Assembly (NCBI GenBank): GCA_963082975.1
Contig: OY720344.1
Location: 65,748,546 to 65,812,545 of the forward strand
Direction of reading: 5' to 3'
Origin: Labia minor
Taxonomy: Eukaryota; Arthropoda; Insecta; Dermaptera; Spongiphoridae
DNA: 64,000 nt
Part shown: positions 1-64,000 of the stretch, piece after piece
Layout: every line of letters starts with the position of its first letter
Position numbering within the stretch: position 1 is the stretch's first letter
Program-made: the position numbers and the translations under genes
Notes under the pieces: model-generated
Told to the model about the DNA's origin: nothing
Seen by the model: the letters and a program-made list of their open reading frames with translations, nothing else
Databases searched by the model: none

Positions 1-1569
1 AACACTTAAAATATAGAATAGATAATAAGCATCCATACTTAGTGCACCAAAATTTGCATTTATTAAATCATTCTTTAATTCTTCCAGCGCTAAAGGTGCT
101 ATTACATTTAATATTATAGCGTCACTTTGGTTTTTCCCAATGAAAATTTTGGTTCAAAAAATTTGTATTACTGTGTTACTTGCCAAAACGTTACTAATCA
201 CACAAGAGCAGATTAATCATTCTCTGAACTAATAATTTTGCTCAATTATTTCCAAGAAACACTGCCCTGAATCTAAACCGGGACAATTTCAACAAACGGG
301 GACATATGGCAAGTGTACCTATAATTATATAGATATATTATATACAATGTACATTTGATTTTACTTGTAATAGCTGCATTTTTAGTTTCGCTTTATTAGT
401 TGTTTATTTGACTTTTATGAAATTCACATGAATTGATTCTATTTGTATAAATCTTATTTTTGGGAAAATTCATATTAATATGTTTTTTAATTCTATCTAT
501 CTCTTTAACTTTACGGAAGTCAAAAGTTCTTGGCTGCAGCAATCACATTTCTCCAAGTGCCAAGCTACTTCAATCCAAAAAATTCCTAATATCTTCCACC
601 TCTTTTACGTTCCTCCCTACATTGACTATCCACTGTGTATTTTGGTCTTCCAAGTTTTTAATCGGTTTCCCAACTAATATATTTTTCACTATTTTCTTCC
701 TCTTCCATTCTAGCCATGTGTCCTGTCCATCGAAACTCTCGATTTTATGATTCTGAAAAAACAGAGATTATGCAATTATTACTATTTTTCGTAATTCTAG
801 AACCTAAGTATTTAGGTTTTTCTTCATTTTCAAATTATACTATTTGTATATTTATACATTTTGGGTGTTAATAAATAAGTTATTTATTTATTGAATATCA
901 AATTCAACACAATGTTTCAAGATAACTCTATAAAACGTTACAACATTAAAATCATTGTAAGCATCGAATTATCAGCGCTGATCTTAATATACGTTCGGAT
1001 TTGAATATATAAATATATAAGTTGAAAATGATCTATATAAACAAATTAAATTAATTTTAAGAATGATAAAGTATAATTATAATAATATGCTTAGAAAAAT
1101 TTGTTCATATTCCCGGACTGACTTACAAATACAATATGTATATTTCATACAGATAGTTGTCAAAGTTATGTATTTCAAAGTAAGATAAATAAGCCACTTT
1201 GTATCATTAAAATATTGTATTTTGATATTTTTTGACATTTATTAACATAGGTAGATTAATTACAATAATAAAGAACAAACCAAAATCATAAAAATATTTT
1301 TCTAAAAGTTCAAACATCTTTACCTCTAATATTCTTATATTCCTATAAGAATTTCATAAAAATTTTAAATTGAAAAGATATTAATATATGGTTTTTGTAA
1401 CCATTTTATAGCAAGAATTAATTATAATTAAAAGAATGAATTAATGATGAACGAATTTGAAGTAACTTGGTAATCTCAGACAATAAGAGTCGACTTTAGC
1501 AGTGTCCCACAGATAGTTAATAGATATATTGATTGAATGATAGAATAAATGTTAAAATTTTAATTTTAG
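1..1569. other. AT-rich upstream/intron sequence before UGT-A exon 2
   Basis: No exon can be supported here. The first coding exon that the other two UGT copies carry (signal peptide and start) is not present, so it should lie upstream of the window and this stretch is probably intron. The only recognisable content is a LINE fragment listed separately. The rest is AT-rich sequence without long reading frames. Confidence 0.5.
485..770 (-). mobile_element. LINE 3' fragment (RTE-like reverse transcriptase tail)
   Basis: Read on the minus strand, broken frames give the C-terminal tail of a non-LTR reverse transcriptase: a methionine/glutamate-rich start (RMEEE), a lysine-isoleucine-valine-glycine-lysine segment, a tryptophan-valine segment and a final alanine-lysine-asparagine-phenylalanine. 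The same tail appears at 17620-18160, 34225-34740 and 49740-50400, so this is a dispersed family. The copy is 5' truncated and has several frame breaks. Assignment to RTE-like elements rests on remembered similarity of this tail. Confidence 0.55.
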
Positions 1570-4500
1570 AAATGAATTTTTTTGATATGAATTCTGTGAC
1601 GATAATTAATCTAATGGAAATCACTTGGAGTTTTGGCTATGAGATGTGTGAAAAAGTACTTGCTGAACAAGGATTTCAAGATTTGATGAATGCAAAGGGT
1701 AAATTTGACGTCGTTATTGTTGAGGCCTTTTTTCAAGAATGTTTTATGGGATTTGCACATAAACTAGATGTTCCGTTGATTCAAGTAAGAATAAAATATT
1801 TATTTTATTAAAATAACATAATTTACTTTTTAAAAAAATATATTACTTTTAATAATTTTATAACATAAATAATTTCAAAGAAAATCAGGGGAAGGAATGT
1901 TACAACTTGTGTACAAAGAACTTGTTGCGTGTTGGAAAAACTTTATTTCATGTAAATAATGTTACTTGTATCAATTACACTATTCACCTGGAGGGGTTTT
2001 TTCGGTTATATTTCAGCATATTATACGCTAAATACAAAAATCAAAATTGTTAGCAATTTGGGGATTTGCATTATAATCGGCAGTGCCTTTTTATGATATT
2101 CAGCTTATTTTTTTACTACCAGCACTTGTCAAGACTCTCCTATTGTACCTCAGTGGTTTTCGGTCTACCATATGCTTGAATGCCACCCCCAATAAAAAAA
2201 TTCGGTGAAATTTTCGCATATTTTATTGTTTTTAATAGATAAAATAATAAGATTGATCCAAAATTGAATTAAGGTTTCATTTTGAAACTTCTGTTTTAGT
2301 GAACATGGTTAGTTCTATGAATTATTCCTTTTCAATGGAGGTCTGTCCAAATAAGTCATCTTCATTGTCAACAAATGAATTCTGTATTCATTAAACTTGA
2401 AGAAATAAAGATCTTTGAAACCATTTAAAAATAAGATAAAAAGTTTTGTTTATATGTACCAAGAATTATATGAAAATGAAATTTTTATTAAAAACCCATA
2501 GCGATAACCATGTCTGTCTAAAGAGGCGAGCTTTCCAGTTTAGAAACGCAACTCTAAAAGATATTTCAAAAAAGTCGGAATATCATATACAAACGAAAAT
2601 TTATTGATATTTTTCCAAAATCATTAAACATAAATATTGTGCCTTTGAATATAATTGATGACCAATTCTGGATTGTTCATAGTATTTATAATTTTATTGA
2701 GCTTACAAGTATTTGATAAAATTTCTTTATGTAAGTTATATTAAAGTATATGTGTATTTTAAAAGAAAAAAAAGTGTAGAAACTTAATAAGATATAATAA
2801 TTAACTTTCTATGGTGATTATAAATAGAAAGCAAATATAATAGTATACCCCGGTTCAAGATAATAAATTGAGGCCACAATGAAAAAAATTTAACGATAAA
2901 AAATTTGATTATAATATTTTTTAAACTTATTGTTTGTAAGTTAAATTATGTTTTTTTATTTTAATTCATCCTGAAGTTAATTAAAATGTTAAAATTTTTA
3001 AGGTTGTATCGTATATCGGCAGTTCTTGGATCACTGATTCAGTGGGCGCCCCTTCTCCCTATTCTTACGTGTATGAACCTTATATGGAATTTGAACCTCA
3101 AATGACAATCTATGACCGATTAAGAAATACAATATTTGGCGTAGGAATTAAACTTGGTAAAAATGTAAATTTCTAAATAATATAAATAATTAGATACTAA
3201 TGTGTATTGTTTTAGCAAGGAATTATATCTATTTACCGAAGATAGATACCTTTATGAGGAAAAATTTTCAAGATCCCAATATGCCATCGATTAGTGAAAT
3301 TGAAATGAAAACATCACTTCTTTTAATTAATAATCATGAATCTTTTAGTTATGCTAAACCTGGAATGCCTAATATAATCAACGTAGGTGGAATACACATC
3401 GAACCCAACAAAACACTACCTGCAGTAAGAAAAATATGCATCCTTCTTATAATTAGAGTAAATACTATAAATAATTTACTAATTTATTTCATATCAAGAA
3501 TTTGAAAAAATTTATGGATGAAGCAAAACATGGAGTGATATATTTTAGTATGGGTTCTAATATACAAATGAAAGACATGGATCCTAAAAAAAAGGAAGCT
3601 TTCTTCAAAGTAATATTTTTTTTATTAATTTAATAATCTATTTATTATATATACATAATAATAGTTTTCCTGTAACTTATCTTATCTTATTATGCTAGCT
3701 AAAATTGTATATATATATATATATATAGCCATGGGTTCTCAAAAACCGCTCTAACGATTTTTTTCAAATTCACACTAGATATAGTATTTATAAAGAAAAA
3801 TTAAGTTTTATTGATCATATCTCTTGAAACATACAGCTTCATTATTTATTTCTTAATTTAAAATTATATATACGTCACATGACATCCATTTTTATTTTTT
3901 AACTGAAATTGTATTAATATTTTTTTTTTATTTAAATTATTTTAAAATTTATTATTTAATTTCGAAATAAAATTAAAAATATTTATTTTTAATAAAATAT
4001 ATATATATATTTATTAATCTCTCTCAAAAAAAACAAAAACAAAAACAACAAAACATATACGTCTTGCTAAGAGAGTAAAAAAATGTCATTTTCATCATCT
4101 AAATATATTAGTCTATTGGGTAGAGGGACTGTTTTGACGAGTCAACTTCGCAGGATCGAAACCGGCGGAAAATAATTTTTTTTTTTTTTTAATCTATTAT
4201 TTTTTAATAAATTACTATTTTATATTTATTTATTCAATGTTCTTTTATTAAATTTAATATTTATTAATATTATTTATTATTAATTTATATATGGACAAAT
4301 GACACTCATATTGAAATTTGACTCCCGCCTTTTTTTAAAAGATATTGTATTAATATTTTTTTTATATTTAAAATATTTTAAAATTTTTTATTTAATTTCG
4401 AAATAAAATTAAAAATATATATTTTAATAATATTTTATAATTATAAATTACGATATATATTTATCATTCTTCCAATAAAAAAAAATATTCATGCACTTAG

Positions 4501-7078
4501 AAACATACCTAATAATACATATTTATGTATTATTGAGGACCCCAAGTTCCATTCATTTTAATCAGATTGATGCAATGATGTAACATTTAATAATTATAAT
4601 AAATAATTAAAGAATTGTATATCAGCTCGGTGTCTCAAGTATTAATATTACCAGCCAAACCCAATATAATAATGAATTATTTTTTTTTAACTTAATTACC
4701 GAGCCGAGGCTCGGGGTCCCGGTATGATCTTAATATATTGTCAGAATTAGATAAATAATGTAGAGAGAAAAATTATTTAAAAATAGATTTTATTTAAATG
4801 AAATAAAATTATTTAATTTACAGAATGAAAATGTCTATAATAATGTCTAAACATTTTTTCTTTATAATTTTACATTATAATAATACTAATTACAGTAGTT
4901 ATAATATATGGGGAATTTTCAACTTTGACTGCCGATTTGACCATGTTCCCAAACGAATTTTAAAAAACCAAGACCACTTTACTATTACACAATTTAAGCT
5001 CTAATCGAATCCAAAATCAAAATTTAAAAAATCGAAAAACAGACACACAGATATATAGATTTTATAAATGAACATTTATACAATTTATTTTAATTAATTT
5101 GAAACATTTTAGGAAACAAATTTTTAATGGGTCATTTTTAGAAATCCCATTTAACAATTATAATAAATAATTAAAAAATTGTAAAATTTTTAAAGTATAT
5201 AAAAATAAATTGTATAAATTGGTTAAAGGGTCGAGTAATAGTTCGGTGTCCCAGGTATATATTTTATATTAACACGCCTACTTTTCTGTATAATAAAGTT
5301 ATAAAGAATAATATTTTAATTTTTATATAACCAAGAAATCATTTTTTCACTTAAAATATAGTTGCAAAGCCCAAATCATCGACTGGGCCGCTACCTTAAG
5401 GAGTCTACTCTTGCTCTGATTAGGGCCACCGGTATTTGCCATTAATCTCGAAAAAATAATATTAAATTATATATAAATTTAAAAATTAGAATATTTGAAT
5501 TTGTTTAAATTTTAACACATGTAATCAATCATATGCATAAAGAATAGAAAATTTTGAAAATCAACTTGGTATTAAATTCAGAAAACAAAATACTGATATA
5601 TAGAATATATCGACTATTCGAATATAATTGAAACTCTTTCTCTCCCTCTATTTTAAATTTTAAAAAAGGGAGTGTTAAGACATTATTTTGCCTTATGTAA
5701 CATGGATGGTTAAATGAATTGAGCTCCCTACCTCCCTGAGAAATTCCCACTAAAAATGTTTATAATATTTTAGTTTATTAAATCAAACTATTATTTTTTT
5801 ATTTCAATATTTTTAATGTTAATACAATAATTTTTATTTTATAATCTATAAAATAATTTAATTATTTTAAAAAACGGCGGTGTTCAATTACAATTTTTTT
5901 ACTCTCTAATGACTGTTCATTTCATAACTGAAAATAGTGTCGAATAGAAATAGACGATATTACTTGGATTAATCTTATTATGCTAGCTAAAATTGTTTGT
6001 TTGTATTATTGAGGACCCCAGTTCAATTCATTTTAATCAGATTGATGCAATGATGCAACATTTAATAATTGTAATAAATAATTAAAGAATTGTATATTAA
6101 TATTGTTTAAAGGGTCGAGCGACAGCTCGGTATCCCAGGTATTAATATTACCAGCCAAACCCAATAATAATGAATCATTTTTTTTAACTTAAGTACAGAG
6201 CCGAGGCTCGGGGTCCCGGTACTAATACTTATATATAATTTTAAATGATTATTAGGTTTTTTCAAATTTGAATCAACGAATTATGTGGAGATGGGATGAT
6301 AATTATCCAATTCCTGAAGGACATCAAAATATATTATTTTCACCGTGGTTTCCTCAAAATGATATTTTAGGTAATTTTATTTTTATTTTAATTATAATAT
6401 AATATTGATATGTATGTAATAAATGATACTTTAAAAATATTAATTTTATAGCTCATCCCAATTTATTGTTATTTGCAACCCATGGAGGTCTTTTAAGCAC
6501 AATTGAGTCTATCAATAAGGGTGTGCCTGTTGTTGGATTCCCAATTTTTGCTGATCAAGTACTCAACATGAAAAGGTTCCAAGCAAAAAATCTGGGACTT
6601 GTTATTGAATATTCAAATATCACTGAATCTTCCCTTGAATGGGCATTCCATGAAGTACTTAATCCAAAGTTAGTGAAGTTCACATCTTATTATCTTATTT
6701 TATTATATTATCTTATAATTTTATTAGGGTGGTTTAAGCACAATTATTACCATCTTATTATTTATTTGCATGCTATTTCAAATTATATTTAAATTAATTT
6801 TTAGGTATAGAGAGAATGCTAAAAAATTTTCAAAGTTATTCCATGATAAAGAAAAAACACCCCAAGAATCCGCTGTGTGGTGGTTGGAGTATATTATTCG
6901 AAACAACGGAGCTACCCACCTCCGATCACCTGGGATGAATTTGCCCTGGTATAGTTATTATTTATTGGACGTTATTGCAATTATACTAGTGGCCATCTAT
7001 ATTCCATATCATGTATTAAAATCAATTTTAAGTTTACTATTTTCACAGAGTAAAACACAAAAAATTAAAAAACATTAA
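1570..7078 (+). CDS. UDP-glycosyltransferase copy A (5' partial, 7 exons)
   Basis: Family 1 UDP-glycosyltransferase, which transfers sugar from a UDP-sugar to small lipophilic acceptors on the lumenal side of the ER. Coding exons: 1570-1784, 3003-3156, 3216-3424, 3499-3609, 6256-6370, 6452-6668, 6805-7078. All have GT/AG borders and compatible phases. Exon 6452-6668 carries the UGT signature (FATHGG, then [10 protein letters not shown] and a final DQ) that binds the UDP-sugar. The last exon has the membrane segment (LLDVIAIILVAIYIPYHVL) and ends KIKKH, a dilysine-type ER signal. The exon encoding the signal peptide and catalytic histidine is missing and is expected upstream of the window. No stop is seen in the seven exons. 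The intron between 3609 and 6256 is swollen by Helitron-like insertions. Confidence 0.9.
1785..3002 (+). other. Intron 2 of UGT-A, AT-rich
   Basis: Intron of about 1.2 kb between the exon ending in LIQ and the exon starting VVSYIG. I see no gene and no clear transposon ends. It contains only AT-rich sequence and short unique stretches. Confidence 0.5.
3680..4724 (+). mobile_element. Non-autonomous Helitron-like element, copy 1 (in UGT-A intron 5)
   Basis: Starts TCTTATCTTATTATGCTAGC directly after an A. Its far end, near 4697-4724, is a hairpin (ACCGAGCC GAG GCTCGG) followed by GGTCCCGGTA. The same start and end bound the element in UGT-C at 31100-32691. No Rep/helicase reading frame is present. 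The 3' end is one base shorter than in the other copies. It lies in an intron, so it need not harm UGT-A. The 4725-5972 stretch behind it is further AT-rich repeat. Confidence 0.6.
5455..5745 (+). repeat. Dispersed repeat, second copy at 48655-48920
   Basis: About 280 bp nearly collinear with 48655-48920 in the same orientation. Both share the landmark ACACATGTAATCAATCATAT and a downstream run ending near a pyrimidine-rich CTCTTTCTCTCC. There is no coding potential and I do not recognise the family. Confidence 0.6.
5973..6222 (+). mobile_element. Short Helitron-like element, copy 2 (in UGT-A intron 5)
   Basis: A 250-bp deletion derivative of the element at 3680 and 31100. It starts TCTTATTATGCTAGCTAAAA after an A and ends with the GAGCCGAGGCTC hairpin and GGGTCCCGGTAC, followed by T. 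The flanking intron on the right (TAATACTTATATATAATTTT) matches the same intron in UGT-B, which fixes the 3' boundary. Confidence 0.65.
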
Positions 7079-7199
7079 AATTATATGTTTATTAAATTTA
7101 TTGTGATATCACTATGTTATTGTTTGATATTAAACTTTAATTTTATTGAATAACATTTTAAAATTTTTTTTTTTAAAATTATTATTATAAGAAAATTTC

Positions 7200-7610
7200 T
7201 TAAACGTTCATATTCAATCTTCATTTTATACAATTATTAATCATGTGAAAAATTATCAAACTTATATCTTTATTTTTACGGTCACTTTAGAGGAAAAAAA
7301 ATCAAAACGTTGTAAGTAATGACCCTCTTCCGGTTGAGCTACATTTCTCAAAAGTTGATAGAAAACTACGAATTTTGAATAATGCTCATGTACCAAATTT
7401 CATCATTCTAGCTCAAACCGTTTTTGCGTAATCTTGGTTACATACAAACACACATACACACATACACACATACACACACACAGACATTTTTCTCAACCTT
7501 AGTGAAAATAATTCAGGAACCTTCAATACGTATAAAAACATCAAAATCTCAACATCGAAAATTCTTACGAGATAGTAATAGGTCAAAAAATCTTTCTAAA
7601 ACTGTGAATA
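7200..7610 (-). repeat. Unclassified dispersed repeat R1, copy 1 (minus)
   Basis: One of five copies in the window (others at 12240-12660, 13560-13866, 40150-40856 and 47175-47770). Landmarks are AATTTGGTACA, CAAAAACGGTTTGAG, a CA/TG dinucleotide run, and CGATGTTGAGATTTTGATG. This copy lacks the 3' part that ends GAGTGGAGACACTCCAG in the longest copy. The ACACAC run gives a short spurious reading frame. The family has no coding capacity and its class is unknown. Confidence 0.7.
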
Positions 7611-7724
7611 CGAGTAAATAAAATACAAAATTAAATTTTTTTGCCAGATTTTATAAAATCAGTTTCATTTACAAAACTTTTTTAAATATTTAATATATAA
7701 AAAAAATCTTAATGAAAATTTGTC

Positions 7725-7826
7725 TTTGAGAGAGCCCGGGGGGGGGGAGGGGGGGACCCCGCCATAGGAAGGTGGAGCGGCTAATCAAACCCCCCCCCCA
7801 GGATCAAATCCTGGTTGCGCCACTGA
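7725..7826. repeat. GC-rich transposon end, hAT-like
   Basis: An isolated block with long G and C runs ends in a sequence whose reverse complement reads CAGTGGCGCAACCAGGATTT. CAGTGGCG-type ends are typical of hAT-family non-autonomous elements. The partner end was not identified, so only a fragment can be claimed. Confidence 0.4.
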
Positions 7827-8228
7827 TTTTCTCAACTAATCATTAAACTATTGTAAAACATTTTTTAATTTACGAAAATTTAGATAAATCATATAAATTA
7901 CACAACTTTTAGATATTAAATTGTTAAAGCTTTGGTAAATAAAACCACATATTCGAAACATTGTGTATTTTTTGTGTTTTTGAATAAATTTACAATAACA
8001 CATATCAAAATGTGGTTTTACAAAATTCCCTTATACATTAAACAACATTTTTAATCTATTCAATAATATTTTTATTAAAAAATTAAGAAATTTATATTTA
8101 TTTAAATTTCCAAAGTGTGAAAGAAATAAAAATTGAATTAATAAATTGCCATTTTATTTCTCTCCCTCTTTTTCTCTCTCCCTCTTTTTCTTTCTCCCTC
8201 TTTTTCTCTCCCCATCTTCACATGACAG

Positions 8229-8309
8229 TCAGTTGAGGGTCCCGTTTCTATTAAAGATAACACAACAGTGTATTTTATATTACCAACAGTGGACGTCTTA
8301 TTGATCAAA
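8229..8309 (+). promoter_or_regulatory. Predicted promoter and non-coding first exon of UGT-B
   Basis: An arthropod-type initiator TCAGT at 8229-8233 lies downstream of a CT-rich tract (8158-8215). An 81-nt leader follows and ends at a good splice donor, AAA|GTAAGTA (8310). The coding exon of UGT-B begins behind an acceptor at 11677 (TTTTTTAG|CAAATG), so this leader would be spliced to it across 3.4 kb. The same arrangement lies before UGT-C at 24763-24842. Conservation between the two paralogues is the main evidence; transcription was not tested. Confidence 0.6.
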
Positions 8310-9105
8310 GTAAGTATTTAGAAAAATAAAAATTATTTTTTAAATTGGCTTATTTATGTATTTTTATTTCATCAATTTTGTGTTATATATTATATACTAA
8401 ATTATATATTATTATTATTATTATTGTCTTTATCAAATTTAGTGATTTAATACGTAAAAGAGTTATAGAAGAGAGAGAAAATTAATGATAAAATAATTTT
8501 ATTTGATATTAAATTTTTCATAAAAATGTATTATAAATATATTATATTTATAAATATTAAGAAAATTGATATTTAAAAAATATAATGTACATTGTGATAA
8601 AAGTCATTATAAAAATTCAACTTATTGATAAATATGTTTGATTATATGATAAGATTTAATGAGTATATAATAATCAACCTATCAAAAAATCATTAATTTA
8701 ATTATATAAGCGTTCACTTTTTTAAAGTTTAAAAATATAGTACACATATATTATGATAATATAAGCTTACTAAATAAATTTAAAAGTTGAAATTAAAAAC
8801 ATTTCGAATTTTGCCAAAAAAACATTTATAAAAAATTGTACAGATTATTATGTTAATCTATCTGCTTGTGCACTGAATTTCATTTTCTATTTAAATTCCT
8901 GATTTTCTTATAATTCTATAAATGTTATTCTTAATAACTTATTCAAAATAATTATAGCTTTTAATTTAAATATTATTAAAATCTATATATGATATAATTT
9001 TTATGTATATACATATAAATAATATTAAATAAATTTTGGGAGGCAATTTGTTTGATTCAACCTCATGGCCTGAGTGAGTAAAAATCCGTGACCTCATTAG
9101 AGAAT
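8310..9105. other. AT-rich leader intron of UGT-B
   Basis: First part of the predicted 5' UTR intron of UGT-B. It is very AT-rich with an ATT microsatellite near 8410. I see no gene or identifiable mobile element before the repeat that begins near 9110. Confidence 0.45.
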
Positions 9106-9109
9106 TTTT

Positions 9110-9870
9110 ACCGACCGACGATAGTAAGGGAGGTATTGTTTTCACACCAAATTTCACATGTGGAGATTTTTACATATCTCCACGAATCATGCATTTTCTA
9201 AACAGAAAAAAGTATTTTTAGCATGATGTCTGTCCGTCCGTCTGTCCGTCCGTCCGTCCGTATAGATGTGTACAGCCTGAACGGCTCAACCGATTTTGAT
9301 GAAATTTTGTATATTTACTTAATGCATCAGTGGGATGAATTGATCAACTTTTGGTGAAATTCCGGAAACCGGAAGTGGTAGTATTAGCGATAGACGATAG
9401 GAAGGAAAGGGTTATTTTCACACCAAAGGAGATTTTTTTATATATCACCACGAATCATGCACTTTGTATTGGTTTTATCCTCGAGAAAAATCATATTTAT
9501 TAGTTTTTTCTTGATTTAAAATTATATGACGTCATCCAGCCATTCATGACGTCACAGCCTGGTCTTGCATATATATTATAAATAAAATACAATTAAAAAT
9601 GTTTATATTTATTATTTATGTATCCATATCTGTTTTTTATTACATTAATAGATATATTAAAATTATTTGAAATTGTTTCTGTAGCTGGAAATTAATTTAT
9701 TTCAAACCGTCGGTCGGTTCGGACCTGGCCACAGGTCAACTTATTCTAGCTGGAGTCAGAGTATAAATCAAAATTGGGAAGCTACTTGATATAAAGAGTA
9801 GAAACCTAGGTAAACATTGATAGGATCTGTTATACAGATCATAGAACACCTTTACTCGGCTAATCACAGA
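9110..9870 (+). repeat. Helitron-related dispersed repeat R2, copy 1
   Basis: Contains a TCTGTCCGTCCG run at 9228-9262, the motif AACCGATTTTGATGAAATTT, paired ATGACGTCA boxes (9525-9555) and a right part ending GGCCACAGGTCAACTTATTC then CTAGCTGG. Related copies lie at 20535-20860 (inverted) and 43274-43760. The CCGATTTTGATGAAA motif behind a CTGTC run is common in insect non-autonomous elements. No coding frame is present. Confidence 0.6.
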
Positions 9871-10575
9871 CAATTTTTTTATAGTAAAAAATAATTTTTT
9901 TTTAACAAATGAATATACTATTTTAATTCTATTTTTATACTATAAATTTAAAAAAATCATTAGAATGAAAATTTTTTGACGAAATGAATAGCCAATCAAA
10001 TTCTTCAATTCCGAGTCAGGTGTTCAAAAATAGCCAAAAAGAAAAAAAGAACAATTACACTGAAAAGATCCCTCCTTTTGGTAAGATGCCTCTTGCTTGT
10101 TGCTAGGGAACAAACTGTTTTTGTCATTTAATAAATAGTAATCCTTTGTATTTTAAAATATCATTTTCACGATATGGTGACGAAAATAATGATTCTATTA
10201 ATGAAATTATTAAAAAAAATAAGAAAAATACTTTATCAAATAAGAAATACATTTGGAAATTATTTATGGACTTTTGCAACACCAGAAATTATAAATTAGA
10301 TTAACTTATTAGATAAACTCATAGATAATTTATTAGTTATTTTTTAGTTTATTTACAAATTTAAAATCGCAAAAAATTTTCTCACCGAATGTCAATCCGA
10401 ATTGTTATAAAATTATAAGTATTTACCAATGCTCGAGGGACATTTCAGCTGATAATTGTGTAAATTGGAAATACTTTTAGAAATTTTTGGATTGAAACAA
10501 TTAAATAGTAGTTATAAAACTCAAAAATAGAACATAATTATTAACTTAATTAATTAATTTTATTTTATTTTTAAA

Positions 10576-11040
10576 CTAGCTGCTCCGAGCGCCTTCGGCG
10601 CTCTTCACACCTAGACGGGGGCTCCGCCCCCTGTACCCCCGAGTGATATATAGTATTTGGTTGAAAGCCTGTATGTAAAAGGTTTACATCCATTTTGTTT
10701 CAATCAGTATAAGTAGATAAGACATGTATTTGTTTTCTTGTAAAATATATTTTAGTTTAATCAGTAAATTAATTATATATTATTATTGTATATGTTATAT
10801 TTATCTAACTCTGTGTCTCTACAGTTTTCGAAAGTTTTTAGCAGCAGCATCCACATTTCTCTAAGAGTCCCTACCCTGAGCTACAACCAAATCCTACCTT
10901 CTCGATTTTATAACCTTAACTATATCTGGAGATCATGCAATTCCTCGTTATGCCATCTCCGCCATACCCCTGTGACCTCATCTTCCTTTGGCCTATTATA
11001 CTGCGAACAATACTAATCTTATAGAAATCGGTCCAGCCAA
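10576..11040 (-). mobile_element. Helitron 3' end fused to a LINE tail, minus orientation
   Basis: On the minus strand the element ends GAGCGCCGAAGGCGCTC (hairpin), a short spacer and CTAG followed by T, which is the classic Helitron 3' end. A second GC hairpin (GGGGGCGGAGCCCCC) lies just inside. Upstream, the minus strand reads the same LINE reverse-transcriptase tail found elsewhere (10790-11000). The LINE/Helitron junction is shared with 21539 and 50653, so it is a property of the family and not a chance insertion at this site. The Helitron 5' end was not located. Confidence 0.7.
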
Positions 11041-11680
11041 TTTTGAGTCTATAACATTCTTATCTTCCGAACAGACAGGCAGACATGAAAAATTATAAAA
11101 TCACTTTTGGATTCTAAAGGTCATGAAACGCGAAGATATGCAAAAAATTTTAAATTGTGAGGAATGCGCAGACAAAAACCTTTTTTATTCGCTTTTATTT
11201 AGTTTTAACCCATGTCCTGTCGTCAAATCTTCGAACGTGAATTTGACCCACATCCCAATGTTTGAATGAGCTGAAATTTCGCATAGATATGTAACTCCGA
11301 TGACAATGCAATATTCTGATTCATCCCAGGTCATTATTATCAGGTATTATTTTTATCAATTAGTAATTACATATTACATAATATTGAAAAATAGTAATTA
11401 TGTACATATTGCATAATATTGAAAAATATGTATGGGAAAAAAGGGCTGTTTTTAGGGCTTTCCCGGATATTATTTGATTTTTTCTCACCGTAAAAACCAT
11501 CCTTGGACTTCAACGAACATTTTAAAAAAAGAATTATGAAAATTGGTCCAGGCGTTATTGAGTGATGCGGTTACCAACACATTTTGCGATTCATTTTTAT
11601 TTATAAGATATCAAAATTTAATATTAAAAGAATATTTATTTTTAATTATTATTTTAATTTTAAATAATTTTTTTTAGCAA
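11041..11680 (+). other. AT-rich sequence before the coding exon of UGT-B
   Basis: Contains a degenerate non-coding repeat (AATCGGTCCAGCCAATTTTG and ACAGACAGGCAGACA), typical of non-autonomous insect elements in reverse orientation. It then runs into the pyrimidine-rich acceptor that precedes CAAATG at 11678. No gene. Confidence 0.45.
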
Positions 11681-14600
11681 ATGAAAATATTATATTTTTC
11701 TTTCATTTTCTTGCTGATTTCGATAACACATGGATATCGGATTCTGGCTTTATTTCCGTTCCCAGCCCGGAGTCATCAATTATTTAATCATGGATTTGGA
11801 AAGGCCCTTGCCAAAGCTGGACATGAAGTAACGATTGTTTCTCCATTCTCCTTTTGGAAAGATCCTCCAAAGAATTTTCATTATATTAAGTCTAATTATA
11901 CTATGAAATCTTTGGGTGAGCTATGTATTTCCTTCCTCCATTTATTATTTTATTATATTAATATGTATAAATAGTTTAATATATATAAATTACTATAAGT
12001 TGGTGAAGGTTGCGTTAGTCGTATCTTCTAATTCTAAAATATCATATCAAATGCACCCTGAGATAGAAAGAGAGAAATTTTCTTTTAGAAATAAAAACAC
12101 AAACTCAAAATAAATTTATTTATTTTAAAGAAAATTTTCAAAAGAGGAAAATTTTTAAAGAAAAAACAAAAATAAAAAACGGGAAAAGGACTCGTGATTC
12201 TTAATTAAAACAATCATTTTTCTTGACTTTTTAAATTATAGATCCTAAATTAAAAACGGACATTATTCAAAAGTCGTAGTTTTCTATCAACTTTTGAGAA
12301 ATGTAGCTCTATCCTACCACGTTTTGATTTATTTTCCTCTAAACTGAGCGTAAAAATAAAGATTATGTTTCACAAGATTAAAAATTGTATAAAACTGCTA
12401 TATATAGAATTTTAGCTTGATTAAATCGATGAAAGTACCGGAATTAATTTTTTTAAATTTTTAAACACGTTGACTGTCAATCACGCGCCAGCACGAGACG
12501 TGGTGCCATCAATAAAGAGCCAAACACGCTCTGATTTAATACATATTATTTATTAATTTTAAATTATAATTTATAATTAATTAAATTTAATTTAAATATA
12601 ATATAAGCTATTTAATCCAATTCAAATTTGCGAGATAGTCGAGTGGAGGCACTCCAGATTTTTTTACACAAGTTACCTATAAATAATATGTCTGACCTAA
12701 TACTAAACTTATTTACACTACATAAGTGGTATGGCTTAGGCAGTGGTACGTGTAACACAACTTTCCTCATGAGTATAAAAATAATATAAAACAATATTTA
12801 TTAATTAATGAATAGTAGTTGTGGGATGTGTCAGAGCACTCTCTAAATGGATATAAATTGGGCATTTGTCCAATCAGAAGGGCGGCAAATTGATTATGTA
12901 TGTAATAAATTTTAAGAATATAGATTATAGATATATTTATATTAATTTATTCTCTTGCCCGGGGCACTTTAAATGCTAGAGCGGCTGGTGATTGTGAGTG
13001 GAGTGCCAATAAGAACCTATGTTTTCATTATCAATAAATAAATAATATATAAAAGATAATATATAATCAATGAATAATTGAAAGAATAAATATGACCATT
13101 ATATTTTTAGGAAAAAATTTTTTTGAAATGAATTCAATATCGACCATAAATCTTATCCAAGCCGCTTGGGGTTATGGCTATGATATGTGTGAAAATACAC
13201 TCGCTGAACCAGGATATCAAGATTTAATGAATGCAAAGGGCAAATATGACGTCGTTATTGTTGAAGCATTTTTCCAAGAATGTTTCATGGGATTTGCACA
13301 TAAACTGGATATACCTTTGATTCAAGTAAAAATAAAAAAAAATTTAACTTCTTTCTTCATTTATTTTATGAAAAAATAATCTATAAAATATTTATTTCTT
13401 AATATGTAATTTTATATCATATTATCATATAATATCAAAAAATGTTTAAATAAATATATACCTAGTAGAGAACCAGTGAAAAAAATTTCCTACACCAAAA
13501 AGAATTTTCATAATAAAAAATATTTTTTATTATTTAATATTATCCACCACGCTTTCAGTTTTTTTCTTTAAACTGACTGTAAAATTAAAGATATATGTTT
13601 GATAGTTTTTCACATGATTAAAAATTGTATAAAACTCGTATATATAAAATTTCAGCTTTATTGAATAGCTGAAATAATTTTTTAACACGTTGACTAGCAA
13701 TCACGCGCCAGCACGTGATGTGGTGACATCAACAAAAAGCCAAATATTATTTATTAATTTTAATTTATAATTTATAATTAATTAAATTTAATTTAAATAT
13801 AATATATGATAATTATTCCAATTCAAATTTGCGAGATAGTCGAGTGGAGACAGTCCAGATTTTTTTTTAATTATAAGGGAAGAATTATTCTGTGTCTTTA
13901 ATTTTCAAAATTAATATAAAAAAGAAATATATAACGAATTTTGTTGTTAAAGGCATAATACAGTGTAGCAAAAATGAGAAGTATACCAAAAGATGTTTAG
14001 TTTGCTAAATGTTCAACAGAATTATTAAATAATTAAATAAATGATCAAATTAAAAATGAAATAAAAAAATAAAACAACAAGAAAATTAAAATATCCAAAT
14101 AGAATTATAAAAAATAAACTGATTAAAAAAAAATAAATATAAATTAAATATAGAAAGAATAAGTTTACAGAATAGTGTGTGAATGTTTGAAAAGTTTTGA
14201 GTTAGAGCTTTAGAAGTTAATATTTCACTTTAAATTATATGTTTATAATAATTTGCAAATTAAATGAAAATCATTAATTACTAATTTTATACATTCTGTA
14301 TGTATTATTAAAATTTTTACATTTTTAAGGTTGTATCGTACATCGGCAGTTCTTGGACCACTGATTCAGTGGGCGCCCCTTCTCCCTATTCTTATGTGTA
14401 TGAACCTATTTTGGATTTTGAACCTCAAATGACAATCTATGACCGATTAAGAAATACAATATTTGGCGTAGGAATTAAACTTGGTAAAAATGTAAATTTC
14501 TAAATAATATAAATAATTAGATACTAATGTGTATTGTTTTAGCAAGGAATTATATCTATTTACCGAAGATAGATACCTTTATGAGGAAAAATTTTCAAGA

Positions 14601-17486
14601 TCCCAATATGCCATCGATTAGTGAAATTGAAATGAAAACATCACTCCTTTTAATTAATAATCATGAATCTTTTAGTTTTGCAAAGCCAGGAATGCCTAAT
14701 ATGATCAACGTAGCTGGAATACACATGGAACCCAACAAAACACTGCCTGCAGTATGAAAAATATGCATCCTTCTTATAATTAGAGTAAATACTATATATA
14801 ATTTACTAATTTATTTCATTTCAAGAATATGAAAAAATTTATGGATGAAGCAGAACATGGAGTAATATATTTTAGCATGGGTTCTAATATACAAATGAAA
14901 CACATGGATCCTACAAAAAAGGAAGCTTTCTTCAAAGTAATATTTTTTTTTTATAAATTTAATAATCTCGATTTATTATATATAAATAATAATAATGGGT
15001 CTGGTAAAATGTTTGATTACTTTTTTTTAATAAAATTCAACTAGATTTTTAATATATAAAAATTATTTATTTAAACTAAATAATTAATAAAGATGCAGGA
15101 CAATTACCTTAAAACCCCCCATTCAAACTCTTGCACTTTTGACAGTCATTATAGTAGTATGTTGCAGGCGTTATCATGATGGAAGACAAAGCCGTTCTCT
15201 TGCAATAGTTTGCCGTAATCTCTCTAGATGTTCACAGTAGAGTTGTGAAGTAGCGTCTGGCTAGCTAAAAGTACCTTATGGAGAACGATTCTCTTCCAGT
15301 CCCACCATATAATTAGTATCACTTTTTTTGGTGTCATTTCATGTTATGCGAACTGTTGAGATGGTTCACAATCCCTTCACCATAACCGTTTTATTGGTAA
15401 TGTTTAGTTCATTACCAATAAGAACGCTGCTAATATACCTATCTTGGTCGATATTTTCATATATTGAATCAACTTTTTTAATGTTCATAAGACCAGAGCG
15501 TGACTCATCTTTTTCGAATTAGAATGTCCTACCACGCACGAATTTTTTGTCGGTTAATCATTATTGCCTTTGTCTTAATAATATAGCAAAATATAGAAAA
15601 ATTTTTAATTATTTTTCTCTATGATTAAATACAAATAACTAATATAAGGAGGACCGTTTCAAGTTGGGGTCACTTTGTAGACGATCCTCTTACGTTGAGT
15701 GCCAATTTATAAGGGGATCTAAGTATGAGGCACTTGTAATGACCCACGATGACCGTGAATTGTTAATTATGTTAAGTTAATGATGGGCGCCAACTTTGGA
15801 TATCCCAAAGTATAAAAGAGTGTTGAAAAATTAAGGGAAAAGGGAAAACACAATAATAATGTTCACATTAATTTACTTTAATTAAATAGATAAAAAAATT
15901 AACAAATTAAATATACAAATTTTAAATAGAAAAAAATAAGAAAATGTAATTCACTATTGTCACTGGAATTAGCAGAAATAATTATCACAGGGGGTGATGA
16001 TAAGGATTATACACAAATAATTATATCACGGGACGTGATAAGTATAGGTTATATCAGGATGATATCACTTGTTCGACTGTATCACAGGGTGTGATAAAAA
16101 TGATTATATACAAAATAATTATATCACGGGACGTGATAAATACCAGGTCATATCGGGATGATATCACTAGTTAAACTGTATCACAGGGTGTGATGATAAA
16201 AATGATTATATACAAAATAATTATATCACGGGACGTGATAAATACAGGTCATATCAGGATGATATCACTCGTTCAACTGTCCATTCTCAACTGTCAAAAA
16301 TATAACAACTTGGAGGGATGATTCCTCCCCTTAAGTGAAATATAATATCTATATATATATTACATTTTAAGAATAATGCGACCAAATAACTTTGTTAATA
16401 AAATAGGGGAATAGAAAAACAAAATAAACTAAAAAATAGATAAACAAAATAAAATGTATAATAAAAAAAAATAACTAAGAATATAAATACTTTGTCCGTT
16501 ACACTAACTAATAAACCATTCTAACATTCAAATTATATTACTGATGAGATAATTACTGTATTTCTGAGTAATTTGAATTGGTCTATTGAGAAATGGGCAG
16601 CAAACTTTTTACCAGACCTATTAGTTTTTCTATAACTGTAATAATTATATTACTTAAATATAATTTTAAATGATTATTAGGTTTTTTCAAATTTGAATCA
16701 ACGAATTATGTGGAGATGGGATGATAATTATCCAATTCCTGAAGGACATCAAAATATAATATTTTCACCGTGGTTTCCTCAAAATGATATTTTAGGTAAT
16801 TTTATTTTTATTTTAATTATAATATAATATTGATTTGTATGTAATAAATGATACTTTAAAAATATTAATTTTATAGCTCATCCCAATTTGTTATTATTTG
16901 CAACCCATGGAGGTCTTTTGAGCACAATTGAGTCTATCAATAGGGGTGTGCCTGTTGTTGGATTCCCGATTTTTGGTGATCAAAAACTTAATATGAAAAG
17001 GTTCCAAGCAAAAAATCTGGGACTTGTTATTGAATATTCAAATATCACTGAATCTTCCCTTGAATGGGCATTCCATGAAGTACTTAATCCAAAGTTAGTG
17101 AAAATCACATCTTATTATCTTTCATTTTGTTAATGGTGGTTTTATCACCATTATTACCATCTTATTATTATTTTTGAATGCTATTTCAAATTAACTTTAT
17201 ATTATTTTTTAGATATAGAGAGAATGCTAAAAAAATTTCAAAGTTATTCCATGATAAAGAAAAAACACCCCAAGAATCCGCTGTGTGGTGGGTGGAGTAT
17301 ATTATTCGAAACAACGGAGCTACCCACCTCCGATCACCTGGGATGAATTTGCCCTGGTATAGTTATTATTTATTGGACGTTATTGCAATTATACTAGTGG
17401 CCATCTATATTCCATATCATGTATTAAAATCAATTTTAAGTTTATTATTTTCACAGAGTAAAACACAAAAAATTAAAAAACATTAA
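11681..17486 (+). CDS. UDP-glycosyltransferase copy B (complete, 8 coding exons)
   Basis: Complete UGT of 509 residues, the usual family length. Exons: 11681-11915, 13111-13325, 14330-14483, 14543-14751, 14826-14936, 16681-16795, 16877-17093, 17213-17486. Together they are 1530 nt, in phase and without stops. Residues 1-18 are a signal peptide. His32 (in RSHQLF) fits the catalytic histidine of the acceptor-binding half. Residues 347-419 hold the UDP-sugar signature (FATHGG...[13 protein letters not shown]). The C-terminus has one membrane helix and KIKKH, a KxKxx ER signal. Start: ATG three bases after the acceptor at 11677, identical in context to copy C. Predicted role: lumenal ER detoxification or conjugation of small molecules; the substrate cannot be told. 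A leader exon at 8229-8309 probably drives it. Confidence 0.93.
12240..12660 (+). repeat. Repeat R1, copy 2
   Basis: 5'-truncated copy of the R1 family inside intron 1 of UGT-B, ending GCGAGATAGTCGAGTGGAGG and CACTCCAG. It includes the shared segment CACGCGCCAGCACGAGACGT. Non-coding. Confidence 0.65.
13560..13866 (+). repeat. Repeat R1, copy 3
   Basis: Shorter R1 copy in intron 2 of UGT-B, starting near CTTTAAACTGACTGTAAAAT and ending GAGTGGAGACAGTCCAGATT. The end is the same as in copy 2, which supports a fixed 3' terminus for the family. Confidence 0.65.
15105..15570 (-). mobile_element. Mariner transposase remnant in UGT-B intron 5
   Basis: Broken minus-strand frames read mariner transposase pieces. 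These are an N-terminal helix-turn-helix region (RYISSVLIGNELNITNKTV), then TPKKVILIIWWDWK, then ENGFVFHHDN with the second catalytic aspartate of the DD34D triad, then a segment like KVQEFEWGVL. The first catalytic aspartate region is missing between the helix-turn-helix and the WWDW box, so the copy is internally deleted and frame-shifted. It is dead. The 14937-16680 intron also holds a tandem repeat. Confidence 0.75.
15975..16285 (+). repeat. Tandem repeat, about 100-bp unit with internal palindromes
   Basis: Roughly three units. The landmark TTATATCACGGGACGTGATA starts at 16021, 16119 and 16221, a period of 98 and 102 bp. Each unit holds two dyads, TATCAC-GGGAC-GTGATA and ATCAC-AGGGT-GTGAT, and a TATCAGGATGATATCAC segment. 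No coding capacity. It lies within intron 5 of UGT-B and is absent from copies A and C. Confidence 0.85.
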
Positions 17487-17619
17487 AATTACATATATGT
17501 TTATAAAATTTATTGTGATATCACTATGTTATTGTTCGATATTAAACAAATTTTATTGAATTTTAATTTTATTGAAAGAACCCTTCTTAATTCAATCTTC
17601 ATTCATCAACTAATTATTT

Positions 17620-18160
17620 AACTACAGGAAAGATAATAAAATTCAAGAATTCGAGTTTGCAATCGGATAACGCCTGTTATCAAACAGTAAATGGACTTAT
17701 ATCTTTAAAATTATCATCAAAGGGAATCAAAATTAAAATATACTATAAAACAATTATTTTTCCCGTTATTATACCCGTGTGAGGCATAGTCTATGACGAG
17801 AGTATATTTATAGTATTTGAAAATAGGATTTTAGTAGTATTTATGGTCCAAAGAAAGATTAGGTCACCGGGGAATGGCAGAGAATAATGATTTCTATGCA
17901 TCTCCATCTCCAGACATAGTTAGGGTAATAAAATTGAGAGAGGGCAAGAAGACTCGTGGTAAGAATGGAAAATAAAAGATTGGCAAAAATATATTTACGG
18001 AGACTGATTGTGAAACGTTGGAATACTAAGAACGCAGTAGGAAGACAAGATAGGAGTTGGATTGATGAAACTCAGGATACAAGAGAGGGGTGTACTTGGA
18101 TAATTATGGTTGCTGCTTCCAAGAACTTTAGAGTTCCGTAGAGCTAGGAAATAGATAGAT
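17620..18160 (+). mobile_element. LINE fragment (RTE-like), plus strand
   Basis: Downstream of UGT-B. Degenerate frames match the LINE tail of 50040-50400: a segment like SKGIKIKI, a V-CE--SM box, a PKKD-like segment, then RSWIDE and an alanine-serine-lysine-asparagine-phenylalanine ending. A 61-codon open stretch at 17956-18141 is part of this relic and not a gene. The copy is 5' truncated with several breaks. Confidence 0.65.
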
Positions 18161-18599
18161 AGAAGTCATGAGAGGATTACTAGTCAAGAAATAATAGCCA
18201 CGTCTATTCAATTAAAATGTTAATATGTTAATTTGATTGATAATTTAATAACAAAAACAATTATAATAATTTTTATATATTATGTCTTTTTTAAAAAAAT
18301 ATATATCAATTTGAATTTAATAATCGATTTTTTTACTGTTAAATATAACATTATGCAAATCTCTTCTTCGCATCCACTTACTCTCATTTTTCTTCTTCTT
18401 TTTCTCATCCTTTATTTATTCATTCATTTTTTGACATCGTTCTCTATCCTGCGCAATTTTTCCTGTTCTCGCTAGTCGCCTGACGTCGTCAGTTCACTTC
18501 TTCATCCGGGATTCCAACACCTCATTCTGTGATCATTTCTAATCATTTTTAATCATCCAGTTTTCGGCGTTCATTTGTCTTTTTTTCAATATACTCATT

Positions 18600-18990
18600 T
18601 CTACTTCAACTCTGATAAACGTCCTATAATATTTGTGACCCTTCTGATTTCAATGTTATTTATTCGCTCACGAAGTCTTATTCCAAGATAATACGTTCTA
18701 TAGCCTACTGAGTTGTCCGTAGCTTGTTTATTTCGCAAAGAATCAAGGCCACTTTTTTCAATTATCTCTCCTCCAGTAACAATCCTTGTGAATGGATCTA
18801 ATTTAAGATCGATATTTAATGACATCAAATTTAATTCAAAGAGAATTGTCTATTTGTTTATCGAGGCAGATTAGAACAATGTTATCTGCAAATATAAGAT
18901 TATTAATATATGTTCCATCTATTTTAATTCCTTTTGTTGTCCAGAGTAAATTTTTTAAAAACATCTCCTAAAGTCAAGGCAAACAACTTA
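18600..18990 (-). mobile_element. LINE reverse transcriptase core fragment, minus strand
   Basis: The minus strand reads DGTYINNLIFADNIVLICLD, matching the reverse transcriptase catalytic box (usual F-ADD; here the second Asp is Asn). It is preceded by LGDVFKKFTLDNK-like text and followed by a 75-residue open stretch with YLGIRLRERIN. This is the order expected in RTE-like elements. The key Asp is changed and the frame is broken, so it is inactive. Confidence 0.65.
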
Positions 18991-19084
18991 TGTAAAATTG
19001 TTCCACCCTTACGAATCCTCTTTCGATCTTTATTTTGTCATCTCTTCAGCAATTTTGATATTCATTGTTGCTCTGTGGTCCACT

Positions 19085-19240
19085 GCTCAATACAGAGGGG
19101 TGGGGACACTCAAATGGGAGAGTTGAAACCGAGTTTTCATTCTTCTAAACGATTTAAGATTACGCTCTAGTCGCCCGCCAGATCGCACTACAGGCGTAGG
19201 CCAATTTTAGTTGTAAAAACTGTGTGGCAAGATGGATAGG
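19085..19240 (+). repeat. Inverted dispersed repeat R3, partner at 24339-24475
   Basis: About 150 bp whose reverse complement recurs at 24339-24475. The shared text includes GAGTTGAAACCGAGTTTTCA, CGATTTAAGATT and CCAATTTTAGTTGTAAA. The two copies face each other across 5 kb that contains a Helitron, the Ty3/gypsy fossil and a Tc1 element. Class unknown. Confidence 0.6.
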
Positions 19241-19247
19241 CTGTGCT

Positions 19248-19667
19248 CAGGGCCGGATTTAGGGCGATTGGGCCCAATCGGGCCCCGCGCTTGAAGGGGC
19301 CCCGCATCACCCCGCATCACTACCATAATTAACAAAAAAAATTTAAAGTAAATTGCTTTTGAAGATAGCGGATGGATAAATTACTCAAATAATTAAAAAT
19401 ATATTTATATTTGGAAAACTCGATAGATAGATAGTCTGTTCTCGATATGCACACATTTTAAAAATAATGGAGATTAACTCTGAAATTTCATTGGTTTAGG
19501 ACAACAAATAAAACAAATTTATCAATTCATCAATTATCAATTTAATGTTATGAATTTATGATCCATGATATTTGATATATATACTTACATATATATATAT
19601 AATTTTATTTAATTATTTAATACATAGAGGGCCAATTCGGACCCCGCACTTATTGGAACCGGCTCTG
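19248..19667. mobile_element. Possible hAT-like non-autonomous element
   Basis: Starts CAGGGCCGGATTTAGGG with a GGGCCCC palindrome and ends GGAACCGGCTCTG, so the ends are imperfect inverted repeats of the CAGRGCCGG type. A clean 8-bp target duplication was not found, which keeps this tentative. Non-coding. Confidence 0.35.
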
Positions 19668-19746
19668 TCTGGTGCTGTAATCATTTTAATATCAATTGTC
19701 AACAAAATGATTTTTAATGTAGGTATAATTTTATTATTATCTATTA

Positions 19747-21539
19747 TCTATATATATAAAAGGCAATGTCTGTCTGTCTGTCTGTCTCTTATAGACTCAA
19801 AAACTACCCGTCCGATTACGGTGAAACTTTCAGGGATTGTTGTGGGCATACCAAGGAAGGTTTTAGTGTAGTTAAATCCAAAATTAATTTATCCAAAATT
19901 AATTTAATTAGTAATATTTTGGTAAAAGTATGTAGTGTCACAAAACTATCGACAGATGGCGCTACATATAATCATCCAAATTCAAATAGTTTTAATTTTT
20001 TTTAAACTGTCAAAAATAACATACCCATAAAACAGTTGTAATAAAAATAGAAATATAAATCACAATGTAAGTAAAATATTGAATCGTTTTATTTATATTG
20101 TTTCAATTATTGTTTGAATATATATTAAATTTATATATAGATTTATTAAGTATAATAATTCCATTTACTTCAAATTTTTTTAATTTTTTATTTAAAAGTA
20201 TATTCAGCATTGAAATTGCCATTAAATATGCAGGTAATTGGAACTCCAACATGTAATATTAGCAAATATTCTGGGATGGGAAAAATACTAAGATCATGTC
20301 ATGTCCTATTAAATATTTTGAATTTTATTTTGAATCATACAATGGTAATGAAATATTGTAGGTAGACTTTTGAGACAAACAATAAAAATCTCTATAAAAT
20401 AAGAGAATATACTTATTCCGAAAACTGTTAATTAAAATGTAATAATTATTAACAATTAATAAAGTAGAAATAATTTTCGAACAAATAAAAATGTAATAAT
20501 TATTAACAAAAAAAATAAAAAATAAAAATAAATTATTAACAAAATAAGTTGACCTGTGGCCAGGTCTGAACCGACCGACAGTTTGAAATAAATTAATTTC
20601 CAGCTACAGAAACAATTTCAAATAATTTTAATATATCTACTAATGTAATAAAAAACAGATAGGCATATAACATAAATATTTTTAATTTTATTTTATTTGT
20701 AATATATATGTAAGACCAGGCTGTGACGTCATGAATGGCTGGGTGACTTCATATAATTTTAAATTAAGAAATATTCGTGGAGATATGTAAAAATCTCCTC
20801 ATGTGAAATTTGGTGTGAAAACAATACCTCCCTTACTATCGTCGGTCGGTAAAAAATAAAAATAAAAATGTAATAATATAAAAAATAAAATTTCAATTAT
20901 ATTAATTTAATAAATTATTATTATTATTATTATTATTATTATTTTCACGTATTAAACGGTATATTATTATTATTATTATTTGTAATAATTCCAATAAAAA
21001 TAAATAAAAATAAAAACCAAAAAAAAAGTGCAATTAAAACTAAAATTTCAATTATATTCATTTAATACATTAATATTATTATTAAGTGTTCAGTTATCAT
21101 ATACGTAGATATGTATGCAGACACACATGCAAATATTGGGAAACATCCGGTGGAAGACCAAAGATCAAGGTGGGTGGACAATGAAGGAAGGGACATGGGA
21201 GAGATGGGACAGGGTAGGATTTGGTTGTAGCTCAGGATAGGGACTCTTAGAGAAAAGTGGATGCTGCGGCTAAGAACTTTCGAAAACTGTATAGACACAG
21301 AGTTAGATAAAAATAACATATACAATAATAATATATAATTAATTTACTGATTAAATTAAAATATATATTTTCTAAGAAAACAAATATATGTCTTATCTAC
21401 TTATACTGATTGAAACAAAATGGATGAAAACCTTTTACATGCAGACTTTCAACCAAATACTATGTATCACTCGGGGGTACAGGGGGCGGAGCCCCCGTCT
21501 AGGTGTGAAGAGCGCCTGGAAGGCGCTCTGATCAGCTAG
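19747..21539 (+). mobile_element. Non-autonomous Helitron with canonical ends, carrying a LINE tail
   Basis: Starts with TCTATATATATAAAAGG directly after an A, a typical insect Helitron 5' end, followed by a CTGTCTGTC run. It ends with hairpin GAGCGCCTGGAAGGCGCTC, a short spacer and CTAG before a T. Length 1793 bp. Inside are an inverted R2 copy (20535-20860), ATT microsatellites (20916-20990) and, near the 3' end (21130-21310), a LINE reverse-transcriptase tail. There is no Rep/helicase frame, so it would depend on another element. Pairing of this 5' end with this 3' end is inferred from orientation and distance. Confidence 0.65.
20535..20860 (-). repeat. Repeat R2, copy 2, inverted, nested in the Helitron
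   Basis: Reverse complement of the outer parts of 9110-9745: GTTGACCTGTGGCCAGGTC at one end, paired ATGACGTCA-like boxes, and TACCTCCCTTACTATCGTCG at the other. The middle third of copy 1 is absent. Non-coding. Confidence 0.65.
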
Positions 21540-21889
21540 TAGAAATATATAATATTAAATATATGTATATATATAAGTTGGTAATTTGTTGAGGTTAAAT
21601 GACTTGACCAATTGATTCCTCAAAAAAACAATTTAATAAAAACATATATACAAATTAAAAATATATACAAATTATATAACACAGTTACCTTAAAAAACAA
21701 TTGGTTTTTAAAGTCAATACTTCATTTATTTTTACTATCAAAACCAGATATTATATTTATTAATATTTACCTACTATTCCATCTTTAAAATTAATTATTT
21801 GGCAAAACAAGCATCTTTTAACAACCAAACACTATCAACCTCACAGACACAAGTTCCCCGTAAACTCCACAAAATATGAAATATTTTAC

Positions 21890-23290
21890 ATCTCCCCGCT
21901 TTAAGTCAATCTAAAGGATTGACCTTCGAAACATCCATACAACAAGGTAAGAGTTTGCTGATATGGTAAAAATTAGAGTCTGTGTGAACCCGTTCATCAT
22001 TCACTTCATATATGGAATTTGATACTCTTCTTAAAACTCGGTAAGGTCCTGACCTTATTGGATCTAATTTATTTCTATTGAGTTTATTTCCTTTTTCTAC
22101 ATACACCAAATCATCTTTTTTGAATATCTGATATCTTCTTGTTTTATCCACTCTTCGTCTATTAGTATCATGATATTTTTTTGAATTATTGAATGCTCTA
22201 ATTCTATCTTCTATTATATTTCTTGAAAGATCTGGAAGTTCTGGAGGTAAAATTGATGTTTCCTTTCCTAAAAATAAGTAGGCCGGAGAAAATTTTGTAA
22301 CACTATGTATTGTTTGATTGTACTCTTCAGTACATTCAATTGCTATTGTTGACCATGCACGGTTTTTGTGTTCTTGTAATTTACATCTAATTCTGTTAAC
22401 CAATGTTTGATTTAAACGCTCGTTCAAACCATTCGAGAAAGGACAATCTGTTGCAGTGAAAATCAATGAAATATTTTTTTGTTGTAGGAAACTTTTGAAT
22501 TCTTGAGACTTAAGACTGGCATATTGATCTGCTAGAATAATTTTAATTTTATTTTTTTTTAAAAATTTTATGAAATCTTTTGCTGTTTGACCAGAAGATG
22601 GATGCACAAAAGCATATCTGCTAAAGTGATCCACCAACAGATGTAAATATTTTCTTGGTGAACCATTTCCTGTAAATCGGCCAATAGTATCTAATGACAT
22701 AATTTCATAAGGTTTGGTTGCAGGTCCTAATTGTGATAATAGGCCTATCTCTCGGCATCTGCGAGACTTATTCTTTTTGCAAATATCACATTGATCACAG
22801 ACTCGTTTTATTAGTAGATCCATTCTCTTAAAATAATAGAAAGGACGTATTTTTGCTGCAATATGATTTACACTAATATGGCCATATAATAAATGAGTTC
22901 TTTTAATGAGCTCAATTCCAAAATCTTTTGAAACCAAAATTCTTTGTCGATTTCTGAGTTGTTTATAGATTAAATTTCCTCTCTGAATAGTATTCTTTGT
23001 TTCTAAAAATTTCTTTGCATTTTGTTTCTGATTTTCTTTTAATTCTTCCATTGTTATTAAATTTACTATTTGTAAAACATCGTCTCTATTTTCGAAACAT
23101 TCCAACACAGGATTCCTTGAAAGGGCGTCAGCTTCCTGCATGGTCTTCCCAGGTGAGTATCGAATTTTGAAATCGTCCTGTGACAAGTAGTAAACTAGAT
23201 CACCCAGTTCTTCATCTGTACGGGATTTTATTTTCAAGTTTTCTAAGGGTTTAGGCCTGAATGATTTACTAAACCTACCATTTGGTAAAA
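21890..23290 (-). mobile_element. Ty3/gypsy LTR retrotransposon fossil (pol 3' part)
   Basis: A minus-strand open stretch (23237-21906, 443 residues) begins at the end of the RNase H region (DALSR box). It continues through a zinc-binding integrase N-domain (H-H-C-C, ending CDQCDICKK), the integrase core (SLDTIGRF, a central Asp, then NERLNQ) and a chromodomain-less C-terminus. Immediately after it lie a purine-rich tract (AGCGGGGAGA) and TGTAAAATATTT, the expected start of a 3' LTR at 21890. The far LTR edge and any 5' LTR, gag, protease and most of RT are not present, so this is a broken partial copy. The long open frame suggests it is fairly young. Confidence 0.85.
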
Positions 23291-23660
23291 TGCTTAAATA
23301 TTTTGTATGTCGCCTTCACCTTAAAGACCATGATTTGTACAGTTGAGAAGAAAAGATTACGCCCTGGAAGGATACCCCTGAATGTACATCAAGATGCTAT
23401 GTTTTGGGGAATATTAAATGCAATGTGTAACAAAGCAATATTTAAAAAATATATGTTTACTAGTGAGATATATATCATAAGAAATTTTGTAAATACAATT
23501 TTGTAATTTTATTTAATTTTCAAATAAATATTGTGTATATTACATAGATCATTATTCGTTTCATTTAGATACGTAATTTACATAAAAGATTGTGGAATTT
23601 TCAGTTAAGTGAAAAATTATTTATCTAAATATATGTATATATATATATATATATATAATA

Positions 23661-24333
23661 CACTACCCCGCAAAAAAAAGACGCACCTGGAAAATTTCAA
23701 TTTTTTCCCGTTCGTTCTTTTAATAATAATAGCTTTATAAAGAAAATATCAATTTTATGCAATTAAATTAAATCTATTAATCTATTACATGTTTATGCAT
23801 GATAATGCTCGGTCTCATACAGCCAGGATTACCACTGGCTATCTGAAGGAAGTCGGGATACTAACATTCAACTGGCCGCACAAAGTCCAGATTTAAATCC
23901 AATCGAACACGTTTGGGATGAGCTCTCGAGGCGCATAAAAAGAAAAATTAGCCCACCTACCACCTTGCTGGAGCTAAGAATTGCTTTAGTGGAAACTTGG
24001 GAAGAAATACCGCAGAAGGTGGTGGCAAACTTAATCAAGAGTATGGCAAGAAGATTAGAGGAAGTAATAAGAGCAAGAGGTGGTAATCCTCGATATTAAA
24101 AGTTTTAATTTAAAAAAAATTGAAAAATATTAATTTTTGTTTCTGCAAAAAATGTATTTTTTTAAAAATAAATTTATTTTTTAATTTAAATAATGTTATT
24201 TTCTTTATAAAGCTATTACAAATTATCTGTATTTAGATAAATTTTAATATAAATAAGATTTAAAGCATAAAAAAAAGAACGAAGGAGAAAAAATTGAAAT
24301 TTTCCAGGTGCGTCACTTTTTAGTAGTCTGTGG
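23661..24333 (+). mobile_element. Tc1-like transposon, internally deleted
   Basis: Near-perfect terminal inverted repeats of about 60 bp (both contain GACGCACCTGGAAAATTTCA) and a TA target duplication (23659-23660 and 24334-24335). The 673-bp element keeps the last third of the transposase on the + strand (about 23790-24099): MHDNARSHTA with the second catalytic Asp, then SPDLNPIEHVWDELSRRI with the final Glu, ending at TAA. The N-terminal DNA-binding part is deleted, and one frame break lies near 23880 between FNWP and SPDLNP. It is inactive on its own but has intact ends. Confidence 0.88.
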
Positions 24334-24338
24334 TATTT

Positions 24339-24475
24339 ACAACTAAAATTGGCTTGCGCTTGCAGTGCGATTTAGCGGGTGACTGGAGCGCAATCTTAAA
24401 TTGTTTAGAAGAATGAAAACTCGGTTTTAACTCTCCCATTTGAAGGTCCCCCCCTGCTTGATAGCTACTAAAATG
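24339..24475 (-). repeat. Repeat R3, second copy (inverted)
   Basis: Reverse complement of 19085-19240, starting directly behind the Tc1-like element. Shared landmarks are ACAACTAAAATTGGC and ATGAAAACTCGGTTT. Non-coding. Confidence 0.6.
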
Positions 24476-24762
24476 GCATTTTATAGGAAGGGGACTGATA
24501 CCTGAATCTCCCTACTACCGCTAGCGACTTCATAGTAACCATTTGAAAAACATTCAACATCTATTGCGAAACATATTTTAATTTACTAAAATAAATCAAA
24601 TAAATTAAACTTTTTTTCTATTTATTCAATTATATTTTTATAAGAAAATTGAGAAATTAAAATTTATTTAAATTTCCAACGTGTGAAAGAAATAAAAATG
24701 GAGTAATAAATTGCTATTTTATTTCTCCCACTCTTTTTCTCTCTCCATCTTCACTTGACAGT

Positions 24763-24842
24763 TAGTTGAGTGCGTTTTTTTTACAGAAAACTCTCAATAG
24801 TCTATTTTATAATTCCAAACAGTGAAGGTCACATTGATTATA
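24763..24842 (+). promoter_or_regulatory. Predicted promoter and non-coding first exon of UGT-C
   Basis: Paralogous to 8229-8309: a CT-rich tract, then GACAGTTAGTTGAG, a leader of about 80 nt and a donor ATA|GTAAGTA at 24843. The region just upstream (AATTTCCAACGTGTGAAAGA) also matches the UGT-B upstream region. The coding exon starts behind the acceptor at 26031. The initiator has drifted to TTAGT. Evidence is paralogue conservation and splice sites. Confidence 0.55.
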
Positions 24843-25289
24843 GTAAGTATTATGAAAAATAATTTTTCATTTATAATTTGAATTATCTATGTATTTTATT
24901 TCATCAAGTTTGTAATTATTATATTATTTATTATAAACTTGATTATTTTATATTATTATTATTATTATTATTATTATTATCATTATAGAATTAAGCGATT
25001 TAATACAAACAAATTATTAAAGAGAATCGAAATTATTGATAAAATAATATAATTTAGTTGATATTAAATTAATCATACAATTAAATTTAAATATTATCTA
25101 TAAGCCAATTTATTTTGAGACCAAATAATGAATAAAAAATAAATTAATTAAGAAATATATATATTTAATTAAAATGATTTATTGGTTATATAATAAAATA
25201 ACATATCATTCATAATCAGTAGATATTAAATTATTATCAAAAAAAACATTCAAATAATTCACAAAAATAGAAAAAACAACGATTTACAC

Positions 25290-25475
25290 CTAAATCATGA
25301 GCGAGCAACCTTTTTTATCCAAAACCCAAACGAATTTCTTGCCGGGCCGCAGGCAAAAAACAACTTTTAATAAATTATAAAACCTTAAATTAAGAAATTT
25401 CAGTTTTTTGACTGCGGCCCGCCAAGAAATTCGTTTGGATCTTTCATTAATAAAGGTTGCTCACTCATAGTTTAG
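25290..25475. mobile_element. Palindromic MITE in the UGT-C leader intron
   Basis: About 186 bp with inverted arms. The left arm reads GAGCGAGCAACCTT then CAAACGAATTTCTTGCCGGG; the right arm is its reverse complement with few changes (GTTGCTCACTC). The arms are about 70 bp, with a roughly 45-bp AT-rich middle. The target duplication is unclear, so the superfamily is not assigned. Confidence 0.7.
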
Positions 25476-26334
25476 AATTTTTCTAGAAAAAAAGTAGACT
25501 ATATATTCTAAAATATTGTACACATTATTCTCTTAAATAACTCTGTGTGCATAGAAATTATGGATTATGTAAACAATTTTGAAATGTTATCTGTTAAAAC
25601 GTCTTCAAACTTGATAATATATTAATGATATAAGGTTTTGAATATAAATATTATTAAAATCTATATAATATTTATTATTTATATTTAAATACATAAAAAT
25701 AATATTATATTGTTACGGGCAAAATTAGTTTATATTAGTATAAATTATTATATTAATTAAATTTGGAGAATTTTGCCGGTGGTTTTGGCTCCTGGGAAGT
25801 GCTGCTCTGACTGGGCAACCCCAAACCATGGAGGGATTTCCAAAAATTGTTATTCATTTATACATAATTCTTTTCTATTTATAATGTAATTAAAAATAAA
25901 TTTATATTTAAAAAATCTCGAAGTGATAAATTATTTACTATTGAACCTATCATCATCGATATTATCTTCATCAACCTCTAATTAATATCAACTAATTAAA
26001 ACATATATTTATATTAAATAATTTTTTTTAGCAAATGAAAATACTATATTTTTCTTTAATTTTCTTGCTGATTTCGATAACACATGGATATCGGATTCTG
26101 GCTTTATTTCCATTCCCAGTAAGGAGTCATCAATTATTTGATAATGGAATTGCAAAAGCCCTTACCAAAGCTGGACATGAAGTCACGATGGTTTCTCCAA
26201 TCTCCTTTTGGAAAGATCCACCAAAGAATTTTCATTACATTAAACCTAATTATAAATTGGCTAGTTTAGGTGAGCTATACATTTTCCTCTTCCATTTATT
26301 AATTTGTTATATATATGGATAGAATTTTTGGTAA

Positions 26335-27634
26335 TTTTCGTGAATTTGGATAATACTTTACCAGTGGGTTCCTTTTGCAATCCCAAATAAACTTTTCTTA
26401 TGAAATTTTTTCTGGACTCTTCTAGTTTACGAGATAAAAATGATTAAAATAAAGATCTTTTGGTACTGGTTTCATTTAGTCCTTCCCTCAACGGATTGGA
26501 AAAAAAAATACCAGTGCGTACCTTAGATTATCCTGATTGATTTTTGATATGGAATATTTTGTGGAAATTTCGTATTTACGGGAGAAAAATTAATATAATT
26601 TGCATATAAATTGGGAGTGGGGGGGGGCATGTTTTAACATTTATAGTATGACTTATGATCATAAGAGGGCGAGACCTTCACCTTGCCCAGTAGATAGCGC
26701 AATTAAATACAATTTGAATTTAAATATAATTTAATTGCAAAATTTCCCTAAACATTTATAAAAATAAATATACATATGAAACATGTTTTTTATTTATTTT
26801 TAATATTAAAAAAGGGAGGCAGCTAGCCGAGCGTGTAGCATAACAATTTTCTACACAAGAAGTCGGCATTCGATTCCAACTAAGAACAGATTTTTCTAAT
26901 AAAATTCAATTTAACATCATCTGCCTCCGGCTCCAGGAACTGTCAGTTCCTGGTTCTATACATGCGGAAGGCAACGGGAAACCACCGCATTAACATTTCC
27001 AAGAAAAATTATCATGGCTGGGCAGCTTCTAAGGCTATCCTAGTCATGATGATAGCCAAACTCCGAAACGGAGACGGCACCTTAAGAAGAATATTAAAAA
27101 ATATTTAATTTGAGATTAATTATATATAAAAAGATTAACTATCAAATAGATTTTAACTTTTATTTTCTTAGATTAGATTATAATTAAATATTATTTATAT
27201 TATTTAATAATTATTATTTTATATTTATTAAGGATGTCTTTTAAAAAATTGTAATTAACACTCAGCATTCTTTTGGTGTTTCTTTATAAATATATAACAG
27301 TAAAATTAATTATTTACGCATTAAAGGGTCCTTTATTGTAAAATTAAATAGGAAAATTCGTTTTATTTTATTTTAGAAAAAGTTAAATTCATACTAAAGT
27401 CATTGAAAAAAATTATTTTAATAGCGCTATCTACTGGGCAAAGCAAACACAATGGTGAAGGCCGCGCCATCTCTTGACCTAAAGCCAAGCTTGGTTGAAG
27501 GTCTCGCCCTCTTGGGGACAATCATTTCTATCTCGGAACCATGGATGTAAATAATTACCAAAATTTTATAATAAATATTTATTTGGAATTGCAAAAGGAA
27601 CCCACTGGTAAGGTATTATCCAAGTCCACGAAAA
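26335..27634. mobile_element. Long-TIR non-autonomous element in UGT-C intron 1
   Basis: The ends are inverted repeats sharing TTTTCGTG, TTGGATAATAC, TTACCAGTGGGTTCCTTTTG. Further complementary blocks inside (AGAGGGCGAGACCTTCA near 26664, and its complement near 27500; GCCCAGTAGATAGCGC and its complement near 27425) extend the arms to several hundred bp. There is no transposase frame. A SINE sits inside one arm. The superfamily is not clear because target duplications could not be read. Confidence 0.7.
26814..27089 (+). mobile_element. tRNA-derived SINE with 12-bp target duplication
   Basis: 276 bp. The head looks like a tRNA gene with an A box (TAGCCGAGCGTGTA) and a B box (GCATTCGATTCC), so it would be transcribed by RNA polymerase III. 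The body contains CCGGCTCCAGGAACTG and GGAAGGCAACGGGAAACCAC, and the tail ends CACCTTAAGAAGA. Flanks are a perfect AATATTAAAAAA duplication (26802-26813 and 27090-27101), the mark of LINE-driven insertion. It interrupts the long-TIR element and is therefore younger. The head has lost perfect tRNA folding. Confidence 0.85.
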
Positions 27635-28659
27635 GGCGTTTACTTGAATAATTACCGTCAATATGAACACATATTGAGAACCTTAACTATGAGTTATAGT
27701 CATTTAAAAAACACAGTGAAGACACAGAAGACAGTAAGTTTAAAATACTGATAGTTATTCTAAATTGATTTTTGAAAACTTGCTGTTTTTATTTTCTAAT
27801 TTTTCTTATTGGATAAAATTAGTTTTTTTATATCTTTATATTTATTCTATAGTTTTTGAATGAATGTGTTGATTTTATTTTTAGAAAAAAATTTTTTTGA
27901 TCTCAATTCATTATCCATGATAACTCTTCTCCAAGCTGCTTGGGCTTATGGCTATGATATGTGTGAAAATACACTCGCTGAACCAGAATATCAAGTTTTA
28001 ACGAATTCAAAAGGCAAATATGACGTCGTTATTGTTGAGGCTTTTTTCCAAGAATGTTTCATGGGATTTGCACATAAACTGGATGTACCTTTAATTCAAG
28101 TAAAAAAAAATCTATAAAATACGTATTTACTATTTATTATGTAATTTTACAAATATATATTATTACAAAATATCATCATATTACCATATATGAGTGGCCT
28201 GGGAGACTCTGAATATATTATACTGATAAAAAATTACTAATATTATAAGGTCTTTAAGTAGTCTTTTATAACTATATTTATTCCATCTGTATCCGCTTGA
28301 TACACCTAATAGCGGCTTGTAAGGCCTAAATAATTAAAGTAAATCTTTTATTACTGAAATCGAAGGGGAGAATAAATTGAAAGGAATTAATCCTTGATAT
28401 CTATTAATTTAGCTCGAAGGTCTAAAAAGAAGAATTAGTTTAATTACGATAGAAACTTCTTCACATTCAATCGTTCCTTTATTAATTTAGTTAATGGGGA
28501 ATGGGTTTCGCCGCCACTCGTCTCCTTTCTGTATTTTTCATTTTTAATTAATTATTATACTTAAATTAATATACAAAAATTGTCAGAGGACGGGAATTCA
28601 AAATAATTTTCAAAGTTCTATTCGGAATCACCATCATAAACTTTTTTTAGGCATTTGAT

Positions 28660-28890
28660 TATCCTGTTTACTAGTATAGTGCAACAACAATATTAATGTA
28701 GTGTAAAATTGTCATTACGCTATTGTAAAATGATGAAAGTATGATTCTCTGAGGAACTCCTACAATGTCATAATATGAATTGTTATATCGTACACGGAAG
28801 ATCCGGTCTTTAAGAAAATCAAAAATGAGGTGTTATAAGTGTTTTTGGGTTGGAGTATATCCTATTTAGTAATTAGTTATCCGTCCAAAA
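28660..28890 (-). mobile_element. Jockey-type LINE reverse transcriptase fragment
   Basis: The minus strand reads DFLKDRIFRVRYNNSYYDI then VGVPQRII, matching the FL-DR-F-VR and GVPQGS blocks of Jockey-type reverse transcriptases (here Arg-Ile replace Gly-Ser). It is a short relic in intron 2 of UGT-C with stops on both sides. Confidence 0.65.
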
Positions 28891-28973
28891 AGTCTTGTGC
28901 CTTCAAATAAATACTTTTCTAATGTCATATCAGTTGATATTTATACAGCATACTTTTCTTAATATCATTAATA

Positions 28974-29777
28974 GGTGGGCTGAAAAGTTAGTAGGCTAAC
29001 ATAGAAAAAAAAATTTTTATATATAATTTGTTTTTATTATTCAATATAGTTCCCGATTATAGTGGTCATATAATTTTTCGATACCATTTTTATAATATGA
29101 TTTGACTTTAGCCTCAAAATAGGCTTCAGTTTCGGCGATCACCTCTTCATCGGAGGAAATTTTGAAATGAATGAGCTATGTTTCATAATAGTCACATATC
29201 GAGGCAAAAATTCGGATTTATTCCGTTTGAACAGCTCCAAACACTCCTTAGAATCATCGATTCGTTGTTGTTTTTGGTCGATTGTGAGCTTTGAATAGAG
29301 CTTTCTTATCTCCATATATTCATGCACGATATGACCAACACTTGATATCTTTAGGTTCTCATGTATCTCACTCAACTTCAATTTGCGATTATCAAAAATT
29401 ATGTTGTGGACTTTTTTGATGTTTTCGTCCGTAACAGCCTGGGCTCATTTCACCTTGTTTAAACTTAGCAAACCACTTCTCTACGGTTGATTTTACTGGT
29501 GCAGAGTCCGAATAATGTTTATCAAGCCAAGCCTTTGTTTCAACAGTATTTTTTTTTTGCCAAAAAGCAATGCTTTATCAATAGAAGAAATTTCTTTTTT
29601 CCATTTTTTTCAAATTAACAAAAGTTCTTTCACAAAAAATTATATAACTCCGATACTAATTGTGTAACAGCTGTCAAATTTATACACGCGTCTTTTGAAG
29701 GTTAGGGTTAACTAAAAAAATATGGACTTGATTCTAGTTGCGCCATGTATGTCAGTCTACGAACTTTTCAGCCCACC
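28974..29777 (-). mobile_element. Mariner element, internally deleted
   Basis: Ends are inverted repeats GGTGGGCTGAAAAGTT, with TA next to the left end and a TG offset at the right end. The minus strand keeps a transposase part (29381-29139): KLSEIHENLKIS (second helix-turn-helix), a truncated linker, TIDQKQQRIDDSKECLELF and LPRYVTIMKHSSF, where the usual first catalytic Asp box (VTMDETW) is altered. A C-terminal scrap at 29041-29150 follows after a deletion of the catalytic middle. Inactive. Confidence 0.85.
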
Positions 29778-29789
29778 TGTAAGTTGTCT

Positions 29790-30430
29790 GAGTGATTGGG
29801 TCCCCTGTGGAATGGTATTCTTCTCGACCATAACTCCTCGAAAGAACGTGGTTAATTAAGATTACGCCTTCCATTGTAGTTTTACTTGAACTTGATCTTG
29901 TGCCCTGTTGCAGCCCAACTTCAGTACCACAAGAGCGACTTTTTCAAGCCGTCAGCTCTTTTGTCCTGGTGAGAATTTAACCATATATGCTCGTGCTACC
30001 GCTGTTCTTCGGCGAATTTATTGCTCTGATTGGTTTTGGTTGCTTTGGACCCCAAATATTAAAAACTGTCAAATACCTCGTAGCATGAAGTGTTCCTCGT
30101 TAAGTCGTTGATTATTATTTGAACAGTCTATGATCATTACTTTGGCTTTTGCTTTCTTATTATAAACTCATCATAATTAATTCCAGTTCTTCTTTATCAG
30201 CTGCCAGGTTGAGAATCTTTCTTCCACTGTCTTCTATTCTTTCTTCCCATGAATTCAAGAAATTGCACTTTATAGTTTCGGCGATTATGTTAAAGAGGAA
30301 TGGAGATGGATTCTTGCCCAACGTCTTCTTCAGTTTTAAATTTACTCGGGAGGATTTTGTCTATTCTTATTTTCGTATTGAAATGGTATTACATGAAACC
30401 AAATTGATAATGAGGAAATAAATGTTATTT
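29790..30430 (-). mobile_element. LINE fragment, reverse transcriptase-like, minus strand
   Basis: Degenerate minus-strand frames show LGKNPSPFLFNIIAETI (like the PLSP-LFN box before the catalytic site), later RRRTAVARAYMVKF and a LVVLKL-like segment typical of LINE C-termini. It is frame-broken throughout. Two short plus-strand open stretches here (29908-30111 and 30149-30421) are shadows of this relic. Confidence 0.5.
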
Positions 30431-31099
30431 TTTTCAGGGAATATTTTTAACAAAAATGAAGAGAATCTAATCTTATTTAGGGAATTTTTGTTAATTTTCA
30501 TCAGAGCAGATCCTCCTGTCTACATTAAAAGAGAAGCCGGCCTGTGTAGCTAGATATTATATAATTTCAACTTATAGTGTATTAATATCAACTGATGAAA
30601 TGAAAAATGAAATGAGAAAAATAAAACTAAAAGAAAATTAAAAATTTCTAATAGTGTGTACCAAGAGTATATTAATTTAAACAAGATAAATATTAAGTTA
30701 TTTTATAAAGAATAGCATAGCTCCCTGTTTTGGTGCATAGAGTCGGAGTTGAACCGTGAAGTAAATATTTCCCTTTAAATATTTTTTTTGTTAATAATTT
30801 AGAAATTAAATGAAATTCAGAAATTATTAATTTATTTTAATTAAATTATTAATTGATTCAGGTTGTATCGTACATCGGAAGTTCTTGGATCACTGATTCA
30901 GTGGGCGCCCCTTCTCCCTATTCTTATGTATACGATCCTTATTTAGATATCAATCCACAAATGACACTCTATGACCGATTGAGAAATACAATAGCTGGCG
31001 TAGGAAGTAAACTTGGTATAAATACAAATTGCTAAATACTATAAATATAAATAAATAAATAAATGATTGAATACGATGTCTCTGATTTCTAGTAAGGAA

Positions 31100-32691
31100 T
31101 CTTATCTTATTATGCTAGCTAAAATTGTATATATGTATTTATCTATATATATTGGTTCTCAAAAACCGCTCTAACGATTTTTTTCAAATTCACACTAGAT
31201 ATAGTATTTATAAAGAAAAATTAAGTTTTATTGATGATATCTCTTGAAACATACAGCTTCATTATTAATTTCTTAATTGAAAATTATATATGGAAAACGT
31301 CAAAATTTTTAATACTGCCTGCTAAGACAGTAAAAAAATGACAATTTTTTATCTAAATACATATAGTCCAGCGGTTGGACTGATGTTTTAACGAGTGGAT
31401 TTCGTCGGTTCGAAACTCGCCGGGTGAATCGTTATTTAAAAATGAAAATAATGATTTTGTTATTTTTTTTTCTTTTTATCTATTGTTTACTTTTTAATAA
31501 ATTACTATTCTATATTTATTTATTCATTGTTCTTTTATTAATAAAGTTTTAGATAGTTTTATAAGTTTTAATATTTTTTCAATAAAATATTATTCAATAT
31601 ATTTATTAATATTATTTTATTTATTATTATTGAGTACCCGAAGTTCCATTCATTTTAATCAGATTGATGCAATGATGCAACAGTTAATAATTGTAATATT
31701 GTAATAAATTTCTATCTTGAAAATTGTTACATATTATTCAGGATATTTTAAAAACTATTTCTTTCTTTAATTAATATTCATTTTTTCTATAAGTCAGATA
31801 TATTTCCAAATATTAAATAATTTTTGAAGTGAAAACTTCTTTAGCGGCGTTGAGCACTTTTGCGGGATGGGGAAAAAGTATAGAACTCGCGTGATCGTGA
31901 CCAACACCATGAAACCATCTGCTTTCAAATTTCTTATAACAGAGCGCGAAATTTGAATTGTCATTAGAACTGTTTTATAAATTATCTCTAACATATAAAT
32001 ATATATTTATTATGTAAAGTTCATTTCATATATACATATATAATCAAAATTATACGAAATGAACTTCACATAATAAATATATATTTTATGTTAGAGATAA
32101 GAATTATAAAACAGTTCGTATTGCAATATTTTAAACAAAGTTGTGTATTTATATATATATAAATATAAGTTACAAATTTGTTTAAAATATATGTTTAAAA
32201 TAATATATAAGTTATATATATATACATGCATATGAAATTCATCTTTCTCGTGAAATAGCGCGAATTTCGTCTGTTTTAAAATTTCTTACGCAGAAGTTTT
32301 CACTTCTGTCGGCCAGTCCCACGACTGCCAATTTTGCTTTTTTAATTCCGAAAAGCTGCAAAGCACGTTTTTTTGTCTTTAGTTTGTTTTATAACCACTT
32401 GGGGCGCTAAACAGTTTTTCAAAAAAACACTATAGAAAAAAAATATATGTACCTATATATTATATATTTATGTATTATTGAGGAGCACAAGTTCATTAAT
32501 TTTAATCAGATTGATGCAAATGTGTAACATTTAATAATTGTAATAAATAATTAAAGAATTGTGTATCAATATTTTTTAAAGGGTAGAGCGAGAGCTCGGT
32601 GTCCCAGGTATTAATATTACCAGCCAAATCCAATAATAATGAATCATTTTTTTTAACTTAAGTACCGAGCCGAGGCTCGGGGTCCCGGTAC
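31100..32691 (+). mobile_element. Helitron-like element inserted in UGT-C exon 4
   Basis: 1592 bp. It starts TCTTATCTTATTATGCTAGC and ends with the GAGCCGAGGCTC hairpin and GGTCCCGGTAC. It sits exactly between A (31099) and T (32692) of the exon and duplicates nothing: the two exon halves add up to 209 nt, the intact length. Precise A/T insertion without target duplication is the Helitron hallmark, though the last bases are GTAC and not CTRR. The body has no Rep/helicase frame and is composite: a middle block (about 31770-32400) with a large palindrome is absent from the copies in UGT-A. Confidence 0.82.
31968..32116. repeat. Large palindrome nested in the Helitron-like element
   Basis: Arms of about 65 bp. 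The left arm starts AACTGTTTTATAA and runs through TCTCTAACATA to AAGTTCATTTC; the right arm is the reverse complement and ends TTATAAAACAGTT. Near-identity of the arms suggests a recent inverted duplication or MITE. Non-coding. Confidence 0.8.
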
Positions 32692-34224
32692 TTATATCTA
32701 TTTACCGAAGATAGATAACTTTATGAGGAAAAATTTTCAAGATCCCAATATGCCATCAATTAGTGAAATTGAAATGAAAACATCACTCCTTTTAATTAAT
32801 AATCATGAATCTTTTAGTTATGCCAAACCAGGAATGCCTAATATGATCAACGTAGCTGGAATACACATCGAACCCAACAAAACACTGCCTGCAGTAAGAA
32901 AAATATGCATTCTTCTTATAATTAGATTAAATACTATAAATTATTTACTAATTTATTTCATTTTAAGAATTTGAAAAAATTTATGGATGAAGCAGAACAT
33001 GGAGTGATATATTTTAGTATGGGTTCTAATATACAAATGAAAGACATGGATTCTAAAAAAAAGGAAGCTTTTTTCAAGGTAATATTTTTTTATTTATTTA
33101 ATAATCTTGATTATTATTATATATATATAGTAATAGTTTTCCTGTAAATGATTATTAGATTTTTTCAAATTTGAATCAACGAATTATGTGGAGATGGGAT
33201 GATAATTATCCAATTCCTGAAGGGCATCAAAATATATTATTTTCGCCGTGGTTTCCTCAAAATGATATTTTATGTAATTTTATTTTATTTTTTAAATTAT
33301 AATATAAAATTGATATATATATATGATAAATGATAGTTTAAAAATCTTCTTGTTTTAGCTCATCCCAATTTGTTGTTATTTGCAACCCATGGAGGTCTTT
33401 TGAGCACAATTGAGTCTATCAATAAGGGTGTGCCTGTTGTTGGATTCCCGATTTTTGGTGATCAAGTACTCAACATGAAAAGGTTCCAAGCAAAAAATTT
33501 GGGACTTGTTATTGAATATTCAAATATCACTGAATCTTCCCTTGAATGGGCATTCCATGAAGTACTTAATCCCAAGTTAGTGAAGTTCACATCTTAGTAC
33601 CTTACATTTTGTATTTTATTATTTATTTGAATGCAATTTCAAATTAACTTTAAATTAATTTTTAGGTATAGAGAGAATGCTAAAAAATTTTCAAGGTTAT
33701 TCCATGATAAAGAAAAGACACCCCAAGAATCCGCGGTGTGGTGGGTGGAGTATATTATTCGAAACAACGGAGCTACCCACCTCCGATCACCTGGAATGAA
33801 TTTGCCCTGGTATAGTTATTATTTATTGGACGTTATTGCAATTATACTAGTGGCCATCTATATTCCATATCATGTATTAAAATCAATTTCAATTTTACTA
33901 TTTTCACAGAGTAAAACACAAAAAATTAAAAAACATTAAAATTACATATGTTTATAAAATTTATTGTGATATCAGTATTTTATTGTTTGATATTAAACTA
34001 ATTTTATTGAAAGAACACTTCTTAAACGTTTATATTCTTCATTCATCCACTAATCATTAAACACACTTTTCTATTCACGGGGACGAAGCTATATATTCAA
34101 TTAGAAAACTAAAATAGTCATTTGATAGAATTTTCGGTGTGAATGAAAAAAAAATGGGGAAATAAATTTGTTATTTACTTTATTAACTAATTATTTAAGT
34201 ATTGTGAAACATTTTTTACCTTTA

Positions 34225-34740
34225 ATAATTACATGGTAGTTCAGGAAATTGAAAGAAAAGACTGAAAAGAGATGGTTAATGGTGGAGACTACATAACGAG
34301 GAAGTGCATGACATCTATGCATCTCCAGACATAGAAAGGTTCAGAAGGGAAAGAATGGCGAAAAATATATTGTGGTTGGGAAACCGATTAGAAAACGTAG
34401 TCAATGTAGGAAGGGACCTAAAAGAGGTGGGAGAGATTAGGAGTTAGATGTTAACCCGTTAAGTGGTTATGACGTATATATACGTCTTGATCTTTTGTAC
34501 AGTGTAGCGCTTATGACGGATATACTCGCATCATGATTTTTCTTGGTATATTTAATGGGTAAGACGAATATACCGACGTCTTAAGAGATCAAGACGTATA
34601 TATACGTCATAATCACTTAACGGGTTAATGGTTTAGGATAGGGATTTGGAAAAATGTGGTTGCTGCGGCCAAGAACTTTCTAGTTTCGTAGAGCTACAGA
34701 GATAAATGTATAGAAATCATAAAGATTACAAGTCAAGTAA
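34225..34740 (+). mobile_element. LINE fragment (RTE-like) interrupted by a piggyBac-type MITE
   Basis: Both flanks of the MITE at 34451-34628 read as one continuous LINE tail like 17620-18160: RWLMVETT-NEEVHDIYASPD upstream, and a WG-C-CGQELSSFVEL-like end (GTGGTTGCTGCGGCCAAGAA) downstream. It is 5' truncated and frame-broken. Confidence 0.65.
34451..34628. mobile_element. piggyBac-type MITE with TTAA duplication
   Basis: 178 bp including both TTAA target copies. Inverted repeats of about 40 bp begin CCCGTTAAGTG and contain TATGACGTATATATACGTCT on both sides; they differ at a single base over most of the arm. TTAA targets and CCC ends are the piggyBac pattern. No coding frame. It was inserted into an older LINE relic. 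Confidence 0.88.
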
Positions 34741-35112
34741 TAATAGCCGAATTTATTCAATGAAAATAAGAAAACCTAAATAAATCATATAAGATTAACA
34801 TCGTTTTCTATCTGTCTAGATATAAAAGTGTTAAAAAAAATAATTTAATTAATTTAATATTTATTCATATAATTAATGATTTATTTTTTTATAAATCGAT
34901 CCAATATTTTAACATAACCAAGGTTTTAATGCTAATTTGAATACACAATTAAAATGTTAGTGTTTTGGTTATTCGTTTTTTTCTTAAAAAAAAAATTAAA
35001 AAACCAAAATATTCTACCAATTTTTTTTAGATTGATAATTTAATAACAAAAACAATAATAATAATTTTTATATATTATGTCTTTTTTTAAAAAAATATTT
35101 CGAAAATTAATA

Positions 35113-38100
35113 TCAATTTGGATTTAATAATCGGTTTTTGACTCGATTGATAATATCTGGATGACAAAATGCTTGAAGCACATCCTCCATTAATTTATCA
35201 CAATTTTGGACCTCTTCAATTTCAGTTACTTCTTCTTCAATATATTCAGCTTTATTTAATAAAATATTATAAAATTCTTGACTAGAATTTTGTTTAAGAA
35301 CTTCAAAACAATAATGATACTTTTCTAAAATAAATTGGAATCTATCTTCAAGATTTTCAGGAAGTGATGATGATTGCGTTGAACCTTCGCTACTTAATTT
35401 ACGTTTTTTTATCTTATTTCCATTATTATATTTGGATAATTTTAAATAGGATTTGTTATTTTGAATGCATTTACCCATTTGCAAAAGCGTTTCTTCTAAA
35501 GGGTACTCCAATATATCAAACTGGAAAATAAAAAGAAAATCATCTTTTAAAATAATTTTTTAAAAATTTTATTTATATTAAATAAAATATTTATTATATA
35601 TTTATTAAAAACCACAGAAAAAAGAAAAAAAACAACGTTAAAAGTAGAAAGTTTTTATGTACTTGTTTTATGGAGGAAAAGAAAAATGCTTGATTTTGAA
35701 AATTTATTAATTCAATAAGAAATCTAAATTAATTAATTAATTATCAATCTAAAATATCAGTGGCCATTTTAGGTATCTGGTGCCTCTAGATACTTTATGT
35801 GTGGGAATCCTCTGTTGATATTATAAATGCAATTATTTTTTGTTGTACCCACAATCACAATGTTGTACCATCAATAATAATTTAAAATTTTTGAAAATAA
35901 AAATAAAAGAAAATTGAACTTTATTTTTAAATGGAGCTGCAAAGTAGTCTTACAATTACAAACAGAAAAAACAAGTACATATTCATAAATCATAACAGTA
36001 AATATTTGTTAAGTTTATATATAATTTATAATTATAATCATATAAAAAATATTATATTTTAATTCGTAAAGAAATAGTAGATTAGTTTTAAATCTTAATA
36101 AATACAAAATCAAAAAAACAATATTTTTATTATTAAATTTTGGGGACCCTTCTATCGACGTGCATAGTGTGTTTAACCCATCACTGTAAAAGATTTAAAG
36201 ATAAAAGGCATTTATATTGCTAACATACATACAATTTTTAATTATTATATTTCAAATTGGATTTATAATAATTAAAATTGGAATTTAGACAAATCGTCTC
36301 TAAGACCATAATATAAACAAATTTATTAACATTATAACAAATATATAACAAATTTATATGAATTGAGAATAGAAAAAAAAATATTAAAACCCTTTAAAAT
36401 ATTTTAAATAAATAAAAAACAATTAAAAACAATAAACTCATGAATTTAAAATAAAAAAGTAAATTCGTAATTTACCTCATTTGGATTGAGAATTTTACTT
36501 AGATGATTCTTTGGGAGAGTTTGGCAAATTTGTGAAACAAATATTCTCACTAAAGCTTCTTCAATTCTAGCCTCATCATCTGTAGGCTAAAGTACAACAA
36601 TTAATTTAAAAGAAAAAAAGGCATATTGACATTTTTTAAAAATATTTACTAATGGAATCCAAGTGTTAAGACTAATAGCTGGCTCAATATTCTCCACATA
36701 ATGCCACCAACGATGTGGTACAAATAAAACATCTCCAGGATTTAATGTAGCCACTCGTGCTTTCAAGTCGATGTTTTTAAATTCTATAAAATGGGCAAGA
36801 AATCTTTAGACCAGCTTTCAGTTTAATTATAGTAATAAAACATAAGTAAGATTTCTATACCTTTAATTTCTTTTAAATCTGGGGTAAAAAAGTTGATTTT
36901 ACTGTAAATACTTGATTCTTCATATGGAATTCTTGACATATTTAAAAGATTTGTACTTTCAGGTGGGAATAAATACCATTGTTTTCTAAATTAAATAAAA
37001 GTTGTTTCATCATAAGAATATTTTATATATGTGAATATATATATATATATATAAAACTATATACATAATTACCTCCCATAAATTTGTGCAACAAGATTAC
37101 ATCCATAGGTATCTAAATGGCAGGGAGTATGTGCACCTTTACTTCCAATCCATATTGTAGAATCGATGCCCTTGCGATCGGCGAAGCCAAATTGGTACCA
37201 ATTCACACTCTACAACATTCGTTCCTTAATAAACAAAATAATAAAATTGATATAAGAAAAAAAATAAACATAGAAAATAAAATAATCCAAATTTTAAATT
37301 TATTGGAATTATAAAAATTGTGATTTTACACCTTCAGTATTAATTATTTCATTTATTTGTCTTGGCTTTATTATGGTATTTATTGATAAGCTTATTATCT
37401 TACAAAGTTTGGATTTTTTATAATTATTACTCTATTCACGTGTTTATTATTTATTTGTTATTAATTTTATTATAATAAAATGATTCAGATTTTGAATATT
37501 AGATATTTTAAAGAAATTAATATATGTATATATATATATATCACAAAATTTGCTTTTTTTGAGTTAGACCTGCGTTTAACTGGAAAAGTTTCTCGAGAGA
37601 GAAAATTTTTATTTTACGAGGAATGCTATATAATCTGCCTAAACGGTATTAAATGAGAAATATTTTATTTAAAAATCTTAGATCATGAAATTTGTGACAA
37701 AATTCGTAAATAATATCATAAATTTTATATTGTGAATATTTTTCTTATCTATGATTTACAACTTTAAAGGAGACAAAAAGTCCTAAGAATAAACGGTTTT
37801 TAATAAATAATATAATTTTGAATCAATATACTATTCAAAATCTTAAAAAGAAATGATTATCAAATATTTTATATAAATATATACCTCTAAAATCTCTGGA
37901 TGATTTGATAACCATTCATGCATATGTTTATAATCAAAATAGGCCCATTCATCAGTATTTTCTTGGGAAAACGCAATAAATTCTTGCATTGTCAGATACT
38001 TAGAATAACAGGTACTTTCCCATTGGGGTATCTAAAAACAATCAGAAATATTTTTATCAATATTCAGGAAATTATTTAATTATAAATTGTAAAAAAAATG

Positions 38101-38489
38101 TTCAAGTTTCATTAACATATTTTTAAAACCAAAAAGAAATTATAAATTTTTTTATTGTTTTCAAAATGAAACTAATTGTATAAAATAGTTAAAAATTGAA
38201 CGTAAATATATAAGTTTATCAATTTATTTTTAATATAATTTCAATATTAATATGTTATTATATAAATTTATAATTTATCAAAAATATTTATTTTTACCTT
38301 AGTATATTTTCTCGTACCACATCGAAATGGCAAAGGCTTGTCTCCTAATTTTTCAGCCCATTTATCTAAATTCCATTCAAGTAATTCCCAGTCTTTAATA
38401 AATCCTTTAAAAATTACAGGCTGAGTTATGTGCGTTAAAATTAATTGTTTTATAATACTTGCAGGAGGTAATTCGATTTCAGAATCCAT
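35113..38489 (-). CDS. HSPBAP1: JmjC-domain protein, HSPBAP1-like (complete, 7 exons)
   Basis: 417 residues on the minus strand. Exons in order: 38489-38298, 38031-37885, 37209-37073, 36985-36861, 36783-36650, 36586-36476, 35520-35113, all with GT/AG borders and matching phases. The JmjC fold is an Fe(II)/2-oxoglutarate oxygenase: HxD is His144-Leu-Asp146 (in PCHLDTYG) and the second iron histidine is His228 in VPHRWWH. Other conserved text: EWAYFDYKHMHEW, NWYQFGFADRKG, RIPYEESS. These resemble animal HSPBAP1, whose human member binds HSP27; the substrate is not known from sequence. The C-terminal 135 residues are acidic and poorly conserved. Human HSPBAP1 is somewhat longer. Start: ATG at 38489 before DSEIELPP, the first Met in frame. 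Confidence 0.9.
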
Positions 38490-39204
38490 AATGATTTAAT
38501 AAATATACACAAATAAACAAATAGGTTGAAATAATAAATAAATATTAAATTAAATAATTAGATAATGTAGTGACAATTATAATAGTTTTAAAGAGCCATG
38601 TATTTATTGTATTGACAGTTTATTCAATTTTTTAATCCAAGGAGGGCGCTTAAAACAGGCGGTTAATTTAAAATAATTTTAAATTGTTCTAAATCGATCT
38701 ATTATAATTTAATAAAATAATTATATCTTTGTATAAAAATTCATATTTATTTATAGAGCTAATTGGTAAAAATTAATAATTTAATTTTAATATATTTTTA
38801 AATCATTCTTTTCATTTCTATATATAAATTACTTATATATTTAAATATAAAAGTAAAAATCTTTACAAATATTAAATATTTCCTTTTATTAGTTTCTTTT
38901 TACAATTCTTGGTTTACATAATTTTGTCCTTAAATTTTTTTGTCTCTCCACCATCTAATAAGGATTGAATTTCTTAAGAGATTTATCTCATAGATATTTC
39001 ACAATTCTTATCATTAGGGCCCTCCACTGATTATAAGTTAATTGATTAATAAAACCATTTGATTAAGAAGAATTTAATTAGAAGTTGAATATTTAAGAAA
39101 AGCTTTAAAAACTACTTTATTAATAGTTTAATTTAATATTATTTAGTTTAATTTATTTTCAGATTTAAATCAAGATAAAGTGAATTATATTAAATTATTT
39201 TTTC
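38490..39204. other. Upstream region of the JmjC gene
   Basis: AT-rich sequence holding the presumed promoter of the minus-strand JmjC gene. No recognisable core element stands out and no mobile element was identified before the hAT-type element at 39213. Confidence 0.4.
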
Positions 39205-39212
39205 AGTATTAA

Positions 39213-39819
39213 CAGGGCCGTCTTAAGGAATTCGGCGCCCATGGGCTACTAAAAATAATGCGCCCTTCTTCCTAAGAAAATACACAGAATGGCAAATGGG
39301 AGTCGGAAAAGTTATACAAAACAAAAGTGTCAGAACTAGAAAAAAACTATTTATTACTTTTATAATAAACCGTTATCTTTATTGTAACTTTCTTTAAAGT
39401 CACTTATTTAAAAGATGGGTATAAATGTTTACCCAGATTTGAGGGGATTATCTCAATAATGACAGTTCCGATCAGTTTTTAGTTTAATCCTTAGAATTTG
39501 ATCGGAACTATTATATGATTTGTGGTCTTATATTAACTCCAGTACAGCTCCGACAGTTCAAATGCGACTGAAACAAAAGTACGATCGGTAGGGTGTTACT
39601 CCTATTTCGCGTTGCCCTTCTCTATCTATCGTTTTTCAGCACATTTGGAAGAAATAAAAATCAGTTTAATATTTTAAGAAGTGTTTTAATTTAAAAATAA
39701 GTAAAAACTAATAAAACGAAAAATAAATTTTTACTATATCGCAAATAAAAAATTGCCGCCTCAAAAGGCTTGCGCCCTAGGGCTATAGCTCATTTAGCCC
39801 TGTGGTTAGGGAGGCACTG
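39213..39819. mobile_element. Non-autonomous hAT-type element with perfect 8-bp duplication
   Basis: 607 bp. The left end is CAGGGCCGTCTTAAGG; the right end read inward is CAGTGCCTCCCTAACC. It is flanked by AGTATTAA at 39205-39212 and 39820-39827. An 8-bp duplication and CAG ends indicate hAT. There is no transposase frame inside. Confidence 0.85.
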
Positions 39820-39827
39820 AGTATTAA

Positions 39828-40149
39828 TAAGTATAAAATATTATTTAGTTAATTTCTGTTCGTATTTATCGATTAGTTATTTTTTTTTATTAAAAATTTT
39901 AACATTTATAAAATAATTCATCTACACTTTAATTACTAATAATTCAAAAATATAATATGAATTATTATCGAAAATTTTTAAAATTGAATTAATACAATTT
40001 AGAAAACATTTGAAATTAATATAAAACTAATAATTATAATTTTAAATATTTTTATTAATTTCTTTAAATTTTACTATAAATCCTAAATACAAATACATTA
40101 TTCAGTAGTTCATAAGTATTATCTTCTTTTATTAGCCAAAATGGTATAT
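39828..40149. other. AT-rich spacer
   Basis: About 320 bp of AT-rich DNA between two mobile sequences; nothing identifiable. Confidence 0.5.
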
Positions 40150-40856
40150 TTATATATATTTGAGATATTCCTGTTAAGAATTTTCACCGAATAGATAATA
40201 AAGAAAAATGATCTTCGTTAGTTTTTCTTAATTAAAATTAGTCATTTTTACTATCTCGCCAGAGATAGTATTGCGATCATGAAAATTTTCGATGTTGAGA
40301 TTTTGATGTTTTTATACGTTTTGAAGGTTCCAGAATCATTTTCACTAAGGTTGAGAAAAATGTCTGTGTGTGTGTGTGTATGTGTGTATGTATGTAGGCA
40401 AGATTACGCAAAAACGGTTTGAGCTAGAATGATGAAATTTGGTACATGGACATTATTCAAAATTCATAGTTTTCTATCAACTTTTGAGAAATGTAGCTCA
40501 ACCGGAAGAGGGTCATTACCTACAACGTTTTGATTTTTTTTCCTCTAAAGTGACCGTAAAAATAAAGATATATGTTTGATAATTTTTCACATGATTAATA
40601 ATTGTATAAAACTGCTATATATAGAATTTCAGCTTGATTGATTCGCTGAAATTACCAGAATTAATTTTTTAACACTGCAAATCTCACGCGCCAACACGTG
40701 ACGTGGTGCCATCAACAAAAAGCCAAACATGCGCTGGTTTAATATTTATTATTTATTATTTATAATTTATAATTAATTTAATTTAATTTAAATACAATAT
40801 ATTATGTTATTTAATCCAATTCAAATTGTGAGATAGTCGAGTGGAGACACTCCAGC
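40150..40856 (+). repeat. Repeat R1, copy 4 (longest)
   Basis: The most complete R1 copy, about 700 bp. It starts near a short palindrome CTCGCCAGAGATAGT, holds a TGTGTGTATGTGTG run, GTAATGATGAAATTTGGTAC-like text, CACGTGACGTGGTGCCATCA and ends GAGATAGTCGAGTGGAGACA then CTCCAG. No reading frame. Confidence 0.75.
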
Positions 40857-41048
40857 TGATTAATGTTAAAATAGCATCAACAGCGACATGTCATATCAGT
40901 CCCTCGTCATATCTTATTCTTTTTTAAATGAATTTCAAAATAAAATTAATAATTTTAAAATCAAATTACGAAATATATTTATATCATTCTTTACCACAAA
41001 AAAATATTCATGAAATTAACAACATGATAATAGGTATGGACAATTAAT

Positions 41049-42924
41049 AGGGTTGTTGCATAAAATGTTTTTTTCGCTGAAATTTTTTTTTAAACTATAT
41101 TGAAAATAGTAAATACGAATATATTTAAAATAATAATTAATACTTTGACAATTAATTATAATTTATTGAAAACGCTTAAAAAATTCGAATTTAACTACGT
41201 GGCTTAAACGGGTTCTGATTAGACGGCCGCTTCGTGACGTCAAATGCTGGTATACAGTCGAGCGTCTAACCTACCGAAACGTATTTGTGCAAGTTTTTTT
41301 ATCTTTTTCCATCAAGTCGCCGTCAAATTCGCAGTAATTGTGAAACATGACACAGCCAGGCTAGGAAGCAAAAACAGTATAGTATCTTTTTTTGGCCAAA
41401 AAATAAGAGATTTTAAACAATTTGCTATTAATGGAACAGACTTATTAAAAATCCTATTTGCTTGACTAGCAGACATGCCAAACTCATCGCCTAAACGGGA
41501 AAATGTATCATTCATTTTGATTTTGGTTAAAGTTAAATATATGTCTATATGAATTAAACCTGTCTTGTTGTGTAAAAGATCTATGACATACAGAAACTGC
41601 TCTGGTATACCTATATACATTTTAGGTTTCCTTTTTATAATGGAAAGCTTTAACTTTCTGGTAATAATTCTTCTGTCGTGTTATATTCTTCCGAAAAAAA
41701 ATATTCTTCACTACTTTTAAAAGTAATGGTATCCTCACTAATCGATGAAATATTATCGATAGTATCATCAGTAATATAACTACTGGATTTATCGATACCA
41801 CTTTTTTCTGTCTTTATATTTTGCTTAATAGGTTTGCAAAGAATAGCTTTACTTCTGTAATATGTCTTTGTTTGTATACTGACATCTTTAAATCGAATTT
41901 CCAAATTATTTATTTCATCATCAATATCCATATTTTCTTGAATCAAAGAATGATCGGTAAGATCCATCACTACTTGAGAACATCCTGCGATTATTTCATC
42001 AGCCATTATTTTCTCTGATTCTTCTTTTTCCATATCCTGCAGAGTTTGCATTCTTTTCCGTTTTGCAGCTCCTGGTCTCATATCAACTTTATCGCTTGTA
42101 TGCTGTCTATTTTTCTGACAATCGAAAATATGTGGAATTGTTTTTTTTTCAATTGGATTCGTCCTCCCTTTATTTTAAATTTGCAATAATTTTCTATATC
42201 TTCTTGCAACTAACCAAGTATTTTCATACTTATTAAAATTTATCCATATATTTATTGATTTAATAAAATAAGAATACATTTATGTAAATATTTAAATGTA
42301 TAATTCTTATATTTAATTTAACATAATAGGATATTAAATGTAATATCTTTAATAATATTGTTTAAAATTACAAGACGAAAATTAGACGAAAATAAGTATA
42401 TCATTTTGATTATGTTATTGTTGGTTATATATTATTGTTCTGTATAAATCATGAATTTATCATACGTACGTTGAAATGATCTTCACAACAAAACAAACAA
42501 CTTGTTGGTGGATTCGCTACATCGTCACGTCTTGCCATTTTCAACCACATTTTTCGACGTTTAATATCACGTGGTACTGTTAAAAATACTTTGTTCGGTG
42601 TTTTTATACTTGTATTAGTGCACTCTGGTACAAAGCACCACTTATACGATTCTTTCTTCTTTGAATTATTAACATTTTCACTGATATTCTCCATTTTCGG
42701 TCGATTAAATGTATCACTCGTATCACCTCGTGTACACAAGTCGGTTCCGTATAGGGTGCGTACCAGCATGTGACGTCACGTAGCAAGCGCGAAAAGAGCA
42801 CGTTTCAAACGGTCTTAATTTTCGTTTTACTATAACTCAGTTAATTATTAACATTTTTTTTTCTTAATTTGTTACGGAAGTGTTGTTTAAATAGTAAAAT
42901 AAAATTTTTTTGTGCAATGACCCT
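41049..42924 (-). mobile_element. ISL2EU (IS4EU)-type DNA transposon, deleted
   Basis: 1876 bp with ends AGGGTTGTTGCATAAAA and AGGGTCATTGCACAAAA (inverted), flanked by AT on both sides, the dinucleotide target of this superfamily. Subterminal inverted repeats (CGTGACGTCA then ATGCTGGTA) lie about 190 and 150 bp inside the ends. The minus strand encodes THAP and helix-turn-helix parts of the transposase, but the DDE nuclease domain is gone. Confidence 0.82.
41312..42769 (-). pseudogene. THAP/HTH transposase remnant of the ISL2EU element
   Basis: First exon 42769-42470: THAP zinc finger, with Cys-x4-Cys (CFVPEC), a basic KRRKMWLKMARR helix and the closing Cys-x2-His (CCEDHF), then a donor GTACGT at 42469. 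A second coding block (about 42165-41650) opens with TNPIEKKTIPHIFDCQ and ends in an acidic linker (EEYNTTEELLPES) at a stop. A third block in another frame (41620-41312) has QFLYVIDLLHNKTG, LTLTKIKMNDTFSRLGDEFG and SQANRIFNK, the helix-turn-helix that precedes the DDE domain. It then ends early, so no catalytic domain remains. Start Met: either 42769 or the later MENISEN. Confidence 0.8.
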
Positions 42925-43273
42925 ATTATAAATGAGAATCTTTAAATATTATTTCTTTTATTTAAAGAGGCATATATTGAACAACGGAGAGCTTTTAATA
43001 AAAGATTTCAGGGCTTTTGAAATGACAAATTTATTGATATTTTCTATGTACAAATAGAAACAGAAGTGAATTTATTAATATTCCCAGACATACCCCTAAT
43101 ATTCTTAAAACAATATTCAAGTCCATAAAGAATAATTTTTTTAAACTACCGAGCGGTGGCTCGGTTTATTTAATATATTATATTGGATTCCTTTCCATCC
43201 ATTTAGAAGATATATATATATATTAATAAAGTGTAGATTGTATATTTCCAAAGTTGCATTTATTATTTATCTA

Positions 43274-43760
43274 TCTTATAAATTATACTAGCAAAATTAT
43301 ATATAGTATATATATTTGTATTGTTGAAATATTAAACCGCTAGAAGGATTTTTTTGACATTCACACAATAGTTAATTTTTATAAAGAAAAATCGATCTGT
43401 ATTGGTTTCAGCCTCGGGAAAAATAATCTTTGTTAGTTTTTCTTAATTTAAAATAGGAAATTTAAATGACGTCAGCAACACGTCAGACAGCGCTTCCTTA
43501 ATTACAAAATATTATAAATTTTAACTGTTTTTATATATATGTATATTTAAATACAGTCTTATTTTTATTTAATTTCTCTAGCTGGGGTCTATAAGACGGA
43601 GTCAACCCAGCCTCCGGTATCAAAATTGGGAAAGCTTCTTGATAGCGAGTCCGATTAAGAAAATCAAGGTAAAGGTTGATAGGACTCGTTCTACTGATCA
43701 TAGGACACCTAATTGATATAACCGACTTGATAGACGTTGTCCTTGAGTAGGACGTACAAA
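43274..43760 (+). mobile_element. Helitron-related element, R2 family copy 3
   Basis: Starts TCTTATAAATTATACTAGC after an A, a variant of the 3680 and 31100 ends, and continues with AACCGCT-GA-GGATTTTTTT and ATTGGTTTCAGCCTCGGGAA as in 9460. It then has GACGTCAGCAACACGTCAGAC boxes and a right part matching 9755-9860 (TCAAAATTGGGAA, then TTGATAGGACTCGTT). The exact 3' end is not certain. Confidence 0.55.
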
Positions 43761-44590
43761 AGTTTTTACGTTAGAAAACTTTTAATCAATTTCCTATAAA
43801 AATAAAAACATATTATGCCAAATTCAATGATTATATTGGAATGTTCACAAAAAAAGAAAGGTTCTTGATCTTGATTAGATTATCCTAATAAATAAATTGT
43901 TGATTGATATACCTATTGCTAAAAATTCGAATAAGAGCCCCCTCCTATCAAGGGAGCACTGTCCTCTGACTTGATTGGTTACGGGCTGACCAGCTGGTAC
44001 ATAAATAAAAATTGTTTTCATTATAGATCCTTACTATACCTTGTTCTAATTTTAATGAAAACCCGATTTTTTATATTCCCTCTATTTTTTGTTTTGTTTT
44101 AATAAAGATAAAATACAAAATAAATTATATTAGTATTTTATTAGTTAAATGACCAAGACGATCAATTATATTTAATTATAGTTGTATTGTTTAATATAAA
44201 TATTTATTAAAAAAAAGAAAGAAGTTTGGAAAATTGAATAAAATAAGTTATAAATAACTTTTTTAGTAGAAAATATTTAATTTTTTTTTTATTTTCCAGA
44301 AAAAACAACAATAGGCTAAGGATAATACAAATAATACAAATAATACAAATATTAAATTATAATATTAAATTTACTTAAATTCATTCTGAATATATATTTT
44401 TCCCTTAAGTCTTGTTGCCTTAATGACCACGTTGGAAGGCTTCTCTTGGAATGAAGGTGAACTGAAACCCAACAAGTGAAGGGTTTTTGGGCTGCTATTG
44501 GATGAGGTTGGGTGGTAACTTGATCTTTATTTAAAAATACAATCGATGAAATCTTAAAAAGATAAATTGATCCTCTTGATTAAATATCGA
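43761..44590 (-). other. Spacer and presumed 3' UTR of the Rpb8 exon
   Basis: The part next to 44590 is GC-richer than its surroundings and contains AATAAA on the minus strand near 44534-44539, about 55 bp after the stop codon. This fits a short 3' UTR and poly(A) signal. The rest is AT-rich with nothing recognisable. Confidence 0.45.
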
Positions 44591-44767
<177 letters not shown>

Positions 44768-44999
44768 TTATAGAAGAAGAGAAAAGAAGAAGATCAACTA
44801 AAATACATTGGAAATGATAGATCTTGGTTAATTATAGGATTTATTGCAAAATAACTGAAATTTTCAATTGTATTAGAATGAATAAAGAAGAATGATTAAT
44901 TAGAGAGCTTGGTTGATTGAATAACATTCAGAAGCAATCCGTTAATTGTGAGGGGTAAAGTTGACGTGTTAGGTCTAACAAAGTGTAGGGCAAGGGGGA

Positions 45000-45300
45000 G
45001 GAGGAAGGAAGGGGTTGGTGGTTTCTTTTCCGATTAGTCTTCCTTCATCTCGGAAGACACGTAGCTTCTGCCACATACGTCCTTCACCGGGACACCGGGA
45101 ACTTGTTGGCATACGAACGAAAGATCGGCCAGTGACTATATTTAAATAGGTCTCTCGGGAATGTCACCGCAGTCCTGGCTATACTTATAGGGTGGCGAGT
45201 CCCGGCGAATGCCAAGTCAACAACAAAATCCATCCGTGGCACAATCCATACTCGCTTTCTCACTGATAACAATCTTATCAGGAGTAGCAAATGGTTGATA
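45000..45300 (-). other. GC-richer island of unknown nature
   Basis: Clearly less AT-rich than its surroundings. On the minus strand one frame is open for 68 residues (45290-45084). Another gives CQQVPGVPVKDVCGRSYVSS ending at a stop behind a possible acceptor (AAATATAG). I recognise no protein family, and neither frame matches Rpb8. It could be an exon, a promoter region or conserved non-coding DNA. Confidence 0.3.
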
Positions 45301-47170
45301 CCATTTCAAACATAAACAAACAATTTTCTATGGACATATTTTTAATGAAGATCATTTTTAATGAAGATTCCTTGTAAACATTATGTATTCTTAAAATTGC
45401 ATTTAATAAAAAATAAAGATTATTCTTATTATAATCCACCATCATAAAGAAAAAAAATCAACTTTTTTTAAGAAGAAATTATTTTCCTAAATAGATAAGC
45501 TTCAAATAAGTAAATGTCAATTCAAATTAATAAAATCTAATAATTAATATTACATAAAAAAAGATTAAATATAAAATTACATCAATTTATAACTCCAATA
45601 GGAATTTATTATACGTGTCACTCAGAAGCCAATGATTAACTCCACATTTAAAGAAACTGAGAAAATGAAGCTTGTAGAAAATTCAGGTTTATTGATTACA
45701 GAAAAATGTATATTGCATTGCAATATTAAGATTATCAAGTTCATTATTCACTTCATGTGGTGCAGATTACATTACATTAAATTACTAGCAAAATTTTAAA
45801 AATTGGAGTTGATCGGTTTGGCTTCTGAGTAGCACATATATATGTTTTGTATGCATTTTGGTAATTACACCATCTCAAAACCTTTGCGAAAAAATCAAAT
45901 ATATCAATAAGCATGAAATTTTATTTAAACTTTACATATTCTTATTAAGTTTAATATGTTAGAATTTTATTTTAGTTTAGTTCACACAGATTAAAAAATA
46001 CTTCAACTAATGTCTTTAGTTAAATCTATTAGTTTAATATTTATTTATAACTAGTAATAAATAAATCCGTTTCCTTTCAAAATTTTAATGATTTTTAAAG
46101 TTTCAAGTAGTAATTTATGGATTAGGTATTATTTTGTTTAATTTATATATATAATTATAAAGAATCATATTGTATTAAGTTGGATCAATAGTAGTCACTC
46201 ATCCCTTCTTTTATTTCGTGAATACCCGTCTATTTCCTTTTAAAATATATGTTTTACTATGCTAGAATATTATGTCTAACAAATGAGGGTAATACAAAAT
46301 AAAAAATTTAAAAATAAAAAGAATAAAAGATTATATATATATATATATAAGGAGGAGGAATTAGAGTGGAATCGTCAAAAGAGAGAGAAAGAGAAAGAGA
46401 GCATTGGAGGTTATTGGCTCTGAGTCAATGAAGACAAAAGTATTTTAGTAAAAATAGAGTTAAACGAAAGAAAATCAATCTTAAGATTGAGATAAAATTA
46501 ATACAAATATTTTAGGAATGTATGCGAAAGAAATTGGGTAAAAAGTTCTCTGATCAATTATATAAAAAAAACATCAACGCGATTATATAAATATTTATAA
46601 CATTTATCTATTACTGAGTGAAATTAGTTTGATAGAATTTATAATAAAATTTAATTCTCTAATTATTAATTATTTAGTAATGAAATTACTCTATAAATTA
46701 TGAACGACTATTTTAATAAAAAAACTTTTCTGACATGAAAAGGTAATCTGATTAGTTGTTTTTCAGTTGGTCATATTAATAGTTACAATACTTATCTAGT
46801 AGAAAATCAAACAAACTGAAGAAAATATTAAAATAATAAGCGCCTGGAGCACATACATATGACGCTCTTTTCCATAGAACACTTTTTAGAATGGCCGACA
46901 AAATCATACGTGTGCCAAAATTACAAACACAATTATTTAACTATACAAACTATTGTATAATACAGTCATGGCCTAACCTTTGAAAAAACCTCTCTTGATG
47001 TATTTATAAATATTTGGAGTCTATAAAGATATGTTCCAAAATTTGTTTTTTTCATTTGTTGCATTCTTGTAAGCAATAAAATAAATAACAAATTCTAAAA
47101 CTATTAATTCAAAATTTACTTAAAGTAGGTAATTAGTTGATGATATCGATGAACCTCTATTTATTATTTA
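45301..47170. other. AT-rich region without recognisable gene
   Basis: Nearly 1.9 kb of AT-rich sequence with an AT microsatellite near 46332 and a GAGA-rich patch (46374-46410). No reading frame, RNA gene or transposon end could be supported. Confidence 0.5.
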
Positions 47171-47174
47171 AGTA

Positions 47175-47770
47175 AAATGTAAAAAATCTGGAGTGTCTCC
47201 ACTCGACTATCTCACAATTTTGAATTGGATTAATTAATATATATTATATTTAAATTAAATTTAATTAATTAAATTATAAATTAAAATTAATAAATAATAT
47301 TTATTAAACCAACGCGTGATTAGTTAGTTGATGGCACCACTTCAAGTGCTAGAGGGTGATTGCCAGTCAACGTGTTAAAAAATTAATTCCGGTACTTTCA
47401 TCGATTCAATCAAGCTGAAATTCTATATATAGCAGTTTTATACAATTTTTATTCATGTGAAACATAATCTTTATTTTTATGGTCAGTTTAGAGAAAAAAA
47501 TAAAAACGTGGTAGGTAATGACCTTCTTCCGAAAGAGCTAAATTTCCCAAAAGTTGAGAGAAAACTACGAATTTTGAATAATGCCCGTGTACCAAATTTC
47601 ATTATTTTACCTCAAACCGTTTTTGCGTAATCTTGTCTACATAATCACACACATTTTTCTCAAACTTAGTGAAAATGACTCAGGGACCTTCAAAACGCAT
47701 AAAAACATCAAAATCTCGACATCGAAAATTTTCGTAATCGCAATACACTCTCTGGCGAGTTAGTAATAAT
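47175..47770 (-). repeat. Repeat R1, copy 5 (minus)
   Basis: Reverse complement of the 40150-40856 copy, entering with CTGGAGTGTCTCCACTCGAC and leaving with GCAATACACTCTCTGGCGAG. Both ends are present, so it defines the family length together with copy 4. Non-coding. Confidence 0.75.
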
Positions 47771-48654
47771 TTTCTGATGAATATTCTTTCTAGTCTTATC
47801 AAGTTGGATCTAAGCGTTATAGAGGAGTAGTACTACAACGACTCCTCTCAACCTTTATTTTGATACTATTGATTGGAAACTTACTTTTTAAACCAAATAA
47901 CTCACCACTTTTGATCACCTAGAATGGATGGATCTCTAACAGGCTGCAAAAACAAAATATTTAAGAAATGAACCCAGACTCCAAGGTTGTTAATCAGACA
48001 CGTTCATTAATTGTATAGATATATTTATTTATTTATTTTTGTTATTGTTGAAATTATCTGAAGAGTAATATTGTAAAAATAAATTGCATGTTTAAAAGCT
48101 CAAATCATAATAATTAATTCCAAATTTTTGGCTCACTGGCCCTAGCGGAAACATTTTTACAATGAATATATATTATTATTGCAAACAAAAAATTAATATA
48201 ATATTTTATTTTAAATTCTAATATTCAAATATCATTTCATTTAAATAATTTATTCTAAAAGTTCTCATTTTAATTAATTTAATAAAATATTTAGATCATA
48301 TTTAACTTAATTTTTATTTATTCTTTTTATATATTTTAATATTTCTTCTTTTTCTATTTGAAAGAGAAAGGTTAAAAAAACAGAATATATTATTTTTAAT
48401 GTTTTATGAATACAAAAATATTTTCAAAACGTCAATTAAAATGACTAAATTATATTATTTTTGTTTTTGTTTCAATTATTAATTACAACTATATTTTAAG
48501 TGCAAAAATGGTTTCTTGGTTATATAAAATTAAAATATGATTTTTTAGACAAATGATATAAACGAGATGTTTTAAATTTTGAGTATTTTTATTAATTTTT
48601 TTTTTTTATTAATAGGCTTCTTTTTTTATTTTTAATTTTTAATAAATTTTCTTT

Positions 48655-48920
48655 TTTTATATGATATTAATAAAAATTAGAATATTTGAATTTTTTGAAA
48701 TTTTAACACATGTAATCAATCATATGCATAGAGAATAGAAAATTTTGAAAATCAACTTGGTATTAAATTAAAAAAAAAATACTGATATATAGAATATATA
48801 GACTATTCGAATATAATTTAAAACTCTTTCTCTCCTATTTTAAATTTAAAAAAAACGGAGTGTTAAGAAATTAAGATGCCTTATACAGCATGAATGGGTA
48901 AATGAATTGGGCTGGCAGAG
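48655..48920 (+). repeat. Dispersed repeat, second copy of 5455-5745
   Basis: Shares about 260 bp with the UGT-A intron copy, including ATTTTGAAAATCAACTTGGT and GACTATTCGAATATAATT. Unclassified and non-coding. Confidence 0.6.
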
Positions 48921-49739
48921 GAGGCAATTTATAATTTTCTTCTAATTCAGATTAAGGACAAATCGGACAACATTATATCAAATATCGCTAAGAACATTCA
49001 ATATTTCTGTACACAAATTATTCAGAGTCTTGGCAAAGCTCACAATCAGTTTAAATTGAAATTTATATAAATTAACAAAGTGAAAATTTTTATTTGTTTA
49101 AATTGTATTATAATGAATCGAATAAAAATTAAATATATAGATCACAAGAGAAGCAAGAAAATAACTGTTTGATGGAGGTCGAACATGACAGAAACTAAGC
49201 GAAATCTTCATGTTGCGATTAATAATTTTCAAATCTATCACCACAGAATTAGATAAGTTTCTTTTAAGGGAGGAAATTAACTATGATCTAGAAAAATTAA
49301 TAAATGAACTTAATAATAAAAAACAAATAAATAAATAAATTTAAATTAATAATATTAATGAATGTATTGTTAATTTATCTATAGTTTTATATATAGTTTT
49401 ATACCGTTAATTTTTATAAAAGTCTAACTTTGCATTTTCTCAAATTTCATTATAATTAAAAGTATTCAATAAAAATCAAGCAATGAAAATAAAATATCAA
49501 AATGTAATGATCAAGAAATATTATACTCTATTTCACTATTATAACATATACAATACTTAAGAACCATAGGCGGAGGAAATATTAGGAGATATCATTGCGG
49601 GTTCAGGCCAAATCGATCAACATTAATTAAGATATTTTCATTATGACAAATATTAGAAAAAAACCGCGAATTCAATATTTCTGTTCACTAATTATTTGTA
49701 GACTTTAGTAAATCATACGTATGACTCAATAGATCCGGA

Positions 49740-50653
49740 TAAACTTTTTCAAATTTTGATCTTCAAATTTGTCAAAGAGTAGGATGCGGAAATCAATTGT
49801 AAAATATTAGGTCACCCAGGCGACTTAAATATAATAGGAGATTCGGCAATTGCAATTACAGATAGCTAGGAAAAATTAATCGAGGTAGGAAAAGAGATGA
49901 GGTTTGAAATTAATAATGATAAATAGAAATATTTAGAAACAAAGAGGAACAGTATTAACATACAAAATCTTAATATACAAAATGTAGAATTTGATAATGT
50001 AGAAAAATTGAATGTAATCACGAAGGATAATAATATCTGAGAAGAATTTAAATCGAGGTTGCAGTCGGGAAACGCCTATTATTATGCAGTAAAGAGGCTT
50101 ATCACATCAAAATTATTATCAAAGGGAATCAAAATTAAAATAAATAAAACAATTATTTTATCTGTTGTATTATATGGGTGTGAGGCATGGTCTATGACCT
50201 TAGAAGATGATAGTAGATTCAGAGTATTTGAGAATAGGATTCTTCCCCGTATTTATGAGCCAAAGGAAGATGAGGACACCAGGGAATGGCCGAGATTGCA
50301 TAACGAGAAATTGCATGACCTCAATGCATCTCCAGAAATAGTTAGGGTTATAAAAGCGAGAAGGCTGCGATAGGCGGGGCACGTGAACTTTCGAGTACCG
50401 TTGAGCCACATAGATTGATAGATATAACATATACAATAATAATATATATAATTAATTTACTGATTAAATTAAAATATATTTTAAATAAACACTCAAAAAG
50501 AAATGAATATATTATGTTATATACTGATTGAAACAAAATGGATGTAAACATTTTACTACTTTCAACCAAATTCTATGTACTACTCGGGGGTACAGGGGGA
50601 GGCGGAGCCCCCGTCTAGGTTTGAGGAGCGCCGAAGGCGCTCTTTGCAGCTAG
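49740..50653 (+). mobile_element. LINE tail joined to a Helitron 3' end
   Basis: 49740-50400 holds a LINE C-terminus: AYYYAVKRLITSKLLSKGIK, SVVLYGCEAWSM, RVFENRILPRIYEPKEDED, WPRLHNEKLHDL and IKARRLRWAGHV in near-continuous frames. It is followed, as at 10576 and 21539, by GATATAACATATACAATAAT-type sequence, two GC hairpins (GGGGG-AGGCGGAG-CCCCC; GAGCGCCGAAGGCGCTC) and CTAG before T at 50654. The reverse transcriptase core is absent. The 5' end of the Helitron was not found. Confidence 0.68.
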
Positions 50654-50944
50654 TACTAAATAAATCAGAATTTCTCAAACTGTGATCCCTTAGAACCTAA
50701 TGGTAGTATCTACAGTATAGTTATTTTAAGTAATAAAATCATTTTAGTGGTCATTTTAATGAATTTTTTGAAGGAAGATTCTGTGGTAGTATCTTCAAAA
50801 AGTTTAAGAATCGTTGAAATAAATTATATCGAATAATAAATTTGGGGGCAGCACATCTTTTCTGAGAAGGTAATATTATTTTATTTTTTATTTTTTTTTT
50901 GTGTGTGATAAAACTAACATTTTCTATATCATGAAGCTGAAGAT

Positions 50945-51032
50945 ATTGACCTGACGCAATGGGGCAGTGGTGTTAGTGGCCGTGGTTTTATAAAACACAA
51001 CCAGCTAACCACACTGCCAAACTGCATCAAGT
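50945..51032 (-). ncRNA. mir-34: miR-34 precursor hairpin
   Basis: On the minus strand the 5' arm (51019-50996, 24 nt) is identical to insect miR-34-5p as I remember it: seed GGCAGUG, ending GCUGGUUGUG. The loop is about 11 nt (UUUUAUAAAAC), and the 3' arm (CACGGCCACUAACACCACUG) pairs with it. Pairing continues outside the mature duplex (TGATGCA with TGCGTCA), as needed for Drosha processing. miR-34 acts in ageing, neuronal and steroid-timing control in flies (family knowledge). It lies on the same strand as miR-277, 9.8 kb downstream of it. Confidence 0.96.
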
Positions 51033-53684
51033 TAAGTGAAAACTCGCACACTGCAAACCGTCGCTACAAAATTAAACTTCTTGACGATAAAAATGGTAAC
51101 AATCCAAAAGAAACAAACTTTTATCAAGTAATAATTCTTACCTAATAACTGTTTTTTCTCAATACTTAATGACGATATATGTTTATAAAAAAATTGGTAG
51201 ATATATTTAATTATACATTTAGATACAATAATAACATATAAAAACATGCTAAAATTAAATTAAATAAAATTTAGTTCGATTGTAATGTGTATATAAAATA
51301 AAATTTTATTGATTCGATTGATAAAAGATTTCGGTTTATGGAATTTTGGAGTCAATTTTAAAATAAAAAAAAAAAAAAAATAAAAAAAAAAAACAACAAT
51401 CTTCAAAATGAATTTTGCAATGTTACACCAAAGATCTTGGCAGACAACTTGGTAAATGTGATTATGCCATAACTTGGCAATTGCCGTACCATTATTTATA
51501 TCAGCCACGCAGAAGAATGTTGTATGGAAAGAAACAGAACAAGATTAAGGCAAAAACACATAATCGTATGATCAAACAATAATAAGAACATTAAAATAAT
51601 ATAATAATAATAATTTATAATTTATTTATTTGATATATTGTAGTTACAAAATAGTATTCTAAAGAAAAAGGTATTTGAATATTTACAAATGAGAAATAAA
51701 TATAGAACAAAAATAAAATGGGAAATTTATTTAAAAATATAATATAATAAAATTTATCTCAAAATTTATGATTTATTAATAAATTAATTTAACAATTTTT
51801 AATGCTGCAACTTAGTGATTTTAGATTACAGATTGACAAATGGATCTGATTAGTTCCTTTTTCCATTCAAATAAAAAACCTTATATATATCCTTATATAA
51901 GGTGGAAATTGAAATTGGTTACACTTTGGTTTATAAAATGCTATCCACTGTTTGTAGATATTTTTCTTTTAAAAATGAATAAAAAAAATTGAAGTGTTTT
52001 TTATGAATAAATTGAAAAATAAAATTAATCATTTCTATAATTCCACAAAATTTTTACTTAACATTTTATTATTTATTTCAGTAAAAGTAATAGTGTTGTG
52101 TTATCTTAAAGAAACAATTTTAAAGAAATACATCATCTTTATCACAATTTCATCAAATTAAAAAAAAAACAAAAACAAATTAAAAGCACTATTTTTATCT
52201 ATAATCGAAATCATCGAAAATTTTCCTAGCATTTCTGAATATCTATTTAAAAGAACTTTTTTTTTATTTTAAAAAAATATAATTTATTTAATCATTTTTT
52301 TTATTGAATTAATATAGATCTGTAAATCTATATAAAAAGAAAAACAAAAATTAAACTCACGAAGATAAATATTATGAATCAGTTCTGGGGATATATTTAT
52401 ATTAGAATAAAAAAAAATCATTTACTGCATTCATTTGACTTAAAGCAATGACGAAGACAATTATTTATAAACTCGGAGGAGTGAGAAGCCAAACAGATGG
52501 ACCAATAATAATAATATAAATAAAATTAGATGTAAAATTATATATATATAAACTCAAAAATATGTGATATTATTAGTATATAAAAAATAATAAATATATA
52601 GTTTATTGAACTTTAGAGTGTTTCAATTATCAAAGGAGTGGATTTATTTTATTAACTTTAATATGCAATGAAATTGTGAATATGACATTATTTTAAAAAT
52701 AATTTAATTTTGGTCAATTAATTTGTCCAATAAATACAATTACTATATCTATATCTAAAGATTAATATTAAATAATTATGAGTAGTAGGTAAATATAATT
52801 ACATATATATTTGTAAAGTACTTTTATATTATTAATATATTTTTTTTAACTATTTTTATTTTATTTATTTTTATTTTATTATAATTTATCAATTCTTTTT
52901 GAAATTTTTAAAAATTATTTATGCAAAAGTATCTAATTATATTATGTTAGTTAAAGGTGGAATGTTTAAAAAGACAGACAACTTTCATTCAATCAGTAAT
53001 CTACAAGAAAAGTAGTTATGTTAACAAAACTTAATGTGTGAATAATTGAGTGATTAGTGCATGTGAAAAATAAAATAATAATAAATTCATAGAATGGAAA
53101 TTTTTCAATTTCAATATTACATTCGTTGGAGAGTAAAATAAATCATTTATGGGGTAATGACTATAAGAATAGACTGACTATAAAACATTTTTTTTAAATA
53201 ATATAGAAATATAATATTACAATCCTTTAATTATTCTCATAAAATATGAAAATGAATATGAAAATACAACAATTTATATATTCACAACCTTTTTATATTT
53301 CTAGAAAAAATAACTTGAATTTATGTAATGATTTGTGGTCTGCAAAGAGGATATATAAATTTTATATTTAAGCTCTGTAAATTTTACAGTAGATTTTACT
53401 GGGACATGAAATACCTTCCGGCTTGATATTGGATATGAACAGGAGTCATTAATAAACATAATGAGGTTCGACAAAAAATAAATTAAAAATAGAGATTCAT
53501 TCAATAAATTTACTTATAAAATTAATAAGATTATGTTAACACTAGCATTTATTTTAGATTTTATTTTTCAAACATATTTTTCCTATACACAGTGACCACT
53601 CAAAGCTGCGTACAGATTGTAAACCTAGAGCACATACAAAATATTCGTACTTCCAAGAAATTTTGAGTTGAGATCTCATAGACG

Positions 53685-53718
<34 letters not shown>

Positions 53719-55080
53719 TATATATAGAGAATTCCAAAATAGATAAAATATATTAACAAAAATGAAGTGTTTGAAATGAAAAAAGTAAAGAGATAAGTAA
53801 AAGTATGATTTTTTAAATATTATATATAAATATCCTTTTAACACCATTCATTAATTAATTGAACCGATTTGCAACAAATAATCAAAGTCTGATTGCAATT
53901 TATCTTCGAAAAAATATTTGCCTCATAAATTTTAATTATGGATCTATTAAATGTTTGGGAATTAGTCAAATTTCTGTAATATTTTATTTAACTAATCATT
54001 TCATAAGTTAAATTTAGTTTAATTAAAAATTTAAATTGAGAATGTATTATTTATTATATTTTGATTTTTAAGTTGTCATCTTTTGTCTTAAGTCTCTTAT
54101 TTTAAACACATATCTTTTTGTTATAGACTATTTCTTTTGATCTTTTCAACATTCCTAGAAAATTGATTTACTTTTCTTCTAAGTCATGTTTAATGAGATT
54201 TTAATTTTTAGCAGATGCTGAACAAAACCACTGAAGGGTAAAAAATACCACGAAATCCACTCCTTTGATATATATATTAAAGAGTTTTTAATGTTTTTAC
54301 TAAATAATTTTGAATTCAATGTTTAACCTTAAAAAAAATAAAGAAAATAATTTATACTACTTACTTGGTGAAAGTTAATGTAATAAATTTTCATTTAACT
54401 AAAACCCTTCCTATTTAATATATTAAAATGCTTTATAATTTTTTTTTTTTAAATTTAATCTCCAATTAAAAAGTTTAACGCTAGTTATTAATACAAATAT
54501 AAAATTACATATTTTCTAATAGATATCAAAAAAGTATTTCAATTAATATAATTTTTCTTATTTTGATCAAGATAATGCATATTAGATAAAGTTATATTTA
54601 TATAAGGAATAATTAAATTTGATATAAATGAAATACCAGATAGTGAGTGTTGACGTCATTAATTTATAAATATTCATATGAGAACTTTAAAGAATTTAAT
54701 AAAGTAATTTATTACTCTTATATTAACTATATCGGGAACACTTATATAGACAATAAGAAATTTTGTTATATATAGATTAAATAAATGAATCAAATAAATG
54801 CATATATCTAAATTACTTAATTTTTCTAAAAATTAATTAATATATATAATAAATAAAAAGAAATTATAATTTTCTCATATTTATTTATTCGAATTTGAAT
54901 TGTTATAGATAATGATATCAATGATATATAATTTTAATTGCATATAACTAAAAATTAAGTTAATTATAAAATTAATTAAAAACATATTTTGGAAAAGTAG
55001 ATTAATTTGTAATTTATATATATATGGTTAAATATAAATTAATTTCATTTATTTTTAAATAAATAGATATTTATTTATTT
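51033..55080. other. AT-rich region between the microRNAs
   Basis: About 4 kb of AT-rich DNA with A/T homopolymers (51361-51392) and AT microsatellites (53688-53712). I see no gene or intact mobile element. If miR-277 and miR-34 share a transcript, this is intron or spacer of it. Confidence 0.5.
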
Positions 55081-55089
55081 ATATTAATT

Positions 55090-55660
55090 TGAGATGGTGT
55101 ATATTAAAATTAAGAATATATGATCCAAGGACTTCTTAGGTTGGCACTTGATAATTGACCTAAATGGATTTACGCTTATTGGCAAAAGATTCCAACATTG
55201 TAGCAAATAGGTCAATGTCATTAATAAACATCAATGCATTGGAACACTATGTAGAAAATAGCTATTTTTATTGGACATTTATATGAAAAAAGAAAAAGTC
55301 CAAATCCTCCATAAAGGAACTCGATGATTGCCAAATAAAAAGAAAAAAAGGAGACAATGCGTTTCAAGCCACGTAGATCATGACTTGGCATACAAACTAT
55401 AATTCATAATTAATGTTCTAAAAAAAAATAGATAAAATATAATAGATATAGAAAAATATTAAGAATTGGTTGTAGTCGTTTTAATAATTCAAATTAGGTC
55501 AAAAACCAAAAGATGGCTGATGTCGACTTTCGAATGAATGAATTCACGCATGAATGAAGATGAAGAGTATAGGACAATATCTTCAGGATAAGGAAGAACT
55601 GGTTGTCTGACCTTGTGGTTGTATTTCAAGAACAAACTTTCTATATCCATCTGATTGTAT
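55090..55660. other. Less AT-rich block, possible conserved non-coding DNA
   Basis: A stretch with more mixed composition, lacking repeat landmarks or long frames. It contains TTGACCTAAAT (55156) and AATAGGTCAATG (55206), inverted half-sites of the AGGTCA type used by nuclear receptors. This is only suggestive. Confidence 0.25.
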
Positions 55661-56083
55661 TTATTTTAATACAAATATAAAAAAAAGAAAATTTTTTGGA
55701 ATTAAGGATTATAATATAAATATAATATTATAAATAAGATTTATTATATGATATAAGAGGATTTCTTATACTCTTAAATGCACGCAGTATATTTTTTTAT
55801 TATTTGAGTAGACAAGATTTTAAATTTAAATGTCAACTTTTTATCTTATATGTATCAAAAAAAAAAAAAACAAGTAAGAAATATTATAATTTGTATTTTG
55901 TAAATCAATCTTTTCAAAATTATTTAATACTAATTGATCTTTCAATTAATTTAGTTGTTAATGATAAATTACTAAACAAATTGAAATTTTGAATGAAATT
56001 ACTGAATTAAAGATTTTCTAATGAAAAAATATTCTTTGAATATATTATTAAAAAATTAATATTTAAAGTTAGTCACGGACGTG

Positions 56084-56130
<47 letters not shown>

Positions 56131-56519
56131 GAAAAAATATATAAATTTATTAAATTATATTTTATAAAATTATATTTTGTTTTTTTTTCTAAATCCATAA
56201 GTTTGTATTTATTATATATAAGAGTAATATTCTTATAAAAAATAATTAATTATAAATTTGTTGAAAATTTCTTTGTTTATTAATTACAATTATCGTTGAA
56301 TATGTTATAATATATAAAACTATAGGTTAATTAAAAAGAAATATATTTATATTATTTAGTATGGATAAAATTAGTTTGGTATTCACAAAGATATATATTT
56401 TTTATAATTTACTACAAAATATAATTTACTACAATATTACAATCAAAAGTTATGATATTTAAATGTATATTCTATATATTTCAGAAATAACACAGGTATA
56501 TTATGTAAGGTAACAAACA

Positions 56520-56880
56520 CCCTTTGGCATAAAAACTAGTGTTAGCTTAGCAGAGTGTATGGATGTGGATGCGGAAGCAAAGCTGAGCCGATGGATGGAA
56601 GCAGTGGGCCCCAGAGAGCCGCCTTCTAAGCCCACCTTACCCTCCTAGAACACTTAAGAGAGGGTAAGGGCGGGTAAAGAGGGGGCAATTAGGTTCCAAA
56701 GAGAAGATGCACATAGTTGTAAGATGCAAGTTCGATGCTGGCAGCATTCATAAGCAATGCAGAGAAGGGTAGAAGGTTCTGAAGTAACATTCATTTCTTA
56801 GATAATACATTTCTCCTCCTAGGAGTACTAGAATAGAATGGAAAGGAATAAATATACCTCACCTCAACTATACTTGATCG
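56520..56880. other. GC-richer island between miR-277 and miR-34
   Basis: About 360 bp, clearly richer in G and C than its flanks, without an open frame or known microRNA. It has GGGTAAGGGCGGGTAAAGAG and a CTCCTCCTAGGAG palindrome (56813-56825). It could be an exon of the primary microRNA transcript or an enhancer. Confidence 0.3.
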
Positions 56881-57910
56881 CTAGCAAAAAAAAATCTTAT
56901 TTCAGATTTAACATCCCAACATACCTTGGAAAGGGGATACGATATCTGTATTCATATGACATTTCTGTTATATTATACAAATAAAAATAAATTGAAAGTT
57001 TATAAAACAGTTTGTCTCCTTTTAATCAATTAAATTAATTAATCAAATGGATATAATATTAAAGGAAAAAGCTGAAAATAAAAAAAAATACGTTTTTTTA
57101 TCCTAATGATTATTATTTATAAAAATAAATAAATTTTATTTTTAAATTTAATAAATAAATACAGAATTACAAAGATTGTTTTATAACTATTATTAAATTT
57201 CATTAAAAGCTAATAATAATCAATAAGTTAATCAATAATTATCTATTTTATAAACAAATTGAATTAATTAATATCTTCATTATACTTGTACACATATTTC
57301 AGAGAATTTTCAGAGACATGATTAAATAATAGAAATTCTAATTTTATCTAAAGTCATTTTGTAAATTTATACTTTAGGAAGTGATTGTACAGTTAATTAT
57401 TTCCATTAACATATTGTTTTGAAATTGAACTTTGATTAAGAATTAAGTTTAAATTGAAATAAGAGGAAGTTGTACGAAAAGGATAGGTAAAAAAAGAATC
57501 CTTAAATTATGTTTATATAAAACAACAAAATCAATTATCATATGAAATAATGAAGTTTAAGTGCAATTAAAAAAAATTAAAAATTAAATTTTATTCATAA
57601 ATAGATAAATTATATATTACAAATCAAATATTAACACAATTTTAATTATTTAATATGTAATAGTGGAAAATAATTTAAATCATTCAACATAGAGAATGCA
57701 TCCAGAATAACCCCTTCCCTTTGTTGAATGATTTTCATCTTGCCAATCCTCACTTAGGTAAATATTTTTAATTTATATAACAATTTACATTTTTGCATGA
57801 CCTCTCCTAAACCAAAGGAAAAAAATATTTGAATCGATGCCTGATTAGAGAGTTATTCATTAAAGGGATTTTTATTATTAATTCACCACAGATTTGTATA
57901 ATTTATTTAT

Positions 57911-58024
57911 TTAGTTAAATAAATGTACAACGTTTCGATTGCTTATTCTGCAGTCTGTAAACGTACGGTACCTGATAACGATTGCAGAATAAGCAGTCAA
58001 AACGTTATATATTTATTTAGTTAA
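57911..58024. repeat. Inverted repeat (MITE-like hairpin)
   Basis: Arms of about 45 bp: the left arm is AAATAAATGTACAACGTTTC then GATTGCTTATTCTGCAGTC, the right arm its reverse complement from GATTGCAGAATAAGCAGTC to AACGTTATATATTTATTTAG. The AACGTTTCG/TTCTGCA motif recurs in insect transposon ends. It is not a microRNA because the arms match dispersed-element style. Confidence 0.7.
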
Positions 58025-59115
58025 TCGTTTAATAAAAATATTTATCATCCCATTGACCAATATTGAATAGTATATCAGATCGAGTAGCATAGTATAAAAA
58101 TCACTTTTTTATTATATTAAACAAATTTATATATATATATATATTCTGATGGAGATAACCTTGCTCATTTCTCGTATAATTTATATTATTCATTATCTTA
58201 CAAGGCTATAATTATCTTTAAATTATCCAACATAAAACAAATTTAACCGGCGCCAGACTTTGGCCAGGTAATTCATTTGTAAGAATTAAGTTATTCACAC
58301 TTTTTTAAATAAAAATTAAACAAAAGAAAAATAAAATCCTTTTTTTTACTTTGATTTAATCAATATAAAAATTTAATCTATATAATATCTTATCAAATAT
58401 TCATTTATCTCATATATAAATAAAAAAGGTATATTTAATCAATCAATCGAAATATTTATTTTTTGTTAAACATGCAGGTAAAGTATGTATACTCTCATCA
58501 ATATTTTAAATCTAGAATTATTAATAAGTAATTAATATTATTACAATTAATTAATATCTACTTATTTAAAGATAAAAGAAAAATGTGTGTGTAAAAGAAA
58601 TATTTAAATTATAAAAAAATTGGTGTTTAGAATTTTTTAAATATATCGTATATACTTATATATATATAAATATTATATATCATTCTAAAATAATAGTGTG
58701 TTTATACATAATATATTGATTTATGTTTATATATTATATTATATAGATAACCAGAATTAGATATTAGATATTATTTCTAAGAATAACTAGAAAATGATAG
58801 AATGATGAGCAAATAGAATAATTTAAAATTCGTTAATTGATATTATAAATTACTAAAATTTAAATTAAATTTATTATTATTCAAGTTTCTTCTATATACA
58901 TTAAACTGTTATTAAATGAGATTTTTTATAAATCATATTTTCCAAAAAGATTTAAAAATAAAAAAAAATGTAATATAATATAATTTTCTCAATTTTGATA
59001 AATTTGAAAGTTAATTAATTAAATAAACAGAAACAAATTGAAAATGAGTGTCAAATACAATCAGCATTAATAAATAAATACAGTTCATATGAAATGTTAT
59101 TAAAAAATAAATAAA
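58025..59115. other. AT-rich spacer
   Basis: Very AT-rich, with AT runs near 58128 and 58660. No gene, RNA or mobile element recognised. Confidence 0.5.
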
Positions 59116-59119
59116 TTTA

Positions 59120-59900
59120 ACTTGGTTTCTAAAAGAAAAAAAAAGAGGGGAATTGCTAGTAATAGGGGATGGGAGGGGGAAATGGTGGAGAAGAAAGGAT
59201 GTTCCTTCACCGGTAGATCTAATGATAGAAAATCCAAGTGGAAATCACTTGGAAAAGTGATCTCGTTTTATGACTCTCCTCCTTCTATGCTAATTTCATT
59301 GGAATTTTTTGATAATTCTCATCCGCTTCATAAACAAGTTTGTTAATTAAATATATTTATACAAAAATAAAGTATCTATCTGGTTTCAAAATTAGTAAAA
59401 CGTGTCTTTTTTTTCTTTAACTAATTAATATTTATTTTAAAATAAAAAAAAATAAAAAAAAGATAAGAGTAAGACAAATAAGTTTTCAAGGAAGGGAGAT
59501 GTCAACAGAAATGATAAGAAACTTTTTGATATTCACTTCTCATGATTTATTGATAATAGAAATGCAGAAGCGCAGTGTATATGTTACAACATACAGCAAG
59601 AGGGTAGAATTTGTGTATAAATAATTTCTAAAGGGGACGAGATGTAATTTAAAGGTGCTGGGTGCGAGGGGGCCGGGAGGGACCGGTGGAGATCGTCCAA
59701 GAGATGCAACCAAAATAAACGGGGACATCGATGGCAAAAAGATCCCAGTCTTCTCACCCAGCAGCTATTGACCGTTGGCAAAACAATATTCCACTTTGGG
59801 AAAATTCATCCATACGAGGCCCCACCCCCATTCCACCCCACCTTTCTCTCCACCAATGAAAAGCCAACAAGTGGGTGACTTCAATCGTTCTTTTATTCCA
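59120..59900. other. Two GC-richer islands upstream of miR-34
   Basis: 59120-59345 and 59560-59890 stand out from the AT-rich surroundings. The second holds GGGTGCGAGGGGGCCGGGAG and, on the minus strand, a CCAAT-type box (TTTTCATTGGTGGAGAG) and GGGGTGGGGCC. Short frames on both strands do not resemble proteins. They fit promoter, enhancer or non-coding exon sequence. Confidence 0.3.
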
Positions 59901-60814
59901 ATTTACAAACAATAGTTCACAAAAAAAATGCATTATTCATTAAAAGATTAGTAATTAAGAATCACTTCACTACTTATAATAAGCCTTGAACGATACAATA
60001 AGAAATGTTATTTTAATAAATTAACCAAATCGATCGAATATTTCTTATATTTATTTTTTTTATTTATAAAATAATATTTTTATTTTATATAATATTTTAC
60101 TTTCTAAATAATTTTAATTTTTATTAAATAAATATTTAATTTTATATATATCATTTTTAAATAAAATAATTCCAATGAAAGAAAACTCATTAGAAATTTT
60201 AAAAATTATAAATATTTATGTTTCCATTTATACAATAAAAATTAATAACAGAGGCTTTCAATTCCACTTTTCAATAAAATTATTAAAATTTAACATTTTT
60301 TCAATTCAAACTACCCCCCTTTAATGAATGACACTCTTAAACTATAACAGTTGAATCTCTCCTCATTAAGATTCTAGATAAAGATAGACAAAATTAACTA
60401 TGAAAAATAAGATGAATAATACATTATTATTATTATATTTATTTGAGATAAATAACTTCTTGATCGAAGATCATTTTCTAGGTGTAAATATGTCTATGTA
60501 TATAAAAATAGAACTTGCAGCTTGTTTGACCTTTGATTCTTTTACAGGATGAAAATATAATATTTAATTTGTTTTTATTTTTATTTAAACGAGAGTTGTA
60601 CTAAAAATATAATAATAACACAAGTCAAATAAGCCGCATCTGTGATGATTTATTTTATCGGTTGTTTTTTTGTTTGTTGTTATTTTTCTATTTTATCATT
60701 ATAAACGTATTACTTAATATTCCCTAGAAGTTCAAACACTGATTAAAAATCTGGCTATTTTGAGGGAAATGGATGACAAAATTGAAGCCAGTCATTAGCG
60801 GGGACGGATCGTGC

Positions 60815-60895
60815 GTGCTGGAATGTCGTACCAGATAGTGCATTTACAGATTTCAATTGACAGCCTTGTAAACGCGCTTCTGGCACGGACTCCAG
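60815..60895 (-). ncRNA. mir-277: miR-277 precursor hairpin
   Basis: The minus strand carries the 5' arm (CGTGCCAGAAGCGCGTTTACA, about 60886-60866), an 18-19 nt loop and the 3' arm at 60846-60824. That arm is identical over 23 nt to insect miR-277-3p as remembered (seed AAAUGCA, ending GGUACGACA). The 5' arm resembles the fly star strand with a few changes that preserve pairing. Flanking bases (GUCCGUGCC and GCACGCACG) extend the stem. miR-277 is known in flies for control of branched-chain amino-acid breakdown and metabolism. It is expected to be cotranscribed with miR-34, and with miR-317, which is not visible. Confidence 0.96.
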
Positions 60896-61240
60896 GACTG
60901 GGCTGACAGCGAAGTCGCGAAGAGTCTTCCAAGATTATCCAGAGACCATTTATCACCATTTTATCGCAGAGCGGAGAGCATTCCATCAATATGAAACTCA
61001 CGCGAATTCATTTTTAAAATGGAAGTATCACACCAAGCGGGGGTCAAATTATAGCCAGAAAAAAAAGATGAGAACATAACAGACACACAAGAGCAGCAGG
61101 TTATGCAACCAGAGATTACGCAACATGCGCCCAGGGGTTAAAATTAAGATCGATTGACGGAAGAAGTCTCTCCCCGCGAAAGAAGGTGAAAATGAACAGC
61201 TTTCTACAGAAGTAGATATTATTTGGATTTCATTCTTTTA
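60896..61240 (-). other. Non-coding flank of miR-277
   Basis: GC-richer sequence next to the hairpin without a convincing reading frame or known microRNA. It probably belongs to the primary transcript. Confidence 0.35.
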
Positions 61241-61369
61241 AAATCAATATGAATATTAATTAATAATAAAAAAAGCAATGGTAATAATTACGTAACAATT
61301 GATTCGATCACATGCACAAAATGGCGTAGCAAAGAGATTTAAACAATTAAGGAGGAAATTGAAAGGATC

Positions 61370-61600
61370 ATGCATCTCTTCGGGGAGGTGGGGAGTATCA
61401 GCGTTTGCTCTCCCAAAAGTCAACACGAAAAACCTCCAAAAATAAGAAAAGAAGGGGCATTAAAAAAACGATTACTAAAGGGGGAATGAAAGAACAGGTC
61501 GCACAAGAGGGTGCACAGATCACAGAAAAGATGAAGAGAGAGTGAGCACAAACCAACCCCCTAAGGGGCACCCAGTTTTTATATCAAATGGACTCCATTA
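61370..61600 (-). promoter_or_regulatory. Possible minus-strand promoter upstream of miR-277
   Basis: On the minus strand TATAAAA lies at 61583-61577, followed by a GC-richer run (CTGGGTGCCCC) and a TCACT initiator-like site at 61545-61541. The TATA-initiator distance is about 40 bp, longer than the usual 30, so this is weak. Direction and position would suit a start for the microRNA transcript. Confidence 0.2.
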
Positions 61601-61679
61601 TACTAGACAAATAGATTTGATCTATTTATCTATATATTTATATAAGAAATGTATATATATATATTTCTAAATAATAGAA

Positions 61680-61980
61680 AATTTACATGATCCGGATCGA
61701 ACGTTAGTACAAACCGCAACTGAATAGGAATCATACAGTGGCAGCGAGTAAGAGACCCCCACCCTCCGCGAGAATCCCCTCCACGGCGGCAGTGCCACCC
61801 AGCGGCAAGACGCGAAACTACACTGTCTGGATGATGGCCAAAGGGCCGTGGCAACCCAATGACGACGATACCCACTTTGGCCCTAATCCCTTAAGCATTT
61901 GCCCCTCATTGCACTCAAAAAGAACAAATGACCTCCTCTGGCCGGTGATAAATGGTCTCTGAAGGAAAACTTTTCGACTT
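61680..61980. other. GC-rich island with spurious short frames
   Basis: The most GC-rich stretch of the last 15 kb. Short open frames occur on both strands (61738-61962 on +, 61875-61630 on -) but resemble no protein and start at non-ATG codons or in low-complexity text. It could be a promoter or enhancer, or a first exon of the microRNA transcript. Confidence 0.3.
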
Positions 61981-64000
61981 CCTTACAAATGCAGTCAGCC
62001 CATATAGATTTATAAATTTAAATTCTGGAAAAGGAAAGAGAAAAAATCAGTGAATGAATTAAATTGAATAAATAAAATAATAAATAAATAAATCATTTTT
62101 TTTTATAAAATCTGAAAATAAAATTTGGAATGCTATAAATATATTTAAATAAAAATTTTATCAAATAAATCTTTGATTAAAATTGACAAAATATTCAATC
62201 AATCAAAATAAAATATTGTAAAATTGTATGGGATACAAAAGAATTTTAATTTAATAAATAATTCTTATTTATCTATATTAAAAGATTTTATAAATATAAT
62301 TTGAGAAAAAGGAATTGTACACGCCCACAAAGATTTTATTCTAAAATTAAACTTCTCCTGCTAAAAGGTAGTGAAAGGAGCCTTTCTCTAAATATAACTA
62401 AATTATAAAAAAAAAATATTATCAGGTCAATTATTATGAAGTAATAGAACTAATAAGTAATTAATTACATTATTAAAGATATTGATCTTATCATCTGATT
62501 ATATGATAAAATTATTTATAAAAATTTACTTTAACTTTAAAAAATAATTTCATTTATTTATTTATGTATATACCAAATATTCTTAAGAATATAGAAATAG
62601 TAATATTAAAGTATTCTTAATAGAGAAATACATGTATTCTTTAAGAGAAATATCATATATTAAAAATATACATTTTTTTAAATATATAGAGAATGAGTTT
62701 AGAAGCTGGTATTTATAAATAGGTAATATAAAAAAAAACAAAATTGTCTTTATTCTATATTTAAGGTAAAGTGAGTATTAATATGTCTGTTTAAATTAAA
62801 TAAATTAGTATAAAATTAAAATATTTTTCTTTAATAAAAGTCGTTATAAACCAAGAAATTGAAGTTATTATATTTTATTCAAAATAATTTATTATTATAT
62901 AAAGATAAATGAAAAAAAAATATTTCTAGGTTATATTATACGTAGAAGGCAAAGTTGACAAAAGCCACCACGTCATTTACTGAGTGAATCAATGAATTTA
63001 ATAAAAAAAAATCATATGAATCCTAAGATAAATATATAATAATTAAAATTTAAAAAAGAATTTGGATTATTAATTTTTTAATAATGGATTTATCAAAAGG
63101 ATATTTGGATTTCAATTTTATAAGATAATTTTTAAATATTATATAATTTGAAAATAATTTGTAGCATGTTTTAGTGGGTGCGAGTATTTAGGTGCAAAGA
63201 AAAAAAATTTAAGTCAGGAAATCTATTCTATTATAATTTGTTGAATAAATATGTATGCAACAAATTATTGTATATAGTCATATTAATGTAAAAAAAGTAA
63301 TGGTTCAGATATTATAACAAAATTTTATTTTATATATTTCTTTTGTAAATTAGGCCCCCCATTAAAAAGAGTAATATTTAATAAATAAAAAAAAATACAA
63401 AATTCAGAAACAGCAATCTGGAAATAGATTATTTTATGGACATTATTTATAAATATTATAATTAGTTAAAAAAAATAGTGCTTATATTACTGGAACAAAA
63501 ACAAAATTGATAGGAAAAACTAATGAATGAATAAAATAAAATCAATAGAAAATATTATTCTTATTTTTCTATTTTTTCTATATACTAGAGATATTATCTC
63601 ATTTTTATGAATAAAAATTGAATCATTCTTAAATTCAAATATTAGATATGCCAATCATAAAATAAGTATTATTTTTAACTCTTTTTCATTTTCAGGTATA
63701 TAAACAAGCAAAAGTTATATATATATAGTAAGTTTATAATAATAGATTTAAAATATGTAGCATTAAATTTTTAAATATTGGATGATTTTCAAGAATAATA
63801 ATTCTTTTGTATTATAGTAATAGAAAATGTTTATTTAAAATTTATTTTTTAAATAATATATTATTGGATTAATAGAGGATAAGTATCACATAATAATGAA
63901 TATTATTTACTATTATTTACTTCCGTTTTTAAAAATGATCATTTAATTAATGGATTAATGAGAAAAAAATATTATTAAAGATCAACTATATGATTGATCC
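61981..64000. other. AT-rich end of the window
   Basis: About 2 kb of AT-rich DNA. I looked on both strands for the miR-317 mature sequence (expected upstream of miR-277) and did not find it. Nothing else is recognisable. Confidence 0.5.

Follow-up and report, generated by a model that had tools for sequence, protein, structure and literature searches.

We identified a complete mir-317~277~34 microRNA cluster in Labia minor, and the sequence argues strongly that it is nested in an intron of the gene for Rpb8 (RPABC3), a subunit common to RNA polymerases I, II, and III. We consider it probable that this conserved cluster, located in the last Rpb8 intron, is transcribed mainly from its own promoter within the intron, over a background of Rpb8 transcription. 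Links to ageing and metabolism are known for the cluster. The locus is of a known kind; what is added is one further insect in which the cluster is nested in Rpb8.

All coordinates are those of the window, the 64-kb stretch of DNA analyzed, and are carried on past its edge where they exceed 64,000. Precursors were called at Rfam gathering thresholds, and each hairpin was compared with 200 dinucleotide shuffles of itself. Exact k-mers were counted in the 604-Mb assembly, and repeats were identified by self-comparison of 124 kb.

A three-member microRNA cluster

The cluster comprises the following features:

60,901-60,813, minus strand: mir-277 precursor hairpin (Rfam RF00730, 80.5 bits against a threshold of 43, E 2.4e-18)
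60,824-60,846, minus strand: mature miR-277-3p, exact full-length match, the only one in the window; UAAAUGCACUAUCUGGUACGACA
51,026-50,955, minus strand: mir-34 precursor hairpin (Rfam RF00456, 65.1 bits against a threshold of 53.4, E 1.3e-12)
50,996-51,019, minus strand: mature miR-34-5p, exact full-length match, the only one in the window; UGGCAGUGUGGUUAGCUGGUUGUG
67,121-67,211, minus strand: mir-317 precursor hairpin (Rfam RF00720, 67.2 bits, threshold 56), 3.1 kb outside the window

The preliminary description of this DNA had located both full-length mature sequences on the minus strand, arranged in the conserved order of mir-277 followed by mir-34 and about 9.8 kb apart. The exact single matches and the Rfam hairpins bear out the first point, the positions of the hairpins, the mature sequences, and mir-317 bear out strand and order, and the measured gap between the hairpins is 9,786 bases. 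The corresponding spacing in Drosophila is about 0.9 kb. Membership in the two families is established by a precursor above threshold together with an exact mature sequence, the reference for miR-277-3p being the insect sequence. The hairpins of mir-34 (z -6.84) and mir-277 (z -4.40) are the only Rfam matches at gathering threshold in the 64 kb, and for neither did any of the 200 shuffles fold as well. The first 22 bases of mature miR-34 have a single copy in the genome. Searches of viral_contigs and genome_contigs for miR-277, and of viral_contigs for miR-34, returned no matches, as expected for an insect locus. Both mature sequences are identical to those of dvi-mir-277 and dvi-mir-34 as printed in PMC9170749.

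Within the window, neither miR-317 nor miR-989 was detected at up to three mismatches. The mir-317 hairpin lies 6.2 kb upstream of mir-277 on the same strand. A miR-317 21-mer occurs exactly once in the genome, and the 25-base mature sequence (67,133-67,157) is also exact; the fold beats shuffles modestly (z -3.31, with one of the 200 shuffles folding equally well or better). The three members thus share one strand in the order 317, 277, 34 over 16.3 kb, and the presence of mir-317 upstream identifies the locus as an ordinary arthropod mir-317~277~34 cluster.

Rpb8 as the host gene

Exons of Rpb8 were identified on either side of the cluster:

44,708-44,591, minus strand: final coding exon of Rpb8, carrying the TAA stop codon, an acceptor, and an in-frame join (tblastn E 2.1e-18)
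97,149-96,970 (tblastn extent), minus strand: upstream exon of Rpb8 (tblastn E 1.8e-21)
44,709-96,970 (44,709-64,000 within the window), minus strand: Rpb8 intron, 52,262 bp, GT-AG, phase 2

The intron contains mir-34, mir-277, and mir-317, all in sense orientation. Its donor site reads CGATT/GTAAGT, and its acceptor is pyrimidine-rich and ends in TTTTTGCAG. The last exon lies inside the window but had been overlooked in the preliminary description; its tblastn match (44,707-44,594) aligns 38 aa at 86.8% identity to human POLR2H. Joined in frame, the two exons encode 98 aa; among RPABC3 chains the best match has E 8.3e-49, and the Pfam family RNA_pol_Rpb8 is recovered at E 6.9e-31. The assignment of Rpb8 as host gene follows from these flanking exons on one strand, their GT-AG sites, and the in-frame junction. 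A search of 97,150-124,000 did not reveal the N-terminal exon(s), which would encode about 52 aa, so the gene model is incomplete.

Composition of the intron

GC content is 26.1% across the window, with a median of 0.255 and a 90th percentile of 36.5% for 200-base windows. Against this background, two of the GC-richer islands proposed in the preliminary description stand (56,451-56,900 and 59,501-59,950). The one at 55.1 kb does not, as GC is merely 31% at 55,100-55,400 and 36% at 55,500-55,650. That at 59.1 kb is borderline: GC is 33% over 59,100-59,350, and the best 200 bases (59,151-59,350) reach 36.5%, just at the 90th percentile of the window. Two further features were identified:

60,701-62,050, no strand: GC-rich stretch (GC 0.41 versus the median of 0.255) covering mir-277 and its near upstream region
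67,751-68,450: CpG-rich island with 45 CpG, observed/expected 1.11, peak GC 0.61, and no repeat cover, 0.5 kb upstream of mir-317

The stretch at 60.7-62.05 kb is larger than the islands listed earlier and was itself unlisted. We regard it as a candidate proximal promoter for a transcript of mir-277 only or of mir-277 and mir-34. The GC island over the mir-34 hairpin (50,901-51,150) peaks at only 0.40.

It had also been suggested that the islands could be exons, for which clear statistical support is absent. Home-made splice-site matrices applied to the minus strand of 50.7-64 kb gave splice-like sites at or near shuffle level: four 5' sites versus a shuffle mean of 1.62 (maximum in 50 shuffles, 4) and eight 3' sites versus a mean of 7.22. 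As Rpb8 exons the islands are unneeded and without support.

The idea that the cluster was stretched by AT-rich DNA is weak, because the window is AT-rich throughout, the spacer holds very few repeat copies, and a 15-kb cluster has been described in pea aphid. We reject expansion of the spacer by transposons, as repeat copies account for 104 of its 10,112 bases, a figure that counts just repeats having another copy within the window. In the 124-kb self-comparison, repeat cover is 1.0% (50,701-60,812), 0% (60,902-67,120), and 1.5% (67,212-80,000) across and upstream of the cluster, versus 37.6% (1-50,700) and 18.9% (80,001-124,000) farther out.

Strand composition shifts close to the end of Rpb8: the best purine-rich segment of the plus strand starts at 44,501, with a score reached in none of 5,000 block permutations. 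Strand asymmetry is nevertheless an uncalibrated sign of transcription here, because the change point from A/T alone, in the window by itself, falls at 48,950 rather than 44,500, asymmetry signs are mixed in the UGT introns on the plus strand, and the downstream and upstream halves of the Rpb8 intron are not distinguished by it (p 0.12). The upstream intron does differ from the UGT side (p 0.04). As proof of an intronic promoter the skew fails, given that it does not separate the intron halves and that the UGT introns do not calibrate it. Ecdysone-response-like elements occur at chance level (one site with one mismatch versus 0.86 expected).

Other hairpins in the spacer

Two further structures lie between mir-277 and mir-34:

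57,664-57,745, minus strand: unannotated hairpin of 33 pairs, -30.5 kcal/mol versus -18.0 on the other strand
57,914-58,022, no strand: inverted repeat that folds on either strand, its arms matching at 37 of 46 bases

The hairpin at 57,664-57,745 forms a stable fold on the minus strand only (z -6.31 in a 90-base window and -4.80 with flanks), and could possibly be a lineage-specific miRNA. The inverted repeat is probably a small palindromic element rather than a miRNA, because both strands fold. It is also missing from the list of passing hairpins, which number 24 in the whole window versus 5, 3, 2, and 3 in four shuffles. With the two known precursors excluded, the spacer is not enriched for hairpins (4 in 50.7-64 kb versus 16 in 1-50.7 kb). 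In the papers searched, no text match was found for six arm sequences of the extra hairpins.

Transcription of the cluster

Because mir-277, mir-34, and mir-317 share one sense-strand Rpb8 intron, one long transcription unit becomes much more likely, and we infer that the members are co-transcribed. Under the reading that we prefer, with an intronic promoter as main source, a single minus-strand transcription domain would span the cluster, and Drosha and Dicer would cut the hairpins out of the minus-strand RNA. The main promoter is probably within the Rpb8 intron, and would be best placed at the CpG-rich island upstream of mir-317; a second start may lie within the GC-rich sequence that adjoins mir-277 on its upstream side. 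Read-through of the Rpb8 pre-mRNA would add a constant background supply. Alternative starts and ends might then yield the members in differing ratios, as is reported for Drosophila. Five pri-miRNA isoforms that differ in where they start and end are described there, one of them with mir-277 alone (PMC6066331).

The three miRNAs could instead lack any promoter of their own and be cut solely out of the Rpb8 pre-mRNA intron. Their common sense orientation within a single intron favors this, honey bee is described with the same nesting (PMC2394756), and the asymmetry over the whole unit relative to the UGT side points the same way. We nonetheless think dependence on the host alone quite unlikely, given that a CpG-rich island precedes mir-317 by 0.5 kb and that a GC-rich stretch adjoins mir-277 immediately upstream. 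The Drosophila locus, moreover, is described as hormone-regulated; the protein gene named with it is Fmr1, and the portions of the accounts consulted mention no Rpb8 host (PMC5125713, PMC6066331). This suggests that the cluster is able to use its own promoters.

Also unlikely, in our judgment, is an arrangement in which mir-277, mir-34, and mir-317 are each expressed from an adjacent promoter, with little or no shared transcript. The position of the GC-rich stretch immediately upstream of mir-277, the Drosophila isoform that covers mir-277 alone (PMC6066331), and a fly-gonad preprint arguing that the mir-317 unit is distinct from that of mir-277/34 (PMC11482908) would fit such separate units, and 9.8 kb is a long distance for read-through. 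However, mir-34 has no comparable GC island upstream, repeat cover is low throughout the cluster, and the three hairpins occupy one sense-strand intron, so Rpb8 transcription must cross them all if this copy works. That the hairpins are disused and adjacent by accident is highly improbable: the mature sequences are perfectly conserved, order and strand are those described in other arthropods (PMC7523956, PMC2880305, PMC2430712), and both flanking Rpb8 exons are open with an in-frame junction.

Comparison with other insects

A close likeness is seen in honey bee, where mir-317/277/34 are described in intron 3 of GB10191, the Rpb8 orthologue (PMC2394756). The same three miRNAs thus lie inside one Rpb8 intron in both insects, although in Labia minor it is the last intron of a gene model incomplete at its N-terminal end. 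The Drosophila locus (Peony/CR45054, CR43459) likewise has three members in one direction, with mir-277 and mir-34 downstream of mir-317 (PMC6066331, PMC11482908, PMC5125713), but it is described with Fmr1, and the accounts, as far as consulted, name no Rpb8 host. In Anopheles the order 317, 277, 34 is kept, on the minus strand throughout, and the printed positions give spacings of 17.5 kb (317-277) and 1.8 kb (277-34), compared with 6.2 and 9.8 kb here (PMC2430712). The pea aphid cluster EQ127026-cl1 holds the same three miRNAs in 15 kb, which its authors considered unusually long, close to the 16.3 kb of Labia minor; its description, as far as consulted, mentions no host gene (PMC2880305).

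One joint reading of these patterns, which we offer tentatively and hold to be somewhat doubtful, is that nesting in the Rpb8 intron has long been kept, in bees and Labia minor, and that selection holds the 52-kb, locally repeat-poor intron of a housekeeping polymerase gene to supply the chromatin domain required by a cluster that has a CpG-rich promoter of its own. The link would, by conjecture, have been broken in flies and perhaps in mosquitoes, and the hairpin at 57,664-57,745, which folds well on the minus strand alone, might be a recent addition to the cluster.

What appeared to be two miRNAs 10 kb apart becomes a defined structure, a full conserved cluster in a polymerase-subunit gene, comparable to that of honey bee. 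This raises two questions: (i) whether, across insects, nesting in Rpb8 is ancestral and (ii) whether the output of miR-34, miR-277, and miR-317 is tied to Rpb8 transcription or to a promoter of their own. For annotation, miRNA spacing by itself tells little, and the exons of a host gene may be tens of kilobases away.

Complete mir-317/277/34 cluster

The mature miR-34-5p and miR-277-3p sequences occur once each in the window, on the minus strand and exactly where the preliminary description placed them (50,996-51,019 and 60,824-60,846). The wide separation that it reported also holds, with 9,786 bases between the two hairpins. These hairpins were the only two matches at gathering thresholds in the 64-kb window when 4227 Rfam families were searched. 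The fold of each was equalled by none of 200 dinucleotide shuffles, and the miR-34 22-mer has a single exact copy in the 604-Mb assembly. A search of the window for miR-317 that allowed up to three mismatches gave no match. We also searched the next 60 kb of chromosome with Rfam, continuing the window numbering, and there mir-317 was the sole match at gathering thresholds (67.2 bits versus a threshold of 56). This match beyond the window edge makes the locus the standard mir-317, mir-277, mir-34 series, all on the minus strand. The gain of the mir-317 fold over shuffles is modest (z -3.31; 1 of 200 equal or better), and the miR-317 21-mer occurs once in the whole genome.

Hairpins and mature sequences of the cluster
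67,121-67,211, minus: mir-317 hairpin (Rfam, 67.2 bits)
67,133-67,157: mature miR-317, 25 bases, exact match
60,901-60,813, minus: mir-277 hairpin (Rfam, 80.5 bits)
60,824-60,846, minus: mature miR-277-3p, single copy in the window
51,026-50,955, minus: mir-34 hairpin (Rfam, 65.1 bits)
50,996-51,019, minus: mature miR-34-5p, single copy in the window

Most arthropods are listed as having this cluster (PMC7523956). The cluster spans 16.3 kb here, compared with 15 kb in the pea aphid (PMC2880305), and the hairpins are 6.2 kb (mir-317 to mir-277) and 9.8 kb (mir-277 to mir-34) apart, compared with 17.5 and 1.8 kb from the positions printed for Anopheles (PMC2430712). Given this variability, the wide spacing is not remarkable.

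Nesting in Rpb8

In the honey bee, GB10191, the orthologue of Rpb8, carries the three miRNAs in its intron 3 (PMC2394756), so we looked for Rpb8, which encodes an RNA polymerase subunit (RPABC3; human POLR2H), around the Labia minor cluster. A tblastn search of the joined 124 kb, with the human protein as query, matched residues 53-112 to 97,149-96,970 (E 1.8e-21) and residues 113-150 to 44,707-44,594 (E 2.1e-18), both on the minus strand; the remaining four matches had E values of 2 or worse. The intron spans 52,262 bases, from a CGATT/GTAAGT donor (first intron base 96,970) to a pyrimidine-rich acceptor, TTTTTGCAG (last intron base 44,709). Across the junction the split codon TT+A gives back leucine, and the joined exons stay in frame through to a TAA stop at 44,591. 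Independently of that query, Pfam recognizes the 98 joined residues as RNA_pol_Rpb8 (E 6.9e-31), and they also match solved RPABC3 chains (best E 8.3e-49). Upstream coding sequence, about 52 residues in one or more exons, was not found in the 27 kb beyond the upstream exon (97,150-124,000). All three hairpins lie within the intron in sense orientation.

The nesting already recorded for the honey bee is thus found here too. Among the open-access main texts listed for Rpb8 together with mir-317/277/34, the honey bee paper (PMC2394756) was the only one to contain the word Rpb8. Among those listed for these miRNAs with RPABC3 or POLR2H, none contained either name. The nesting may also have been reported elsewhere.

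Transcription and composition

The hairpins, their order, their strand and their nesting are the directly observed part of the mechanism. Hairpins of this type are cut by Drosha and Dicer-1. The cluster promoter would lie within the Rpb8 intron, most likely at the CpG-rich island upstream of mir-317. Read-through from Rpb8 may provide a background source of cluster RNA, and alternative starts or ends could shift the ratios of the members. The CpG-rich block nearest mir-317, at 67,751-68,450 and some 0.5 kb upstream of that hairpin, has a peak GC of 0.61 and 45 CpG (o/e 1.11); a GC-rich stretch, 60,701-62,050, spans mir-277 and 1.1 kb upstream. Only their position and composition mark these two as candidate promoters. 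Five major isoforms are described in Drosophila, one carrying mir-277 only and starting between mir-317 and mir-277 (PMC6066331), the same relative place as the 60.7-62.05 kb stretch here. A subsequent preprint disputes that mir-317 is transcribed together with mir-277 and mir-34 in gonads (PMC11482908). Far upstream, an island similar to the mir-317 block (113,051-113,700; 41 CpG, o/e 1.14) is possibly a promoter of Rpb8 or of a neighbour.

The plus strand is purine-rich from 44,501 on, coincident with the 3' end of Rpb8; the best segment was 44,501-120,000, a score reached by none of 5000 block permutations. The boundary is not a sharp one, since the change point falls at 48,950 when A/T only and the window alone are used. 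Within the intron, purine excess reaches 0.062 downstream of the CpG island and 0.026 upstream; on the side of the UDP-glucuronosyltransferase (UGT or UDPGT) exons the value is -0.015 (downstream versus UGT side, p 3e-4; upstream versus UGT side, p 0.04; downstream versus upstream, p 0.12). Plus-strand UGT introns are of mixed sign, leaving the sign uncalibrated in this genome. Strand composition fits a single long minus-strand transcription unit and does not locate a promoter.

Repeats and neighbouring genes

The preliminary description had the cluster stretched by AT-rich DNA; this reading is weak, as AT-richness is the background of the whole window (26.1% GC). When the 124 kb were compared with themselves, repeats were seen to cover 37.6% of 1-50,700, 1.0% of 50,701-60,812, 0% of 60,902-67,120, 1.5% of 67,212-80,000 and 18.9% of 80,001-124,000. 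With low cover from 50,701 to 80,000 and higher cover on both sides, the cluster sits in a repeat-poor stretch. Such DNA is not confined to the cluster: elsewhere in the window, repeats make up just 7.9% (795 bases) of one 10.1-kb stretch, and shorter repeat-poor runs occur upstream.

Repeat copies at 50,041-50,665, common to 10.6-11.0, 17.6-17.9 and 21.3-21.6 kb, end about 0.3 kb from mir-34; their open frame is LINE-like by eye and has no Pfam match, and no copy was found between mir-34 and mir-277. Three tandem sets of UDPGT exons (1,533-33,939, plus; 88-95% identical in their longest shared stretches) are convergent with Rpb8, the last stopping about 10.7 kb before its 3' end. The third set contains a near-perfect palindrome (31,998-32,085) in which each strand folds (z -9.5 and -8.7). 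A retrotransposon remnant between UGT exons (21,906-23,315, minus) has an open frame that encodes zinc-binding and core domains of an integrase. Frames with THAP and HTH_Tnp_4 domains (41,312-42,775, minus), some 1.8 kb past the stop codon of Rpb8, mark a predicted gene or remnant derived from a DNA transposon.

Additional hairpins

A scan for stable stems found two unlisted elements in the spacer between mir-277 and mir-34.

Additional elements in the spacer
57,914-58,022, both strands fold: inverted repeat
57,664-57,745, minus: precursor-like hairpin (33 pairs; -30.5 kcal/mol versus -18.0 on the other strand)

The second folds well on the minus strand only and is a possible young miRNA candidate, nothing beyond. 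When one filter was applied uniformly, the window yielded 24 hairpins and four shuffles yielded 5, 3, 2 and 3. With the known mir-277 and mir-34 loci set aside, 50.7-64 kb has 4 of the window's hairpins and 1-50.7 kb has 16, at about equal density. None of six arm strings from the extra hairpins appears in the main texts of the literature searched.

Significance

What the preliminary description observed is correct, and the miRNA cluster is a known and conserved one. Two facts are added to it, the neighbouring mir-317 and the Rpb8 intron that encloses all three miRNAs. The locus is of moderate interest because it provides a further insect with Rpb8 nesting.
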